Assembly: GCA_030068145.1 (NCBI GenBank)
Contig: JAPJBO010000476.1
Coordinates: forward strand, 1-64,000
Direction: 5' to 3'
DNA length: 64,000 nt
Source of the DNA: Diplonema papillatum
Lineage: Eukaryota > Euglenozoa > Diplonemea > Diplonemida > Diplonemidae
How positions within the stretch are numbered: the first letter of the stretch is position 1; each line of letters begins with the position of its first letter. Under the pieces are notes generated by a model. It did no database searches, had not been told where the DNA came from, and saw only the letters and a program-made list of their open reading frames with translations. The translations under genes were made by a program, and so were the position numbers. Shown piece after piece: positions 1 to 64,000 of the stretch.

Positions 1-1370
1 GTGGGCATCGAGCAAGACGGGTATCGACCCCCTGGTTGGTAACTTTTTCCCGCTGGTCCATGTAGCTGACCTTTTTCGACGAATTTTTGCTCGCAATCAG
101 CTCCGATGAAAAGAACTGTGAAAAATAGACCCGGAAACGAAAAAGTATGTGCATTGTTCGTGGGTCCGTGCAAGATGCAGGGCACCGGGCGTGGAAACCA
201 CCGGTGTGCACTGGGAAGAACGGGTTTCGATCCCCTGGTTGGCGACATTTTCCCGCTGGTCCACATAGCAGACCTTTTCCGACGAATTTTTGCTTGCGAA
301 CAGCTCCGATGAAGAGATCCGTGAAAAATAGACCCGGAGACAGAAAACTATGTGCGTGGTCAGTAGTTTTTACAATTTGCAGGGCACCGGGCGTAGAAAC
401 CACCAGCCTGATCAGGTGTGCATTGAACACGGACGGTATCGATCCCCTGGCTGGTGGCATTCTGTTGCTGGTCCGCGTAGCAGACCTTTGTCGACAAAGT
501 TTTGCTCGCGATCAGCTTCGATGAAGAGATCCGTGAAAAATAGACCCGGGAATCAAACACTACGTGCGTGGTCCGTGGGTTCTTACAGGATGCAGAGCAC
601 CGGGCTTGGAGACCACCCGGTGTGCATTGAGCAGGACGGGTATCGATCCCCTGGTGGTGGCATTATGTTGCTGGTTCACGCAGCAGACCTTTTTCGACGA
701 CTTTTTGCTCGCGATCAGCTTCGATGAAGAGATCCGTGAGAAATAGACCCGGGAATCAAACACTACGTGCGTGGTCCGTGGGTTCTTATAGGATGCAGAG
801 CACCGGGCGTAGAAACCACCCGGTGTGCATTGAGCAGGACGGGTATCGATCCCCTGGTGGTGGCATTATGTTGCTGGTTCACGCAGCAGACCTTTTTCGA
901 CGACTTTTTGCTCGCGATCAGCTTCGATGAAGAGATCCGTGAAAAATAGACCAGGGACCATCCAGTATGTGCGTGGTCCGTGGGTTCTTACAAGATGCAG
1001 AGCACCGGGCTTGGAAACCACCCGGTGTGCATTGAGCAGGACGGGTATCGATCCCCTGGTGGTGGCATTATGTTACTGGTTCACGCAGCAGACCTTTTTC
1101 GACGACTTTTTGCTCGCGATGAGCTCTGATGAAGAGATCCGTGAAAAAGAGACCAGGGACCATCCAGTATGTGCGTGGTTCGGGGGTCCTTACAAGATGC
1201 AGGCACCGGGCTTGGAAACCACAGGTTTGCAGTGGGAAGGACAGGAATCGATCCCTGGCTGGTGACATTTCTTGGCTGGTCCACCGTGACTCCACGTGGC
1301 AGACGTTTTTCGAATTCCTGCTCGCGATCAGCTCCGATGCGAGAAATGGACCCGGAAATGAAAAGGATTG
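1..1370 (+). repeat. ~203-bp tandem repeat array, left inverted arm
   Basis: About six and a half copies of a unit near 203 bp. Unit anchors (gatgaagagatccgtg or close variants) lie near 105, 306, 521, 724, 927 and 1129. The copies at 521-1129 are nearly identical and the outer ones diverge. The block up to about 1299 is the reverse complement of 8485-9780, so the two arrays form the inverted arms of a ~9.8-kb structure. The window starts inside the array, so its outer edge is not seen. Short reading frames in it are by-products of the repeat. Known: long subrepeated inverted arms are typical of fold-back and some Mutator-like elements. Inference: the arms belong to such an element. Confidence 0.9.
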
Positions 1371-1499
1371 TTTGTGGTGCGTCGGGTTTCCCCCCAGGCA
1401 CTACGATACAAGTCTACCAGCATTGTTAGCAGAGACTGCCAGAGTGCAGCAAGCCAGACCCAGGTCCAGTCCTACTGTGCAGTAGTCTACAGGGGGGAA

Positions 1500-1778
1500 G
1501 CCCGATGAAGGGGGGGGGGTAGCACGGTGTGAACCTCATGCTGATCATCTGCCTGAAAAATCCCGGTAAACTGTGGAAAACGGCACAAAATCCGAGAAAA
1601 TAGTCGGAATAGTGACATTTCCGTTGAAAATGCTCAGTCAGCTATTTTAGCTATTTTAGCTATTTTCAGCTATAGCTAGCTAGCTATAGCTAGCTATCAG
1701 CTAGCTATAGCTAAGTCTCACACTGTCCGGAGCGAGAGCCCAAAAAAATGCTTCTTCAGCACACAGTGAACGCCAGTC
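1500..1778. other. Spacer with TAGC/TAGCTA palindromic tract
   Basis: No gene seen. The stretch 1636-1715 consists of overlapping tagctatagctagc words ending in gctaagtctcacactg. A very similar tract in the same orientation lies at 9955-10022 and ends in the same gctaagtctcacactg. This segment is directly downstream of the minus-strand retrotransposon ORF and could contain its 3' UTR, but no poly(A) tail or target duplication was identified. Confidence 0.5.
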
Positions 1779-4700
1779 TCACTGCGACCTGGGCTGGCCT
1801 GCTAGCGAGTAGGTCCGACCAGGTAAAAAAACCCGCGATGCAGTGACACTACCCCCTGCAACAGGGTGGACCGCTTCGTCCGGTCGCGCCCCGCCAGATG
1901 AAATGACTATTCTTGCCACCCCTTGGGCTACCTGAAAGCTCAATTGGTGGAAGAAGTCCTGGCAGGCGGCCGAAGCGGTCCGGTCTTCACGGAGGGCGCT
2001 TTTGCGGGCTATTTGCCGCAACTCCGTGAGTGCTCCAGGACACCACGCTCCGAAGGTGTCCACGACTAGCGGGACAGCGAGCCATTCCCGGGGGTTTGGC
2101 TCGTTGTCGATGATGCCGCGGTACTTCCCTTCTTTGACAGCTGTTGCGTAGGCTGTCGCCGCCCCCCCTGGCTTCTCCGCTGCCCTTTTAGCGTACTGGG
2201 GATTCGATGGCTGCAGGGGGAAGGTGACGGCGACATCTAACACAACGGTGGTGCCGTCCCGGACATAGCTGATGTCCGGGCGCTTCCGCTCCGTGTTCGA
2301 AAACACGGGGCGCTCGACCGCCGGGGCCAGCAGCCCGCGGCGGGCGAAGTCAGCGATGACGTCGCGGAGTGCATTGTGCATTCTCGTCCGGCGGCCGCCG
2401 GAGAAGCAACTACGCGCGTGCACTCCGTCGACGTCTGCCGAGCCTGTCCCGCAGAGGCGACAGATGCTCGGCGTGGGGGCGATGGGCAACCCGAGCCGAA
2501 GCCGGATGGCCACCGCGAGCTCCGCGGGGGATAGCCACAGCCTGGGGTCTGCTTCAGCGTTGCCGTAAAGCCACGCGGACGCATGTTGGCCGGAGCAGCT
2601 TTGGATCCGCGCCCGGATTTGGACCTGCTTCAGGGCCAGCGCCGACCCTTGGAGCTGGCCCGACCGGCCCAGCTCCTCGGTCATCGCGTCAATGAGGGCC
2701 TTGCGCCGCTCGTCGTGAGCCGTCGCGGACCACACTTTCTGTCCACGCCCCCCGTAGTTATCCCGTGCCTGCAGAACGTTCTGGATCTTCTCCAGGACGG
2801 AATCAAAGGGTGCAAGGCGCGGGTCTTCAAGGGACGCTAGAAAGGTGTCGTCCTCGTCGAGAAGCATGGCGTGCGGCAGGACGTAGGGGGTCACCAGGGA
2901 CGACAGGCAAGCCTCGCCGTCAAAGGTGGCCGCGATGTGCGCGATCGCCGCTGTGTCTGCACAGGAGTGCAGGCCCAGGCCGCCCAGCCTGACGGGAAGG
3001 GAAGCCAGGGCCCAGGCGGATGCGTCCGTCTCGATGCCCGTGATCGTCGCCAGGCAAGACTGCGTGGCTAGATCGATGCCAGCGAAGTCGAAGACGGCCC
3101 CCACTGCGCGCATGAGGTGAACGACGCTGACGAAGCCGGCGCAGAACTTCAGCAGTGTCAACGCCACATGCGCATCCGGGAGGGAGGCGATCATCCGCAT
3201 CTTCCTCTCGGCGCCTTTGGCCGCTTCTTCGACGAAGACGCGCATCTTCTCGGGGGACCCGCAGGGGACGCCAAGGTGCTGAATCTCGTCCAGCGGACAA
3301 GTCTCGATGCCTTGCAGGGCCTCGGGGATTGTGGCGCCGGGGCCGACGGACAGCCTGCATTTTCCCCGGTTCAGGCTGAGCCCGACCGCTGTTGCTCTGT
3401 CCTCGAAGTCCCGCAGCCAGCGGCCGAGGGAGTCGAGCTCCCCCCCGGCCGCCCCGTCGTCGAGGAAGAACGTCAGGAGGTCAAGCTCCGCCTGGCCCAG
3501 CGCCCCCTCAGGGGCGCCCCGGGTTGCCGAGGACCCTGCCGGTGGCGGCGACGCTGCTGGGTCCCCCGAGCCTGGGGCCTGTGCCGGCACTGAAGGGGTG
3601 GGCTGCCCCCCGATGGCGTCGGGAGGCTCCGGCTGACCGGAGTCCCGTGCGGGCGTCGCGAGGGCAGAATCGGCGGGCGCCTGCGACGAAGCGAGGGCCG
3701 CGGGGACGGGCGGCTGTTCCTCGGGGCTCGGCGGAACAACGACATCGTGCAAGGCGAGGCTGAAAAGCAGCGGTCCCAAGGGGTCTCCTTGTTGGACTCC
3801 GCACTCGGAGGAGATCCCCCGGTCGCCCACCACTAGCGCGGAGTGTTTCTCGTACGCTGCCAATGCGTACCCCAACAGCTGGGGGGCGTGACGGTTGACA
3901 CTGCGGATGATCGCTTCCCGCCGAAGCATGTTGAAGGCGTTCGCGAAGTCGATCTGCAGTATCCCCCGGTCCGTCACGTCTCTGTCGCGGTACAGGGCCG
4001 CGACCCTGCGAATGGCGTGCACGCCTGCGTCGGCCCCCGCCTTGACACTGACGCCGACTTGCCCACTCCGCAGGAGGACGTTCGCCCCCAGGTCCTTGAT
4101 TGCCCGGTCGGATGCGAGGACCTTGCCGGCCACCCGGCGCAGAATCTCCCCACATGCAATGGGCCTGATGCCGCCGGACTTCTTAACCAACGGGACGAGC
4201 CTCGCCCCGAACAGGTACGGCCGGGCGGCTGCAGCCACTCTACCGGAAGAGAGGGCCCAGACCGCGTCTGCCACTGCCTCTTTAAACGACCCGGAAACGT
4301 CCCACAGGTCGAGGAGGTGCTGCGCAGACAGGCCGGACGGGCCGGCGGCGGTGCCTTTCGGCATCTTCTTCAGCACCCGGCGGATGACGCCCGGGGAAGG
4401 TCTCGCAACGGCCACGGGCCGCAGGCTGCGGTCGTCAGGCAGCTCGGGGGCTGGGGGGTGCAGTTCCATAAGGGCCGCCAGCGTGGCGTCGTCCGCCGGA
4501 GCAGTCTGCGCCGCGGAAAGCGCAGAGACGGCCCGCGAGTAACATCGGTCGCGGGCCCGCCGGAGGACCTGCCTCACAGTGGCCCCGTCCAGGTCGTCCA
4601 CGGACTCGACATCCGTTTGCAGCTCGAGCCTGTTGTCGGCGTCGTCTGCAACCGGGTAGGTTCGCCGGCGCGCGCGGCGATCGGCCTTCCCGGCTGAGAC

Positions 4701-7409
4701 GGCCCGGGCCTCATCCCACAGGGTGTCCAGCTGCCCGGCCCTCCAAAGGCGGACGCGGCGGCGGAGGGCCTCCGTCACCGCTTTCCGCCCCCCCCGGTGG
4801 GTGGCCGCGAGGACGAGGGGGGCGAAGGCGTACGCCCGCAACCACCCGGCATCATCGGTGGCTGCCCTGAGGACGGTCTCGAAGAGAGCGGAGACCTGCG
4901 GCTTTGCGGCTGCCGGCACCCGTTCCAGAGTGCGAATGCCGGCAGTCGCAACCTCTTCGAACGTGAAGGGGATTGCTCCCCCCCGATGGCCGTCTTGGCC
5001 CGCGGCCCTGGGAGCGCCCCCGGATGGCTCCACGGGAGTCCGAGGCGGGATCGCCGCCGGCTCCCTCCCGCCAGCCACGGCTTCCCGGTAGGCCTTGGAG
5101 CAGGGGCACCACATCCGGTGTCTGCCTCTCCGTTCCCCGGTCGTGCGGCAGATGCAGACGGGCGCAGGTGCCCCCTGCGACCCCGCTGCGCTCTGCAGAC
5201 TGGCCGGTGCCGGTTCAGCGACCGTGGGGGCCGGGTCCTGAGCGTCGCTGGCTGCCGGCCCTGGGTTGGGGTGGATGTCCCCATCCACGCAGAGGTCGTC
5301 CCCGCCCCGTCCTCGCGAGAGGACGCGGACGGCCTCGGGGCCGCACCCTCCAGAGGGGCCCCCCGGCAGCGGCCCCGGGTTGCGCTCGACGTCCCCGTCA
5401 TCGCAGGGGTCGTCCCCCCCCCTTCCCAGGGAGACGTGCACGTGGGGGGGCGCTGGGGCGTGGGCGGCCCGGACGCTGTCCGGGAAGAGGACAGGCGTCA
5501 AGGACGCGGAGGACGAAGCCGGGGGACTTCGCCTCGCCGCCGTGCCTCTCCCCCGGCCGGCCGAAGCAGGGGCCGGTCCCGAAGGGCTGCGCCGCCCAGC
5601 CGCCAGCCGAGCGGCCAAGGCCCGGGCCGCCGCCGCTATACCGGCGCCCCGGCCTCGCCCCATACCCGCGAACGACTTCCGCCTGACGGAGGCCGGAGTC
5701 CCAACTGGCGACCGGGACGCGGGGCGCTTAGCAGGGGTACCCGGTGTTCCGCAAACAGCGTTCAGCAAGTTCTGACAAGCTTGGCTGACGGGTGGGCGCG
5801 GGTCTGGCGAGCAGGCTGCCCCCGCCGGGGTGTGAGCGTTGCCGCCCGGCCCGGCCGCCGTCTCTGACGGCCCTCCCGGCCCCGGCGCGGGGGGACTGGG
5901 GCACGGGAGGTGCGCCCCCTCCCAAGCACTGCCCCCTGTCGGGAACGACGCTTCCGACGGTGTGCCCCACGTTAGGCCGGAAGGGGGCGTCTCCCATCCG
6001 GCGAGGGGGTCTTCGGCGCTGTGGGGCTGCTTGCGGCGCCTGGCCGCCGGCGTGTCGACCGGCGAGCGCGACGCCGGGCGTTTGTCGCCGGGGACCAAGC
6101 CAGCCCCCGAAGTGCCGGGCTCGACCCCCGGGGACGGGCCGTTCCGGGCAGGCCCGGCCCCCGCGACCGGCGGCAAGCCGGCTCCGGAGCCCCCCTCTCC
6201 GGGGCTGGCTTCCGCTGGGGCCGCGGCCAGGCCGGACCTGTCGTTCGCGGCCGACCCGTTCCCGAGGCCGGCCTCCGAGGGTGCCTCCGGTTGACCGGGT
6301 TCGGCGCTCGCGTCCGGCGCGTCGCTCGCCGGCTGGCCCGCCTGCGACGAGCCGCCCCCGGGCCCCCCGTTGCCGGAGCCGCCCCCGTCGCGGCGTTCGT
6401 CGCCTCCGCCGTGGCCCCCCCCGTCGCCCGACGTGCCCGACTCCGAATCGACATCAGAGTCCGACTCGTCGGAGTCCGGGAAGGGCTCAGCCGTCGAGGA
6501 CCCGCCGGGCGCAGTCGGGTCCGCGGCGTGACGGAACCGACGACGCTCCCGCCGGAGCTTACGCTCCGCGGTCTGGGCGTCGGCTGCCCCGACGCCAGCC
6601 CGCCCCGCCGGCGCTCCGGCGGGTTCGACCTGGTCGGCCACCCCGATAGCGTCGGGGGAACCAGCCTGGTCTGCCACGTCGCGAGCTGCGCCGGCTGCGA
6701 CCGGGGCGGCCTCCCTGTGGGGCGCGGCGAGACCCACCGGGTCGCCCTCGCCACACGCGGCGGCGGGGACCACCTGGTCAGCCCCGCCTAGCCCGGCAGG
6801 GACCGCCTCACCCCCCACGTCCCCGGGCAGCGACAGTGCCCTGGGCCGGGACGCAGGCGGAGGCAGGCTCACGTCCCGAGGGGAAGCAGGGGACGACGCC
6901 GTCCTGTTCGACGCGCTGACGAACAGGACACGGTCGCAAGCGGGGGCCATGGATGCCTCGCGCTCGAAACCGGCCCCCTCTCCCTGCTCCGCCCCCCTCG
7001 TAGCAGGGTGAGGGGCGGCGGGGCCCGCCTGCAGGACGGGCTGGAGCGGGGCCCCGAAAGGGCCCGGTGCCGCGAACGGGAAGCCCTGTTGGGGGCCACC
7101 CTGAGCCGGCTGGGCCTGGGGCCTCTCCGCCTGCCACCGCAGGCAGAGCTCGCGCATGTGGCGGAGGCCCCCGTCTCCCACCGCCACATGGGCCACGACG
7201 AGCGAGTCGCGGCCCTGGGTCACGGCATCCTTGCGATGCCGGGCCCGGTGCTGGGCTTCCTCCCCGGCGGTGGTGCTGAGCCTACCGCACACGAGGCAAA
7301 GAGCCTCCACCGGGGTAGGGGCCCAGCTGTTGAACTCGCGGAGGAGCTGGGCTTCCAGCTCCTCCGCGCGTTCTTGCGCCCGGCGGACCTCCCGCCGGGC
7401 GGCCAGCAC
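1779..7409 (-). CDS. Non-LTR retrotransposon polyprotein (RT plus restriction-like endonuclease)
   Basis: One 1876-residue frame encodes a LINE-type replicase that would copy its RNA by target-primed reverse transcription. Visible order: N-terminal charged helix, then a C2H2 finger (CLVC...HRARH, about residues 38-58). Next is a long Gly/Pro/Ala-rich, probably disordered region to about 670. Two 2A-type motifs follow at 673-680 and 711-718, then a Cys-rich CICR...CPCS patch. The reverse transcriptase spans about 1010-1430, with AAGPSGL, motif A (IDFANAFN), motif B (QQGDPLGPLLFS, ~1210) and motif C (FFLDDG, ~1315). A CRLC...H...C knuckle (~1650-1672) precedes a PD-(D/E)XK-like site, KRPDISY...VLDVAVTF (~1710). 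No apurinic endonuclease domain is seen, so it belongs with the RLE-bearing elements (R2/CRE/NeSL side); the clade is not assigned. The frame is open to about 7510 and the given start is GTG. The first in-frame ATG lies after the finger, so the true start is uncertain. It appears intact. Confidence 0.9.
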   Translation of the reverse strand: MLAARREVRRAQERAEELEAQLLREFNSWAPTPVEALCLVCGRLSTTAGEEAQHRARHRKDAVTQGRDSLVVAHVAVGDGGLRHMRELCLRWQAERPQAQPAQGGPQQGFPFAAPGPFGAPLQPVLQAGPAAPHPATRGAEQGEGAGFEREASMAPACDRVLFVSASNRTASSPASPRDVSLPPPASRPRALSLPGDVGGEAVPAGLGGADQVVPAAACGEGDPVGLAAPHREAAPVAAGAARDVADQAGSPDAIGVADQVEPAGAPAGRAGVGAADAQTAERKLRRERRRFRHAADPTAPGGSSTAEPFPDSDESDSDVDSESGTSGDGGGHGGGDERRDGGGSGNGGPGGGSSQAGQPASDAPDASAEPGQPEAPSEAGLGNGSAANDRSGLAAAPAEASPGEGGSGAGLPPVAGAGPARNGPSPGVEPGTSGAGLVPGDKRPASRSPVDTPAARRRKQPHSAEDPLAGWETPPSGLTWGTPSEASFPTGGSAWEGAHLPCPSPPAPGPGGPSETAAGPGGNAHTPAGAACSPDPRPPVSQACQNLLNAVCGTPGTPAKRPASRSPVGTPASVRRKSFAGMGRGRGAGIAAAARALAARLAAGRRSPSGPAPASAGRGRGTAARRSPPASSSASLTPVLFPDSVRAAHAPAPPHVHVSLGRGGDDPCDDGDVERNPGPLPGGPSGGCGPEAVRVLSRGRGGDDLCVDGDIHPNPGPAASDAQDPAPTVAEPAPASLQSAAGSQGAPAPVCICRTTGERRGRHRMWCPCSKAYREAVAGGREPAAIPPRTPVEPSGGAPRAAGQDGHRGGAIPFTFEEVATAGIRTLERVPAAAKPQVSALFETVLRAATDDAGWLRAYAFAPLVLAATHRGGRKAVTEALRRRVRLWRAGQLDTLWDEARAVSAGKADRRARRRTYPVADDADNRLELQTDVESVDDLDGATVRQVLRRARDRCYSRAVSALSAAQTAPADDATLAALMELHPPAPELPDDRSLRPVAVARPSPGVIRRVLKKMPKGTAAGPSGLSAQHLLDLWDVSGSFKEAVADAVWALSSGRVAAAARPYLFGARLVPLVKKSGGIRPIACGEILRRVAGKVLASDRAIKDLGANVLLRSGQVGVSVKAGADAGVHAIRRVAALYRDRDVTDRGILQIDFANAFNMLRREAIIRSVNRHAPQLLGYALAAYEKHSALVVGDRGISSECGVQQGDPLGPLLFSLALHDVVVPPSPEEQPPVPAALASSQAPADSALATPARDSGQPEPPDAIGGQPTPSVPAQAPGSGDPAASPPPAGSSATRGAPEGALGQAELDLLTFFLDDGAAGGELDSLGRWLRDFEDRATAVGLSLNRGKCRLSVGPGATIPEALQGIETCPLDEIQHLGVPCGSPEKMRVFVEEAAKGAERKMRMIASLPDAHVALTLLKFCAGFVSVVHLMRAVGAVFDFAGIDLATQSCLATITGIETDASAWALASLPVRLGGLGLHSCADTAAIAHIAATFDGEACLSSLVTPYVLPHAMLLDEDDTFLASLEDPRLAPFDSVLEKIQNVLQARDNYGGRGQKVWSATAHDERRKALIDAMTEELGRSGQLQGSALALKQVQIRARIQSCSGQHASAWLYGNAEADPRLWLSPAELAVAIRLRLGLPIAPTPSICRLCGTGSADVDGVHARSCFSGGRRTRMHNALRDVIADFARRGLLAPAVERPVFSNTERKRPDISYVRDGTTVVLDVAVTFPLQPSNPQYAKRAAEKPGGAATAYATAVKEGKYRGIIDNEPNPREWLAVPLVVDTFGAWCPGALTELRQIARKSALREDRTASAACQDFFHQLSFQVAQGVARIVISSGGARPDEAVHPVAGGSVTASRVFLPGRTYSLAGQPRSQ
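5256..5279 (-). other. Second 2A-like motif (DIHPNPGP)
   Basis: Residues 711-718 read D-I-H-P-N-P-G-P, 38 residues after the first motif and after a similar lead-in (GRGGDDLCVDG versus GRGGDDPCDDG). The pair therefore looks like an internal duplication. The NPGP core is intact, but His replaces the usual Glu. If both sites skip, a 38-residue linker peptide would be released between the N-terminal protein and the RT/endonuclease protein. Skipping at this variant is less certain than at the first site. Confidence 0.6.
5370..5393 (-). other. First 2A-type ribosome-skipping motif (DVERNPGP)
   Basis: Codons for D-V-E-R-N-P-G-P at residues 673-680 of the retrotransposon frame match the canonical 2A signature D(V/I)ExNPGP exactly. 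It is preceded by GGDDPCDDG. In known 2A peptides the ribosome fails to form the final Gly-Pro bond and continues, splitting the product. Here that would release an N-terminal zinc-finger/disordered protein of about 679 residues. 2A sequences are known in some non-LTR retrotransposons (trypanosome and several animal elements). Activity here is inferred. Confidence 0.8.
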
Positions 7410-8484
7410 CTGCGGGAGCAGCGGGCCCGGAGTTGAGCTTCGGAGCCAGCCGGAGACACTGCCAATCGTGACCGTGGCCCGGCATGGGGGCGATGGCCCA
7501 TCGGATGGGACATATTGTTATCCCCAGATTTATCAGTGGTGCCCGTCTGCCGCCAGCGCTCTCTGTCAAAAAGAGAAAGCAGTAAGTTCGTCGGACTGCG
7601 GTCGCCATGCTGTTGGAAACTCTGATACTGAGCAACCACCCCAGAAAAAGTCAACCTCAGGCCCAAGTCAGGGTACTCTCTTGCCAAGAGTCTTGGCAGG
7701 AGTCTTGCCAGGTGTTGGTGGAAACAACCACGGCATGCACCAGTTGGGTATTTCCGACCGGGTGCACGAGAAATCAGGGCTCGGAGTCCGAACTGCGGGC
7801 TCGAACCTTTCGCTTGTTGCGTGAAGGTTTTCCTTCAGTTTTTGCTCGGAGTTGCATTGTACTCACACTGTGTCATTTAGTCCCGACAACAACGTGTTTC
7901 TAACAGGCAAGCTGCACTTCAATTGTAATACACTAGTGTTTTTGGGGGGGGTCTGAGACCCCCCAATTCCACGCCGTGTATCGTTATATTACAATTGAAC
8001 TCAATTGTAATTGGCCCCCCCCAGTAGCTGATAGCTAGCTATAGCTAACTGGGGGGGGCTAATTACTATTGAACCGTATAATACAATTGAACCGTATAAT
8101 ACAATTGAACTTTTTTTTCGGGGAATCGGCGCATCTCAACCGTATAATACAATTGAATTGTAATGTTGCTGTACGGCTGACACTTTCGCACTGCCGTTGA
8201 GTGTGAACCAGTTAGTGAGGCGGTTTCAGGGCCGTTTTCGTTTCGGCTTTTTTTTTGGAAAAGTCAAGTTGGACCTCCAAAGCGGAGAAGAAATCTTAAA
8301 ACGAGGTTTTGGTGTGCATTCCGAACCCGGGTCTTCCAAAGGTTTTGAGCATGATCATGATGATGTCGCTGATGCCGGTGCTCGTGCCAAAGTCTTGGAG
8401 CTGGCTGTGTGCGGGGATCATGAAGCACAAACATGGCAATGGGCCGGCAATCGCAGTGTGGCGGTGGCTCCGGAGCTGCTGAGC
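7410..8484. other. 5' flank of the retrotransposon ORF
   Basis: No gene recognised. On the minus strand this is upstream of the retrotransposon frame and may include its 5' UTR and promoter. 7925-8165 holds three copies of an 18-bp word (caattgaaccgtataata or near). It also holds a strong hairpin around 8015-8062, a C-run and a G-run flanking a tagctgatagctagctatagc core. A gggggggtctgagacccccc inverted repeat lies near 7945-7965. These may form the 5' end of the element or a separate small element; no boundary could be fixed. Confidence 0.45.
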
Positions 8485-9780
8485 CAGCCACGTGGAGTCA
8501 CGGTGGACCAGCCAAGAAATGTCACCAGCCAGGGATCGATTCCTGTCCTTCCCACTGCAAACCTGGTGCGGTTTCCACGCCCGGTGCCTGCATCTTGTAA
8601 GGACCCCCGAACCACGCACATACTGGATGGTCCCTGGTCTATTTTTCACGGATCTCTCCATCAGAGCTGATCGCGAGCAAAAAGTCGTCGAAAAAGGTCT
8701 GCTGCGTGAACCAGCAACATAATGCCACCACCAGGGGATCGATGCCCGTCCTGCTCATTGCACACCGGGTGGTTTCCAAGCCCGGTACTCTGCATCCTGT
8801 AAGAACCCACGGACAACGCACGTAATGTTTGATTCCCGGGTCTATTTTTCACGGATCTCTTCATCGAAGCTGATCGCGAGCAAAACTTTGTCGACAAAGA
8901 TCTGCTACGCGGACCAGCAACAGAATGCCACCAGCCAGGGGATCGATACCGTCCGTGTTCAATGCACACCTGGTCAGGCTGGTGGTTTCTACGCCCGGTG
9001 CCCTGCAAATTGTAAAAACTACTGACCACGCACATAGTTTCTCGTCTCCGGGTCTATTTTTCACGGATCTCTTCATCGGAGCTGATCGCAAGCAAAAATT
9101 CGTCGGAAAAGGTTTGCTATGTGGACCAGCGGGAAAATGTCGCCAACCAGGGGATCGATTCCCGTCCTTCCCAATGCACACCGGTGGTTTCCACGCCCGG
9201 TGCCCTGCATCTTGCACGGACCCACGAACCACGCACATACTTTTTCGTTTCCGGGTCTATTTTTCACGGATCTCTTCATTGCAGCTGATCGCGACCTAAA
9301 ATTCGTCGAAAAAGGCCTGCCGCGTGGTCCGGCGGGAAAATGCCACCACCCAGGGGATCGATTCCCGTTCTTCTCAATCTACACCTGGCGGCTTCCACGC
9401 CCGGCGCCCTGCAACTTGCACGGACCCACGAACAATGCACATACCTTTTCGTTTCAGGGTCTATTTTTCACGGATCTCTTCATTGCAGCTGATCGCGACC
9501 TAAAATTCGTCGAAAAAGGCCTGCCGCGTGGTCCGGCGGGAAAATGCCACCACCCAGGGGATCGATTCCCGTTCTTCTCAATCTACACCTGGCGGCTTCC
9601 ACGCCCGGCGCCCGGCAACTTGTAAAGGGCCACGAACCACGCACATAGTTTTTCGTCTCCGGGTCTACTTTTCACGGATCTCTTCATCGGAGCTGAAAAC
9701 GAGCAAAAATTCGTCGAAAAAGGTCTGCTACATGGACCAGCGGGAAAATGTCACCAACCAGGAAATCGATACCCATTATG
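8485..9780 (-). repeat. ~203-bp tandem repeat array, right inverted arm
   Basis: Reverse-complement partner of the array at 1-1370, with anchors (cggatctcttcatcg) near 8646, 8849, 9064, 9264, 9465 and 9675. Homology to the left arm starts at ccacgtgg (8489). The two adjacent units at about 9275-9630 are almost identical, indicating recent unit duplication independent of the left arm. The array decays near 9790 into unrelated sequence with a run of G. Single diverged units also occur at 29215-29400 and 62545-62640, so the unit is dispersed in the genome. Confidence 0.9.
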
Positions 9781-9954
9781 TGTGTGCACACGGCCCGGAG
9801 AGGGCGGGGGGGGGTACCAGGGGGGGTTTGGGCGACTCTGAAAACGAGAATGAGGCAGAAACTCTGGTTTCGTCGCAATTTTTTTGCATTTTTGGGTACC
9901 TACCTGAGGTTTTCTGACGAAAAAGACGTGAACATATTTTCAGTCGTCTGGGCA

Positions 9955-10022
9955 GCTATTTTAGCTATTTTAAGCTATAAATAGCTAAAAATAGCTAGCT
10001 GGCCAAATAGCTAGCTAAGTCT
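9955..10022 (+). repeat. TAGC/TAGCTA tract, second copy
   Basis: Short palindromic tagctattttagctatttt words ending in gctaagtctcacactg. It matches 1636-1715 in direct orientation. It follows the right 203-bp array as the first copy follows the left array. Confidence 0.6.
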
Positions 10023-10564
10023 CACACTGACTTCAAGCTCTTCTACACGTGACGGTGGTGTGCGAGCTACCCCAATTAAAAACCCGGCACAGACTTCACT
10101 GAGTTTGCTCGTCTTGCTTGCAAATTGTGCGGCGGCCATTGAGTGACCTTAGTTCACTGACCTACACCAGGAGAAGCAGCTTGCAAACTTTGCAGCAAAG
10201 TGATTCAAAAAGTTTGACCGAAATTTTTTGGGTCAAAAAATTTGGGTAATATACCAGGATATGCGCGAAAAACTAAAATTTACAAATATATGCGCGGTGC
10301 ATATATTTGTAAATTTTAGTTTTTTCGCGCATATATTTGTAAAAAAAACAGTTTTTTCGCGCATATATTTGTAAAAAACAGTTTTTTCGCGCATATATTT
10401 GTAAAAAAAAAAAAAAGAAGAAACCTCCACAAAGTCATAGCCACGAGGCGACCGATTGGCAAAAAACTGCCGTCATTAAAAAAAAAAAAAAAAAAAAAGT
10501 TTTTTCGCGCACTACAAATACGTTTTCTTTGCAACAAAAGCAGAGCGCCTCTATCACTGGAGGC

Positions 10565-10797
10565 TGGCATACCCAGACCCGCAAACCCGCATACCCTAAC
10601 CCGCAAACCTTCGCATACCCTAACCCGCAAACCCCGCAAACCCGCATACCCGAACCCGCCAACCCTAATACCCGCATACCGAGACCCGCAAACCCGCATA
10701 CCCTAACCCGCAAACCCCGCAAACCCGCATACCCTAACCCGCAAACCCCGCAAACCCGCATACCCGAACCCGCCAACCCTAATACCCGCAAACCCGC
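10565..10797. repeat. Telomere-like minisatellite (ccctaacccgcaaaccc)
   Basis: Irregular repeats of cccgcaaa, cccgcata and ccctaa words arranged in a higher-order unit of about 60 bp that occurs at least twice (10615-10680 and 10715-10790). On the minus strand the tract is G-rich with many GGG runs, so it has G-quadruplex potential. It resembles degenerate telomeric TTAGGG/TTTAGGG-type DNA but is interstitial and irregular. Frames through it are low-complexity by-products. Confidence 0.8.
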
Positions 10798-10809
10798 CGT
10801 GCCGGAACT

Positions 10810-11065
10810 GTTTTGCAAATACACACAGCAGATCAAAGAAAGGGGGGCAAGGTGGAAAATGCAGATCAAACGGGAGTAGAATGTGCACACGCTTATCCGA
10901 CTCTTGACTTACTATGCCGTGTTCTGAAAGCTGTCGAGGGGCCCCTCCATAGGTTCTCGCATGATTCGTTCGCCTTTGTAACACTATCCGTTTGTAGTAC
11001 GCTTCGCAATTGTGTTCTTGCACTCTAGCCGAATGGCGGGTGGCGGATTTCCGCGCTCGTACCTT
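10810..11065 (-). repeat. Dispersed segment also present at 48.3 kb
   Basis: The reverse complement is about 80 percent or more identical by eye to 48295-48515. It shares blocks such as gaagc(g/t)tactacaaacgg, gcgaacgaatcatgcgagaa and cacattctactcccg. Translated, both give CEAYYKRIV, then LSEHGI, then HILLP. An 8-nt insertion in one copy and an 8-nt deletion shortly after shift the frame between these blocks, so coding is doubtful. In both loci this segment runs into TTTGATCTG followed immediately by a minisatellite, but the two minisatellites are unrelated. Confidence 0.8.
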
Positions 11066-12271
11066 GTGTCTTTTTGAAACACTGCCACGGGGCTGGTGGC
11101 CCCCAAAAATGGAAAAAAAAAAATTGCTCAACTTCATCAAAAATTACCGCAGTTTTTGTTCCAAAATTTTAAAATTCAAAAAACCCAATTTTTTTCCGGA
11201 ATTTCTTTTTTGGCCATTTCCAAAAAGACACAAGGTTTTGACCCTGCATGGTACATCCGTTGTGGAACCTCTCGTTGTTTTTGGCATCATACACCCGAAA
11301 TAGTCACTTTGTGGGCCCTATAATAGGCTACGAACTTCATGGTATTTTTACAAATGTGTGAGTGTATGTCATTTTGTATAGTACGTTGAAGTACATTCAT
11401 TGTGGACCCCATATTCTCGCGATGCTGTGTTTGGCGTCAAAAACCCGTCTGAATTCACTTTTGATGGCTTTAATGAGGCTAAACACTCGAAATAGGCACT
11501 TTGGGGGGAATTTTTTTGAAAGGGTCTCCCAACAAGAATTGTGGCATATGCGCGAAAAAACTGTTTTTTACAAATATATGCGCGAAAAAACTGTTTTTTA
11601 CAAATATATGCGCGAAAAACTGTTTTTTTTACAAATATATGCGCGAAAAAACTAAAACTGACAAACATATACACCGCGCATATATTTGTCAATTTTAGTT
11701 TTTTCGCGCATATATTTGTAAAAAAAACAGTTTTTCGCGCATACGTTTCGTATGCGCACAGTTTTTTCGGCAGTTTATCGCGCATATATTTGTAAGTTTC
11801 CCAAAAAATTTCGGTCAATTTTTGGGTCAAAAATTCAGGACAAAATTTGTGGGTCAAAATTTTTGGTCAAAAATTCGGGATCCAATTTTTTTGGTCAACT
11901 TTTTTTCAGAGTTGAAGTGGCAGCGGTTACACTTGGCACATGGCTGCATGATGGCAGGAGAAATGGCTCCTGCCATGCGCCCTGGCGGCTCGCCGGCAAT
12001 TCCAGTCTCTCTCTCAGCCTGCCAGCCTGCGGCAGGGAGGACAAGATCCAGTCACCAGCCGCCAGCTTCTGATTATTTTCAGACGACTGGCACTTTTTCT
12101 TTGCAGCTTCTACTGTAAGAGTAGCATCACTCAAATCTTGATTGGCTGCGGCGTTACTTACCGCTCTGAGTCACTCCCGCTCCTCCTCTGGAGTCATTCG
12201 TGACGTCGCGCCCGTCGCTGGTTACTATTCGGGGTAAAACAGTGGCTCTGATTCTGAAGAGGTTTCGGCAC

Positions 12272-14138
12272 GGGCTGGTGCCCATTACAGAACGGTTTTG
12301 TTAGATTTGCCCATTACAGCATGGTTTTCTTAGATTTGCCCATTCGGTGTTTTCGAGTGCCCATTACAGCACGGTTTTCTTAGATTTGCCCATTCGGTGC
12401 CTCAAAAAGTGTCACTTGCAGCGTTCGTCCCCGAAAAAGTGTCACATGCAGGACTCGAACTCACGACCTTCAGACCTTCCGCTGCATTGTGGCTGTGACA
12501 CCCACATTTTGCAATGGGCTGTCACTGGGCATAGCTGTCAGCCGCATTTTGGGCCATCTAACCACAAAGTAGCCACAAACCTTGGCTCGTTTTGTGGCGG
12601 GCACAAAGTAGCCACAAACCGACTGGCGGACACAACTTCAAATGGGGTTTTTGGACGGAGCTGCTACACCTATCCTGGTGCGGCACTCATTGGCGGTAAA
12701 CGGTTTACTAAACCTCTGTAGTAGTAGGCAATCTGTGACGATGCCTGTGAAGACTGCACGGTCGCTTATTGCCCCGCGTACTGTTTGTCTCCGGTGCGCG
12801 CTTCACGTCCCGATGTGCAGTTTGACGACGAGCTCGAGGAACCACCAGATGATTCGGCGCACTTCCTTTTCTCCCACTGTCCCCGCGGCCGAGATCTCGA
12901 CTCCCCTGTGTTTTGTTTCACCTGCTCGTCTCCGCGGCTCCGCTTCGGAGCCGCGGACAGAGCCGCGGCGGAGACGAGCTGGGTAACAGTGGGTTCGTGG
13001 GCGGCCACCTGCTTCTCGTTCGCAGGCGGCTGCTGCGGCCTCGGCTTCTTGCGGGCGCTTCCCCCTGCTTGCTCGTCGTCGCGTCGCGCGTCGCGCTTCC
13101 GCTGGGAGCAAGGCGCCGTCCGTCCATGTTGCTTGCACGTTCACCGTTCGGTGGTCCCGCGGCCGACCCGCTTGTCCCGGTAGTAGTAGGAATTATGCAC
13201 AGATTCGTGCATAATTCACTTCGCGCGGGTGACAGACCCGTTCTACAGTTCTGTAGTACAACTTCCACTTCTTCTTACGATTTCTGTCCGATAGCCTCTT
13301 CAGAACCAGCGACCTCGAGACACCACAGCAGCCAGTCCGATTTGAATCATACTAGAAAGCTGCAAAGAAAAGGTATGGTCGAAGCTGGCAGGGGGCGGTG
13401 AAAATGGCGAGAGTTTTTGCTCCGCAGAAAATGCGTGCAACGTCAGCCTGGCGAAGGGGCCACAACTTGAAAGGACCCAAAACTTGGACCCAAATGGTGC
13501 CAAAACCGGGAACCAAAAGAACCCAAAACTTGAACCTAAAACCTAAGCTGTTTGACCTTGTGCACACGTTCCTGTGTGTTGTAGGGAGAAAGATTTCAGA
13601 GATGAAATTGACAGTTCCAGCTGAGCAATTTTGGATGAATGTTGACAACAACTGCCATTTTCTTTCAGTCTTGGCCGGCGACGTGGTCCAGCAGAATTTC
13701 AGCCAGAAACGGCGTAGCAGCTGGCCCAAATGCTGGCCCTAAAACCCGTCAACCTCATCTGAACTTCTGACAGACTGAAGGTGTCCACCTGGCCTCAAAG
13801 GTAGCCACAAGGTTGTGGCTACTTTGTGGTCAAATGGGCCACAATGTGGCTGACAGCTATGCCCGGTGACAGCCCATTGTCCATCGTCCAAAATGTGGAT
13901 GTCACCGTCACAACGCAGAGGAAGGTCTGAAGGTCGTGAGTTCGAGTCCTGCATGTGACACTTTTTCGGGTTCAAAAAAAGCCAATCCCGCGAGTGACAC
14001 TTTTTGAGGCACCGAATGGGCAAATCTAAGAAAACCGTGCTGTAATGGGCACTCGAAAACACCGAATGGGCAAATCTAAGGAAGACCGTGCTGTAATGGG
14101 CAAATCTAACAAAACCGTGCTGCAATGGGCACCAGCCC
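12272..14138. mobile_element. Non-autonomous Mutator-like element with 10-bp target duplication
   Basis: Terminal inverted repeats of about 350 bp begin GGGCTGGTGCCCATT at both ends. They are flanked by an identical 10-bp direct repeat, GTTTCGGCAC (12262-12271 and 14139-14148), the length range expected for Mutator-like transposition (usually 8-11 bp). The arms carry 29-bp subrepeats (gcccattacagcacggtttt plus ttagattt) and a unique stretch ending near a gagttcgagtcctgcatg word. The centre (12640-13780) is GC-rich around 12.9-13.15 kb, with short frames in all directions and no recognisable protein. It includes two clean hairpins (12933-12957 and 13191-13218). Confidence 0.8.
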
Positions 14139-14639
14139 GTTTCGGCACAGAATTAGGAAGCGCTTCAAGTAGAACGGGCTGGTCACTCGCGCATACCTGA
14201 ATTATGAACGAATCTGTGTGCACAATGCCTTTAGAAAACCGTTTACCCGTAGTCTGCGGTGTCAATGACCCAGTGCGCAACCAGGATACCGAGCCGGGAC
14301 GCAGCAGCCAACCACAATGCTGGCACCTTGTTCGAGGAACGGATCCGACGGAAATCGGAATCGGAAATGGCGAACCCAAAAATGGCTGGGATTTTTTGGA
14401 TGTATGGGTGGTGAGTTCGAATGGGCCAATTACCATTCCAGCACCATTTTCAAACTTTTTGCCCATTCCAGCACTATTTTCAAACTTTTTGCCCATTCCA
14501 GCACTATCGCAAACTTTTTGCCCATTCCAGCACTCTGCCCAAACTTTTTGCCCATTCCAGCACTCTGCCCAAACTTTTTGCCCATTCCAGCACTATTTCC
14601 AAACTTTTTGCCCATTCAAGATTACCGTACCCTTTACCA

Positions 14640-16050
14640 ATAATCAACACTGCAATTTCCATTCCTTGAGTCTACTGTCAACAGACAGACGATGCTTCGA
14701 GCCTTCGTGATGCCACTGAGTGATCTCCAGTGATGGTGACTGGTCACTGGACGGGCCGCGGAAGGCGGCGATCGACCGCAGCAAAACATAAGCAGCAAAG
14801 ATACCGTAGGCTACTTAGTTACTAAGTTAGTACGACTGTGTGGCTGTCGGCCTGCTAACTACGACTGAGTCTACGTAGGCCCCACCTCCGGTCATGGGCT
14901 TTGCTAACCCACGGTCCATTGTGCGGTCGCCGTAACCATGAATTGAAATGGAAGGTAACGCGTTTCGGGAAGCTTAGCCCTTGGGACCTTGTGCTATTCA
15001 TTTGTATCAACGGGAACATGAAAGGAATCTGTGACAATAGACTAGTAGTCGTCAACCCTCGAATGGAATGGCAGCGGGAAACAAAAGGGAGGAAATGAGG
15101 GTCAACGTAGGCGCCGTCAGGCTCCCGCAGCAGGCCTGTCGCTAAAACAAAAAATCCACCAGTTCATCGCGAACGTTGAAAAAAAAAAGTCGTTGACACC
15201 CGCTCGTGGGGTTGACTAGCTTAAAAGAAATAGCCTGACACAAGTTGTCAAGCGGGAAATGTTAGCTACTGGACCCCAGTTCGGCGCCAAAGGCAGGGAG
15301 CGTGGAACGCCATTTAGCGACAGGTCTGCACCCGCAGACGGGTAAAAAAAAGAAAGAAACGCGTAGTTCTTACTAGTAAGGAAAAACAAAAAAAAACAGA
15401 AAGCAGCACCCCCGCAAACTCGCAAACCAGGGTTCCCTGACACCACTAAATAGTAGTAGCTGTGACGTGAACAGCGGTGTGCGGAGTGTGGTACTCATTT
15501 GCATGCAAATGACCCCCCACTGACGCAACAAGAAGACGAACAGCAGAGGTTTCTTGTGTTCGACGATCGTGGGATGTGATTGACAACAGATTGTTTTGTG
15601 CGGTAGACGATTTACGTCGTTTTTTTCGCATCATGACTGTTCAGTGTCGGCCCCTGGCAATCGGGTTCACTCGAAAAGAAATTCAAAGACACGATGAAGA
15701 TGAAGAGGTGATGCCTGATCGGGGGAAATGAAAAAGGAGAAGGGTGATGGGCCTCATCAATGCGGGATATCATGGGTACATACGTGTATACATACCACTC
15801 ATTCCACTCACAGATTTTCCGTCTGAAAAGCAGCCCGTTTTGGGTCAAAATTTAAGGGATGGAAAGAGCTATCCCTGGCGAGCCTTTTCACGTCCCTACA
15901 GGGAGGGCAGGTACTCGGAAAAAGGGGAAAGGTTGGTCAGGCTCAAATGAATGGAAGAAGACAGAAAGATAGAGAGAAAGCTTTGAGGTTTCTCGTTGGC
16001 TAGTATACTGGTACCCCCTAAAACCGAAGCAACGAACAACGCAATACGGG
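14640..16050. other. Left internal part of the MULE, no recognised gene
   Basis: No protein family recognised on either strand. It contains a poly-T/A-rich zone around 15.2-15.4 kb and a perfect 18-bp palindrome, TCATTTGCATGCAAATGA (15495-15512), embedded in a motif that recurs at 36.7, 51.6 and 57.0 kb. Its minus-strand frame 15446-15634 reads out of that motif as ATG-CAA-ATG-AGT-ACC but has no recognisable domain. Confidence 0.5.
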
Positions 16051-16057
16051 GGCTGGG

Positions 16058-16552
16058 CTACATTTTTATACTCCATTTGTATCTTGTGCACAAACATGCG
16101 TCGCAGTCCCAACCACCAGCACGCCGCTTACGAAACGGTGCACTGCACTCTGAACAGAAGAAGAGGTCGTCTTCGTCGACGGAGACGGAGCGCGTCCGCT
16201 TTCGGGCTGCTTTTGGTGCAGCCTTCCGTGCTTTCGGAGCGGGCGCAGGCTTGCGTGGGGCTGGGCGTGCTACCCTCGGACCATTGCGAGAGTCAAACGA
16301 CAACGGCTCGTTGTCCGCACGAACAAGATCCTCCTCGGGTACTGTACAACCAATCTTGTTGTGTCCCTGTGAACCACACCTCCCGCATGTCATCGTCCGA
16401 CGGCGCTGCCCAGCCCCCGCAACAGCAGCCCTGCCTGCGGATTCAATCCGCGATTCCGTGCGTTCGCCTTGTCGCCGAGGTGCTGCCCTCTCGGGCGGTA
16501 GTGTATTGTCTGTTGGTGGTTTCCCACAGACTGCGCTCAAGTGGCACGACAC
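16058..16552 (-). CDS. C-terminal zinc-knuckle part of the MULE transposase (shifted frame)
   Basis: Overlaps the end of the transposase frame in a different phase. It carries CGRCGSQGHNKIGC, a C-x2-C-x4-H-x4-C knuckle usual at MULE C termini. It then has a basic Ala/Pro/Lys-rich tract and a CSEC...CDAC pair that may form another zinc site. The Pro/Arg tract before the knuckle is in this frame from about residue 10. Either a one- or two-base frameshift has broken the transposase, a short intron joins the two parts, or it is a separate small protein. I favour a frameshift. Confidence 0.65.
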   Translation of the reverse strand: MSCHLSAVCGKPPTDNTLPPERAAPRRQGERTESRIESAGRAAVAGAGQRRRTMTCGRCGSQGHNKIGCTVPEEDLVRADNEPLSFDSRNGPRVARPAPRKPAPAPKARKAAPKAARKRTRSVSVDEDDLFFCSECSAPFRKRRAGGWDCDACLCTRYKWSIKM

Positions 16553-18128
16553 CTCGGGAATACGCTAGTTTCCACTTTGCAAACCGGTGTTCCGGCCCCA
16601 ACAAGGAAGTCGGATTCACGGGGGGCCTTAATGTCCCGAGCAAGCGACACACATGTGGGCAAGGTATCGCAACAAGACGAGACTTCGCGCACGAACATGT
16701 GTACCCCGCCCGGCGGGCAAGGGCGGCGACCGAGAATCGATGACCACCATCATCACGGATCTCATACATGTGGTCACCATCTGGTGTAACTCCCATCGAC
16801 CTTATTGTCATATCTTGAGACGCTTCCCTGTTTGCTGTCACATGCTGCAGTGCAAGAGGGAGGACGGCGGTCATGGCTGAATTCGCCGTGACATCTTTCT
16901 CAACAAAAAAAGACGCAACCTTGTGGCGATACATGTCAAAGAGGGCTAGAACATGTACTTTTCGAGCCTGCAAGAGTGACCGGTTGAAGCTTTCAGAGGG
17001 GTTCGTGCTTCTGTGCACGTCGTAAGGCAAGTTTGCGAGAGAGCGGTTCGCTCCTTCTGGAAGAAAAGCGTCAGCAAAACGTTCTTTTAACGGCAAGACG
17101 TAATCCAGAACACGATCTGCACTTTCCGGGTAAGCGGCTCGAAGCTTTTCCTTAGCAATTTCGAAAAGTTCAGTGCTCTGGGCCTTGGAGAGTTCCCGAA
17201 CGTGGTGACTGAACTTATCAGTTTTTTCCCGTGCAGCCACATTGTCACAGATGTGAGTAGCGCAAAATAAGTGCACAACTGCAGGAAGTTCTTCCTGAAC
17301 AACGCTGTCCAAACCCGTTCGCCGGTCTGTCATGAGGGTCTTACCATCTAGGTCAAATGATTCTCGGACTGCCCGTAAAAACACGCGCCAGCCGTGGTTC
17401 GACTCAAACTGGAAGGGATAAACCCCAATCGCCAGAGGCAAGATCTTCGAGTTCGGATCGCTAGTTACGAGCACGAGGAGGTGGCCTTTCATTTTTCCGC
17501 GCAAAAATGTGCCATCAGCAGACACGTACTTCGGGTTTAGGTGGCGAAAGGCCTCTTTACTGCATCCCAACGCCATAAAGGCGTTGTCGAACTTGTTGTC
17601 GGCAGTTCGATGCACGAACGCATCGGTTCCAGGATTCTTCTCTTGGGCATGAGAGAAAAAGTCCTGAAGTTGAGAATAGGACTTTTTCGTGTTGCCGAAC
17701 AGTTGTGTCTCTACCAAATTCATGGCAGTTCGGGCGGTTTTTAGGGAAACATCAACGCCAGTTTTCGCTTTGAACGCCGAAGCCACTAAAGCAGCCGTGA
17801 CACTTTGCTCCTCAATCAGGTCCTTCAACTGAGAGGCTACAACTTTAGCCATTCCCTTCCCTTTCAACCCAAGGGCTTGACAGTTGTGGGCAATACACTC
17901 ACCGCACTTCCATACGGCATGCGCTGCATCTTTCCGGAAGCTCACGTAATACTGGCAGGGTGCCTCCTCCTCTAGCTCGTCGGTCACCGAGTGAGCGCAC
18001 CGGTACAGGACAGTCAGTCCGTTGCGGTGCGACTGATACACGGGTTTTCCTGCGGTAGCAGCATCTAATTTTACTGCAGCACATGCAGCCTCCGCACAAG
18101 GAAACTCTGATCCCTTTTCTACTGTCAT
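16443..18128 (-). CDS. MULE-type DDE transposase
   Basis: A 561-residue frame with a true ATG. It encodes the enzyme that would cut at Mutator-type inverted repeats and join the element to a new site. Seen: N-terminal Cys/His-rich region (residues ~10-95, C...H...C..C...H) likely to bind DNA. The MULE catalytic core shows first Asp in SADGTFLRGK, second in LMTDRRTGL with the downstream CATHI, and Glu in TNPSESFNRSL. A SWIM zinc finger follows (YTCSC...CPHVC). The expected C-terminal zinc knuckle is in another frame just downstream (16058-16552). The frame appears to slip near 16520, where the other frame continues with the Pro/Arg-rich tail typical of MULEs. The catalytic part looks intact. 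Confidence 0.9.
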   Translation of the reverse strand: MTVEKGSEFPCAEAACAAVKLDAATAGKPVYQSHRNGLTVLYRCAHSVTDELEEEAPCQYYVSFRKDAAHAVWKCGECIAHNCQALGLKGKGMAKVVASQLKDLIEEQSVTAALVASAFKAKTGVDVSLKTARTAMNLVETQLFGNTKKSYSQLQDFFSHAQEKNPGTDAFVHRTADNKFDNAFMALGCSKEAFRHLNPKYVSADGTFLRGKMKGHLLVLVTSDPNSKILPLAIGVYPFQFESNHGWRVFLRAVRESFDLDGKTLMTDRRTGLDSVVQEELPAVVHLFCATHICDNVAAREKTDKFSHHVRELSKAQSTELFEIAKEKLRAAYPESADRVLDYVLPLKERFADAFLPEGANRSLANLPYDVHRSTNPSESFNRSLLQARKVHVLALFDMYRHKVASFFVEKDVTANSAMTAVLPLALQHVTANREASQDMTIRSMGVTPDGDHMYEIRDDGGHRFSVAALARRAGYTCSCAKSRLVAIPCPHVCRLLGTLRPPVNPTSLLGPEHRFAKWKLAYSRGVVPLERSLWETTNRQYTTAREGSTSATRRTHGIAD

Positions 18129-18644
18129 CGGGGATGTCGACTCTTACCCCCCAGAAATTGTTCCTTTGAAAGCCCTGTCGTATGGTCACTTTAGCACATG
18201 CAGTAAAACAAAGCTTCCCTTTTTAAGGCATGGATTCATGATGGCAACGACTTCAGAATGTACGTACTGTGATAGGCACACAATGATGGGCAAAACGAGT
18301 CACGGCGAGTGCTGGATCCGCTCCAGCCTGGAATGGGCAAAAAGTTTGGAAAAGGTGCTGGAATGGGCAAAAAGTTTGGAAAAGGTGCTGGAATGGGCAA
18401 AAAGTTTGCGACAGTGCTGGAATGGGCAAAAAGTTTGGAAACGGTGCCGGAATGGGCAAAAAGTTTGCGATAGTGCTGGAATGGGCAAAAAGTTCAAAAA
18501 GGTGCTGGAATGGGAACCTGGGCAATTTTCAATGTTCGAGAATGGGCAAAAAAGTTAGGCGACTGTTCGAGAATGGGCAAAAAGTTAGCGAGTGTTCGAG
18601 AATGGGCAAAAAGTTAAATTGTGTTCGAGAATGGGAATTAGCCC

Positions 18645-20323
18645 GTCATTTCCCATTATAGTACACACTTTCTTAGAGTAGTACACACCTCTTAGAGTTA
18701 CCCAAGATAGTACATGTTTCCTTAGAGTTGCCCATTATAGTACATGTTTCCTTAGAGTTGCCCATTATAGTACACACACTTGAAACTCCTGGAAGGCCCC
18801 CAGAAATGCAAGAAAAATGCACACAAACCGTAGTTTTTGCTTTTTCTTCGTTTTTTTTAGAGACCCCCCTTTCCCCAGCCGTGGCCGAGGAACGGGCTGA
18901 TGGTTGGGTGAAATACCAAAAGAGTACGGTTTCCTGACTCGGACCTGAGTTTGTGCCCAAAACTTGAGTTCCAAACTTGGGTCCCAAACTTGGGTCCCAA
19001 ACTTGGGTCCCAAACTTGGGTCCCAAACTTGGGTCCCAAACTTGGGTCCCAAACTTGGGTCCCAAACTTGGGTCCCAAACTTGGGTCCCAAACTTGGGTC
19101 CCAAACTTGGGTCCCAAACTTGGGTCCCAAACTTGGGTCCCAAACTTGGGTCCCAAACTTGGGTCCCAAACTTGGGTCCCAAACTTGGGTCCCAAACTTG
19201 GGTCCCAAACTTGGGTCCCAAACTTGGGTCCCAAACTTGGGTCCCAAACTTGGGTCCCAAACTTGGGTCCCAAACTTGGGTCCCAAACTTGGGTCCCAAA
19301 CTTGGGTCCCAAACTTGGGTCCCAAACTTGGGTCCCAAACTTGGGTCCCAAACTTGGGTCCCAAACTTGGGTCCCAAACTTCGGTCCCAAACTTCGGTCC
19401 CAAACTTCGGTCCCAAACTTCGGTCCCAAACTTGGGTCCCAAACTTGGGTCCCAAACTTGGGTCCCAAACTTGGGTCCCCAACTTGGGTCCCCAACTTGG
19501 GTCCCCAACTTGGGTCCCCAACTTGGGTCCCCAACTTGGGTCCCCAACTTGGGTCCCCAACTTGGGTCCCCAACTTGGGTCCCCAACTTGGGTCTCAAAC
19601 GCGGTGCACCGTGCTGCACGCGAGGAAACCCGGCTGAGGGGAATTGATGCCTGTTGTGTTTCAGTTTTTGATCGGCATGGCAGCAAACCTTGCCATTTTG
19701 GTCCTTGATTCGATGAGAGTCTGGATTTCCTAACCGAACCTGGTTCTGCAGAAACTTGGACACAACTTGGACTCAAAACTTGGACCCGCACTCAAGTTGG
19801 AACAAAGTACTCTTTTGGGCACAAACAGGAAAAGGTGCTGTTTAGTGCACAAACTCGGGAAACGTACTGTTTTGGACCTCATCCCAGGCTCGTTTTGCCC
19901 GGGCTTCGTTCCGCCCCACAGACAGAACAGAACAGGATAAGAGACCGTGCCAGAGCAAAACGTACTATAATGGACAACTCTAAGGAAACATGTACTATCT
20001 TGTTCAACTCTAAGGAAAGATGTACTATCTTGATCAACTCTAAGGAAACATGTACTATCTTGATCAACTCTAAGAAAAACCGTACTATCTTGGGATGTAC
20101 TATAATGGGCAACTCTAAGGAAACATGTACTATCTTGATCAACTCTAAGGAAAGATGTACTATCTTGATCAACTCTGATCAACTCTAAGAAAAACCGTAC
20201 TATCTTGGGATGTAGTACTATCTTGATCAACTCTAAGAGGTATGTACTATAATGGGTAACTCTAAGGAAACATGTACTATCTTGATCAACTCTAAGAAAA
20301 ACCGTACTATCTTGGGTATTGAC
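18645..20323. mobile_element. Mutator-like non-autonomous element with central 13-bp minisatellite
   Basis: The ends begin GTCATTTCCCATTATAGTAC (left) and GTCAATACCCAAGATAGTAC (right, minus strand). Arrays of a 30-bp unit containing tagtacatgtttccttagag follow (18655-18785 and, inverted, 19965-20320). The unit core (gcccattatagtac) matches the corresponding core of the two preceding elements. It starts exactly where the MULE ends. No transposase is present and the long frames are minisatellite artefacts. Confidence 0.65.
18967..19598. repeat. 13-bp minisatellite (ttgggtcccaaac), about 48 copies
   Basis: A perfect-period 13-bp array. Three variant blocks are visible in order: a long block of cttgggtcccaaa, four copies of cttcggtcccaaa near 19375-19430, then a terminal block with ccccaa instead of cccaaa from about 19475. 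The block structure shows local unit spreading. Since 13 is not a multiple of 3, all six frames stay open with the same peptide words, which explains the overlapping 230-370-residue frames; none is taken as a gene. Confidence 0.95.
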
Positions 20324-20714
20324 TCGCATCCGTTTACTGTGGAGTGAGAAGCAGGTGTTGTGCGATAATCGCGGCCCAAACTGTGCTGTCGGGTGAGTCT
20401 TGAACCGTGAAGCACGAAGAAGGCGGAGCCTGGAGCGAAGCGCGAGAACGTGCCGCAACATCAACACCGACACCAGCGAAGAAGCGGCAATCGCTAAGCA
20501 AAATTCAAGCACCAAACGCGCGCCACCTGAGCGCGACAATCAAGACAAGCTAACACTCATTCCACGAAAAAGTGTCACATATTTCGGCTTTTTTCGGATT
20601 TCTGCCGAAAACTTCCATCTGCAGGTCCGAAAATGGTCGGTTTCGAGATTTTGAGGGACACGTTTGAATCCGTTGAGGACAGGGCTTTCCGAATATCTGG
20701 TCGGATAAAATTTT
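20324..20714. other. Short spacer, no gene seen
   Basis: Mixed sequence between two elements, ending in a run of C at 20720-20733. The aaaaagtgtcacat word near 20567 also occurs in the arms of the 12.3-14.1 kb element. No supported coding region. Confidence 0.4.
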
Positions 20715-23622
20715 GTCCGACCCCCCCCCCCCCATAAATTGGGGCTTTTACCTCTAATACACATGGCAAATTTCAAAATCCCCATAGTGCACACGGCAAT
20801 TTTTTGTGACCATAATGCACTTTTCAAATTATTTTTTGGGGATAATTAGCTTATAGCCACCAAGAAACTTTTTATTTAGCTTATAGCCACAAAAAACTTT
20901 TTATTTAGCTTATAGCCAGGAGGGCCTGAAACTTTTTATTTAGCTTATAGCCACAAAAAACTTTTTATTTAGCTTATAGCCACAAAAAACTTTTTTATTA
21001 GCTTCGAGCCACATTTTGCAAATTTTTGGTCATTTTCCTGAGTTGGCAAAATTTTGGCCAAAATTTTGGCCAAAATTTTGGTCGAATTTTTGGTCGAATT
21101 TTTGGTCAAATTTTTGGTCAAATTTTGGTCGATTTTTTGGTCGATTTTTTTTGGTCAAAATTTTGGCCGAAATTTTGGTCAAATTTTTTGGTCTACAATT
21201 AGACTCCAATCCCTGAGAACACACCCATGGCGGGATTCGAACCATTTACCCAGCCATTGACTGTGACAACTGTGCGATTTGGATTCGAACTCAAGTTTCC
21301 AATTCAAGTTTCAAGTTGCAAGTTTTAAGCTTCAATGTGTGGGATACGTTTGGGGGAGTCAAGGTGATTCTGGGGTAGCGTCTAATCTCATCCCATTTCA
21401 ACTTTGCATAGGTCTCGTTTACTTGGACCCCCTTTCTGCCGATTTGCGACTGCCGACTTGCGGCGCAACCATTGCGTTGTTAACTCTCTTCATCAGATTC
21501 CTGCAACCCGGCGGCATCTGGACGGCCGTAGTGGGAGCAAGGGGTGCAACACGCTAAAAGACTGGAAGTACCGGGCATGAATGTTGCGAGCATACGGGTG
21601 CTGAAAGAGAAACCGGGAAACATGATACATAGCTCGCAGAGTTCAGACCAGGGTACTTTTCGGTGACACTCTCTTTAACGCAAACGGCGGCAAGCTCTTT
21701 GTGGACGATTTTTCAAGTCGGTTCTTATGTAGCCTTCGGGCGTAAACACACGTGGGTGACCCTATCTAGACTGTTTCGAGTATCAGACTCCAAAAATTCA
21801 AGCAATGATAAGATGATACGACTGTTTCGAGTGATGAGATGATAAGACGTGGAGAAGGTTGGACTCGCTCCGGGTGGGCCCGAAAACCCCTACCTGCAGC
21901 GAAGATGAACGTGTGCAAATAGGTGTGGCCACTCCAGTAGCTGGCACAGCACGGCAAAGGGTTTTCTGGGTTCGAATTCCGTGTGTGATTTTTCTCAGAT
22001 TGGCTAACAATTGACCAATTTTTTTGACCAAAAGTTTTGACCGATTTTTCTTGAACAAATTTTTTGGCCAAAAATTTTTGACCCAAAATCTTGACCAAAA
22101 TTTATTGACCGATTTTTTTTGACCAACATTTTTGGCCAAAATTTTTGACCGATTTTTTTTGACCAAATTTTTGGGCCAATTTTTTGACCAAAAATTTTTG
22201 ACCAAACTTTTCGACCAAGTTTTCACCAGGTGGCTATAAGCTAAAAAAAAAGTTTCAGGACCTCCTGGCTATAAGCTAAATAAAAAGTTTTTTGTGGCTA
22301 TAAGCTAAATAAAAAGTTTTTTGTGGCTATAAGCGAAATAAAAAGATTTGAAAGTGCTATAAGCTAATTAAAAAGTTTTACTTTAGGTGGCTATAAGCTA
22401 AATAAAAAGTTAGCAGGTGGCTATTAGATAAAAAGCCCTATTTTTTGACACATAATACACATGGCAAATAATTTTTGGTCAACCCTGTGCGTGCACACAT
22501 TCGAGTGACATTGTGACAGAAACATTCACGTTTTGCTCCAAGCTTTGGCTCCAAGCTTTGGCTCCAAGCTTTGGCTCCAAGCTTTGGCTCCAAGCTTTGG
22601 CTCCAAGCTTTGGCTCCAAGCTTTGGCTCCAAGCTTTGGCTCCAAGCTTTGGCTCCAAGCTTTGGCTCCAAGCTTTGGCTCCAAGCTTTGGCTCCAAGCT
22701 TTGGCTCCAAGCTTTGGCTCCAAGCTTTGGCTCCAAGCTTTGGCTCCAAGCTTTGGCTCCAAGCTTTGGCTCCAAGCTTTGGCTCCAAGCTTTGGGTCCA
22801 AGTTTTGTGTTCAACTTTTCAAGCTCTAAAGTGTCTTGCAGATCACACCAGTTGCTGATTTCCTTCGTTTTGAAATTTAGCTCTTGTAAGATTTGTTTGC
22901 TAATGCTGCACCTGAGTGGTTACTTGCTCTTTTCAATCTTCTGAACCTTGACTCAGTCATTCAATTCAAAGTGTTGTCGTTGTAATTCGGCAACCTACTT
23001 AAAAAACTGACGACAACACTGTTGTCAACAGCGTCGAAGAGTTGGCATGAAACCTGTCGCAACAAAAAGTGGGTTTCGAGTGCGAGATGAGCCCAGACTG
23101 AGGGCCAGAGTAGCAGAAATTAGGGTTCAAGTCAGCTTTGACCACGGCGCACTGACTCGTAGCTGAGTACGGTACTCAAGAGATGGCATACCCAGTATCG
23201 GGCTGAGCCTGTGCCAGGCTGCGGTGAGCCGGGTGACACTCGGGTTCTATCCGGGCGAACTCCCTTGTGGGAAAGTTGTGGGTGCACTGGCTGGAGAGGA
23301 GGCGTTGCCAAATCTGTGTGACTATCTAATATCTGTACGCGTTGTTATCGTTTGCTGTGCGGCCATAATGCGGGCCATATCGGTCCCGTATTGGGCGAAA
23401 CCCTACTTCTACCACTCCTGTGGTAGTACACCCCCGAATTTCACCCAGAATTTGAGTCCAAATATCAAGTGCCAAAAAATCTCAAAAACTACACGCCATG
23501 TGTATTATGTGGTAAAAAATAATCGCATGTGTATTATGGGGATTTTGAAATTTGCCATGTGCATTATGGGGATTTTAAAATTTGCCGTGTGTATTAGAGG
23601 TAAAAGCCCCATAAATTGAGGC
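20715..23622. mobile_element. Terminal-inverted-repeat element with a nested fold-back element
   Basis: Outer ends share cataaattggggcttttacc and ctaatacacatggcaaattt words (20733-20825 and, inverted, 23495-23622). Nested inside at about 20840-22430 is a second inverted structure. Its arms are five to six repeats of a ~32-bp unit (aacttttta-tttagcttatagccaca), followed by ttttggccaaaattttggtc repeats. The remaining interior holds a 12-bp minisatellite (22535-22802) and no recognisable transposase. Confidence 0.65.
22535..22802. repeat. 12-bp minisatellite (gctccaagcttt), about 22 copies
   Basis: Nearly perfect 12-bp repeats containing the HindIII palindrome aagctt in every unit. Open frames on both strands are artefacts of a period divisible by three. 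Confidence 0.95.
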
Positions 23623-23818
23623 CGGGTCTCCAAAAAATGGGGTCTGAAAATCGACTTTTTTTTTTCTCGGCATGCAGGAACAAGTCAGATTTGACTCGCC
23701 ACAGAATTCTACGGGGTGCCGATACGGTCCCGTGACAGAACTACGCGATTCCTCAAAAATTTGGCGGAAAATCCCAAAATTGTGCCTCCTCCTGCCGGAT
23801 ACGACGAAAGTACATTTG

Positions 23819-23990
23819 CGCCGGTAAAGACCGGCGCCCAGCGAGACTAGAGGCAGCAGTTGAAGTTCGGGAAACAGTAAAGTTCGGGCGAAGCTAAGTT
23901 CGGGCGAAGCAAAGCAAAGTTCTGGCGAAGCGAAGTTCTGGTGAAGCTAAGCAAAGTTCGGGCGATGCTAAGTTCGGTCCCAGGACACTG
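23819..23990 (+). repeat. Dispersed repeat: accggcgcccagcgag block plus aagttcgggcgaag array
   Basis: A ~45-bp block (gaccggcgcccagcgagact...gcagtt) followed by an irregular array of aagttcgggcgaagc words. The same combination in the same order occurs at 44540-44660. It lies directly against the 3' side of the RT relic below, so it could be a tail-like tandem repeat of that LINE family. Confidence 0.75.
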
Positions 23991-24388
23991 TGGAGTACAG
24001 GGCAACGAGTACGCCGACACGGTCGCAAAGCCAGGAAGATGCTGAGAACCAGACACCGAAACAGCCAAGCCTTCGTTGCCATCGCCAGCGTTGACCGCCA
24101 CGTTGCTTTGAGCTTGTGTAGGGCGACCCACGCTAGTTGCTTGTTTCGCAGGAAGTCGGTCTTGCTGGACTGCAGCATGCACCCAAGGTACTTGTAGTCC
24201 CGCACTTCCCGCAGGAGTCCTCCTTCTGGGCGTTGCACGTGTCTGGGTATCGGATCTCCGATCTCAGTTTTCCCTTGGCCGTAGTTTACCTTCAGTCCAA
24301 ATCGTTTCGCCGTGAGGTGCAGACGCCGCAGCATTTGGGTTGCTGCTCTCGATGTTCGTGCCAGAACTGCTATGTCATCCATTGTCAT
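23990..24388 (-). pseudogene. Reverse-transcriptase fragment of a LINE
   Basis: The frame contains MDDIAVLAR (the xxDD catalytic motif C of reverse transcriptases), then GLKVNYGQGKTE, and VRDYKYLGCML followed by a Lys/Ala-rich helix. This is the order found just downstream of the active site in many non-LTR retrotransposons. Only about 125 residues remain. The start abuts unrelated sequence at 24390 and the frame breaks near 24020, where another phase continues with a plausible thumb segment. It is a truncated, dead fragment of a LINE different from the 1.8-7.4 kb element. On the minus strand it is followed by the aagttcgggcgaag array. Confidence 0.75.
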
Positions 24389-24417
24389 CCTTTGTCAACA
24401 GGAAAAAAAAAAAAGAA

Positions 24418-27225
24418 GAGTGAAATGTCGTACATGTCCGACATAGTTTCAAAAGTTGTCGTACATGTCCGACATAGTTTCAAAGTTGTCTTATATGTCC
24501 GACACAGTTTCAAAAGTTGTCTTATATGTCTGACATAGTTTCAAAGTTGTCTTATATGTCCGACAAAGTTTCAAAGTTGTCTTATATGTCCGACATAGTT
24601 TTGGATGTCCGACAAAGTTTCAAAAGTTGTCTTATATGTCCGACATAGTTTTGCGACTACATGTCCGACATAGTTTCATTAGTTGTCTTATATGTCCGAC
24701 ATAGTTTCAAAAGTTGTCTTATATGTCCAACACAGTTTCAAAAGTTGTCGTAGGTGTCCGACATAATTTCAAAGTTGTCTTGCATGTTTGACAAAGTTTC
24801 AGAAGTTGTCTTACATGTCCGACATAGTTTCTGAGCATGTTCGACATAGTTTCATTAGTTGTCTTGTATGTCCGAAATAGTTTCAGAAGTTGTCTTACAC
24901 GTCCACGGCATAGTTCTCGGAGAACAGCGAAGCAAGCACCTTCTCGTCCGCCACTATTTCATTTGCAGCCGCTTTGCTCCGCCCGACGCAGTTGACTGGA
25001 GGGTTTCGTGACCAGTACCCGACACCGCCAGGATTCGAGCTGTTCGATAAGAACGGGCATCGTTGAAGGTTCTTCAGGACATCAATGAGGTTGAAGAATG
25101 GGGGTGATTACCAGACCTTTTCGCGCAGGCTCTGGGGGTGACGCCGCGTCTCTAAACGAGGGGTCGCGGACCGTGGAAAAATGAGGACACGTCACCAAAA
25201 AACAGTAAAAACGATGAGGGGTGGAAATCGCTTTTCGGCATCGGCATCCGAGCATTAGGAGACGGGGAAAAACTGATTCAGCTTTACTAGACACTGGGTG
25301 ATTTCTGTCTGCGGGGGTCAATGTGGTTTCGGTTCCGCATCTACGACTACATGGCCAACTGTACGACAGAGCGATGATTCTGCTTGATGCCCTGCAGCAG
25401 GCGAGTGGGTCGTCGTCACCAACCAGTACTGCCCCTGGTCATTAAGGAGAGGGATGGATGTGACCGTGCTTCCTGGTGGCACTGTGTTCGTCAGCTTCCC
25501 ACTGAACGTTCCCCCTTGTACCAATCTTGCATGTGAAGACGGCGAGTTGAACCTTGAACGCGCACGCCATGCAGCTGAGTTGTGGCATCCGGGGGTGTGC
25601 CAACCCTATTCTGAACTATCGCTTCCGCCCATCTGCCTTCAGATATTTGCACAATATCCGCACTCAGGGGCTGCGCGAATAGATTCTTCTGCAAGAGGGC
25701 ATGGGGGTTAGCTTTCTCTCGGAACTGAAAGAAATACCAAAAGTTAGCTGCTGTTAAGCAGCTGTAGAAGGACCCGTTCTTAGGTGCGGTCGGTGAAAGT
25801 TTCACCCCCGCTCTTACTATGGCTTCGCGCAGCTGACGGGAACATGTTTCACCCACCACAACCTGTCCATTCACTTCCTCTGTGTGCTGTCCCACTGGCC
25901 GCACCAGAGCTTCGTCCCCGTGCGTTCTGGCCTGTGCTTCATTGCGACAACCAGTCCATTCACTTCCTCTTTGTGCTGGGCGGTGTAGGCCATAATCCTG
26001 GCGGCGTCTTCCTCGTTCTCAAATGGAAGCTCGTCCACGGTAACGAGTAGATCCATTTTTCACTGCAGAACAGGTACAGAGGCCACCCCTGCCTGTGACC
26101 AGTGACAAGGGTACCCAGGTCGGCCGTGGGGGGTGTTTGGGGGTTTGTTTGCGCATGGCTATTTTGCCGTCCAGTCGCCCACGTGTAAACGTAAAAACTC
26201 ATTCTCGATTCGATACTCGAACTCAACTTTTGTGGTACATAATTTGGCTCCAAAAGCAGTCGAACTCAACTTTTGTGGTAATGTGGTTCAAAAGCAGGTT
26301 CAGAAGGTACGTGGTTCAGGGCGTGCGTAAGCAAAGTGATAGGATAGCTGGAGAAGTCTCAGAAGGTGGTGAGGGTCATGACTGTGTTCTGCCAGAAGTA
26401 CAGATGGTGAGTAACCTAAAAGTATATACGACAACTTCTGAGACGTTCTGCCCTGCAGACACGAATTGCATTCCTCGGACAGCAGGTCTACTTCTTCGGC
26501 TTCGTCTCTGTCGTCGTCGTCGGAAGTCTCGTCGGCGCCTCTTGTGGCAACCCTGACGCGGGTAAGCCCATGAAGGTATACCAAAGCTATAGGACATATA
26601 AGACAACTCTTTAAACAATGTCGGACATGTAAAACAACTTTTGAAAGTATCTCGGACATGTAAGACAACTTCTGAAACTATGTCGGACATATAAGACAAC
26701 TTCTGAAACTATGTCGGACATATAAGACAACCTTTGAAACTATGTCGGACATGTAAGAAACCCTTTGAAACTATGTCGGACATATAAAACAACCTTTGAA
26801 TCTATGTCGGACATGCACGACAGTTCTGAAACTATGTCGGACATGTAAGACAACTTTCAAAACTATTTCGGACATATAAGACAACTGAAACTATGTCGGA
26901 CATGCTCAGAAACTGTGTCGGACACGGTTAGACACTTGTGAAACTATCTCGGACATATAAGGCAACTTCTGAAACTATGCTGGACATGCTCGGAAACTGT
27001 GTCGGACACGGTTAGACAACTCTGAAACTATGTCGGACATATAAGACAACTTCTGAAACTATGTCGGACATATAAGACAACTTTTGAAACTATGTCGGAC
27101 ACACATGACAATTTTGAAACTATGTCGGACATATAGCAGGTTGAATTAAACTTTCCACGATCACGAAACTTTCTCGGACATATAAGACAACTCCTGAAAC
27201 TATGCCGGACATATAAGACAGTTTG
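24418..27225. mobile_element. Terminal-inverted-repeat element with 30-31-bp subrepeats
   Basis: Left arm 24420-24905 and right arm 26590-27220 are inverted arrays of a unit containing tatgtccgacatagtttcaa, around 15-20 copies each with many single-base variants and lengths of 29-31 bp. The 1.7-kb interior (24910-26590) has broken frames only. A short duplicated word (cattcacttcctctgtgtgctg near 25871 and 25960) gives GQHTEEVNGQ and AQHKEEVNGL in the minus frames, possibly remains of a gene. No transposase recognised. Confidence 0.7.
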
Positions 27226-27536
27226 TTCAAAAAAAAAAGGACACCCCAAGGTCAGTTCCCCGTAGATCCCCCGTAGTTCCCCTTGGCTATACCGACCACA
27301 CAATCAGCGCTATCCAAAAACATACACTTTTTTTCATGAAGAAAAGCCGGGTTGGCTCGAATAGAGGCTATTCACATTGCATGTTCATAGGACCTGCGTC
27401 TCGAAAAAGCTATGTTCACGCGACAATGAACTGAGAAGTGCAAACTCGGTCTCCGTCTGAATGTACCGCACCGTTCGCCGGGGGCTCCATCCCCCGGGAC
27501 CCCCTTAAAAGCTGGCCCCTTGGAGCTTGCTCTCAG

Positions 27537-28442
27537 AGCCGGGGAAAGTTTTTGGGCTTTGTGACGGAATTTGGAAAGTTGAAGCTAATGCTGAAAAGTA
27601 CACTTTTACCGTTAAAAGTGAACTTGCACTAAAGTACACGTCGGAAATCGGAAGCTTTGTTTTGTATACAAACTTCACCCCCGCAGGTATGCTGTTGGAG
27701 CTGAAAGGCACCGACAAAAACCTGGAAGAGGCAGTGCCGAAGACCAATGACACCGCATCGATATCCAGTGGACACACAGTAGACGGCTCAGTTCAGCACA
27801 AGTTACGACTGCAGGATCAGATCATACAGATGCTCTATGCGAAGCTGAAGGCGGAGCAAACACACCGTCTTGAGACAGAGGAGCAAGCGGCTTCAATGGT
27901 AGCTGCCGAGGAGGATACAATTCGGAAGCTCGAGGACAAACTGCGTGAAGCGGAAGAGCGAGACACGAACAACAGCATGGCTCGCATGACACCCCGAAGC
28001 TCGGCCACTCCTAGCTCAGCGATTGTCCATGCATCCACACCAGTATTAAACACCCATCGCACGCGGTTGGCAAGCCCCTCTCCCCCTCAGGTGTGTTCTT
28101 TCGAGTTACCGGGAGGGCTGAAAACAATTGTGCACAATTGTATCCCAACGCAGGACTGTCAATCCCTGCCCCGGTGTCTTGAAATACAGGGGGGAATACC
28201 AGAACAGCACTTTTACTGCCTCAGTCAGTACCTGTCACCTGACTTTTCTGCCTCCTTTACTTTCAGAGTTGGAAGTTCACGCCTCCTCGGGGCAACCTTC
28301 CAGACCGTCATGTACCCGCTTTTCGTGTATCTTTGTAAAGTTGGGCGTTGGATCATCCGACAAGCTGGATGTCGGCCAAGTTCGTAGCGCGATCAGCCGG
28401 CTTGCTTCAGCCCTATGGACACCGAGTTGCCAGAAAAGATGA
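27537..28442 (+). CDS. Unrecognised coiled-coil protein, partial and probably spliced
   Basis: The frame is open from upstream of 27537, where ttgctctcag offers a splice acceptor, so the first exon is missing. About 70 residues look beta-rich (IWKVEANAEKYTFTVKSE, then IGSFVLYTNF and GMLLELKG). A Ser-rich linker follows, then a strong charged coiled coil (QDQIIQMLYAKLK to KLREAEERD), then a Ser/Thr/Pro-rich tail. A likely intron runs 28091-28268 (CAG|GTGTGT ... tttactttcagag) and rejoins in frame to a 57-residue end stopping at 28442. An acceptor two bases earlier leads to a quick stop. Head plus coiled coil recalls the layout of XRCC4/XLF/PAXX or SAS-6, but no diagnostic motif is seen; function unknown. 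It lies between transposons, the only host-like gene for 10 kb each way. Confidence 0.5.
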
Positions 28443-28483
28443 CTGTGGCGAGTGTGATGTATTCCGCAGTTCTTGCTGCATAA

Positions 28484-29188
28484 TGGAACAAAGGAAGGTT
28501 TAAAAAGGTACCCGACGAAGCAGCAAGCGGTGGCACTCCCAGTGTATCTTCCCAGCAGCTTCAGGAAAAGCACCCACAGCGTCTAAACGACGCTGGGATT
28601 CGCGGCGGTTCGCGGAGGCGTGTCCTCGAGCAAGGTGTGGTGGAAAAGGAGCTCGCAAGCTGGTTGAAGGAGGACGTTGTTTCACCAGCTGCGCTTCCGC
28701 GCGTGTGGCCAGCGTAAACGGGAGGAGAGACCGTTCCAGTCCGCACCTCACCCGCGCTGTGCCCAGCTCATCCCATCGAGCAAGCAATCCAGCTAAGGAG
28801 CACAACCGAGGATCCCGTAGCGTCAGCAGTCCGGCCAAGGAACGGAGCCGAAGTGCGTTTCGTAAAACAGCGCATTCAACATGAGTTTAATTCGCACACC
28901 GGAGCGGCGCTACGGCTCCGAAGGCAACCGCACCGAAGGAGAATTAAATGGACGTTCAGTAGCGATGTGCTCAAAAAGTACTGCACAGAGCTCTGGATGT
29001 CCGGCGGTGCGAAAAGGTCATCGGACGAGTCTGCTGCCTCAACAGCCTACTTGTTTGCGCCGTCTTCGTCAACAAACAAGTCGCGCAGAAGAAAGCAAGC
29101 GACGGGGGAACAAGGGCAAATACAACCAAAACGCTGGACATCTGCGGTACTGCGAAGAATGGCTAAACCCCGTCACAACTATTATTAA
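28484..29188 (+). pseudogene. Long frame with one in-frame stop, unrecognised
   Basis: One phase reads through from 28484 to a stop at 29188 except for a single TAA near 28714. Before it the peptide is hydrophilic and protein-like (QQLQEKHPQRLNDAGIRGG, VEKELASWLKEDV). After it comes a basic stretch (FVKQRIQHEF, KWTFSSDVLKKYC) and a Ser/Lys/Arg-rich tail. The ELASWLKE word resembles the helix before the HTH in pogo-type transposases, but this is weak. It may be a dead gene, or alternative 3' exons of the preceding gene: an acceptor at 28468-28470 opens another phase for 38 residues. Confidence 0.35.
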
Positions 29189-29214
29189 CCTACGATTATT
29201 ATTACTGGGGGGGG

Positions 29215-29400
29215 TCGAGTCTTTGCCAGATGCGGGGCACCGGACGTGGAACCCACAGGGTTTCAATAGAAAGGACGGGAATCGACCCACTGGTTGGTGA
29301 CATTTCTTTGCTGACCCGTGTAGCAGACCTTTTTCGGCGAATTTGTGCTCGCGTTCAGCTCCGATGAAGAGAACCGTGGAAAATAGACCCGGGGACCACA
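29215..29400 (+). repeat. Single diverged copy of the 203-bp unit
   Basis: One unit of the 1-1370/8485-9780 family: gcggggcaccgg, cgggaatcgacccactggtt, gcagacctttttcggcgaat and agaccgg-type words in the same order. It lies just before the cluster of nested AT-rich elements. Confidence 0.75.
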
Positions 29401-29714
29401 AATTGCGTGCGTCTTTCAAGAAGAAGGGAGCTCCCGCGGCTTCCGGGTTTGCGGTACTTTTTTCCATTTCTTTTTCGGGAAAATTGCAGGATCGGCACGC
29501 CGAATAGAAGAGGTACCTCTTGTATTCGACCCCCCCCAGTAACAAACGAATATTACCGTCTTCGGAAAAATATTGGATAGGCACGGTTGGCAGATAATCA
29601 CGATTATTACCTATTATTAGATTTCCGAAATCCGCCCCAAATTATTAGATTTTATTAGAAATTATTAGATATTATTACCTGGTTCCTGAAATTATTAGAT
29701 ATTATTACCTGATT

Positions 29715-31575
29715 AGGGTAGGCGGTTTTTTTTTTTTGGCCCATGTCCGTCGGCCCACAGAAATTTACGCGCGCGCGCGCAAAAAAAAAAACTTTTCAGA
29801 AAAAAAAAACTTTTGCCACAAGACTTTCTGCTACTGGATGTCACACCGTATGTACCGGCTACACACCGCTTCATACCGTATGTACCGGCTACACACCGCT
29901 TCATACCGTATGTACCGGCTACACACCGCTTCATACCGTATGTACCGGCTACACACCGCTTCATACCGTATGTACCGGCTACACACCGCTTCACACCGTA
30001 TGCCGGCTACACACCGCTTCATACCGTATGTACCGGCTACACACCGCTTCACACCGTATGCCGGCTACACACCGCTTCACACCGTATGCCGGCTACACAC
30101 CGCTTCATACCGTATGTACCGGCTACACACCGCTTCACACCGTATGCCGGCTACACACCGCTTCACACCGTATGTACCGGCTCTACCTACCGCTTCACAC
30201 CGTATGAACCGGCTCTACCTACCGCTTCACACCGTATGAACCGGCTCTACCTACCGCTTCACACCGTATGTACCGGCTCTACCTACCGCTTCACACCGTA
30301 TGAACCGGCTCTACCTACCGCTTCACACCGTATGTACCGGCTCTACCTACCGCTTCACACCGTATGTACCGGCTCTACCAACCGCTTCACACCGTATGTA
30401 CCGGCTCTACCTACCGCTTCACACCGTATGTACCGGCTCTACCTACCGCTTCACACCGTATGTACCGGCTCTACCTACCGCTTCACACCGTATGTACCGG
30501 CTCTACCTACCGCTTCACACCGTATGTACCGGCTCTACCTACCGCTTCACACCGTATGTACCGGCTATACTACTGGCCGGTCCGCTGTTGGCACTTTTGT
30601 GCCCGTTGTTGGTGGAATTCCTGGACGATGAGCTCAAAGATGAATGTGGTGAGCTTGATGTGTCCGAGGGGTTGCGGTGGCAGTCTAGAGTTCAACAGTT
30701 CCATAGTCGAAGGCTGCAGAGGATAGACGATGCCACAGGAGAAAAAACACTCGGGTTTAAACTCGAGATCGCGGTTCGCCGGGTACGCCGCGAACGATAA
30801 AGCAGTGAACCAGAGGACTGTCGATTGTGCGGGTGTCCGTCAATCTTGTATCTCTCTTCTGACATGCCCCATTGCGATGTCACGGTCCGAGTGCCGTTTT
30901 CTTCGCAAATATACCTCGGCACAAGCATTGCCGCCGGTCAAGTGCAAAGCACTATGTCGCAAGCACCGCGAACGCATCGCTTGCCCTGCGTCCTTTTAAT
31001 GCCTCCTCAGTCGAGTCTCAGATACGTCCCTACTAGTAGCTGCTCCAGGCGTCGGAAGGCATAGACGCGTGCACTGCCCGCGGACTGGTTCTGTGTGATA
31101 ATCGCACCACAGCGGCAAAAAAACCCCCCGACATGCCTTGCCGGTAAAACCGCGCACGGTTTCGAGGCTGAGGCTGTGCTTGTATCCCGCGTGCTTCGAC
31201 TGCGTCCAGCAGGAGCTGGCTAAAGCTACGCAAATCTTGCTGTTTAGATTGGCACCAACGTCAAAGTATCACGATATTGCTTGCCCAGCGCACCAACCCA
31301 GCACCGGGCATAGTCGGCTTCAAAGTCAATACACACTGAGGTAAACAACGTCTACGCGATTTGCATCGCCGTGAAGTATCGGTGTGATGAACAGGTTTTC
31401 GACTTTTCCCGAGCCGGACACGCTCGTGACTACGCCTGCAGTCGCTCTCACGACCGGTTCCAATGCACAGATCCCAAAAGTTTTTTTTTTTGCAAAAGTT
31501 TTTTTTTTCCGGGGGGTTCCAAAAATTTACGCGCGCGCGGACATGGGCCAAAAAAAAAAAACCGCCTACCCTTAT
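29715..31575. mobile_element. 1.9-kb element with ggtaggcggtttttttt ends
   Basis: Inverted ends of about 95 bp: ggtaggcgg, T-run, ggcccatgtccg, aaatttacgcgcgcg, then A-runs (29716-29815 and 31470-31570). It is inserted into the attattag tract of the element above. The interior holds a 700-bp minisatellite and about 900 bp without a recognised protein. Minus-strand frames here have some non-repetitive peptide but many stops. Confidence 0.7.
29840..30562. repeat. Minisatellite of 30-, 27- and 32-bp units (accggctacacaccgcttca)
   Basis: About 24 units in two blocks. From 29840 to 30170 units are 30 bp with some 27-bp copies lacking tac. From 30175 units are 32 bp carrying ctctacctaccgcttcacac. 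The block change shows separate expansion of unit types. Long open frames through it are artefacts; no gene is called. Confidence 0.95.
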
Positions 31576-33244
31576 TAGAAATTATTACCCATTATTAGAT
31601 ATTATTACCAGGTAATAATCCATTATTACCTGACTTTCCCATGCATTCTCACAGCAAAAGTGCCCCTAGGAGTGGAAGGTGATCGTCACGGTGGGTGTTC
31701 GTGCGTCCAAACCGTTCCTTTCACCCCGTTCGCAATTCCGTTTGTTGCTAAGTCGAAAAGGAAGGATGCCAAAAGAGGTAGGAGAGGTTTGAGGCAAGAT
31801 CCTGGCAGAGGACGATGATGTGGCATGTGGGGTATGCGACCTCTACCCGCCAGAACCCGTATTCTTAGGGCAGAATGGGGGTCTAACTCCATCTGGGAAA
31901 CCTTCTTTTGAGCACGAATCCCGTTCGCTGGGCATACAGTCCGTTGCATGTGGCCTTTGATGATCGGCATTCGCTGGAACCCGACCGAAGCAGACAATAA
32001 GATCCTGTGTCATTTCACGTTCATTTGCACGCGGAATGTACGGCCTGCTTGTGATCTTCTGCCGGTTCTTCGGGCTGTCTTCTGCAAGCACCATAGTCAC
32101 GTCCTGCCTTTTCACCGCGGCTTACCCACAACCGCTTTGATGAAGTGCTGGGACTTGCGGTGATTCGCACTGCCGGCCTCGATACGTTCATACCAAAGTG
32201 GTACGAAAAGAAAGGGTGCCCAAACGGTGGGACGGTTGGGCTGGGGGAAAGGTCGAGCTATCGCTGGGCGATCAGTACCACCGCGAAAGTACCGAGACAG
32301 CGAAACTACTGACAGAGCATCTGAGAGCTGGAAGTGCACGGCCAAGCTTTGTGCAAGCATTGCGCTCATTCGTTCGTTTTTTTTGGGAATCATCGGACCA
32401 CGACAGAAGGCGCGAACACGCGAGCGAAGAAGGCTTAAATGCTTGAAGTACATTATGGGGCGACATTAATACATACCATTGCTTAAAAACACCTTGGCGT
32501 CACCGCTTGGCTTGCACTGCCAGGCCACCCAGTCTCTTGCCTGGCATGGATTCTGGTGTTGTTTTCGTGTTTCTTCTTCTTTGCGTTTGTCGCCATTGAG
32601 CATCGTCCGGGACCGTGATGTTTTCTGGGCGGGCGCCGGGTTTTCGCTCACAAACTCGCAGATTTTGAACTCGCATGTGAGTTTTGGGCTGAGTGCATAA
32701 TCTGAGATTGGAGGAACAATCTGCAGATCTTCACCGAAAGCTGAATCTGAGATTTTCACCGAGAGCTAAATCAGATATTTTCACTGAGTACAAGTCTGAG
32801 ATTTGGGTGTAGCTACTTTGATTTCTGGGTTCCCTCCATTTTCACGGCTTCATTGCCAAGATCCTAGTCCGACTGAGTAGTCTTTCCCGGATCCTCCCAC
32901 ATCCTGGGGACTCTCTACAGGCGATTATTAGATTATTAGAAATTATTAGAAATTATTGGAGTTTATTAGAAATTATTAGAAATTACTAGAAATTATTACC
33001 AGGTAATAATTATTATTAGAAATTATTAGAAATTATTAGTTATTGCCCATTATTAGATCTAATAATACGTAATAATCGGGCTAATAATATCTAATAAAAT
33101 CTAATCGAATCTAATAATAATTATTACATGCCAACCGTGGATAGGAAAAATATCCAAAATTTTCTGGGATGGTCATTTTATCCAAAATATTTCCTATCCA
33201 AACCTTTTTCCTATCCAAATATTTTTCCGGTCCGATCAAAAAGT

Positions 33245-33940
33245 TCAAGGCAATTTTCCGGTTGTTAAGTTTAGAACGTATTCCCCCCCTCTAACTCTGG
33301 TTTCCCCCCCGCGCCTCATGCCACGAAATCCTAGGCTGAGAGCGCTTTGGACGCTCCGACCCAGCGGGTCTGGGTCGGTTCGCGGCCGGTCCGGAAGCAA
33401 CGGGGACGCTGATGGTTCGATTCGCAGAAGGAAAAAGCGCTTACTGATGGAACCGTTTCTTGCGCCCTCACCATCTTTCGCCCACCAGTCGATGTAATGT
33501 TTTGTTGTCGCGGTGTTGGCCGGATCTAGGTCAAGTGGAACCCCCTCGTGTCTGCGACCTGGGGAATGATCCGGCTCGGTTTCCCCGCCAAGATCACTTG
33601 GTAGGGGATGGGTATCCCATCCGCAGCCCCACCCGTCACAACAGTAACGCTTCGCTTGTCGCCCATAGTTAATGCGCACATCACGAGTACCTTTCGGGGC
33701 GAGTGTCGCAGTCGGGCTGGGCGTGAAAAGCGCCGCAGCATGGTCGCAGTTCAAGACGCAGCTTTGTGGGATATCGTTACTCCTGATGACACTCCGACTT
33801 CCGCCTTGAGCGTGTGCAATGGAGTTGTTTTTCCCGTACGGCGTACGAGCGCGAGTGGCCGTTGCATGCGAAACCTTTTTGCCTGGCATGCTGTTCCACT
33901 TCTGCATCCCTCCTGTAGTCCTAGACGGCAACAAGCTCAC
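33245..33940 (-). pseudogene. Decayed pogo/Jerky-type transposase
   Basis: The frame has VLNCDHAAALFTPSP...LAPKGT, matching VLNVDHTMIFYTPAP...LAKKGS in the copy at 34841-35927, which is the first catalytic Asp block of DDE_1 transposases. The next block (MGDKRSVTVVTGGAADG then IPYQVILAGK) continues in a different phase (33526-33741), so there is at least one frameshift. A weak later block (TTKHYIDWWAKD) returns in the first phase. The second and third catalytic regions are not seen. Dead copy. Confidence 0.7.
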
Positions 33941-34840
33941 CTATTCCACCTATTTCAAGGTCTCTTTCCTCCCACGAGCTGTACTCCCGCGCTTTTCTGC
34001 GGAGCGTTCTGCGGTGTTCCTCGTGCGGTATATCTGATTGATATCCCTGGTTCGTTTTCTTCTTATTTGATCATTTCTTACACCCCGGACTTCAGCAGCC
34101 ATATACTAAGTCAATGCGGGAGTGAACAAGTGCGGGAGGCCACTCCCGCGTTGAGGGAGTGAGGCCGACCGCACAAATGACCGCAAACCCACTCCCGCAA
34201 TCCGGAGTCGGAGTCCGAGGTGTACATCAAGAGAGCCGAGCAGAAAATCCCGTCCGGGTAAAGCAGCTACTGCTGTGCGGGCAATCAGAGAAGACATAAA
34301 TTCAAAAACAAAATTTCCGGAAAATATCCAAATGTTCCGCGGAAGGCCGTTTTAGCCAAAATATTTCCTGTCCAAATATTATTCCTATCCAAATATTTTC
34401 CTATCCAATATTTTTCCGAAGACGGTATTAACAATGAATTAATTTCATATTTTTGTAAGTTTGTGTCACCATGGAAGTGGCTTGTGCTGCAGGTAACCAC
34501 CAGTTGAGGCCCAAAGCCGTCAGGGCAACGAGAGGTCTACCGGAACAGCATCTCAATGTGACAACATCGAAGGCCAAGTTAGCGGCTGAACCTGTCGGTC
34601 CTGCTGTTGCAAATGTCTGGCACGAGATTTGCGAACCTGGCAGAGAAGGAGACAGACCGACCAGGAATGAATGGGGTACACAAGTTTGAATCGATCTGAC
34701 GATCAGGTGCGAACATTCACAGCTACTTCCGCCCGTCTCCGGCTATGCAACACCATGAGAAGAAGCGATGGCTACATCAGAAGAGTCCTGTGCAGAGGCT
34801 GCCTGGGCGGAATCGTTTGTCTTCTGAGTCTCTTTTTTTC

Positions 34841-35927
34841 CTACCGGATGAGCACACACACCTCATTGCTGTACCACTTTGAAAATAGTTGGCGCATATG
34901 TTCCTTGAGCGGTGCGTGCACTGAAACATCCATGGGTTGGAGATGCGCTGTCCAGCCGCCGCCTGGGATGAAAACAGCCAGAAAGTGTTGAGCTGCCATG
35001 AGGGTGTTCACACGCTCGGTCATGTGTCCTGTAAACCGGTCCAAGATAAGAATGAACTTTTGAGATTCTGGCAGGCGCAGCTCCTGAATTCTTTTCTCGC
35101 GAAAAACCTTGAGAACGTTTTTTATGTAGTCAAGTGTCGTTGTTTCGTTGGCCCAGTGATTCTTGCTGTGTGTTATGTGGAAGCAGTCTTGCTTCTCAGG
35201 TGCAACAGGTGGGTGGACTCTGTTTGATGTGCCTTTGAAAAATCAGCTGCCACGGAAGGCAGGTGCCGTCCATGCAGCCGCCTGTAACGCACGTAACCCC
35301 GCGCTTGTCCCCTAACCCGGCAACTGCAACCTGGCTCGAGCCCTTTTTGGCGAGAGTCGCCTTGGGAGCTGGTGTGTAGAAAATCATGGTGTGGTCAACA
35401 TTGAGCACACAGGCTTCGGGTACGTTGTGGGTGTCCATCAAGCCCCTCACTGTTGTTCTCATTTCATCCTGCTTCATCCGCAAATCGTCCATCGAAACAA
35501 CCCGTGCACTGGTAGGCCGCCGCCTGACATATCCATGACTGCGCACCCACTTCCGTGCCCACTCATAGCCGAGGTCATTGTCGGCGACCCGACGGTCGTG
35601 TGACAGACAGATGCCCCTTGCTATGCCACTGACCAAGGCATATGTCAGGACACAACCAGCAGTCCGCAGACTCTCCAAACGATGGAGGAGAGCAGTCTCT
35701 TCAGCTGCTGATAATGCTGATGGCCTGCCTTTCTTTGGTGCTGGTGCGTCGACATCTATGGCCCCTTCTCTGGTTCCATGGGCGCGCTTCAACCGTTTCG
35801 CCTGTGACTCGTCGAACATGGCTTTCCCGCGTGCACACGTCATTTTGTTGGTCTTTTTTCGGCTGTGTGTCGAGTTCCACAACGACACTGCGTTGGTGAG
35901 TCCATGCAGAGCTACGAGCTGGCCCAT
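34841..35927 (-). pseudogene. Pogo/Jerky-type DDE transposase with one frameshift
   Basis: Starts at a true ATG (35927). A basic N terminus and a CENP-B-like DNA-binding region come first (KKGRPSALSAAEETALL, YEWARKWVRSHGYVRR). The first catalytic Asp is in VLNVDHT, followed by LGDKRGVTCVTGG. Near 35236, after PWQLIF, the phase slips by one base. The next phase continues KGTSNRVHPP, NHWANETTTLDYI and LILDRFTGH (second Asp), then LQPMDVSVHAPLK (third Asp), stopping at 34841. All three catalytic residues are therefore present over about 360 residues, broken by a single indel. Known role of the family: cut-and-paste transposition. Recently inactivated, or rescued by frameshifting, which is unlikely. 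Confidence 0.85.
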
Positions 35928-36263
35928 GGTTTGGTAGTCTTCTGGAGACCATGTGTTGTTCTTGCGTTGGGGGGCATGTGCTACTTCATCTGCCGTGGCT
36001 GATAGCCGGCACGATCTGCTGGGCAGCAGCGGAATCTCGAGTCCTTAAAAAGCGCAGCATATTGTCGAGTCTTGATTTGATCCTGGATGTGGTTGTTGTA
36101 GGAAAAAACAGGCTCGCAAGCACTCTACTACAAATTTTAGCAGAACCAAACCAAACGGAAAAAGTCACAAATTTTTTTCCCAGAGCCCGCGGGTACATCT
36201 TTTTTCCGGTACGTCTTATTTCCGGTACGTAATTGTTCCGGTACGTCTTTTTTCCAAGTACGG

Positions 36264-36298
36264 TAATAGGTAGTAATCGTGATTATCTGCCAACCGTG
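36264..36298 (-). repeat. Extra copy of the cacggttggcagataatc element end
   Basis: The reverse complement of 29583-29612 with one mismatch, without a nearby partner. It follows tandem ttccggtacgtctt words (36200-36255). Probably the surviving end of a second element of that family, whose other end may be one of the copies at 29.58 or 33.1 kb. Confidence 0.6.
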
Positions 36299-36356
36299 AC
36301 AAAATGTTTTTTTTTTTCAGAAATCCCACTATACCATGGCAGTCTACCCGACGGTT

Positions 36357-36426
36357 ACTGGCTGTTACTGGCTGTTACTGGCTGTTACTGGCTGTTACTG
36401 GCTGTTACTGGCTGTTACTGGCACTT
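36357..36426. repeat. 11-bp tandem repeat (ctgttactggc)
   Basis: About six copies of a short unit in the order ggctgttactggctgttact, very uniform, so recently expanded. Confidence 0.9.
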
Positions 36427-36429
36427 ACT

Positions 36430-37010
36430 GGCAGCGCAGACCTGTCAAACACACCAATACTGTTAACATTTTGACTTGTTATCAATAATCGGGAGGGGGG
36501 TTTAACTCTCAGCCACTACGCCCTCCACGGGTCGCACGACGATCGCGTCCTCCCGCCGGCTCTTCCCGGCCACTCGCGTCCTCCGCGTCTCGGCGTGCCT
36601 GTCGGCGCAAACGGGAAAGCGAAGATTCCGGTTCCTTTTTCCGTGGCTGAGTGGGTCAGCAGCCCACAACAGTTGCAACCGACAAGTTGCACCACGACTA
36701 AAATCTGGCAAAGTGCGGTACTCAGTCGCATGCAATGACTCCCCACTAACAACAAGAACAAGACGAATGCGTGGCACAGCCGTGTCTTAAAGGTGAGAGA
36801 GGCATGGCTCGCGTCAAAGGTCAATAACACAACGCAACAAGACGACGGACACAGGGCCGGGTGACAGGCGGAACTGCGCGAAAGCAGTTTGATCAGAGCC
36901 GTCCGCAACAAGACAGCCTTCGGGCTTTTGACCGGGAAGATGCTCATCACCGACCGCCGAAACTGGCTCGGACGCCATCACTGGCCGCGTCTGGCGAGAC
37001 AACTGACTGA
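36430..37010. other. Intergenic, with a recurring GCATGC motif
   Basis: No firm gene. At 36713-36752 the motif ggtactcagtcgcatgcaat plus gactccccact recurs (see also 15.5, 51.6 and 57.0 kb). On the minus strand the motif reads ATG-CGA-CTG-AGT-ACC, and a 144-residue frame (36516-36950) passes through it. The nearby word CGCGATCGTCGTGCGACC (minus strand, about 36530-36550) is also found at about 56582-56600. A degenerate paralogue of the 56.6-57.0 kb exon is possible. Confidence 0.4.
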
Positions 37011-37760
37011 GTTACCGGACCTCTGACTCCGCCGTCTCAGGTCAGTCTGTCAGAGAGTGCCAGCCTGCCAGCCCCTCTATTATTAGGCTCTCATGGGGGA
37101 GGCTCAGGATTTGACGGCAAGTCACAAGAGGCCAGCTACAGTAGAACTGACAAAAACTACGCCGGCAACGAAGTTTACCTCTGCGTCTACCAGCTCAAAG
37201 ACTACCCACAGACGGATGTCCCGCTACCCATAGTAGCATCATACCACAACCACTATGAACCCCCAAAGCCTGCCACGTCCAGAACCACAACACAAGAGCC
37301 GGACTCGACTCAAAGTATACTTAGAGCCATGCGCGGAGACGAGACATCTACCGACACACCCACACAACGACACGACAGCACACCCCCCACACGAACACCC
37401 ACAACACCAGGCACGTCACAGACCTCCAGTACCACCGCGGAAACAGAGACCAGCAGTGAAGACGACTTACGATGTCCCCACTGCCACACACGCACAACAA
37501 CAACCGGTCTCAAACTGAAGGGAAAACAAGGATTACGGACGCACCTACGTTACTGCAAGAAGAAACCACCCAGAACTAAGTCACAAGCAGAAACAACGCT
37601 GCGAAGCACCACCCAGAAACGAGAGAGATGTCCCTACTGCCACAGCGACGGACGAACCGTGGGGAAACCACTCTTCAAAAGTCTACGCCACCATAAGCCC
37701 TGGTGCAAAAAGAAGCACTGTAAACGACGCACAGCAACGACGACTCCATCAGACGAATAA
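37011..37760 (+). CDS. Paired zinc-finger protein, 5' part missing or spliced
   Basis: The frame is open from 37011 to a TAA at 37760 (249 residues). The first in-frame ATG is at 37329, but the sequence before it is protein-like (SLSESASLPAPLLLG, YAGNEVYLCVYQLKDYP, PLPIVASYHNHYEPP), so an upstream exon is likely; ccgtctcag at 37032-37040 is a possible acceptor. NEVYLCVY...NHYEP recalls the last strands and catalytic His (HYxxV) of OTU-type cysteine proteases, a weak match. After a Thr/Ser/Pro-rich linker come two C2HC fingers: CPHC...HLRYC and CPYC...HHKPWC, each followed by a Lys/Arg cluster. The tail is basic. It could be a retrotransposon ORF1 or a host nucleic-acid-binding protein. Confidence 0.5.
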   Translation, partial: VTGPLTPPSQVSLSESASLPAPLLLGSHGGGSGFDGKSQEASYSRTDKNYAGNEVYLCVYQLKDYPQTDVPLPIVASYHNHYEPPKPATSRTTTQEPDSTQSILRAMRGDETSTDTPTQRHDSTPPTRTPTTPGTSQTSSTTAETETSSEDDLRCPHCHTRTTTTGLKLKGKQGLRTHLRYCKKKPPRTKSQAETTLRSTTQKRERCPYCHSDGRTVGKPLFKSLRHHKPWCKKKHCKRRTATTTPSDE

Positions 37761-38039
37761 CCTCACTAACCACGGGTACCCAGTGTGCCCAGAGTGCCTT
37801 AACTGTGGCGAGCAACGAACAGTTTTACCCTGCAATTCTACCCAAAAAAACCTTATATTAGGGCGGAAACAACCCGCACCACGTGAAGCACCGCAAGTGT
37901 CGCGAAACCCAAGCACCACACTGCGAGAAAATGCATATAAACGCGGACAACAGACCGGTACGGGCTACAAGGCAACCAGTGCTCGCCTGCCTTGATGGCA
38001 CTTGCACCTTAAAGAACTCAATGCTCAACTTGTAGAACG

Positions 38040-38310
38040 TGGGGGGCTACACTCCACGAAGGAATGTACTTGGTGTAATCGAAGGCCTGACAATCACACT
38101 AATGCAACAAATTTACACTTGGTGTCGGTCACAAACGGTCCCGGACATGGCTAGCCATAACCCAAAACGAAAGCGTGCACTAAATATACAACCCGTAACC
38201 ACATAACCCTTTCTTGCTCTAAGAGAACCCATTCATGAACGGTCACACGGAGACCCTAAAACACCGGAATCTCAAGCGAACTTTAACTCTAAAAACCACA
38301 AGAACGCTAA
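38040..38310 (+). repeat. Dispersed repeat copy A (ggtcccggacatggctagcc)
   Basis: Shares near-identical blocks with 54100-54500: ggaatgtacttggtgt, acaaacggtcccggacatgg, gaaagcgtgcactaaatata, ccctttcttgctctaagag, tgaacggtcacacggagacc and gcgaactttaactctaaa. This copy has an extra 50-bp stretch bounded by acttggtgt repeats (tcgaaggcctgacaatcaca), itself also present at 52795-52835. A diverged copy lies at 40787-41020. Confidence 0.8.
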
Positions 38311-38344
38311 AAGGGTTGTGCATTGCTGGACATTGTCTCGTACG

Positions 38345-38722
38345 CATAGAATGGGACATAAATTTGGCTTATGGTCTATGATAGGTCAAAAGTTTGAATC
38401 GTGGTCTATAATGGGTCAAAAGTTTGGAATGGTGTAGAATGGGTCAACAGTTTGAATCGTGGTCTATACTGGATCAAAAGTTCCAAGGACGGTCTATAAT
38501 GGGTCAAAAGTTTGGAATGGTCTAGAATGGGTCAACAGTTTGAATCGTGGTCAATACTGGATCAAAAGTTCCAAGGACGGTCTATAATGGGCCAAAAGTT
38601 TGGAATGGTCTAGAATGGGTCAACAGTTTGAATCGTGGTCTATACTGGATCAAAAGTTCCAAGGACGGTCTATAATGGGTCAAAAGTTTGAAGTATGGCC
38701 TATTATGGTAATTGGCCCGATT
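38345..38722 (-). repeat. Single Mutator-like terminal repeat
   Basis: About twelve 29-31-bp units (tataatgggtcaaaagtttg plus aatcgtggtc or ccaaggacgg). They end at 38711-38722 with ggtaattggcccg, the reverse complement of GGGCCAATTACC, the left terminus of the 14.4-kb MULE. No partner end is found within the window, so this is a solo or truncated end. It sits immediately 5' of the exon at 38756. Confidence 0.7.
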
Positions 38723-38755
38723 TTTTCACACGGATACCCTAATTTCTACCCACAG

Positions 38756-39130
38756 AAGGCGTACACGCTCGAGTCGCAGCTGGCTGAAGTGACCCGAGAT
38801 TTCAACCAATCTCTGGAGATGTGGACACGAAAGCTGAATACACCACCTGCGTCGGCCCGTCGCGCGTCGCATCTGGGTGACCCGGCGACTCACGGCACGG
38901 CTAGGGAAGCTGCGCCCGTCGGGTTGCCTACCAGCATGGCAGCGGAAGCTGACCAGCACCAGAGCTTCTCCTCTGCCGACGCGAGCCTGCTGCCCGCCGA
39001 TGACGGCGACTTCTTTCCAGACACGCCGGCCGTCAAGCGGCAAGCTCGCTTCGAAGCGTCGCCCTACCACGATGACTTCCTGCCAGACTCGCCAACGCCG
39101 TCCTCCCGGCTACCGTTGTCGGAACTGTGA
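38756..39130 (+). CDS. 3' exon of an unrecognised acidic protein
   Basis: A 124-residue frame follows a good acceptor (ctaatttctacccacag). It begins with an amphipathic helix (ESQLAEVTRDFNQSLEMW) and continues Ala/Ser/Pro/Asp-rich. Two similar acidic words, DDGDFFPDTP and HDDFLPDSP, are spaced about 20 residues apart, each followed or preceded by basic residues, suggesting short linear binding motifs. It ends at TGA 39130. Upstream exons are not identified; a Mutator-like end fills the adjoining intron. An overlapping frame to 39464 is less protein-like. Confidence 0.5.
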   Translation, partial: KAYTLESQLAEVTRDFNQSLEMWTRKLNTPPASARRASHLGDPATHGTAREAAPVGLPTSMAAEADQHQSFSSADASLLPADDGDFFPDTPAVKRQARFEASPYHDDFLPDSPTPSSRLPLSEL

Positions 39131-40786
39131 CGTCGCCTGCGTCGATGCGGCTTTCGGCTCGCCGACCCATGAGTTTATCCAGCTCGGGTCAGTTCTTGCG
39201 GCTCATGCAGCTCGCTGTCCCTTGAGCCTACCGCACAGTTCGGTCCGGATCACTGGCTTCGGTTCACTGACTCCGTGGCTTTTTCAGGGCACGGTTCGCC
39301 GACGCTACAGCCTTTTCCATCTCGCCGGCCTCGCGCCCGTCAGGGTCGGTCCGGCTGGCTCGCCAACCTTTTCCAGTTTGCTGGCTTCGGTTGATCCGTC
39401 TGCCGCCCGGAGGATTGTGCAGTCGAGCGTTAAACCAGCGGGGACGCTGTTCGGAGACGCGTGACACTTACCCTCACCGACGATGCCGCGGGCCTCGACG
39501 TATCCCTATCGTAAACGATCCAACCGGAACGAAGGCAGTCGTCAAACAGTCCCGCAATCGACTCTACGGCCTAGATACTGGGGGGCGCTAGTTAACAACC
39601 CTATCCCGACTGGGTTAATTATGAGATTTTCGTGACAGGGACGACATGGACACACCCACAGATACCTTGGTTCGACAAAAAAAGAGCTGGAACACGTCAA
39701 GTAAACCCTTGTACAAGTGTTAGGTAATCGTGGCTGCCAAACGAGGGGTCGGAGGGTTGGGCAGAAAGGCCCTGCAAGGTTTGACGCTACGCGTGTGTCA
39801 TATTGGTGCGCGGGGCTTGATCACTCTGAGTTCCGGTTCACAGGCTGCCCGGGCTGAAGGCCTCGCGACGATGCCAAACCCCCTTCACACAGAGACCGGA
39901 CAATATCTTGGATTTCCAGCTCACTCTTTGAGGCTCCATCCATTAGCCTGGAGAAAACCGCTGCCTCTTCGGCGCAAACCCCGTGGCGGCACTGTGTTAA
40001 CAGTTGTTCGACTCAAGCTTTCCATCGACTGGTAGGACGCTAGTGCGATCTTTTTCTTCCTTAGCCATACTTCAACCTTCTTGCAACGCTGCGCGACCGC
40101 GCCTCTTCTAGAACCAGTCAATCTAGCATGCAACCTCTCACAATTACCCCCGTCGCCTGCCGGAGAGAACAACGGAATGGCTGAACACGCCTACCTGCAA
40201 GCAACGTTCAGGTTCTGTGACGAATGTAGAGTTGCTGCGATCTCCTTTAGCCCGATCTTTCATAATTGCACTCGGCACAGCGAGTTCGGTGAGGTCGTAC
40301 TATTTCAAAGCCGACGCTCGACAGTTGTCCCAGCCGGTTTGTGTTGTTTTGCTCTGTGGGCAGGGAGTTTGCCGCCTTCATGTTGTACGTTGTGCGCGGC
40401 TGAATTTGATCGGATGGGTGATTGTTGTTAACGTCAGTGCGGAGTTAGCGAGCGCCTATTTGGTATCGGAAAGTAGGTGCACAGGCAAACCTTGTGCACT
40501 AGCTTCGTTTAACCGTGCATCTAATAATCAGGACTTACCTCAGATTCTCGCTTTCGTTTTAGACCAAGAAGAGCCCACTAAGAGTGACAACCCGTGTCCC
40601 TGTCCCTCCCTGGAGTTCGGTGAAACTTTCACCAAGCTCCCATTTCCGTCGGTATCAGGAGACTTTAGTGGTCCCCTGTTTCTTACGAAAACTTTCCCCG
40701 CAAAAGAAAATCGCAGAAATCTCAGGGGTTTCCCGCGGCAACCGAGTGAACAATGATGATCAGAAAGAAGACCACACAGCTCAGTC
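39131..40786. other. No supported gene
   Basis: Moderately GC-rich unique sequence. Frames such as 40217-40756 (179 residues) lack domains, good codon bias or splice context. Could be UTR, decayed sequence or unrecognised exons. Confidence 0.4.
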
Positions 40787-41020
40787 TAAACATGTAGAAC
40801 GTGGGGGGCCCGAGAACGCTTTCTTAACGAACGTGCACTCGGTGTCACTCATATGAACCCCGGAAATGGTGGAGAGCGCTCTAAATATGTCGAATCGCAA
40901 CAGCCCACACACGCACACGCAGATACTACCACAGATACGATATGCATACCAGAATACAATACCTTAAAGGAACCATTCGACGATGGTCACCCGGAGACTC
41001 TAAGCCCCCCGTTTCTGAAC
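40787..41020 (+). repeat. Dispersed repeat copy C, diverged
   Basis: Shares order and spacing of words with copies at 38040 and 54100 (tagaacgtggggggc, gtgcactcggtgtcactca, cccggaaatgg, gctctaaatat, gatggtcacccggagactct) at lower identity. It also shares the tagaacgtggggggc start with 38032. Confidence 0.5.
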
Positions 41021-41276
41021 GGAAACGTATCGCCCCGGCCGCAGTTTGCCAGCCAAAGCTTGTTTCGCCCTCGGGGCTCATTTGCTTCCGCGTCACGTTG
41101 TTGATACATTCACCTGTACCCTGTCTTCCCGGCTGTCGTACTGGATGGCAGCTGTTTCCCCCTTTTTTCTTCCCTTCCCGAGACGCGGGTTCTCCAGAGC
41201 AACCCCAAAGGAAACCGAGGAAAAGAAGGAAAGAGAACAGAATTGTTGAAAGAAGAACGTAGATTCCCACGAGCTG

Positions 41277-41291
41277 GGGGGGGGGGGGGGG
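41277..41291 (+). repeat. G homopolymer run
   Basis: About 15 consecutive G residues, between two anonymous segments. Confidence 0.9.
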
Positions 41292-41404
41292 CGAAAAGAG
41301 TAGAATGCCCCTGCCGTCCTATGCTGGCTTCACCGTTTGTTTGCATGCACGGGCGAAGCATTTTCCCCCGAAGTCGGGACGGTGCAAGAGATGTGGCCGG
41401 CACG

Positions 41405-41720
41405 CGAAGGAGCCTGCATCCGGAGCGAGCCACACACGGGCTCTTCCTGACCTGGAGCTAGAATCCAGAGCAAGGGCTCTTCCTGACCTGCAGTTAGAAT
41501 CCAGAGCGAGGGCTCTTCCTGACCTGGAGGAAGAGCCCGTATGTGGCTCGCTCCGGATTCTAGCTCCAGGTCAGGAAGAGCCCTTGCTCTGGATTCTAAC
41601 TGCAGGTCAGGAAGAGCCCGTATGTGGCTCGCTCCGGATTCTAGCTAGAATCCAGAGCGAGGGCTCTTCCTGACCTGGAGCTAGAATCCGAAGCGAGCCA
41701 CACACGGGCTCTTCCTGACC
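41405..41720. repeat. Compound inverted repeat built on gctcttcctgacctg
   Basis: Units of about 36-40 bp containing gggctcttcctgacctggag and gaatccagagcgag are arranged three forward (41420-41530), then three reversed (41535-41640), then forward again (41645-41720). The centre near 41533 is a near-perfect head-to-head junction with arms of more than 100 bp, so a long hairpin can form. The outer words gagcgagccacacacgggctc recur at both ends. No coding meaning seen. Confidence 0.9.
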
Positions 41721-41753
41721 TAGACACGCAGGGTCGTCTACAGGTTGCTGAAG

Positions 41754-42180
41754 CGGCGGGACCAAAGCTAGGGGTGATGACTCGTGACTAGGGTAACAGG
41801 GGCCGCGCGGCCTCGAATGCCACCAGTGGGAGGAAAAAGATTTCCCCCGCCCAGCCGAGCACGCTAAGGATCCCGATGGGTGGGTTCGTTGTACCCGGAC
41901 TTTTCTTCAGCGAATCGCAATACCTCGTGCCATGTTGTGTCACGTAACCTCAAAACCAGTGGGTCGTGCGAAGCACATTTACCTATGCTTGAGGTCTCGC
42001 GAACGACCTCAAGGCGCATGGGTGCACCGTACGCTCTCAGCAACAAAGCGGTCACCTGCCAGTCTCACAACCGCGGCGGGACCAAAGCTGGGGGTGATGA
42101 CCCTCGGACGCAACCAGCAGGGAGAGGTGGGAGGGAGAATATTTTGCCCGCCCAGCCCCGCACAGAAGGATCTTCGTGGT
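41754..42180 (+). repeat. Direct repeat pair (gcggcgggaccaaagctrgg)
   Basis: About 120 bp at 41754-41875 recurs at 42073-42180 with gcgggaccaaagct, gggtgatgac, gaggaa/gaggtggga, cccgcccagcc and aaggatc words in order, at moderate identity. The unique spacer has no recognised gene. Confidence 0.7.
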
Positions 42181-42539
42181 TGTCGTCGTGGAATCAAAAA
42201 GTCTTGCCTAGTACAGGGCGAGTCGGATCATTTGGTCCTTAGACCGGCTCGTGATACGCCTCGCCGCCTTCCGCACTGAGTTCCTTTGAGTACATGGATT
42301 ATCATGCACTTTGTCGTAAGGATATCGCTCAGTGCAGGAAAAGAAAGCAACAGCGATGCTCCTGGCAACGGCGAGTAGGAATCCACACGGTCACCCGTGC
42401 AGTTCTTGCTGCATAAAAATAATGGGACCAGACCGGTTAACCGGGTTTTTGGCTTGGGGGTCGAAGTCAGAGGTAGTACCCTGCTCGAAACAGTCTGTAA
42501 GATACAAATCATGGCATCAAAAATAGGCCTCAAAGGAGG

Positions 42540-42652
42540 AGAACCGGTTTTACAACATCTCAGGGGGTGAACTGGTTCTACGACATCTTGAGGGGTAGAA
42601 CTGGTTTTACGACATCTTGAGGGGTAGAACTGGGTTGACAACATCCTGAGGT
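42540..42652 (+). repeat. Short tandem repeat, ~30 bp, four copies
   Basis: Units around ctggttttacgacatcttga plus ggggtagaa; the first and last copies are diverged. It ends about 90 bp upstream of the start codon at 42745. Confidence 0.85.
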
Positions 42653-42744
42653 GCTAAATAGACTTTTTCACAATAAAGAAAACGAAATATATATTAGGAG
42701 ACCGTCCCCCCCTCTCCCGCGTCCCACACATTTCGGAAAGAAAA

Positions 42745-43224
42745 ATGGTTCTCCGCACGGTAGGCAAGCCGGTGTCCGCCATCCTCGGCGCCATGGCGGG
42801 GTCTGCGGACGCGCGCGTGATCAAGTACTACAACAGCGACTTCAAGGCGCACCTGACCCGGGCGCGGGAGACCGGCGAGGACGTCGGCAACACGGTGTGG
42901 GGCCGGTTCGTGGTCCAGTCGCTGCTGACGATCCCCGACCGGTTCGTGACCCTCGGCAAGGAGGCCGCTTCGCTGCCGTCGGCGTGCATGGTGTGGAGCT
43001 GGGGCGCGCCGGACTGGCTGCAGTTCTTCCAGTTCTTCATCCGCCTTGCCTTCGTGTACCTCGCCTTCAAGTGCGTCGGCCGCGAATCCGTGCTCGCCCT
43101 CGTCCCCACCAACTCCATCTTCTGGCAAACTGACGAGCCTGTCGCCGCCGACTGCAGCACCGCTCAGAGCATCGCCGCCGCCACCGAATGGGCCTCCCCC
43201 ATCGCCCAGCTCATGGGCGCGTGA
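42745..43224 (+). CDS. Unrecognised 159-residue single-exon membrane protein
   Basis: A true ATG in good context (gaaaaATGg) and a frame with almost exclusively G or C in third positions make this a convincing host gene. The N terminus is weakly basic. One clear hydrophobic segment lies at about residues 95-115 (WLQFFQFFIRLAFVYLAFKCVG), preceded by an amphipathic region (VVQSLLTIPDRFVTLGKEA). The C-terminal 40 residues are Ala/Ser/Thr-rich. Family not recognised. One late helix ending in a Gly-Arg vaguely recalls mitochondrial ATP synthase subunit g, but this is a guess. A tatatatta word and a pyrimidine-rich leader (42690-42720) precede it. No introns are apparent. Confidence 0.75.
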   Translation: MVLRTVGKPVSAILGAMAGSADARVIKYYNSDFKAHLTRARETGEDVGNTVWGRFVVQSLLTIPDRFVTLGKEAASLPSACMVWSWGAPDWLQFFQFFIRLAFVYLAFKCVGRESVLALVPTNSIFWQTDEPVAADCSTAQSIAAATEWASPIAQLMGA

Positions 43225-44377
43225 TCGAGCCGCCGCGCTCGAATGAAACATAGAAGAAATAGGGCAGCAACGAAAACGGCACACTGTTCATTCTCCTTTG
43301 TTTTCGCCCGTATCCGGGGCAGCCCAGGCTCAAATTTAGTCTTTTTTCTTTCTTTCTTGTTCTTTTTTTTTTGTTGTTCTTCCCCCGCAGAGGAGCCTTT
43401 TTGGGGGGGCCGTACTTCATTTTCTTGGCCGTGCTCTTTGAGTTCTTTTTTGGGTAAGCACTTGCTATGAAGGAGATACTCGAGAAGGGTGCCAGTCGTA
43501 CAATCCCAAAGAAGCAATCCTGAGGCCCGCACACACTACAGGTAAATCTGGGTTCATTGACGGGCGTAAGTCGTCAACATGAAGAACCATTTTGTTGTTG
43601 TGTTGTCTCCAGGGATTATTCCAATCCCCAGAATTCGGGAAAATCATGGTTAAAAAGTGTGTAGTATGACCCGAAGTATTTTTTTTTCCACGTTGAGCGA
43701 GGGTTTTCTGATGACCCGTAAGCCTGGTACGCGACCTTCGTGGGCGTGTTGCTGCTTCGTCACTTTGTTGCTAACCCCACTTGTGGGTCTTGCGGGTCCT
43801 CTAGCCTCCGTGTCTCTGGCCTTGCAAGCACAACTCTGGCCGTGCGTCTGTTGGCAAACGCTTCAGCACGAAAGGTTTCCGGTATGTCTTCAGCACGGAC
43901 CACTGCTTCTTTTTGTTGTCTGTTCGGAAACCGGTGCATTCTGAACAGGATGGAATGTGTTAAAACGTCCATCCCTCCTGCTGTTCAAGACGTACCGACG
44001 TGAATAGTTCCTCGATCGTTCTGACGGAGCACCTTACACGTCGTGAACATCGCTACTGGCCGCCCTGCTCCGCACCCGAGAGAGGGGACACGACGCATCA
44101 GTCTCATAAACAAACAGTGTTCGACTTCTTTTCTGTTTATCCCCCTCTGAAGGGGGAAAGCGGTGGGGCGGGGGGACCGTTTTTGTTTGCTCTTTTTGGT
44201 TCCATTTTTTTTTTTTGTCTTCTCCATTTCTTTTATGCATTCCCCCGTCCATTCTTCCTTTTTTTTTCGGTCTGTTCTTTTTGTTTCTCGTCTTCGACAT
44301 CTCGAGTCGTGGCTCCATCCGTTCGTCCTTTGGAGAGTCTTGGTGTAGTCGAAGTCGCAGAGTCAGTGTAGTGTGTC
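43225..44377. other. Downstream region, no supported gene
   Basis: Contains long T-rich stretches (43330-43450 and 44180-44290) and short frames on both strands without domains. 43535-43580 (caggtaaatctgggttcatt...cgggcgtaag) is a diverged copy of a repeat found at about 51700 and 54900. Confidence 0.4.
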
Positions 44378-44912
44378 AGCCTAGGACATTTTAGGAGCAG
44401 CACAGACCTGTAGTACTGGCTCGCTCTTCCGTGCACTATCCGTGCAAGGTACAGGTCTCGCACGGTGGCATGCCCTCGTGGCCATGAAAGGAAAATATTC
44501 TAGCCACAAAAGCCGCAAAGCATCGTGGGAATCAACGTGCGCCGGCAAAGACCGGCGCCCAGCGAGACTAGAGGCAGCAGTTAACGTTCGGGTACGCGAA
44601 GCTAAGTTTTGGTGAAGCAAAGTTCGGGCGAAGCAAAGTTCGGGCGAAGCTAAGTTCGGGGCCACGAAAATATTCCAGCCACAATAGCCGCAAAACATCG
44701 TGGGAAAATGTTGTGGATATTCTGACCTTGACGTCGTGGGAAAGTTGTGGGCGCGGAATGCTGCGCCAATGGCCGCCCACCCACGCACTTGAAGCCGTGT
44801 GCGCACGGTGCCCCCCTCGACGTCTGCTGTAAGGGGACTGCGCGCGACTTATAGCGCGCAGAAGAGCGAGCCATCTAGCAGGTCTGCGATGCTCCTAAAT
44901 GTCCTCGGGCTG
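44378..44912. mobile_element. 535-bp MITE-like element
   Basis: Inverted ends of about 55 bp with mismatches: cagcctaggacattttagga, gacctg, ctggctcgctctt (left), matched by the reverse complement of 44850-44912. Inside are two direct copies of gaaaatattc(t/c)agccacaa (44486 and 44662) and a copy of the gaccggcgcccagcgag/aagttcgggcgaag repeat (44540-44660) known from 23.8 kb. No coding capacity. Confidence 0.6.
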
Positions 44913-45126
44913 CACACGCACTAAGGGGACTGCGCGTGGGTGACCCCGTCTTGATAATCTCAAAATGGCGGTGTTCACGTTCCACGGAAAGAATTGCTCG
45001 CGATTCAATAAGAGGGACGCCGATTAGGAGTGTGTGTATGAATGGCATATCACATGCTCGAAGGACACGGAGGGAAACAGCACACCGCGAGAGTAGGAGA
45101 AAGAGAAGAAGAAAGAATAAGAAAAA

Positions 45127-45456
45127 GGTCCAGGAACGTGACGGTCAACTACAGCTTGCAAAGCTTGAGTCGGAGGCATCACAGTGCCACAACCCCGTCC
45201 GCTCTGCCCTGCGGCTCACCGTCTCGACGAGCTTGTGTTCAGCGCGAGCGCCAAGCCCAAAGGTGCGCCAAGCCTTGATGCTTTAGTTTGGGAAATCGGG
45301 AGTTTCGTAGGAGAAAGAAGAGAAGAAACGAAGAAGAAAAAAGCCGCTCCTGGTCCAGGAACGTGACGGTCAACCACAGCTTGCAAAGCTTGAGTCGGAG
45401 GCAGCACAGTGCCACGTCCGCTCTGCCCTGCGGCTGACCGTCTCGACGAGCTTGTA
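45127..45456 (+). repeat. Tandem duplication of ~110 bp
   Basis: gtccaggaacgtgacggtca ... ctgaccgtctcgacgagctt occurs at 45127-45240 and again at 45353-45453 at high identity, separated by about 110 bp. Each copy is preceded by a GA-rich stretch (gagaagaagaaag), so the duplicated block is probably about 225 bp. Confidence 0.85.
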
Positions 45457-46259
45457 TATTTTCTTATGGTAACAACCGCGGTTGTCATTATCAAAAAGTG
45501 ACGGTTGACAGCGTACTGTGGAAATTACCACAAACAAAAGCATTCCCCTGAACCCAAATCCTGGACGGGGTGTTGAAGGTTGGTTCGATTCCTGCGAGGA
45601 GTGTTCTTTTTTGAGGACCGAAAATCGGCCCAAAAACGTCTAAAGTGCCATCTGGGGGTCAGATTTTTGGCTATATCGAGTTCCAAAAAGGTGCCGATAC
45701 TTGCCGTGGATAGCTCTTTCCATCCCAATTTTTTTTTCCGAATTTTGCTCAAAATTTGACCTGAACATGGCGGAAATGAGGAAGCAAAATCTGTGACACA
45801 TTTTCGTGGAATGAGTGATCTAGTGACGAATTCGCAAATGATCATGCTCAGAAGGTCCCGCTTGGGCGGCTCCACATTTTCCTCACACTTGCATGTGGCT
45901 AACATGCAAAATGAATCGGTCATGTGCCAATGAAAATGCAAAGGCCACGACCGGCCCCCCTATGGCGCGCGTCGTTTCCAGCGTCGTGGACCAGTCCTGC
46001 CACCCGCTGGCGGGACACGGTGGTGAGCACACAACAATCCAAGCACATATCCTTACATTCACCCACCACAGCGTTCATCAAAAAAGAGAAAAAAAAAAAA
46101 AAAACACAAACCGCTGAGAATCAGCTCCAGCTGAGGAGGGAAAGAAAGCGCACACAAACGAAAAAAAAAAAATAAGCAACAAATAAAGTAGTTAGAAAAG
46201 GCACCGACCAGCAACAAGTTTTCGGCCGGCTTCCCTGCAACCCCGCTGTTTTTGCGACC
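45457..46259. other. Intergenic, upstream of the 46.3-kb gene
   Basis: 45465-45535 (ggtaacaaccgcggttgtca, then ttatcaaaaagtg and tactgtggaaattacca) is present inverted at 62155-62215. It centres on the palindrome acaaccgcggttgt. The rest is anonymous with A-runs at 46085-46170. The 100 bp before 46260 should contain the promoter and leader of the next gene; no TATA box is evident. Confidence 0.5.
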
Positions 46260-49200
46260 ATGTCAGACGAATTGGCGGTTCTCAAGAGTGAAAATGTGGA
46301 GCTGAAGGCGAAGATGGAAGAGGTGTGTTTCCCTTTTCGCTCTCTCTATCTCGAGACGGTCAGCGCAGTAGCGATGACCACAAGAATACATACAGGTGGG
46401 TGGGAGAGGCAGGGACGGAGTTCACCTTGGCAGCCCTGGCCAGGGCCTCTCCCCACCTGTATGTGTTCTCGTGATCATCGCTGACCTTTCCCACTAGAGA
46501 AAGACACGTCAAAACAAGTCAAATAGTATGGGCTTCCACCGTCAGGTGGGCAGACTAGTTCCGGGGTGGCTCCTGGGAGGGACAGGGACGGAGTTCACCT
46601 TGGCAGCCCTGGCCAGGGCCTCTCCCCACCTGTATGTGTTCTCGTGATCATCGCTGACCTTTCCCAATAGAGAAAGACACGTCAAAACAAGTCAAATAGT
46701 ATGGGCTTCCACCGTCAGGTGGGCAGACTAGTTCCGGGGTGGCTCCTGGGAGGGACAGGGACGGAGTTCACCTTGGCAGCCCTGGCCAGGGCCTCTCCCC
46801 ACCTGTATGTGTTCTCGTGATCATCGCTGACCTTTCCCAATAGAGAAAGACACGTCAAAACAAGTCAAATAGTATGGGCCTCCACCGTCAGGTGGGCAGA
46901 TTAGTTGGGGCAAACGTTTGCGACGTTTTTTTAAACACTGCGCTAAGGGGGGTGACACGTTTAAAACGAGTCCGCAACACTCACGCTTCAACGTGGACAC
47001 ACTCTCGCTAAGGGGGCTGCACGTTTAAAACGAGTCCGCAACACTCACGCTTCAACGTGGACACACTCTCGCTAAGGGGGCTGCACGTTTAAAACGAGTC
47101 CGCAACACTCACGCTTCAACGTGGACACACTCTCGCTAAGGGGGCTGCACGTTTAAAACGAGTCCGCAACACTCACGCTTCAACGTGGACACACTCTCGC
47201 TAAGGGGGCTGCACGTTTAAAACGAGTCCGCAACACTCACGCTTCAACGTGGACACACTCTCGCTAAGGGGGCTGCACGTTTAAAACGAGTCCGCAACAC
47301 TCACGCTTCAACGTGGACACACTCTCGCTAAGGGGGCTGCACGTTTAAAACGAGTCCGCAACACTCACGCTTCAACGTGGACACACTCTCGCTAAGGGGG
47401 CTGCACGTTTAAAACGAGTCCGCAACACACCCACGCTTCAACAGATGGAGATGAAGATGCTCGCGCTTCGGTACGCGTCTAACTCGCACGACCTGGAAGA
47501 TGCGTACCAAAGGCGGAAGGTGGCGCTCGATAACGTGAGCCCAGAACTCGGAACACGGGTGAAGGTTGTGCACACCGGATCGCGGTACAACGCGGAGGAC
47601 TTCAAAGACAGCTTCGGGGACGTGACGTTCGACCCGACGACGAACGTGACCGACTCGATGATGGGCGTCATCATCGCGAAGGTGCAGCACTTCAAGAAGA
47701 AGGACACCGAGGTGTTCCTGGTGCAGTTCGACAACAAGAAGTCGGCCGTGTTCGCGCGGAAGGGGTTCGAGGTGGCGTTCTGGATCGGCTGCCCAGTCAA
47801 GGTCGTCAATGACGGGTGCAAATACTCGTCGAAGGACTTCCAGGCGCAGTTCCCGAAGCACACGCTTGTCGACGTGTGCCGGGTGGGGCAGAAGGGCATC
47901 GTGATCGACATCGTGCCGCACTACAAAGCGAAGAACACCGCCGTCTTGCTCGTCGCGATCGACGGCCAGCCACGGTGCGTCATCATGAACGGAAAGGGCT
48001 GCATGCCGTTCGACACCCCGGGTATCCGCGAATACGCCCTCCGCAAAGAACGGGAGGAGAAGGCCGCGCTGGAGAAGGAGCAGAAGGAAGGGTCGACCGA
48101 GAACGACGCGGGTGAAAAGCGCAAGGTGCGTCCTCCTTTTTCCTTGTTAAAAAGGAAACTAAACTAGTAGTAGGGTATCCAGAAATTGGCTAACGAGATG
48201 GATCTGAAAGCTGAAGACTTTGTAACACTTTGCCGCGACTATAGCCACGAACCGGGTTCAGCTTGCACTGCAGTTGCAGCAAAAATTGTGTCGTGCACAC
48301 GAGCGCGGAAATCCGCCACCCACCATTCGATTGCGAAGCTTACTACAAACGGATAGTGGCGAACGAATCATGCGAGAACCTATGGAGTGTGGATGGGGCC
48401 CCTCGACACCTTTCAGAACACGGCATAGCAAGTCAAGAGACGAATAAGCGTGCGCACATTCTACTCCCGCTTGATCTGCGTTTTCGACCTTTCCCCGCTG
48501 TCTTTGATCTGTTGTATAAGTCTAGAGCCATCTTTGATCTGTTGTATAAGTCTAGAGCCATCTTTGATCTGTTGTATAAGTCTAGAGCCATCTTTGATCT
48601 GTTGTATAAGTCTAGAGCCATCTTTGATCTGTTGTATAAGTCTAGAGCCATCTTTGATCTGTTGTATAAGTCTAGAGCCATCTTTGATCTGTTGTATAAG
48701 TCTAGAGCCATCTTTGATCTGTTGTATAAGTCTAGAGCCATCTTTGATCTGTTGTATAAGTCTAGAGCCATCTTTGATCTGTTGTATAAGTCTAGAGCCA
48801 TCTTTGATCTGTTGTATAAGTCTAGAGCCATCTTTGATCTGTTGTATAAGTCTAGAGCCATCTTTGATCTGTTGTATAAGTCTAGAGCCATCTTTGATCT
48901 GTTGTATAAGTCTAGAGCCATCTTTGATCTGTTGTATAAGTCTAGAGCCATCTTTGATCTGTTGTATAAGTCTAGAGCCATCTTTGATCTGTTGTATAAG
49001 TCTAGAGCCATCTTTGATCTGTTGTATAAGTCTAGAGCCATCTTTGATCTGTTGTATAAGTCTAGAGCCATCTTTGATCTGTTGTATAAGTCTAGAGCCA
49101 TCTTTGATCTGTTGTATAAGTCTAGAGCCATCTTTGATCTGTTGTATAAGTCTAGAGCCATCTTTGATCTGTTGTATAAGTCTAGAGCCATCTTTGATCT

Positions 49201-51962
49201 GTTGTATAAGTCTAGAGCCATCTTTGATCTGTTGTATAAGTCTAGAGCCATCTTTGATCTGTTGTATAAGTCTAGAGCCATCTTTGATCTGTTGTATAAG
49301 TCTAGAGCCATCTTTGATCTGTTGTATAAGTCTAGAGCCATCTTTGATCTGTTGTATAAGTCTAGAGCCATCTTTGATCAGTTGTATAAGTCTAGAGCCA
49401 TCTTTGATCTGTTGTATAAGTCTAGAGCCATCTTTGATCAGTTGTATAAGTCTAGAGCCATCTTTGATCAGTTGTATAAGTCTAGAGCCATCTTTGATCA
49501 GTTGTATAAGTCTAGAGCCATCTTTGATCAGTTGTATAAGTCTAGAGCCATCTTTGATCAGTTGTATAAGTCTAGAGCCATCTTTGATCAGTTGTATAAG
49601 TCTAGAGCCATCTTTGATCAGTTGTATAAGTCTAGAGCCATCTTTGATCTGTTGTATAAGTCTAGAGCCATCTTTGATCAGTTGTATAAGTCTAGAGCCA
49701 TCTTTGATCTGTTGTATAAGTCTAGAGCCATCTTTGATCTGTTGTATAAGTCTAGAGCCATCTTTGATCTGTTGTATAAGTCTAGAGCCATCTTTGATCT
49801 GTTGTATAAGTCTAGAGCCATCTTTGATCTGTTGTATAAGTCTAGAGCCATCTTTGATCTGTTGTATAAGTCTAGAGCCATCTTTGATCTGTTGTATAAG
49901 TCTAGAGCCATCTTTGATCTGTTGTATAAGTCTAGAGCCATCTTTGATCTGTTGTATAAGTCTAGAGCCATCTTTGATCTGTTGTATAAGTCTAGAGCCA
50001 TCTTTGATCTGTTGTATAAGTCTAGAGCCATCTTTGATCAGTTGTATAAGTCTAGAGCCATCTTTGATCTGTTGTATAAGTCTAGAGCCATCTTTGATCT
50101 GTTGTATAAGTCTAGAGCCATCTTTGATCTGTTGTATAAGTCTAGAGCCATCTTTGATCAGTTGTATAAGTCTAGAGCCATCTTTGATCAGTTGTATAAG
50201 TCTAGAGCCATCTTTGATCAGTTGTATAAGTCTAGAGCCATCTTTGATCTGTTGTATAAGTCTAGAGCCATCTTTGATCTGTTGTATAAGTCTAGAGCCA
50301 TCTTTGATCTGTTGTATAAGTCTAGAGCCATCTTTGATCTGTTGTATAAGTCTAGAGCCATCTTTGATCTGTTGTATAAGTCTAGAGCCATCTTTGATCT
50401 GTTGTATAAGTCTAGAGCCATCTTTGATCTGTTGTATAAGTCTAGAGCCATCTTTGATCTGTTGTATAAGTCTAGAGCCATCTTTGATCTGTTGTATAAG
50501 TCTAGAGCCATCTTTGATCTGTTGTATAAGTCTAGAGCCATCTTTGATCTGTTGTATAAGTCTAGAGCCATCTTTGATCTGTTGTATAAGTCTAGAGCCA
50601 TCTTTGATCTGTTGTATAAGTCTAGAGCCATCTTTGATCTGTTGTATAAGTCTAGAGCCATCTTTGATCTGTTGTATAAGTCTAGAGCCATCTTTGATCT
50701 GTTGTATAAGTCTAGAGCCATCTTTGATCTGTTGTATAAGTCTAGAGCCATCTTTGATCTGTTGTATAAGTCTAGAGCCATCTTTGATCAGTTGTATAAG
50801 TCTAGAGCCATCTTTGATCAGTTGTATAAGTCTAGAGCCATCTTTGATCAGTTGTATAAGTCTAGAGCCATCTTTGATCAGTTGTATAAGTCTAGAGCCA
50901 TCTTTGATCAGTTGTATAAGTCTAGAGCCATCTTTGTTCAGTTGTATAAGTCTAGAGCCATCTTTGATCAGTTGTATAAGTCTAGAGCCAGTACCACATC
51001 TAAGGACGGCAGCAGGTGGCCGCTAAGTGGAGTGCATCCGACGACGCAACGAGCAGGTGTCGCAGCGGCGCGTAAAGGGAAAGCAAAAGGGTTAGTCGGT
51101 TTTCATCCGAAACGGAGCGCCTGCTTCCCGCTCCCAGTTTTTGCGGCTGGCTTTTCCGGCAGCTTTCTAGACTGTGTTTCTTGGCGGCTGGCTTTGCGCT
51201 AGGCGCTGGAATTTAGCATTAAACCGCAGCTGCATGCTTACCTTGCGGAGGAGCACTGCCGACGGTTCGCCCCATACTAGGGTGAAGTGGCATACTAGGG
51301 TGAAGTGGCCATACTAGGGTGAAGTGGCATACTAGGGTGAAGTGGCGCTCATGTCCAACAAGTCGTCTTCGTGTATCAGATACACTGTCGACTCTGGTTC
51401 TGCCACGGGGTGCTGCGTAAACATCGTCAGCCTAAACTCATCATTTTCGGGCGCTTTTAATACAGAGATGAAGACAATCTTCACCTGGAATACGGTAGCC
51501 GCCAATAAAACGGCTTGTGTGTCAGCCCACGCTTTTCCCGCTATTTGTCCCGGTTCATAACAATTTTGGTGCCCTTATATCCCGGTTCGCGAAATTTCAA
51601 AGGTGTGGTACTCATCGGCATGCCGATGACTCCCCACTATCGCAACAATATTCCAATCTCAAAGGAGATAAATGTGCTGCAGCCCACACGAAACACACGT
51701 AAAATTTGGGCTTAGTGGCGGGCGTTAGCGTTCAACAAAAAAGACCCTTTTTGTAGTTGGATTGTTTTCCTCCTCTAGCCTCCAAGGCAGTCCCTCGCCC
51801 AGCGGAGTATACCGCCGTGAAAAGAAGACAAAATCGGCCTCCTTGTCTGCACTTCATTGATCTTACGGCTACCCGCTCCGAACGTAGCACACACAACCAC
51901 AGGCCGACGAAGCAGCGGAAAACGAACCCGAAACCAAGAAGGCGAAGGAGGAAGAAGCGTGA
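46260..51962 (+). CDS. Three-exon gene: coiled coil, duplicated barrel-like domain, basic/acidic tail
   Basis: Exons 46260-46322, 47445-48125 and 51903-51962; introns are GT-AG (GAG|GTGTGT...AACAG; AAG|GTGCGT...CCACAG) and all junctions are phase 0, giving 267 residues. Exon 1 and the start of exon 2 join into one helix (LAVLKSENVELKAKMEE then MEMKMLALRY). Residues about 57-130 and 136-207 are two copies of one domain: GTRVKVVHTGSRYNAEDF...GVIIAKVQHF and GCPVKVVNDGCKYSSKDF...GIVIDIVPHY. This looks like a small SH3/Tudor/KOW-like beta barrel. The tail is helical and charged (REEKAALEKEQKEG); exon 3 completes KRK...KKAK, a bipartite nuclear-signal pattern. Codon third positions are strongly G/C. 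Family unrecognised; a nuclear adaptor or nucleic-acid/chromatin binder is inferred. Both introns are full of minisatellites. Confidence 0.75.
46360..46905 (+). repeat. 172-bp tandem repeat in intron 1
   Basis: About three units; gggcttccaccgtcaggtgg anchors lie at 46531, 46703 and 46875. Each unit contains gggacagggacggagttcac, an inner inverted repeat (ggccctggccagggcc) and cccaatagagaaagacacg. A related inverted-ended segment lies at 55680-55845. Confidence 0.95.
46940..47440 (+). repeat. 64-bp tandem repeat at the 3' end of intron 1
   Basis: About eight nearly identical units (ctaagggggctgcacgttta ... cgcttcaacgtggacacact). The last unit runs into the splice acceptor: the repeat word cgcttcaacgtgg becomes cgcttcaacag|atgg at the exon border. 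The acceptor therefore lies in a variant of the repeat unit in which the internal copies lack the AG. Confidence 0.95.
48508..50992 (+). repeat. 30-bp minisatellite, about 83 copies
   Basis: Extremely uniform unit (gttgtataagtctagagcca plus tctttgatct). The only frequent variant is the last base, tgatct versus tgatca. The variants are grouped: one long pure tgatct block, then a mixed block near 49380-49690, tgatct again, tgatca triplets near 50160-50220, tgatct, and a final tgatca block from 50790. This fits local block duplication. A period divisible by three with no stop in two plus-strand phases produces frames of 858-979 codons without meaning. Confidence 0.98.
51271..51343 (+). repeat. 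19-bp tandem repeat, four copies
   Basis: Four copies of catactagggtgaagtggc or the same without the last base. Confidence 0.9.
51600..51740 (+). repeat. Dispersed repeat with palindromic GCATGC motif
   Basis: Starts with gtggtactcatcggcatgcc, containing the perfect 18-bp palindrome at 51612-51629. It continues gactccccactatcgcaaca, aatctcaaaggagataaatg, tgctgcagcccacacgaaac and tggcgggcgttagcgttcaa. The latter part recurs at 54835-54925 with high identity and, diverged, at 43535. Confidence 0.75.
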
Positions 51963-52109
51963 ATAGCCGCTTCCGGCACCCCTTTTTTGACCCCCTCTGT
52001 TTGTCTGCTCCTCCTAGTTGCCCGCCGTATGGCGCGTGAGATGAAGCACCAAGCGAAAGCACCTCTTATCATTGATGATCAATCGCCCACCCCCCCCCCC
52101 CCCCCCCTT

Positions 52110-52440
52110 CCTTCAAAGGACCGAAACACGGCGCAGACGGGACCAGTGCGGTGTTGAGCACATACCCATTCCAAGCACGTTCTTGCAATCCCCCCCCCCC
52201 CCCCTTCCTTCGAAGAAGACTCGATGCTAGCATCAAACATACGGGGTGCGGGGCAGGATTCTGCCCAAACACCAAACTAAATTAAGAGTTCCCCCCTCGA
52301 TTCCTTGTGGGGCGTTCGGTACCGGGCTTCTGTGCTTCCGTAGCATGAGTGATCCTGGCAGTGACGAGCTATGCCGAGGCTTACACGTCTGCAGACACTC
52401 AGGTTCCGCGCTTTTATGATGGTCCGCCCCACGTCTGCGA
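52110..52440 (+). repeat. Cluster of short dispersed repeats
   Basis: 52119-52190 (aacacggcgcagacgggacc, agcacatacccattccaagc) is almost identical to 57770-57847. 52338-52430 (cgtagcatgagtgatcctgg, ctgcagacactcaggttccg) is a diverged copy of 57637-57760. Long C runs are at 52086-52107 and 52189-52204. Confidence 0.8.
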
Positions 52441-54099
52441 GGCTTTCAAGACTGAAGCACGGTACAGATAGGACACATCAGCACATTCATGCACAGCGCC
52501 CCCCCCTCGATTCCTTGTGGCGTCCCGGTAGAGGCAGTTCGGTGTGACTTCCACCCACGGACAGCCTGCAATAGGTCACACGCCACTTGCGGCAGCCAAG
52601 TGCTCGCAGTTCGGAGCGACGTTTTGCTTTTGGATCCTTCGATGTCGGCTCTTCCTGATCTGGCCACGCAGAATTGTCTGCGGGTTAGGTAGTTCGCAAC
52701 CACCAACACACGAACACGAGATACCCGTTTCAGGGGGGGGACAGGTTGCCTCATCCTACTGATGGTGCATCGGGCACAGTGCGTTGCTCAGGGTAGTCGA
52801 AGGCCTGACAATCACACTAACGCAACAAATTTACCGCGTTATAATGTGAACTGCAGCACCAGGGTATAATGATGAACCGGAAGACCATGACGTACCGACT
52901 ACACCGTCTTGGCTTGAAGTTAATATAGCAGAGAATCTGTGGCAAGGCCTTGCATCAGTATCAGTAGTAACTCGGCGATTGCCTCTCTCCGTTAGTCTGC
53001 TCGCGGTCGCTTTGCGTCCTTTCCCTTTCCCTGCTGCGTTTATGCTTCTGCAACCGTTATCGACAGCGGCAGGCACTGCGATGCAGTTCAAGGGGATAGG
53101 GATGGGCTGGCGACCACTGCCACAGCGTCCACCGACGGGAGGAAATCACTTCGCAAATGCCAAGCTCTCAAATGTTCAGACGCCTGATCACCTGGGACGA
53201 GACAAAAAATCACGTGACCAACACCTGGGTACAACACTGGTAGACACCCTGCTAAACGGGCTTCGCGGAATTGGCTGGACTGCACCCGTGTTGGACGTCA
53301 GGCTAACTGCAATGTCATACATAGAACGAACCCAAACGAAGAAGAAGAAGAAAAAGGCCCCTGCGTTCTTTTGAGAACTTACCCCCCCCACCCCCCTCCT
53401 TTCTTCGTGTCTCTTTTCTTTCTTCTGGGTTTTCTTCACTCGAGCAGGGATTATCATGCATGGTTAAATAAGGGTTTCGTCGCCAAAAAAAAAAAAACAT
53501 TCTTCTCGAAACAGGCCGGTTAAAAAAGGTCTTTTAGCCACAGGAGTTTCTGGCGAAGTTTTTTGTGCTCGCAAGGTCAGAGACACGGAGGCTGCAAGAC
53601 CCGCAGGACCCACAGGTGGGGTCTACAGCAAGGTGGCGAAGCAGCAACACGCCCACGAAGGTCGCAGCATCACAGGCCATTACAAAAAGCGAACTTTAAC
53701 TCTAAAGAACCTCCTCAACGTGGAAAAAAATCTTTCCGGCAATGCTACAGCCTTTTTAACCATGATGTTCCCGAGAACAAAAAAAAAACAAAAAAAAAAC
53801 AACAAAACTACGCATCTTTTTCAGTCTTTTTCTTTTTTGGCTTTCTTATTCTTTTTCTCATGGATAGCGATTTTCTCTCTCCCCCCCCCCCCATTTGTCC
53901 ACAAGACTCACTACCAACGCGGCTTCACGCGCACCTTTCAAACCGCATCTTCATCGATCATGTTCTTATTCTGTCTCTTCTTGTTCTTCGTCTTCTTTTT
54001 CACCGTCGTCTTTTTGGTTCTGCACGAAAATATTCTGGTCTTCTTCGGGCAGCAGATTTTTTTTTGAGAACGACATACCACACTGTGGACATGTCAGTA
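52441..54099. other. No supported gene
   Basis: Includes a second ccccctcgattccttgtgg word (52503, also 52294) and a tcgaaggcctgacaatcaca word shared with 38 kb (52798). Poly-A/T-rich tracts lie around 53.48 and 53.77-53.86 kb, with a C run at 53881. A gcgaactttaactctaaag word at 53691 links to the 38.3/54.5-kb repeat. Frames here are T-rich or low complexity. Confidence 0.4.
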
Positions 54100-54500
54100 C
54101 AAAAGGAATGTACTTGGTGTCGTTCACAAACGGTCCCGGACATGGCTAGCCATAACCCATAACGAAAGCGTGCACTAAATATACAACCCGAAACCATATA
54201 GCCCTTTCTTGCTCTAAGAGGAATTGGTGGGGAAAATATTCGGAGGTGTGACTGACATTCTTTGATCCTGTTGGTTCGGGCTGGTTCAGGAGTGCTACCA
54301 TTTTACCGGGATATTACTATTCGTCGAAGCCAGCCCCACCCCGAATTCTTCTGGTGTCGATTCGAGGTGGTCGTGCCCGTCTAGCCATGCGTCTTGCTCC
54401 TATTCCCTCAGTAAACTGCAAAACCCTGAACGATCATGAACGGTCACACGGAGACCCTAAACCCCCGGAATTTCAAGCGAACTTTAACTCTAAAAAGGAA
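54100..54500 (+). repeat. Dispersed repeat copy B, interrupted by a 190-bp insertion
   Basis: Matches 38040-38310 on both sides of about 54230-54420. The inserted piece (54247-54418) is nearly identical to 63792-63955, the sequence just after the stop codon of the 62.7-63.8 kb ORF. The insertion is thus a short fragment of that mobile element inside an older repeat. The resumed word is tcatgaacggtcacacggag. Confidence 0.85.
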
Positions 54501-54544
54501 ACCTGCCGAGTGAAGATGCAAAACAGGTCCTTCGCACACGCGAG

Positions 54545-54735
<191 letters not shown>

Positions 54736-54834
54736 CTTGCGTCGACCAGATCCACCCGGGCGTCTATCAAGAGCATGCGTGACACAGCCGCGTCTCAAAA
54801 GGTGAGATGGTATATACCACTATCGCAACGAGAG

Positions 54835-54925
54835 TCCAATCTCAAAGGAGGTAAATGTGCTGCAGCCCACACGAAACACAGGTAACTCTGGGGTGAGTGG
54901 CGGGCGTAAGCGTTCAACAAGTCGA
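54835..54925 (+). repeat. Second copy of the aatctcaaaggaggtaaatg repeat
   Basis: Matches 51650-51740 over about 90 bp (tgctgcagcccacacgaaac, tggcgggcgtaagcgttcaa). Upstream, acacagccgcgtctcaaaag matches the segment after the motif at 36.78 kb, showing that these short repeats derive from one longer family. Confidence 0.8.
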
Positions 54926-55408
54926 ACTGAGCAAGGCAGTCCCTCGAGCGTTTCTTTGCGCGGAAAGTGTTGGGAACGAGGACGATTCCCTTCTCCGCAT
55001 ACGAGAACCCTCACGAGAATATGCAGCCTCCATCCCCGTGTTGCCCATTTCTTTCGGCTGAAGAAAACGGAGAAGCGGTACTTTTTTTCTTCTCTTCTTT
55101 TTCCCCTTTTTTTGTTTTTTGAGTTTTTTCTTTCTTTTGCTGTTTTGTAGAAGGGAATGTTTCCTTCACCCTTCGGCCTCCTCTTTTCTCTACCCTTTCT
55201 CGTTTGGGACGGATTGCGCTGCTTTGCGATGTGTTCTCCAGCTCCGGCACTCGAACTCCGTTCGTCCGCGCGACTGCTGTTGTGGTGTTGTTATGGTGGT
55301 ATTGCCAACCGCCGCCGAGCAGCGGAACGATCAAGACACCGACGCCGTCACCCTCAGTGGCCTCTTCGCACACTACGACGCACACCACCGCCCTACAGTA
55401 ACCTGCAA

Positions 55409-55603
55409 ATGCACACGCAATGTCCATCGTGCAAAAAGACAGTTCGCAAGGGCGGGCTGACCCAACACCTGCTGTACGTTCATGCTGAGAAGCTTGACAA
55501 GAAGACCTGCCCCCTGTGCATGCAAAGGTTCGCCAGGGATGCCCACATGACGGGGCAGCGGCCCGCACCGCGCCTCCGACGGAACGACCTACGCCCACCT
55601 TAG
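55409..55603 (+). CDS. Short C2H2 zinc-finger ORF, probably partial
   Basis: From an ATG at 55409 the frame encodes 64 residues with one complete finger, CPSC-x11-H-x4-H (KKTVRKGGLTQHLLYVH). A second, incomplete one follows (CPLCMQRFARDAH) without a matching last His. The frame is open upstream to 55157 through a Cys/Arg-rich, less convincing stretch; cgccctacag at 55389-55398 may be an acceptor. The two-finger arrangement resembles N-terminal fingers of RLE retrotransposons and host regulators alike. Function unknown. Confidence 0.45.
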   Translation: MHTQCPSCKKTVRKGGLTQHLLYVHAEKLDKKTCPLCMQRFARDAHMTGQRPAPRLRRNDLRPP

Positions 55604-55679
55604 AAGTACGGGTTTGAAGTGAGGCGACCGGAAACTCCTCGGAGAGATGGTCCCTGCACTCGAACTCGTCTCTCTCTCT

Positions 55680-55845
55680 CGGAATTGTCAGCGCGGTAGC
55701 GATGACAGTGAGGACACATATAGGTGGGAGGGGAGAGGCCCTGGGACTGCTAAGGCGTGACAACCCCCCCCTGTCCCTCCCAGGGAGCCACCCCGAAACT
55801 AGCCTGGCCCACCCGACGGTGGGGGCCCACCCCTTTGACTTGTTT
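55680..55845 (+). repeat. Inverted-ended segment related to the 46.4-kb intron repeat
   Basis: The left half (gtcagcgcggtagcgatgac, acatataggtgggaggggag) matches 46360-46410 directly. The right half (ccctcccagggagccacccc, gacttgtttctagc) matches 46510-46570 in inverse. The two loci are therefore differently arranged copies of one palindromic short element. Confidence 0.65.
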
Positions 55846-56282
55846 CTAGCAAACTTGTTTGAGCACCTTCGGTGCGTCTAGGGGGGTCGAGGACCCAAAG
55901 AGAGACAAGAGGTATTGGGCGACAAGCCCTGAGTGTTTGAAGTCCACTCGCTTCAGAAGCAAGGTTGGAAGGAGACGATTCGGAAACTTAAGGATTCGGA
56001 ATTGGAAAAATACCACAGGCAATTCCTCCTTCTTCCTTGTTCCCGACCTCGCTCCCCTCGATCGATTTTGCGGTATTCGCCCCAAGAGTAAAGGTCTTAA
56101 GGAAAATCATCAAAACCCAAACCGCAGCCACAAAAAACAGCCCGACTAGGACACAACCGCAAAGGGAACCCAAAAACAATCGGAAACCCCAGGAAAGTTT
56201 GATCCACACCGGTGTGGGTTCATAAAACGCCTGCAAAATGTGTCGCCAAACCGCCGGGACCCTGAAAGGTCCGAACGAGACC

Positions 56283-56327
<45 letters not shown>

Positions 56328-56480
56328 ATTCGCATGTCTCTGCAGGCGTGCAAGCAGCGAGCACCATCAAAGTACGAGGGCTAAGACATTGCAGACAGGG
56401 ATTCCATGCAAGATTTTGAATCGAAACCTGGCGAATACTCGAGGGGCTGCCTTGTGCTTACTTCGAAGGAGGCTAGAGGG
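55846..56480. other. No supported gene; (CT)n tract
   Basis: Anonymous sequence with a (CT)n run at 56286-56326. Short frames only. Confidence 0.4.
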
Positions 56481-56976
56481 GGAGAAACAGTACACAGCTC
56501 CAAACGTGGGTCTTTCTTTTGTTGAACGCTTTACGCCCGCCACTAAAAACCAGAATTGCTTGTGTTTTGTGTCCGCTGGTCGCACGACGATCGCGCACCC
56601 CCCGCCGACTCAGCTCGCCCCTCAACGACGCCGTACCTCGCCGTGCCACTAGCCGGAAGCGAGAGCACGAGGACCCCGATTCCGGAGCAGCGGCAAGCTC
56701 AGGGTCGTCGAACTCGTCTTCGAGGCAGTCGAGGAGCGCCGCCACCCGGTGCGCGGTGCTGGACACCGTGTCGAACTGGTCAACCTGCTGCTGCGAGCAG
56801 CCGAGCTGCCGGCGCCTGCTTTCGTAGACCTCCGCCTCGGTCAGGGCCACGGGCACGCCGACGGCGGGGGAGCAGCAGTCGCAACCGTCACGAGTTGTAC
56901 CCCGGCGGAAGCGCGCCAAGAGTGACCCGTCCGGTGTCACGCAGCGAAAGGCTGCTCGTGTGGTACTCATCAGCAT
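56473..56976 (-). CDS. Unrecognised exon with G/C-ending codons
   Basis: ATG at 56976 within a GCATGC motif (ATG-CTG-ATG-AGT-ACC-ACA). The first ~113 codons end mostly in G or C and give a protein-like peptide: a Cys cluster (GCDCCSPAVG), a helix (LTEAEVYESRRRQLG), another helix with Asp/Glu (AALLDCLEDEFDDPEL) and a Ser/Arg segment. A donor (CGAG|GTACGG) at 56637/56636 would end the exon there; the frame itself runs to 56473. No family recognised. The word CGCGATCGTCGTGCGACC downstream is shared with 36.5 kb, where a similar motif also lies about 200 bp upstream on the same strand, suggesting a related degenerate locus. Confidence 0.45.
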   Translation of the reverse strand: MLMSTTRAAFRCVTPDGSLLARFRRGTTRDGCDCCSPAVGVPVALTEAEVYESRRRQLGCSQQQVDQFDTVSSTAHRVAALLDCLEDEFDDPELAAAPESGSSCSRFRLVARRGTASLRGELSRRGVRDRRATSGHKTQAILVFSGGRKAFNKRKTHVWSCVLFLPL

Positions 56977-56999
56977 GCCGGTGACTCTGGTTCACATAA

Positions 57000-57590
57000 C
57001 CAGGATCGGATTGATTCGGACTTAGATCCAGAAGTGCGGCCCCCGCCAAAAATGCGATAAAAATGCCAACCCCTTGATGAGAGATTTTTCACCTCTGTGG
57101 GCATCTTCGGTCGAATGCATCACTGTTTTCCAACTTTCGAAGTGCGAAAATGGCTTCAATGTTTCTTCCGGACCCGAATCCGTAAACATCGGTCAAAACA
57201 GCCTTCTCGATGGTCCGCATTCGAACTATCGCCTGTTTGCGGACCCGGGGCTGGCCGGCCAGATTCTCAAAGGTGAAATGGTCCCCTGGGAAAAATGGGC
57301 CACAAATTGAAGAGCGTTTTTAGGGCGATTTCAGCTGAAAGGACGAGTTTTTTTTTTCGTGACCCCCACCCTGGACACCACCTTCGAGCGATGAGGTCAC
57401 CCTGCTGGTCCCTGTGTACACAGGCCCTGCAGAGCCCACAGTGTACATCAAACTGCAGGAACACCCCATTTTTATTCGAGAACGGCGTATTTGGAAAGGC
57501 TGCCGTAGCACCCTCCATGTTTGCACCTTCCTCGGATGCTACGGTCAGGAAGGGGCTTCAATGTACCTACCCCCTCCCCGTGTTAGTGTC
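57000..57590. other. No supported gene
   Basis: Anonymous sequence; a 78-codon frame at 57074-57310 has no domain. It ends at the cccgtgttagtgtcgcctcc word (57580) that recurs near 57.85, 57.98 and, inverted, 59.7 kb. Confidence 0.35.
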
Positions 57591-57628
57591 GCCTCCGTTT
57601 ACTCCCTTCTCCCCGTGACGGATTCGCC

Positions 57629-57850
57629 TGAGCTCTAGTAGCACGGGTGGTCCTGGCTGTGACGAGCTACGAACAGCCGCCTGACAAACCAGACTCACAC
57701 CGCAGTCCTGTCTGCAGACACTCAGGTTCCGCGCTGATGATGGACCGCCTTATGTGTCCGTGGCTTAAAGGACCGGAACACGGCGCAGACGGGACCAGTG
57801 CGGTGTAGAGCACATACCCATTCCAAGCACGTTCTTGCAATCCCCCGTGT
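57629..57850 (+). repeat. Dispersed repeat with hairpin (gtagcacgggtggtcctgg)
   Basis: gtagcacgggtggtcctggc, tgtgacgagctacgaacagc, ctgacaaaccagactcacac recur at 60472-60545 almost without change and, diverged, at 52338. The first 30 bases can fold (gtagc...gctac). It is followed at 57770-57847 by the aacacggcgcagacgggacc segment shared with 52.12 kb. A small structured RNA gene is possible but unproven. Confidence 0.75.
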
Positions 57851-57982
57851 TAAAGTCGCCTCCGTTTAGCCCTTGTCAGTGTCGCCTTTTTGCCTGAAAC
57901 GCGAGGCGACACTAACACGGGAAGACGGTTCTCAATAGGTGTCCCTGTATTTGCATGAAGAATGTCTCATCCTCACCAACGG

Positions 57983-59722
57983 CTTCCCGTGTTAGTGTCG
58001 CCTTTAAGAAAGTGTAATTCCCTTATATCCCAATGGGATTGCCTTGGGCAAGGGACAAAATTTGTCGTCCCATTGAGATATAAGGGAACAAAATTTGTTG
58101 ACCACAGAACCTGGCCAGACCAGTCAGTCCGACCAGCCTGGACAGACCAGACAGCCTGGACAGCCTGGACAGCCTGGACAGCCTGGACAGCCTGGACAGC
58201 CTGGACAGCCTGGACAGCCTGGACAGCCTGGACAGCCTGGACAGCCTGGACAGCCTGACCAGACCGGTCCGTCCGACCAGCCTGGACAGACCAGACAGCC
58301 TGGACTGACCGGACAGTCCGACCAGCCTGGACAACCAGACAGCCTGGACAGCCTGACCAGACCAGTCAGTTCGACCAGCCCGGACTGACCAGAACTGACC
58401 AGACAGCCCGGACAGCCTGGACAGACCAGACAGTCCGACAAGCCTGGCAGGCTGGAGGCTGGAGCCTGACCAGTCTAGTCCGGCTGACCCAGAGTCCGAC
58501 CAGCCTGGACTGCCTGACCAGACCAAGCCCTGGCGGTTGGTGCTGCAAGATCAACAGGAAGGTTGGGGGAGACTGATCCCTCACACCGAAGTGTTCACGG
58601 GTTGCCTTGTGAGCGTAGATGCGCGGGGCTGAACTCAGGCTGCATGAGTGGGTTTTGTCAGGTAACGATGGTCCTCCACACCGGATCTCAAGAGTAAGCT
58701 TCGTTTCCAAAAGTCGTGATCAAGTCTGTATACCACAGAAGGCGCGAACTTAACGCAAGGACCCTTCAGACGTGGAACGCATTGGTCAGAAAAGCAAACA
58801 CCGCAACGGAGCAGGCGCCCGGCAGGCATTAGGCTCGGTCAGGACTGATCCCTCACACCGAAGTGATCATGGGTTGCCTTGTGAGCGTAGATGCGCGGGG
58901 CTGAACTCAGGCTGCATAGTGGGTTTGCGGAACTGCCGTAGCATCGATCAGCGAGTAAACGTATCCATCCCTGGCCGTGGCGCTCGATGGCTTCGGTAAA
59001 GCGCATCGGGTATACAGACGAGACTTGACTCCGTACTTAGAGAGCGAATTCTGTCGATGATCTTGGGTTGCCTTGTGATCGGCAGATGACTTTACGCAGA
59101 ATTATGCAATATTACCCCTCCCTTCCCTCTTTGCCCTCCCGAAAAGAAAAGGCGTCGTTGAGCACGTGTGAAAAAGGATACGGGTGCACGAGCACGCGGG
59201 GCTCATGCAGATGGAAAAAATCGGCCAATTTATCCGTAACGTAAAACACGCAAACATGCAAGAAGCTGCAGCGCAACCGGATGCGAAGTAGGGCAGTGCT
59301 AAACATGTGCTGACTGCTTCCCGAATTGAAATTGCTGGTGCTGATCCTGCTGCAGGTTCGTGCAGCAATCTTGTTACGACGGCTGTCTTCCTCTTCCTCT
59401 GGCCGCCGAGACCACAAGGGCCGAAGTGGCAGTGAAATTTGAGAAATTGAAACCTCATTTTGGAGGTAAACGCAGCCTCAGATTTGGAAATTCTTTGTTT
59501 CAACGGCACCAAACGTCCCCAAATAGCCGCTTTAAAAATTTTAAAGGGGTCCCCCAAAAATCGTCATGACCACAAATTTGTTCCCTTATATCCCAGTGGG
59601 ACAACAAATTTTGTTCCCTTATCCCATTGGGAAATAAGGGAACAAAAATTGAAGTGATGGGATACAAGGGAAATTCACCTCTAAGAAGAGGTGCCTTCAG
59701 GTAGGCGACACTAACACGGGGG
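57983..59722. mobile_element. 1.7-kb terminal-inverted-repeat element
   Basis: Ends read cccgtgttagtgtcgcct (57983) and the inverse aggcgacactaacacggg (59703-59720). Near both ends are palindromic tatatcccaatggga/acaaaatttgtt words (58020-58100 and 59575-59650). A smaller palindrome with the same ends lies at 57843-57925. The interior holds a 9-bp minisatellite, an 85-bp direct duplication (58560-58650 and 58843-58930; ccctcacaccgaagtg, gcgcggggctgaactcaggc) and no recognised transposase. Confidence 0.65.
58130..58262. repeat. 9-bp minisatellite (acagcctgg), followed by degenerate copies
   Basis: About 12 perfect 9-bp units, then irregular gaccag/acagcctgg words to about 58520. Frames are artefacts. 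Confidence 0.9.
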
Positions 59723-60174
59723 GGGGGTAGGTAGTTGAGAAAACACGTTCCCCTTCCCCGCGTTCTGCGTGTGGGGTTGCCACTGAGCAGCCGCAGATAC
59801 GTCCTTCGCCCTTGGCTCACTTTCGGGAGGTGTCGCTGCTCACCTACCAGTGTGTTGTCCCATCAACACTCGGTGCGCGAAGTGCTCGGAGTACTTGCTG
59901 CTGTATCTCCGGAAGCCAGAAAAAGCGTCTGAACACTAGAGACTGGCTTTGCCGCAGTTCAATTGGATTCAACTTCGGGTTGGCAGGTTGCAGCCACCAC
60001 TGCGCCTCATTACCAGGCCGTTGGAGTGGCCCACACCGGCCAAGAGTGACCCACACGTTACAACGCACCCCCCAAAACCACCCCCTATAACCGGTCAAAA
60101 TCTGCAAACCCCAGGAATCTCTAAACTAAGACCCTGCGGAGAATACGTAAGAAAACACACACATTCGAAACACA

Positions 60175-61897
60175 ATGTCGTCGGAGCCGAACATGTTCAA
60201 GAGCAAGCGGTCCGCGCCCAGTGAAGGTCCCATAGAAGGAAGGACAGACGATGACTTCGTCGCGCGGAGATCCGTTCCGAGGTCTGACTACACGCGGGAA
60301 GAAACGGCGGGGGGCACCACCCCTTTGGGCGCACCCCTGCCCGACATTGTTACCGAGGAGCCGATGGAGGAGCTAGGCCGTGCCGCATCGCACACAAGCT
60401 TGCGAAGCAAGGTATTGTCGCCTCCTTTGGCCCCCCCACCGTTCACGGTGGGGGTTCACCTGTGCTCTCGTAGCACGGGTGGTCCTGGCTGTGACGAGCT
60501 ACGAACAGCCGCCTGACAAACCAGACTCACACAGCAGTCCTGTACCAAAGCTCGGAGTTGGACCAATGCTCAGGTTGCAAGGTGGCCGTATTCGTATGGC
60601 GTACATGCAAGCGCTTCCATCCCGATGAACAGGTTACTTACAAGGCACCATACCACCGTTAGGTCTTGGTGAGAGGGGTTATCCCAGCCTTCTGAATACA
60701 TGTTGGCTTGTAGCTTGCGACCACACAAACAGCGGCAGTTCACACACTCCCAACCCGGCAAGAACCCGGCGAAGCTTGCACGCCACTTTGGAACCAAAAC
60801 AGGGATCGTCGGCGGACAGGGCAGGCGGAGGCGGGAGCACAGCGCTCGTCGCCAGGCATAAACCCGGAGAGAACACAAACCCAGCAAGAACCAGGCACAA
60901 CCCAGGAGAGAGCAAACCCGGCAAGAATCAGGCACAACCCCGGAAAGAACACAAACCCGGCGAAGCTGGTACGCCACTTTGTAACCGATCACACCATCAA
61001 TCGTCAGAATTTCTAAAACAGGGATCGTCGGCGGACAGGGCAGGCGGAGGCGGGAGCACAGCGCTCGTCGCCAGGCATAAACCCGAGAACACAAACCCAG
61101 CAAGAACCAGGCACAACCCAGGAGAGAGCAAACCCGGCAAGAATCAGGCACAACCCCGGAAAGAACACAAACCCGGCGAAGCTGGTACGCCACTTTGTAA
61201 CCGATCACACCATCAATCGTCAGAATTTCTAAAACAGGGATCGTCGGCGGACAGGGCAGGCGGAGGCGGGAGCACAGCGCCTGTCGCGTCAAGGCAGCCG
61301 TCGCAAGGGTCGTACGCCGAGCAGCACGACACGATGGACGGCGGGGCGCCCGACGCCGCAGAGCACAGGTCGCAAGCGTCGGCCGGCATGAGCGACATGC
61401 AGCAGCCGGGCCCCATGGGCGCCGACCTGCAGCTGGAGAACCAGAAGCTGCGGGCGCAGATCGAGTCCCTGCAGCGGCTGTACACCAGCGGCTCGCAGGA
61501 GACGAAGGTGTGCGCGCCCCATTTCTTTCGACGCCCGACCGCGGAGGGCGGCACCAAGTGCCAAAGGGGGTACCTGTTAATCCAGGATCTCCGGGCCCCG
61601 GGCCCCGGGTTAGCGCTAGGGTTCAGATAGGGTCCAGGCCCACGGTAATCACGGATGGATTCTTCAATATTGCAGCTTCCACAACAAGCGGAGAGCAAGA
61701 CGAGAAAAAATCAAGAAATAAACTTGATAAAATTTGATATAAAAAAGCTCACAGTCGTGCATTTTACCATAGGGGCTGAGAGTCGAGAGAGCAGACACGT
61801 GCGGTTCCACCGTTCGGGGGCTATTCCGTCTGAACACCCCGCGTCTTTCAACGGGGTTGGTTTTGGCTCCGCACACGCACTGCCACGAGGGCTTTGA
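60175..61897 (+). CDS. Spliced gene with coiled coil and triplicated splice acceptor
   Basis: Exon 1 (60175-60411, 79 residues) starts at a true ATG and is Ser/Pro/acidic (SSEPNMFKSKRSAPSEG, LPDIVTEEPMEELG), ending GCAAG|GTATTG. Exon 2 most simply is 61238-61507 (phase 0 at both ends): Gly/Ser-rich, Gln-rich, then a leucine-periodic coiled coil (LQLENQKLRAQIESLQRLY), ending ACGAAG|GTGTGC. A last exon may start at 61676 after cttcaatattgcag; in phase 0 it runs to 61897, but its composition is less convincing. The exon 2 acceptor and the first ~50 bases of exon 2 exist in three tandem copies (60803, 61022, 61238), all in the same open frame, so longer isoforms are possible. Family unrecognised; it shares the style of the 46.3-kb gene. 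Confidence 0.6.
60472..60545 (+). repeat. Second copy of the gtagcacgggtggtcctgg repeat
   Basis: Almost identical to 57637-57710; lies inside intron 1 of the gene above. Confidence 0.85.
60785..61237 (+). repeat. Tandem 219/216-bp repeat duplicating an exon start
   Basis: Two full units plus the true exon start: ctaaaacag|ggatcgtcgg, acaaacccagcaagaaccag and cggcgaagctggtacgccac in each. Unit lengths differ by three bases (one gag codon). No stop in the exon 2 phase; the encoded peptide is rich in KPGE/NPG words. Confidence 0.9.
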
Positions 61898-62640
61898 ACC
61901 CTGCTACACACTCCGTAGAAGTCTTCGGTTGCATTCGGGGCCCAGGTTAAAGACTGGTCATTCCCCCTTGTACCCATTAGCGTTTGCTAATTTCTCCATT
62001 GTACCGTGAAAGCACTTTCCTTGGGGTTTGGCGGTTTTCAACCTGTTTTTCACTGCTTCCCACGGCCTCTACCATGCCCAATCGACATCGGTGAGGTCCA
62101 TGTCCTCACGTGATGGTACAGCCGGCAATTTTCTTTGTGCGTATGTGCTATCACCTGTATGGTAATTTCCACAGTACACTTTTTGATAATGACAACCGCG
62201 GTTGTTACCACAAGAAAAAAGAAAACTCTAGTGTTTTTTCCTCTATTGTTAACAGTGATTAAATAGCTATCCTTTGGGCCGGAATCCCTAAAAACCCGCA
62301 TTTCGGAAACGGTCCCACATTTTTCCCAGGGCGTTTGACCAGTTCACCTTAAAGCCTCCGCCCGTTCACTGTCTCGACGGACGTACTGACATGGGCTGAA
62401 ACGTTCCGAACAGTCACTTTGCAAGGGGTTCCTCTGAATACTCGCAGTTCACAGTTCAGCTGGTAATCTGGCACCCGCGAAGGGAAGAACGCACCTCGAA
62501 TGTCCTGCCACCGGCCTGGCGTTAGGCAGGAACTCGGCCACCGGGATCGCACCATCATGTCCTTCCACGGTTCTCTTCATCGGAGCTGAACGAGAGAGAC
62601 CACGCACATACTTTCTGGTCTCCGGGTCCATTTTCACGGC
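61898..62640. other. Intergenic; inverted copy of a palindromic repeat and a 203-bp unit fragment
   Basis: 62155-62215 is the inverse of 45465-45535 (acaaccgcggttgt palindrome). 62545-62640 is a diverged fragment of the 203-bp unit (cggttctcttcatcggagct, ctccgggtccattttcacgg). No gene seen. Confidence 0.5.
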
Positions 62641-62643
62641 TCT

Positions 62644-62668
62644 GTCTTACTACAGGCTGTAGTAAGAC
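62644..62668. repeat. 25-bp perfect palindrome
   Basis: gtcttactacag-g-ctgtagtaagac: 12-bp arms around one base, directly after the 203-bp unit fragment and at the start of the following open frame. Could mark an element end or a transcript hairpin. Confidence 0.85.
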
Positions 62669-63798
62669 TGCCCAAACTTAGTTGTGACAGCACACACGAT
62701 CCTAACCGCGGCAATCGATGTGCCCGCTGTGGAGCCATCGGCCTGGCCCACTGCCTAAAAACTAGGCTGCGAACTAAAGAGAATCAGTCTCGGTTCGCTC
62801 TTCCGGAGAACCCCAATCAGCCTTGGGGTTGTCCTGTCTGTTCTTGGCTGGTCCACAAGGGCCAGGAGCTGGTGCCGGTCGAGCGAGAAGACCCCACCGT
62901 TCTTCCCCCCGATTGGGACGCCGAGTCAGCCCTCGGCGATTTCTCGGATGCACCGGACATCGGACCCGAGATTCCAGAAGCCTTCCTCAGGCACTCTGAT
63001 CCCGCCGTTGCCCAGTTGGCCAACATTGCTGCCAAGCAGCGCACATTCCTGCTCGCCGCTAAGCTGTCAGCCCAGCAACAGGCGCTGAGGATCCCGTACG
63101 ACCTCGATGTCAGACGGGTTGGAGCCTGGCTCCCATACATAGGATCAGCCTCCTGTGTCGATGCGATCCTGAATGAGGTCGCTCGTAGGTATGGTCCGTT
63201 CCTCGAGCGGCCAACCTCCCCTGGGTCCACTGCTGTCGGGCAAGAACAGCGGACATTGTGGAAGGTCCTGCGAAGGTTCTGCAGAGAGCGGGACACGTGG
63301 AGGGAGGAACAGCTTCCTGCCCTCAATGCGATCATGGTGCGCATGGAAACGCTGAAATACTTCAGCGAGACGGGATTACCCCACTCTGTGGCCCGTGCAC
63401 GCGGAGTGGCCTATGAGTCATATGTGGAAGACATTCTTTTCGGGGAGTTTAATGACCATATCCTCCGCGTGGCTGTAGCCCGCACCGAAAATGGCGAGGA
63501 CGTCAAGAACGCCTGGAAGGCGGCCTCGGCCGTCAACTCCAAGAACCCCATGCCTAGTCGTAGCTCTTCCGGCCATGCCGGTTCCCGTAAGAGAGGGGTC
63601 CCCCTAGAACAACCCCAAGCGAAGCGGTCAAAAAAACTGACTGACGGGAGTGTCGACTTATCCCATTCCCTCGAGACCGTGTTCCCCTCCCGACCCACCC
63701 ATTTTGGCGGCGGACCCGCTGAAAATCTGGAGGGAACAGTTAGGTCAAGGCCGCATACGGAAAGGCACTCTCCTGTCAAAAGAATCGGGAAGGTGTGA
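62669..63798 (+). CDS. Zinc-binding ORF of a probable retroelement
   Basis: The phase is open from before 62669 to TGA 63798; the obvious start (GTG 62872) cuts off a clear zinc region. Visible: SCDSTHDPNRGNRCARCGAIGLAHC then WGCPVCSWLVHKG, a Cys/His cluster. An acidic segment follows (PPDWDAESALGDFSDAPDIG), a helical middle (AVAQLANIAAKQRTFLLAAK, RYGPFLER) and a Ser/Lys-rich tail with KRSKK. No ATG is found in phase near the start, so the first residues may be spliced. The sequence after the stop is repeated at 54.25 kb, showing that the locus is mobile. A gag-like first ORF of a DIRS/Ngaro-like or other retroelement is my best inference; the polymerase would lie beyond the window. Confidence 0.5.
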
Positions 63799-63955
63799 CT
63801 GACATTCTTTGATCCTGTTGGTTCGGGCTTGTTCAGGAGTGCTACCATTTACTTGTCGTCGAAGCCAGCCCCACCCCGAATTCTTCTGGTGTCGATTCGA
63901 GGTGGTCGTGCTCGTCTAGCCATGCGTCTTGCTCCAGTTCCCTCAGTAAACTGCA
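63792..63955 (+). repeat. Segment repeated at 54.25 kb
   Basis: gtgtgactgacattctttga, gttcaggagtgctaccattt and gtcgaagccagccccacccc match 54247-54418 almost exactly apart from a 12-bp indel. It begins at the stop codon of the preceding ORF. Confidence 0.9.
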
Positions 63956-64000
63956 AGAGGTCCCACTTCTCAAGCAGAACCTGCTCAGGACTATGTCCTC

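Follow-up and report, generated by a model that had tools for sequence, protein, structure and literature searches.

Dispersed Elements and Tandem Arrays Fill Both Introns of a Probable Gene of Diplonema papillatum

Introduction

In a 64,000-nucleotide stretch of DNA from the marine unicellular protist Diplonema papillatum (contig JAPJBO010000476.1, positions 1 to 64,000; hereafter the window), three putative exons at 46260-51962 are separated by sequence that is largely repetitive. The locus raises the question of whether these three pieces form one gene and, if so, how its introns came to be filled with repeats. According to excerpts of PMC10161547, the D. papillatum assembly comprises 280 Mb in 6,181 contigs, introns occur in 41% of genes and are mostly GT-AG, the median intron is shorter than 1 kb, and transposons in introns as well as gene-adjacent tandem repeats are found. 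The assembly searched in this study (G000) comprised 271 Mb in 2,910 contigs.

Gene Model and Splice Borders

The original prediction had joined three exons in phase 0 across GT-AG borders, and its coordinates, phase and borders were all reproduced. The gene model consists of the following features:

46260..46322, + strand: predicted exon 1 with donor GTGTGTTT, 21 aa, in which the coiled coil begins
46323..47444, + strand: predicted intron 1, 1,122 bp, phase 0, 90% tandem arrays
47445..48125, + strand: predicted exon 2 with donor GTGCGTCC, 227 aa, holding the rest of the coiled coil, two ~80-aa domain copies and the first part of the charged tail
48126..51902, + strand: predicted intron 2, 3,777 bp, phase 0
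51903..51962, + strand: predicted exon 3, 19 aa plus stop, ADEAAENEPETKKAKEEEA

Joined in phase 0, 46260-46322, 47445-48125 and 51903-51962 give a predicted product of 267 aa plus stop. The borders read GAAGAG/GTGTGTTT...TTCAACAG/ATGGAG for intron 1 and CGCAAG/GTGCGTCC...CCACAG/GCCGAC for intron 2. Like canonical diplonemid introns, both begin with GT, end with AG and keep the frame. The gene is probably real, and both introns would be removed by splicing.

For comparison, a PP5 phosphatase gene (contig C455, L057 with L092, 50001-60900) was found by Pfam and traced with a human bait sequence. Its donors, read by eye, are GTAATC, GTGTGTTTCG and GTATGC and its acceptors CCACACACAG and ATTTGCAG; the splice-site sequences of the gene studied here are GTGTGTTTCC, GTGCGTCCTC, CTTCAACAG and AACCACAG. 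By eye, the donor GTGTGTTTC is common to both genes and the acceptors of both are CA-rich. Moreover, the intron 2 acceptor CACAACCACAG is similar to the PP5 acceptor CCACACACAG. A 490-bp tandem array also lies just upstream of the PP5 gene, one of whose introns contains a partial exon copy; both resemble the repeats of gene parts that excerpts of PMC10161547 report for D. papillatum. Among nine kinesin exon pairs, which were hand-picked as roughly adjoining in the profile and lying in different open frames (their ends are approximate and one exon carries a stop), separations ranged from 368 to 20,166 bp and exceeded 1,122 bp in 5/9 and 3,777 bp in 2/9. Intron lengths like 1,122 and 3,777 bp are not unusual in this genome.

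The join between exon 1 and exon 2 is backed by a heptad pattern, of which positions L5, L8, N12, L15 and M19 lie in exon 1 and M22, M26 and L29 in exon 2, in register across the junction. Among 1,246 ATG-to-GT phase-0 candidates in the window (17-60 codons, both strands), 62 had strictly hydrophobic residues at at least four of the five positions, and 13 filled all five when N was allowed; exon 1 alone of these 13 was also at least 40% charged. Shuffled versions of exon 1 filled all five positions in 0.135% of cases, a value to be read with the heptad register having been chosen, and the tests of exons 1 and 3 framed, after the sequence had been seen.

These results bear on a distinctly unlikely alternative in which 47445 is the first position of the gene and the AG just before it receives the leader by trans-splicing; 46260-46322 would then not be an exon, and "intron 1" would be outron or intergenic sequence. 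Exon 2 does open with ATG GAG ATG AAG ATG straight after AACAG, and spliced-leader addition is general in Euglenozoa (PMC10161547, excerpts). However, such a start would leave the in-register heptads and their rarity among shuffles to coincidence, as well as the donor GTGTGTTTC shared with PP5. It would also place the leader right at the ATG with no 5' UTR beyond it, whereas about 70 bp is usual, a figure in which the leader may be counted (PMC10161547, excerpts).

Exon 3, put forward as a charged tail, is less certain than the join between exons 1 and 2, and the argument for it comes from its charged and acidic make-up. On the + strand of 48126-58126 there are 179 AG-started ORFs of 15-59 aa, three of which are at least 55% charged (51903, 51913 and 51916). 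Those at 51913 and 51916 are in another frame of the same stretch as 51903, and of the three only the ORF at 51903 has an acidic share of 30% or more as well; across both strands of the whole window, 2 of 3,030 AG-started ORFs reach both thresholds. Reading through from exon 2 past 48125 meets a stop 13 residues on, so exon 3 is dispensable for a complete protein. Accordingly, the mRNA might end in the repeat remnant after ...GEKRKVRPPFSLLKRKLN, with 51903-51962 a chance match. Long 3' UTRs, with a median of about 800 bp, are usual in D. papillatum (PMC10161547, excerpts), and an mRNA ending there is compatible with a start at 47445. The rare composition of the 51903 frame and the likeness of its acceptor to that of PP5 argue against this ending, and it is considered unlikely. 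A host gene of three exons is the best reading of the locus, with its first join the firmer one.

Third-position GC was 0.88 in exon 2, 0.67 in exon 1 and 0.60 in exon 3. The value of 0.88 also occurs in an open frame with a PP5 exon and in one unassigned frame of L051; because the latter equals exon 2, this measure lends weak support to coding.

Protein and Its Duplicated Domain

A duplicated domain to which no name could be put was part of the original prediction, and the duplication is real. The two ~80-aa copies are 35% identical over 69 aligned columns (E 7e-13), and none of 1,000 shuffles scored equally. One paralog was found, on contig C231, with an E value of 7.6e-8 and 28% identity; the reverse search gave 1.6e-7 and the next match had an E value of 0.68. 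Both paralogs contain the domain twice. In six comparisons between copies, each against 1,000 shuffles, no shuffle scored equally in five and a single one did in the other.

Searches for named relatives gave nothing above the Pfam cut-off. The best Pfam E values for the domain were 0.055, 0.072 and 0.095, all under the cut-off where one was shown. PDB sequences held no relative, and a profile of the four domain copies reached a best E value of 0.16 there, which is chance level. Similarly, none of 14 pattern matches in viral contigs (IMG/VR) was confirmed as a relative, and the one weak PHROGs match of exon 2 (E 0.01) was at chance level. A structure model of exon 2 had a mean pLDDT of 37.7, that is, low confidence. 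When a single domain was modelled with its twin as alignment, the mean pLDDT rose to 50.2 and the model ran strand, helix and three strands, too weak a result to name a fold, be it the barrel-like one of the original prediction (such as a five-stranded SH3-like barrel) or another.

The combination of a coiled coil, twin domains and a basic-acidic tail leads us to guess that the protein may be a nuclear adaptor. The N-terminal heptad coiled coil would serve for pairing, the two ~80-aa alpha/beta domain copies for binding and the KRK...KKAK tail for nuclear entry.

Tandem Arrays

The 172/173-bp and 64-bp repeats originally described in intron 1 and the 83 copies of 30 bp in intron 2 were recovered by Tandem Repeats Finder as three arrays:

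46401-46906: array 1, period 173, 2.9 copies
46941-47442: array 2, period 64, 7.8 copies, 98% matches
48501-50990: array 3, period 30, 83.0 copies, 99% matches

In intron 1, 90% of the sequence belongs to arrays, against 68% in intron 2, 0% in exon 2 and 18% in the part of the window outside the gene. Elsewhere, coverage was 5.7%, ranging from 0 to 13.5%, in ten 5-kb samples taken at one fixed position on ten other contigs. The window is repeat-rich, and both introns of the gene are more so. Neither of the two PP5 introns that could be read through, a small control set, is mostly tandem repeat. With tandem units of about 10-100 bp that are highly alike, the 30-bp and 64-bp arrays have the unit structure of a VNTR. 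Length polymorphism without change of the protein is plausible, as judged from one assembly. The window also holds 13-bp arrays at 18960-19600 and 22531-22807, with 49 and 21 copies, respectively, and 98% matches.

The view that the introns as such are minisatellites did not stand. Instead, they consist of dispersed elements in which the arrays arose: one is of the foldback type, one often carries a CA tail and one is an antisense MULE-family remnant.

Elements of Intron 1

Two elements make up most of intron 1:

46337..46906, + strand: dispersed foldback element with about 3 tandem copies of its right part, period 172/173
46941..47442, + strand: 64-bp minisatellite, 7.8 copies, from a dispersed, often CA-tailed element

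Of 1,222 first-look candidate places for the foldback element, 40 were scored, and these yielded 166 matches, several in tandem. As single-stranded DNA it forms a predicted hairpin with a z score of -5.8, equalled by none of 200 shuffles. All 17 other stretches compared (L015-L031) carry the element too; L023 and L024 represent a single site, and L015 has flanks in common with L016.

The element behind the 64-bp minisatellite has a core of about 57 bp, often with a CA tail, and gave 128 matches from 40 scored of 177 places. Among 20 stretches fetched for it, the 18 picked for short matches carry one or two copies each, and the other two are both ends of a single long array on contig C809. Rfam gave no match to the element up to an E value of 0.5 in the 8 of 20 stretches scanned, and its identification as a known RNA was rejected on this basis. 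Intron 1 was also considered as a possible introner; by eye, none of the inspected copies of either element (for the foldback element, those in 16/17 other stretches) shows GT and AG at its two ends.

The 64-bp unit includes the CTTCAAC of the acceptor context but neither the AG nor exon 2, which come directly after its last copy. It is conceivable that dispersed elements supply intron 3' ends as well as seeding arrays: the CA-tailed element would then be the acceptor tract of intron 1, tandem growth to eight copies up to the acceptor AG would have multiplied branch-point and acceptor context, and copy number would tune splicing. We regard this proposal as highly doubtful.

Elements of Intron 2 and Origin of the 30-bp Array

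Intron 2 contains the following features:

48200..48514, - strand: first flank of a MULE-family remnant (972 first-look candidates, 40 scored)
48501..50990, + strand: 30-bp minisatellite, 83 copies, of which 63 are of one type, 19 of a second and 1 of a third, in blocks
50975..51541, - strand: second flank of the MULE-family remnant, which includes, in antisense and with stops, the end of a transposase-type ORF
51589..51783, strand unassigned: second dispersed repeat (query 490-684; 3,372 first-look candidates for the whole query, 40 scored)

The two flanks, 48200-48514 and 50975-51541, belong to one dispersed element. Matches started at query position 75, which corresponds to 48200, in 34 of 39 scored places elsewhere, and the copy in intron 2 is cut at this position. 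Homology to a MULE transposase was established in two steps through the ORF of a relative, L097. The stretch 51113-51565 (-) is 61% identical to residues 309-440 of that ORF (E 2e-44), and other parts of the ORF match 16337-16510 (-) and 16599-16802 (-) of the window (E 1.3e-8). The latter lies inside a MULE transposase ORF of the window, and the former overlaps the end of that ORF, which spans 16443-18143 (-), encodes 566 aa and matches Pfam MULE with an E value of 1.9e-12. By itself, the L097 ORF gives only a sub-threshold zinc knuckle in Pfam, and a SWIM-like motif was seen by eye.

Comparison with relatives that have both flanks (L097-L100) suggests how the 30-bp unit arose. All four read ...TCTTTGATCTGTTG, then an identical 22 bp, then TATAAGTCTAGAGCCA...; they may not be independent insertions, L097 and L098 being 97% alike. 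In the window, the ends of TCTTTGATCTGTTG and TATAAGTCTAGAGCCA are joined directly, and the resulting 30-bp unit is present in 83 tandem copies. A fifth relative, L101, has the left half and an altered 22-bp stretch only, which indicates that the longer, unfused state is the older one. Loss of the 22 bp would thus have created the 30-bp unit, with amplification following. The genome contains exactly 63 instances of the commonest unit, all in intron 2, and the uniformity of the array fits recent growth or homogenisation.

That the array instead encodes a protein of 10-residue repeats (FDLLYKSRAI or SLICCISLEP), in an ORF of up to 985 aa, has a next to negligible probability. The array has two + frames and, by unit, two - frames without stops (the tally being 3/6 fully open), and long ORFs are predicted, two on the + strand (985 and 865 aa) and one on the - strand (853 aa). 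However, shuffled 30-mers have a mean of 2.9 open frames of six, and three or more are expected with P 0.67. In addition, the common unit variant alters a residue in each open + frame (by eye), and the array sits inside an antisense transposon remnant. The coding reading was rejected, its frames being as open as in shuffled 30-mers.

Partial matches of 46-136 bp to the second dispersed repeat, 51589-51783, were found in 3 of 10 sampled loci (L048, L052 and L057); one of these, a 46-bp match, lies in the first intron of PP5. A VDSGSAT-like frame near 51380, noticed by eye, had suggested a fragment of a retroviral-type protease; it was rejected because this sense frame is the reverse of the MULE-family ORF.

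Proposed History of the Locus

Taken together, the locus is likely an ordinary spliceosomal diplonemid gene, with a possible nuclear adaptor as its product, whose two phase-0 GT-AG introns were filled by dispersed elements, parts of which then grew by tandem duplication. In intron 1, the foldback and often CA-tailed elements would lie nearly end to end, copies of the latter extending to two bases before the end of the acceptor AG. In intron 2, an antisense MULE-family remnant would have lost 22 bp, by which its neighbouring sequences were fused into the 30-bp unit that went on to 83 copies. The spliceosome would remove all arrays, so their copy number is expected to be free to drift while the protein stays unchanged.

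Other Observations in the Genome and the Window

A search was also made with a 33-mer that we take to be the diplonemid spliced-leader exon sequence. It was found at 613 places with at most two mismatches, and its reversed control at 0. Of four leader loci inspected by eye (L044-L047), three continue into related sequence and L047 into something else. Leader pseudogenes and reinserted mRNAs are each a possible source of these places. D. papillatum has about 110 SL RNA genes (PMC10161547, excerpts). None of the four leader loci scanned had an Rfam match, so these four are not the SL-5S-U2 units described in the excerpts of PMC10161547.

An 18S rRNA primer site was found at 254 places, and 6 of 12 scanned loci had an SSU match (L032, L034-L036, L038 and L041). 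One of the six is a full cluster with a long SSU-5.8S-LSU match, divergent and, in our judgement, euglenozoan-looking; the others are fragments. Scattered 28S pieces are mentioned for D. papillatum in excerpts of PMC10161547. The MULE-family element itself contains, adjoining the array, a 26-bp stretch that is 96% identical to 18S rRNA (window 50981-51040; L097-L100). Finally, an open frame of 1,912 codons lies in a very GC-rich stretch at 1779-7517 (-) of the window; its reverse-transcriptase match is just under the Pfam cut-off (E 1.2e-6, 28.8 of 29.6 bits).

Relation to Known Systems and Significance

The repeats reported in the excerpts of PMC10161547 are parts of D. papillatum genes (5' region or end of exon 1), whereas the units described here derive from dispersed elements, and the filling extends to both introns. 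Similar to the "mirage" minisatellites of amphioxus, the arrays of this gene are intronic tandem repeats that reach a splice site; the copy number of mirage minisatellites varies between haplotypes with splicing seemingly undisturbed (PMC3087553, excerpts). Different from mirage units, which span the exon-intron border in the excerpted account, the 64-bp unit ends with ...CTTCAAC, short of the acceptor AG, and the exons take no part in the repetition. The human VNTRs in IL1RN intron 2 (86 bp) and ABCA7 (25 bp), which vary between people, are likewise minisatellites within introns (PMC9944073, excerpts). These are, however, single arrays, whereas three arrays of three origins occupy two introns of one small gene here.

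In the literature library searched, no paper joined "papillatum" with "minisatellite". As far as searched, what is new is that the birth of one array has been traced to a transposon and that a single small gene has both its introns filled. At the same time, the gene clearly exemplifies what is already on record for the D. papillatum genome, namely transposons in introns and gene-adjacent tandem repeats (PMC10161547, excerpts). The locus points to an unnamed protein family, of which two genes were found in the genome, and its arrays could serve as PCR-sized length markers among strains of this model diplonemid. Moreover, it preserves a minisatellite birth that can still be read: the transposon relatives keep the unfused state, so the path from a 22-bp loss to 83 copies can be followed at single-base resolution.
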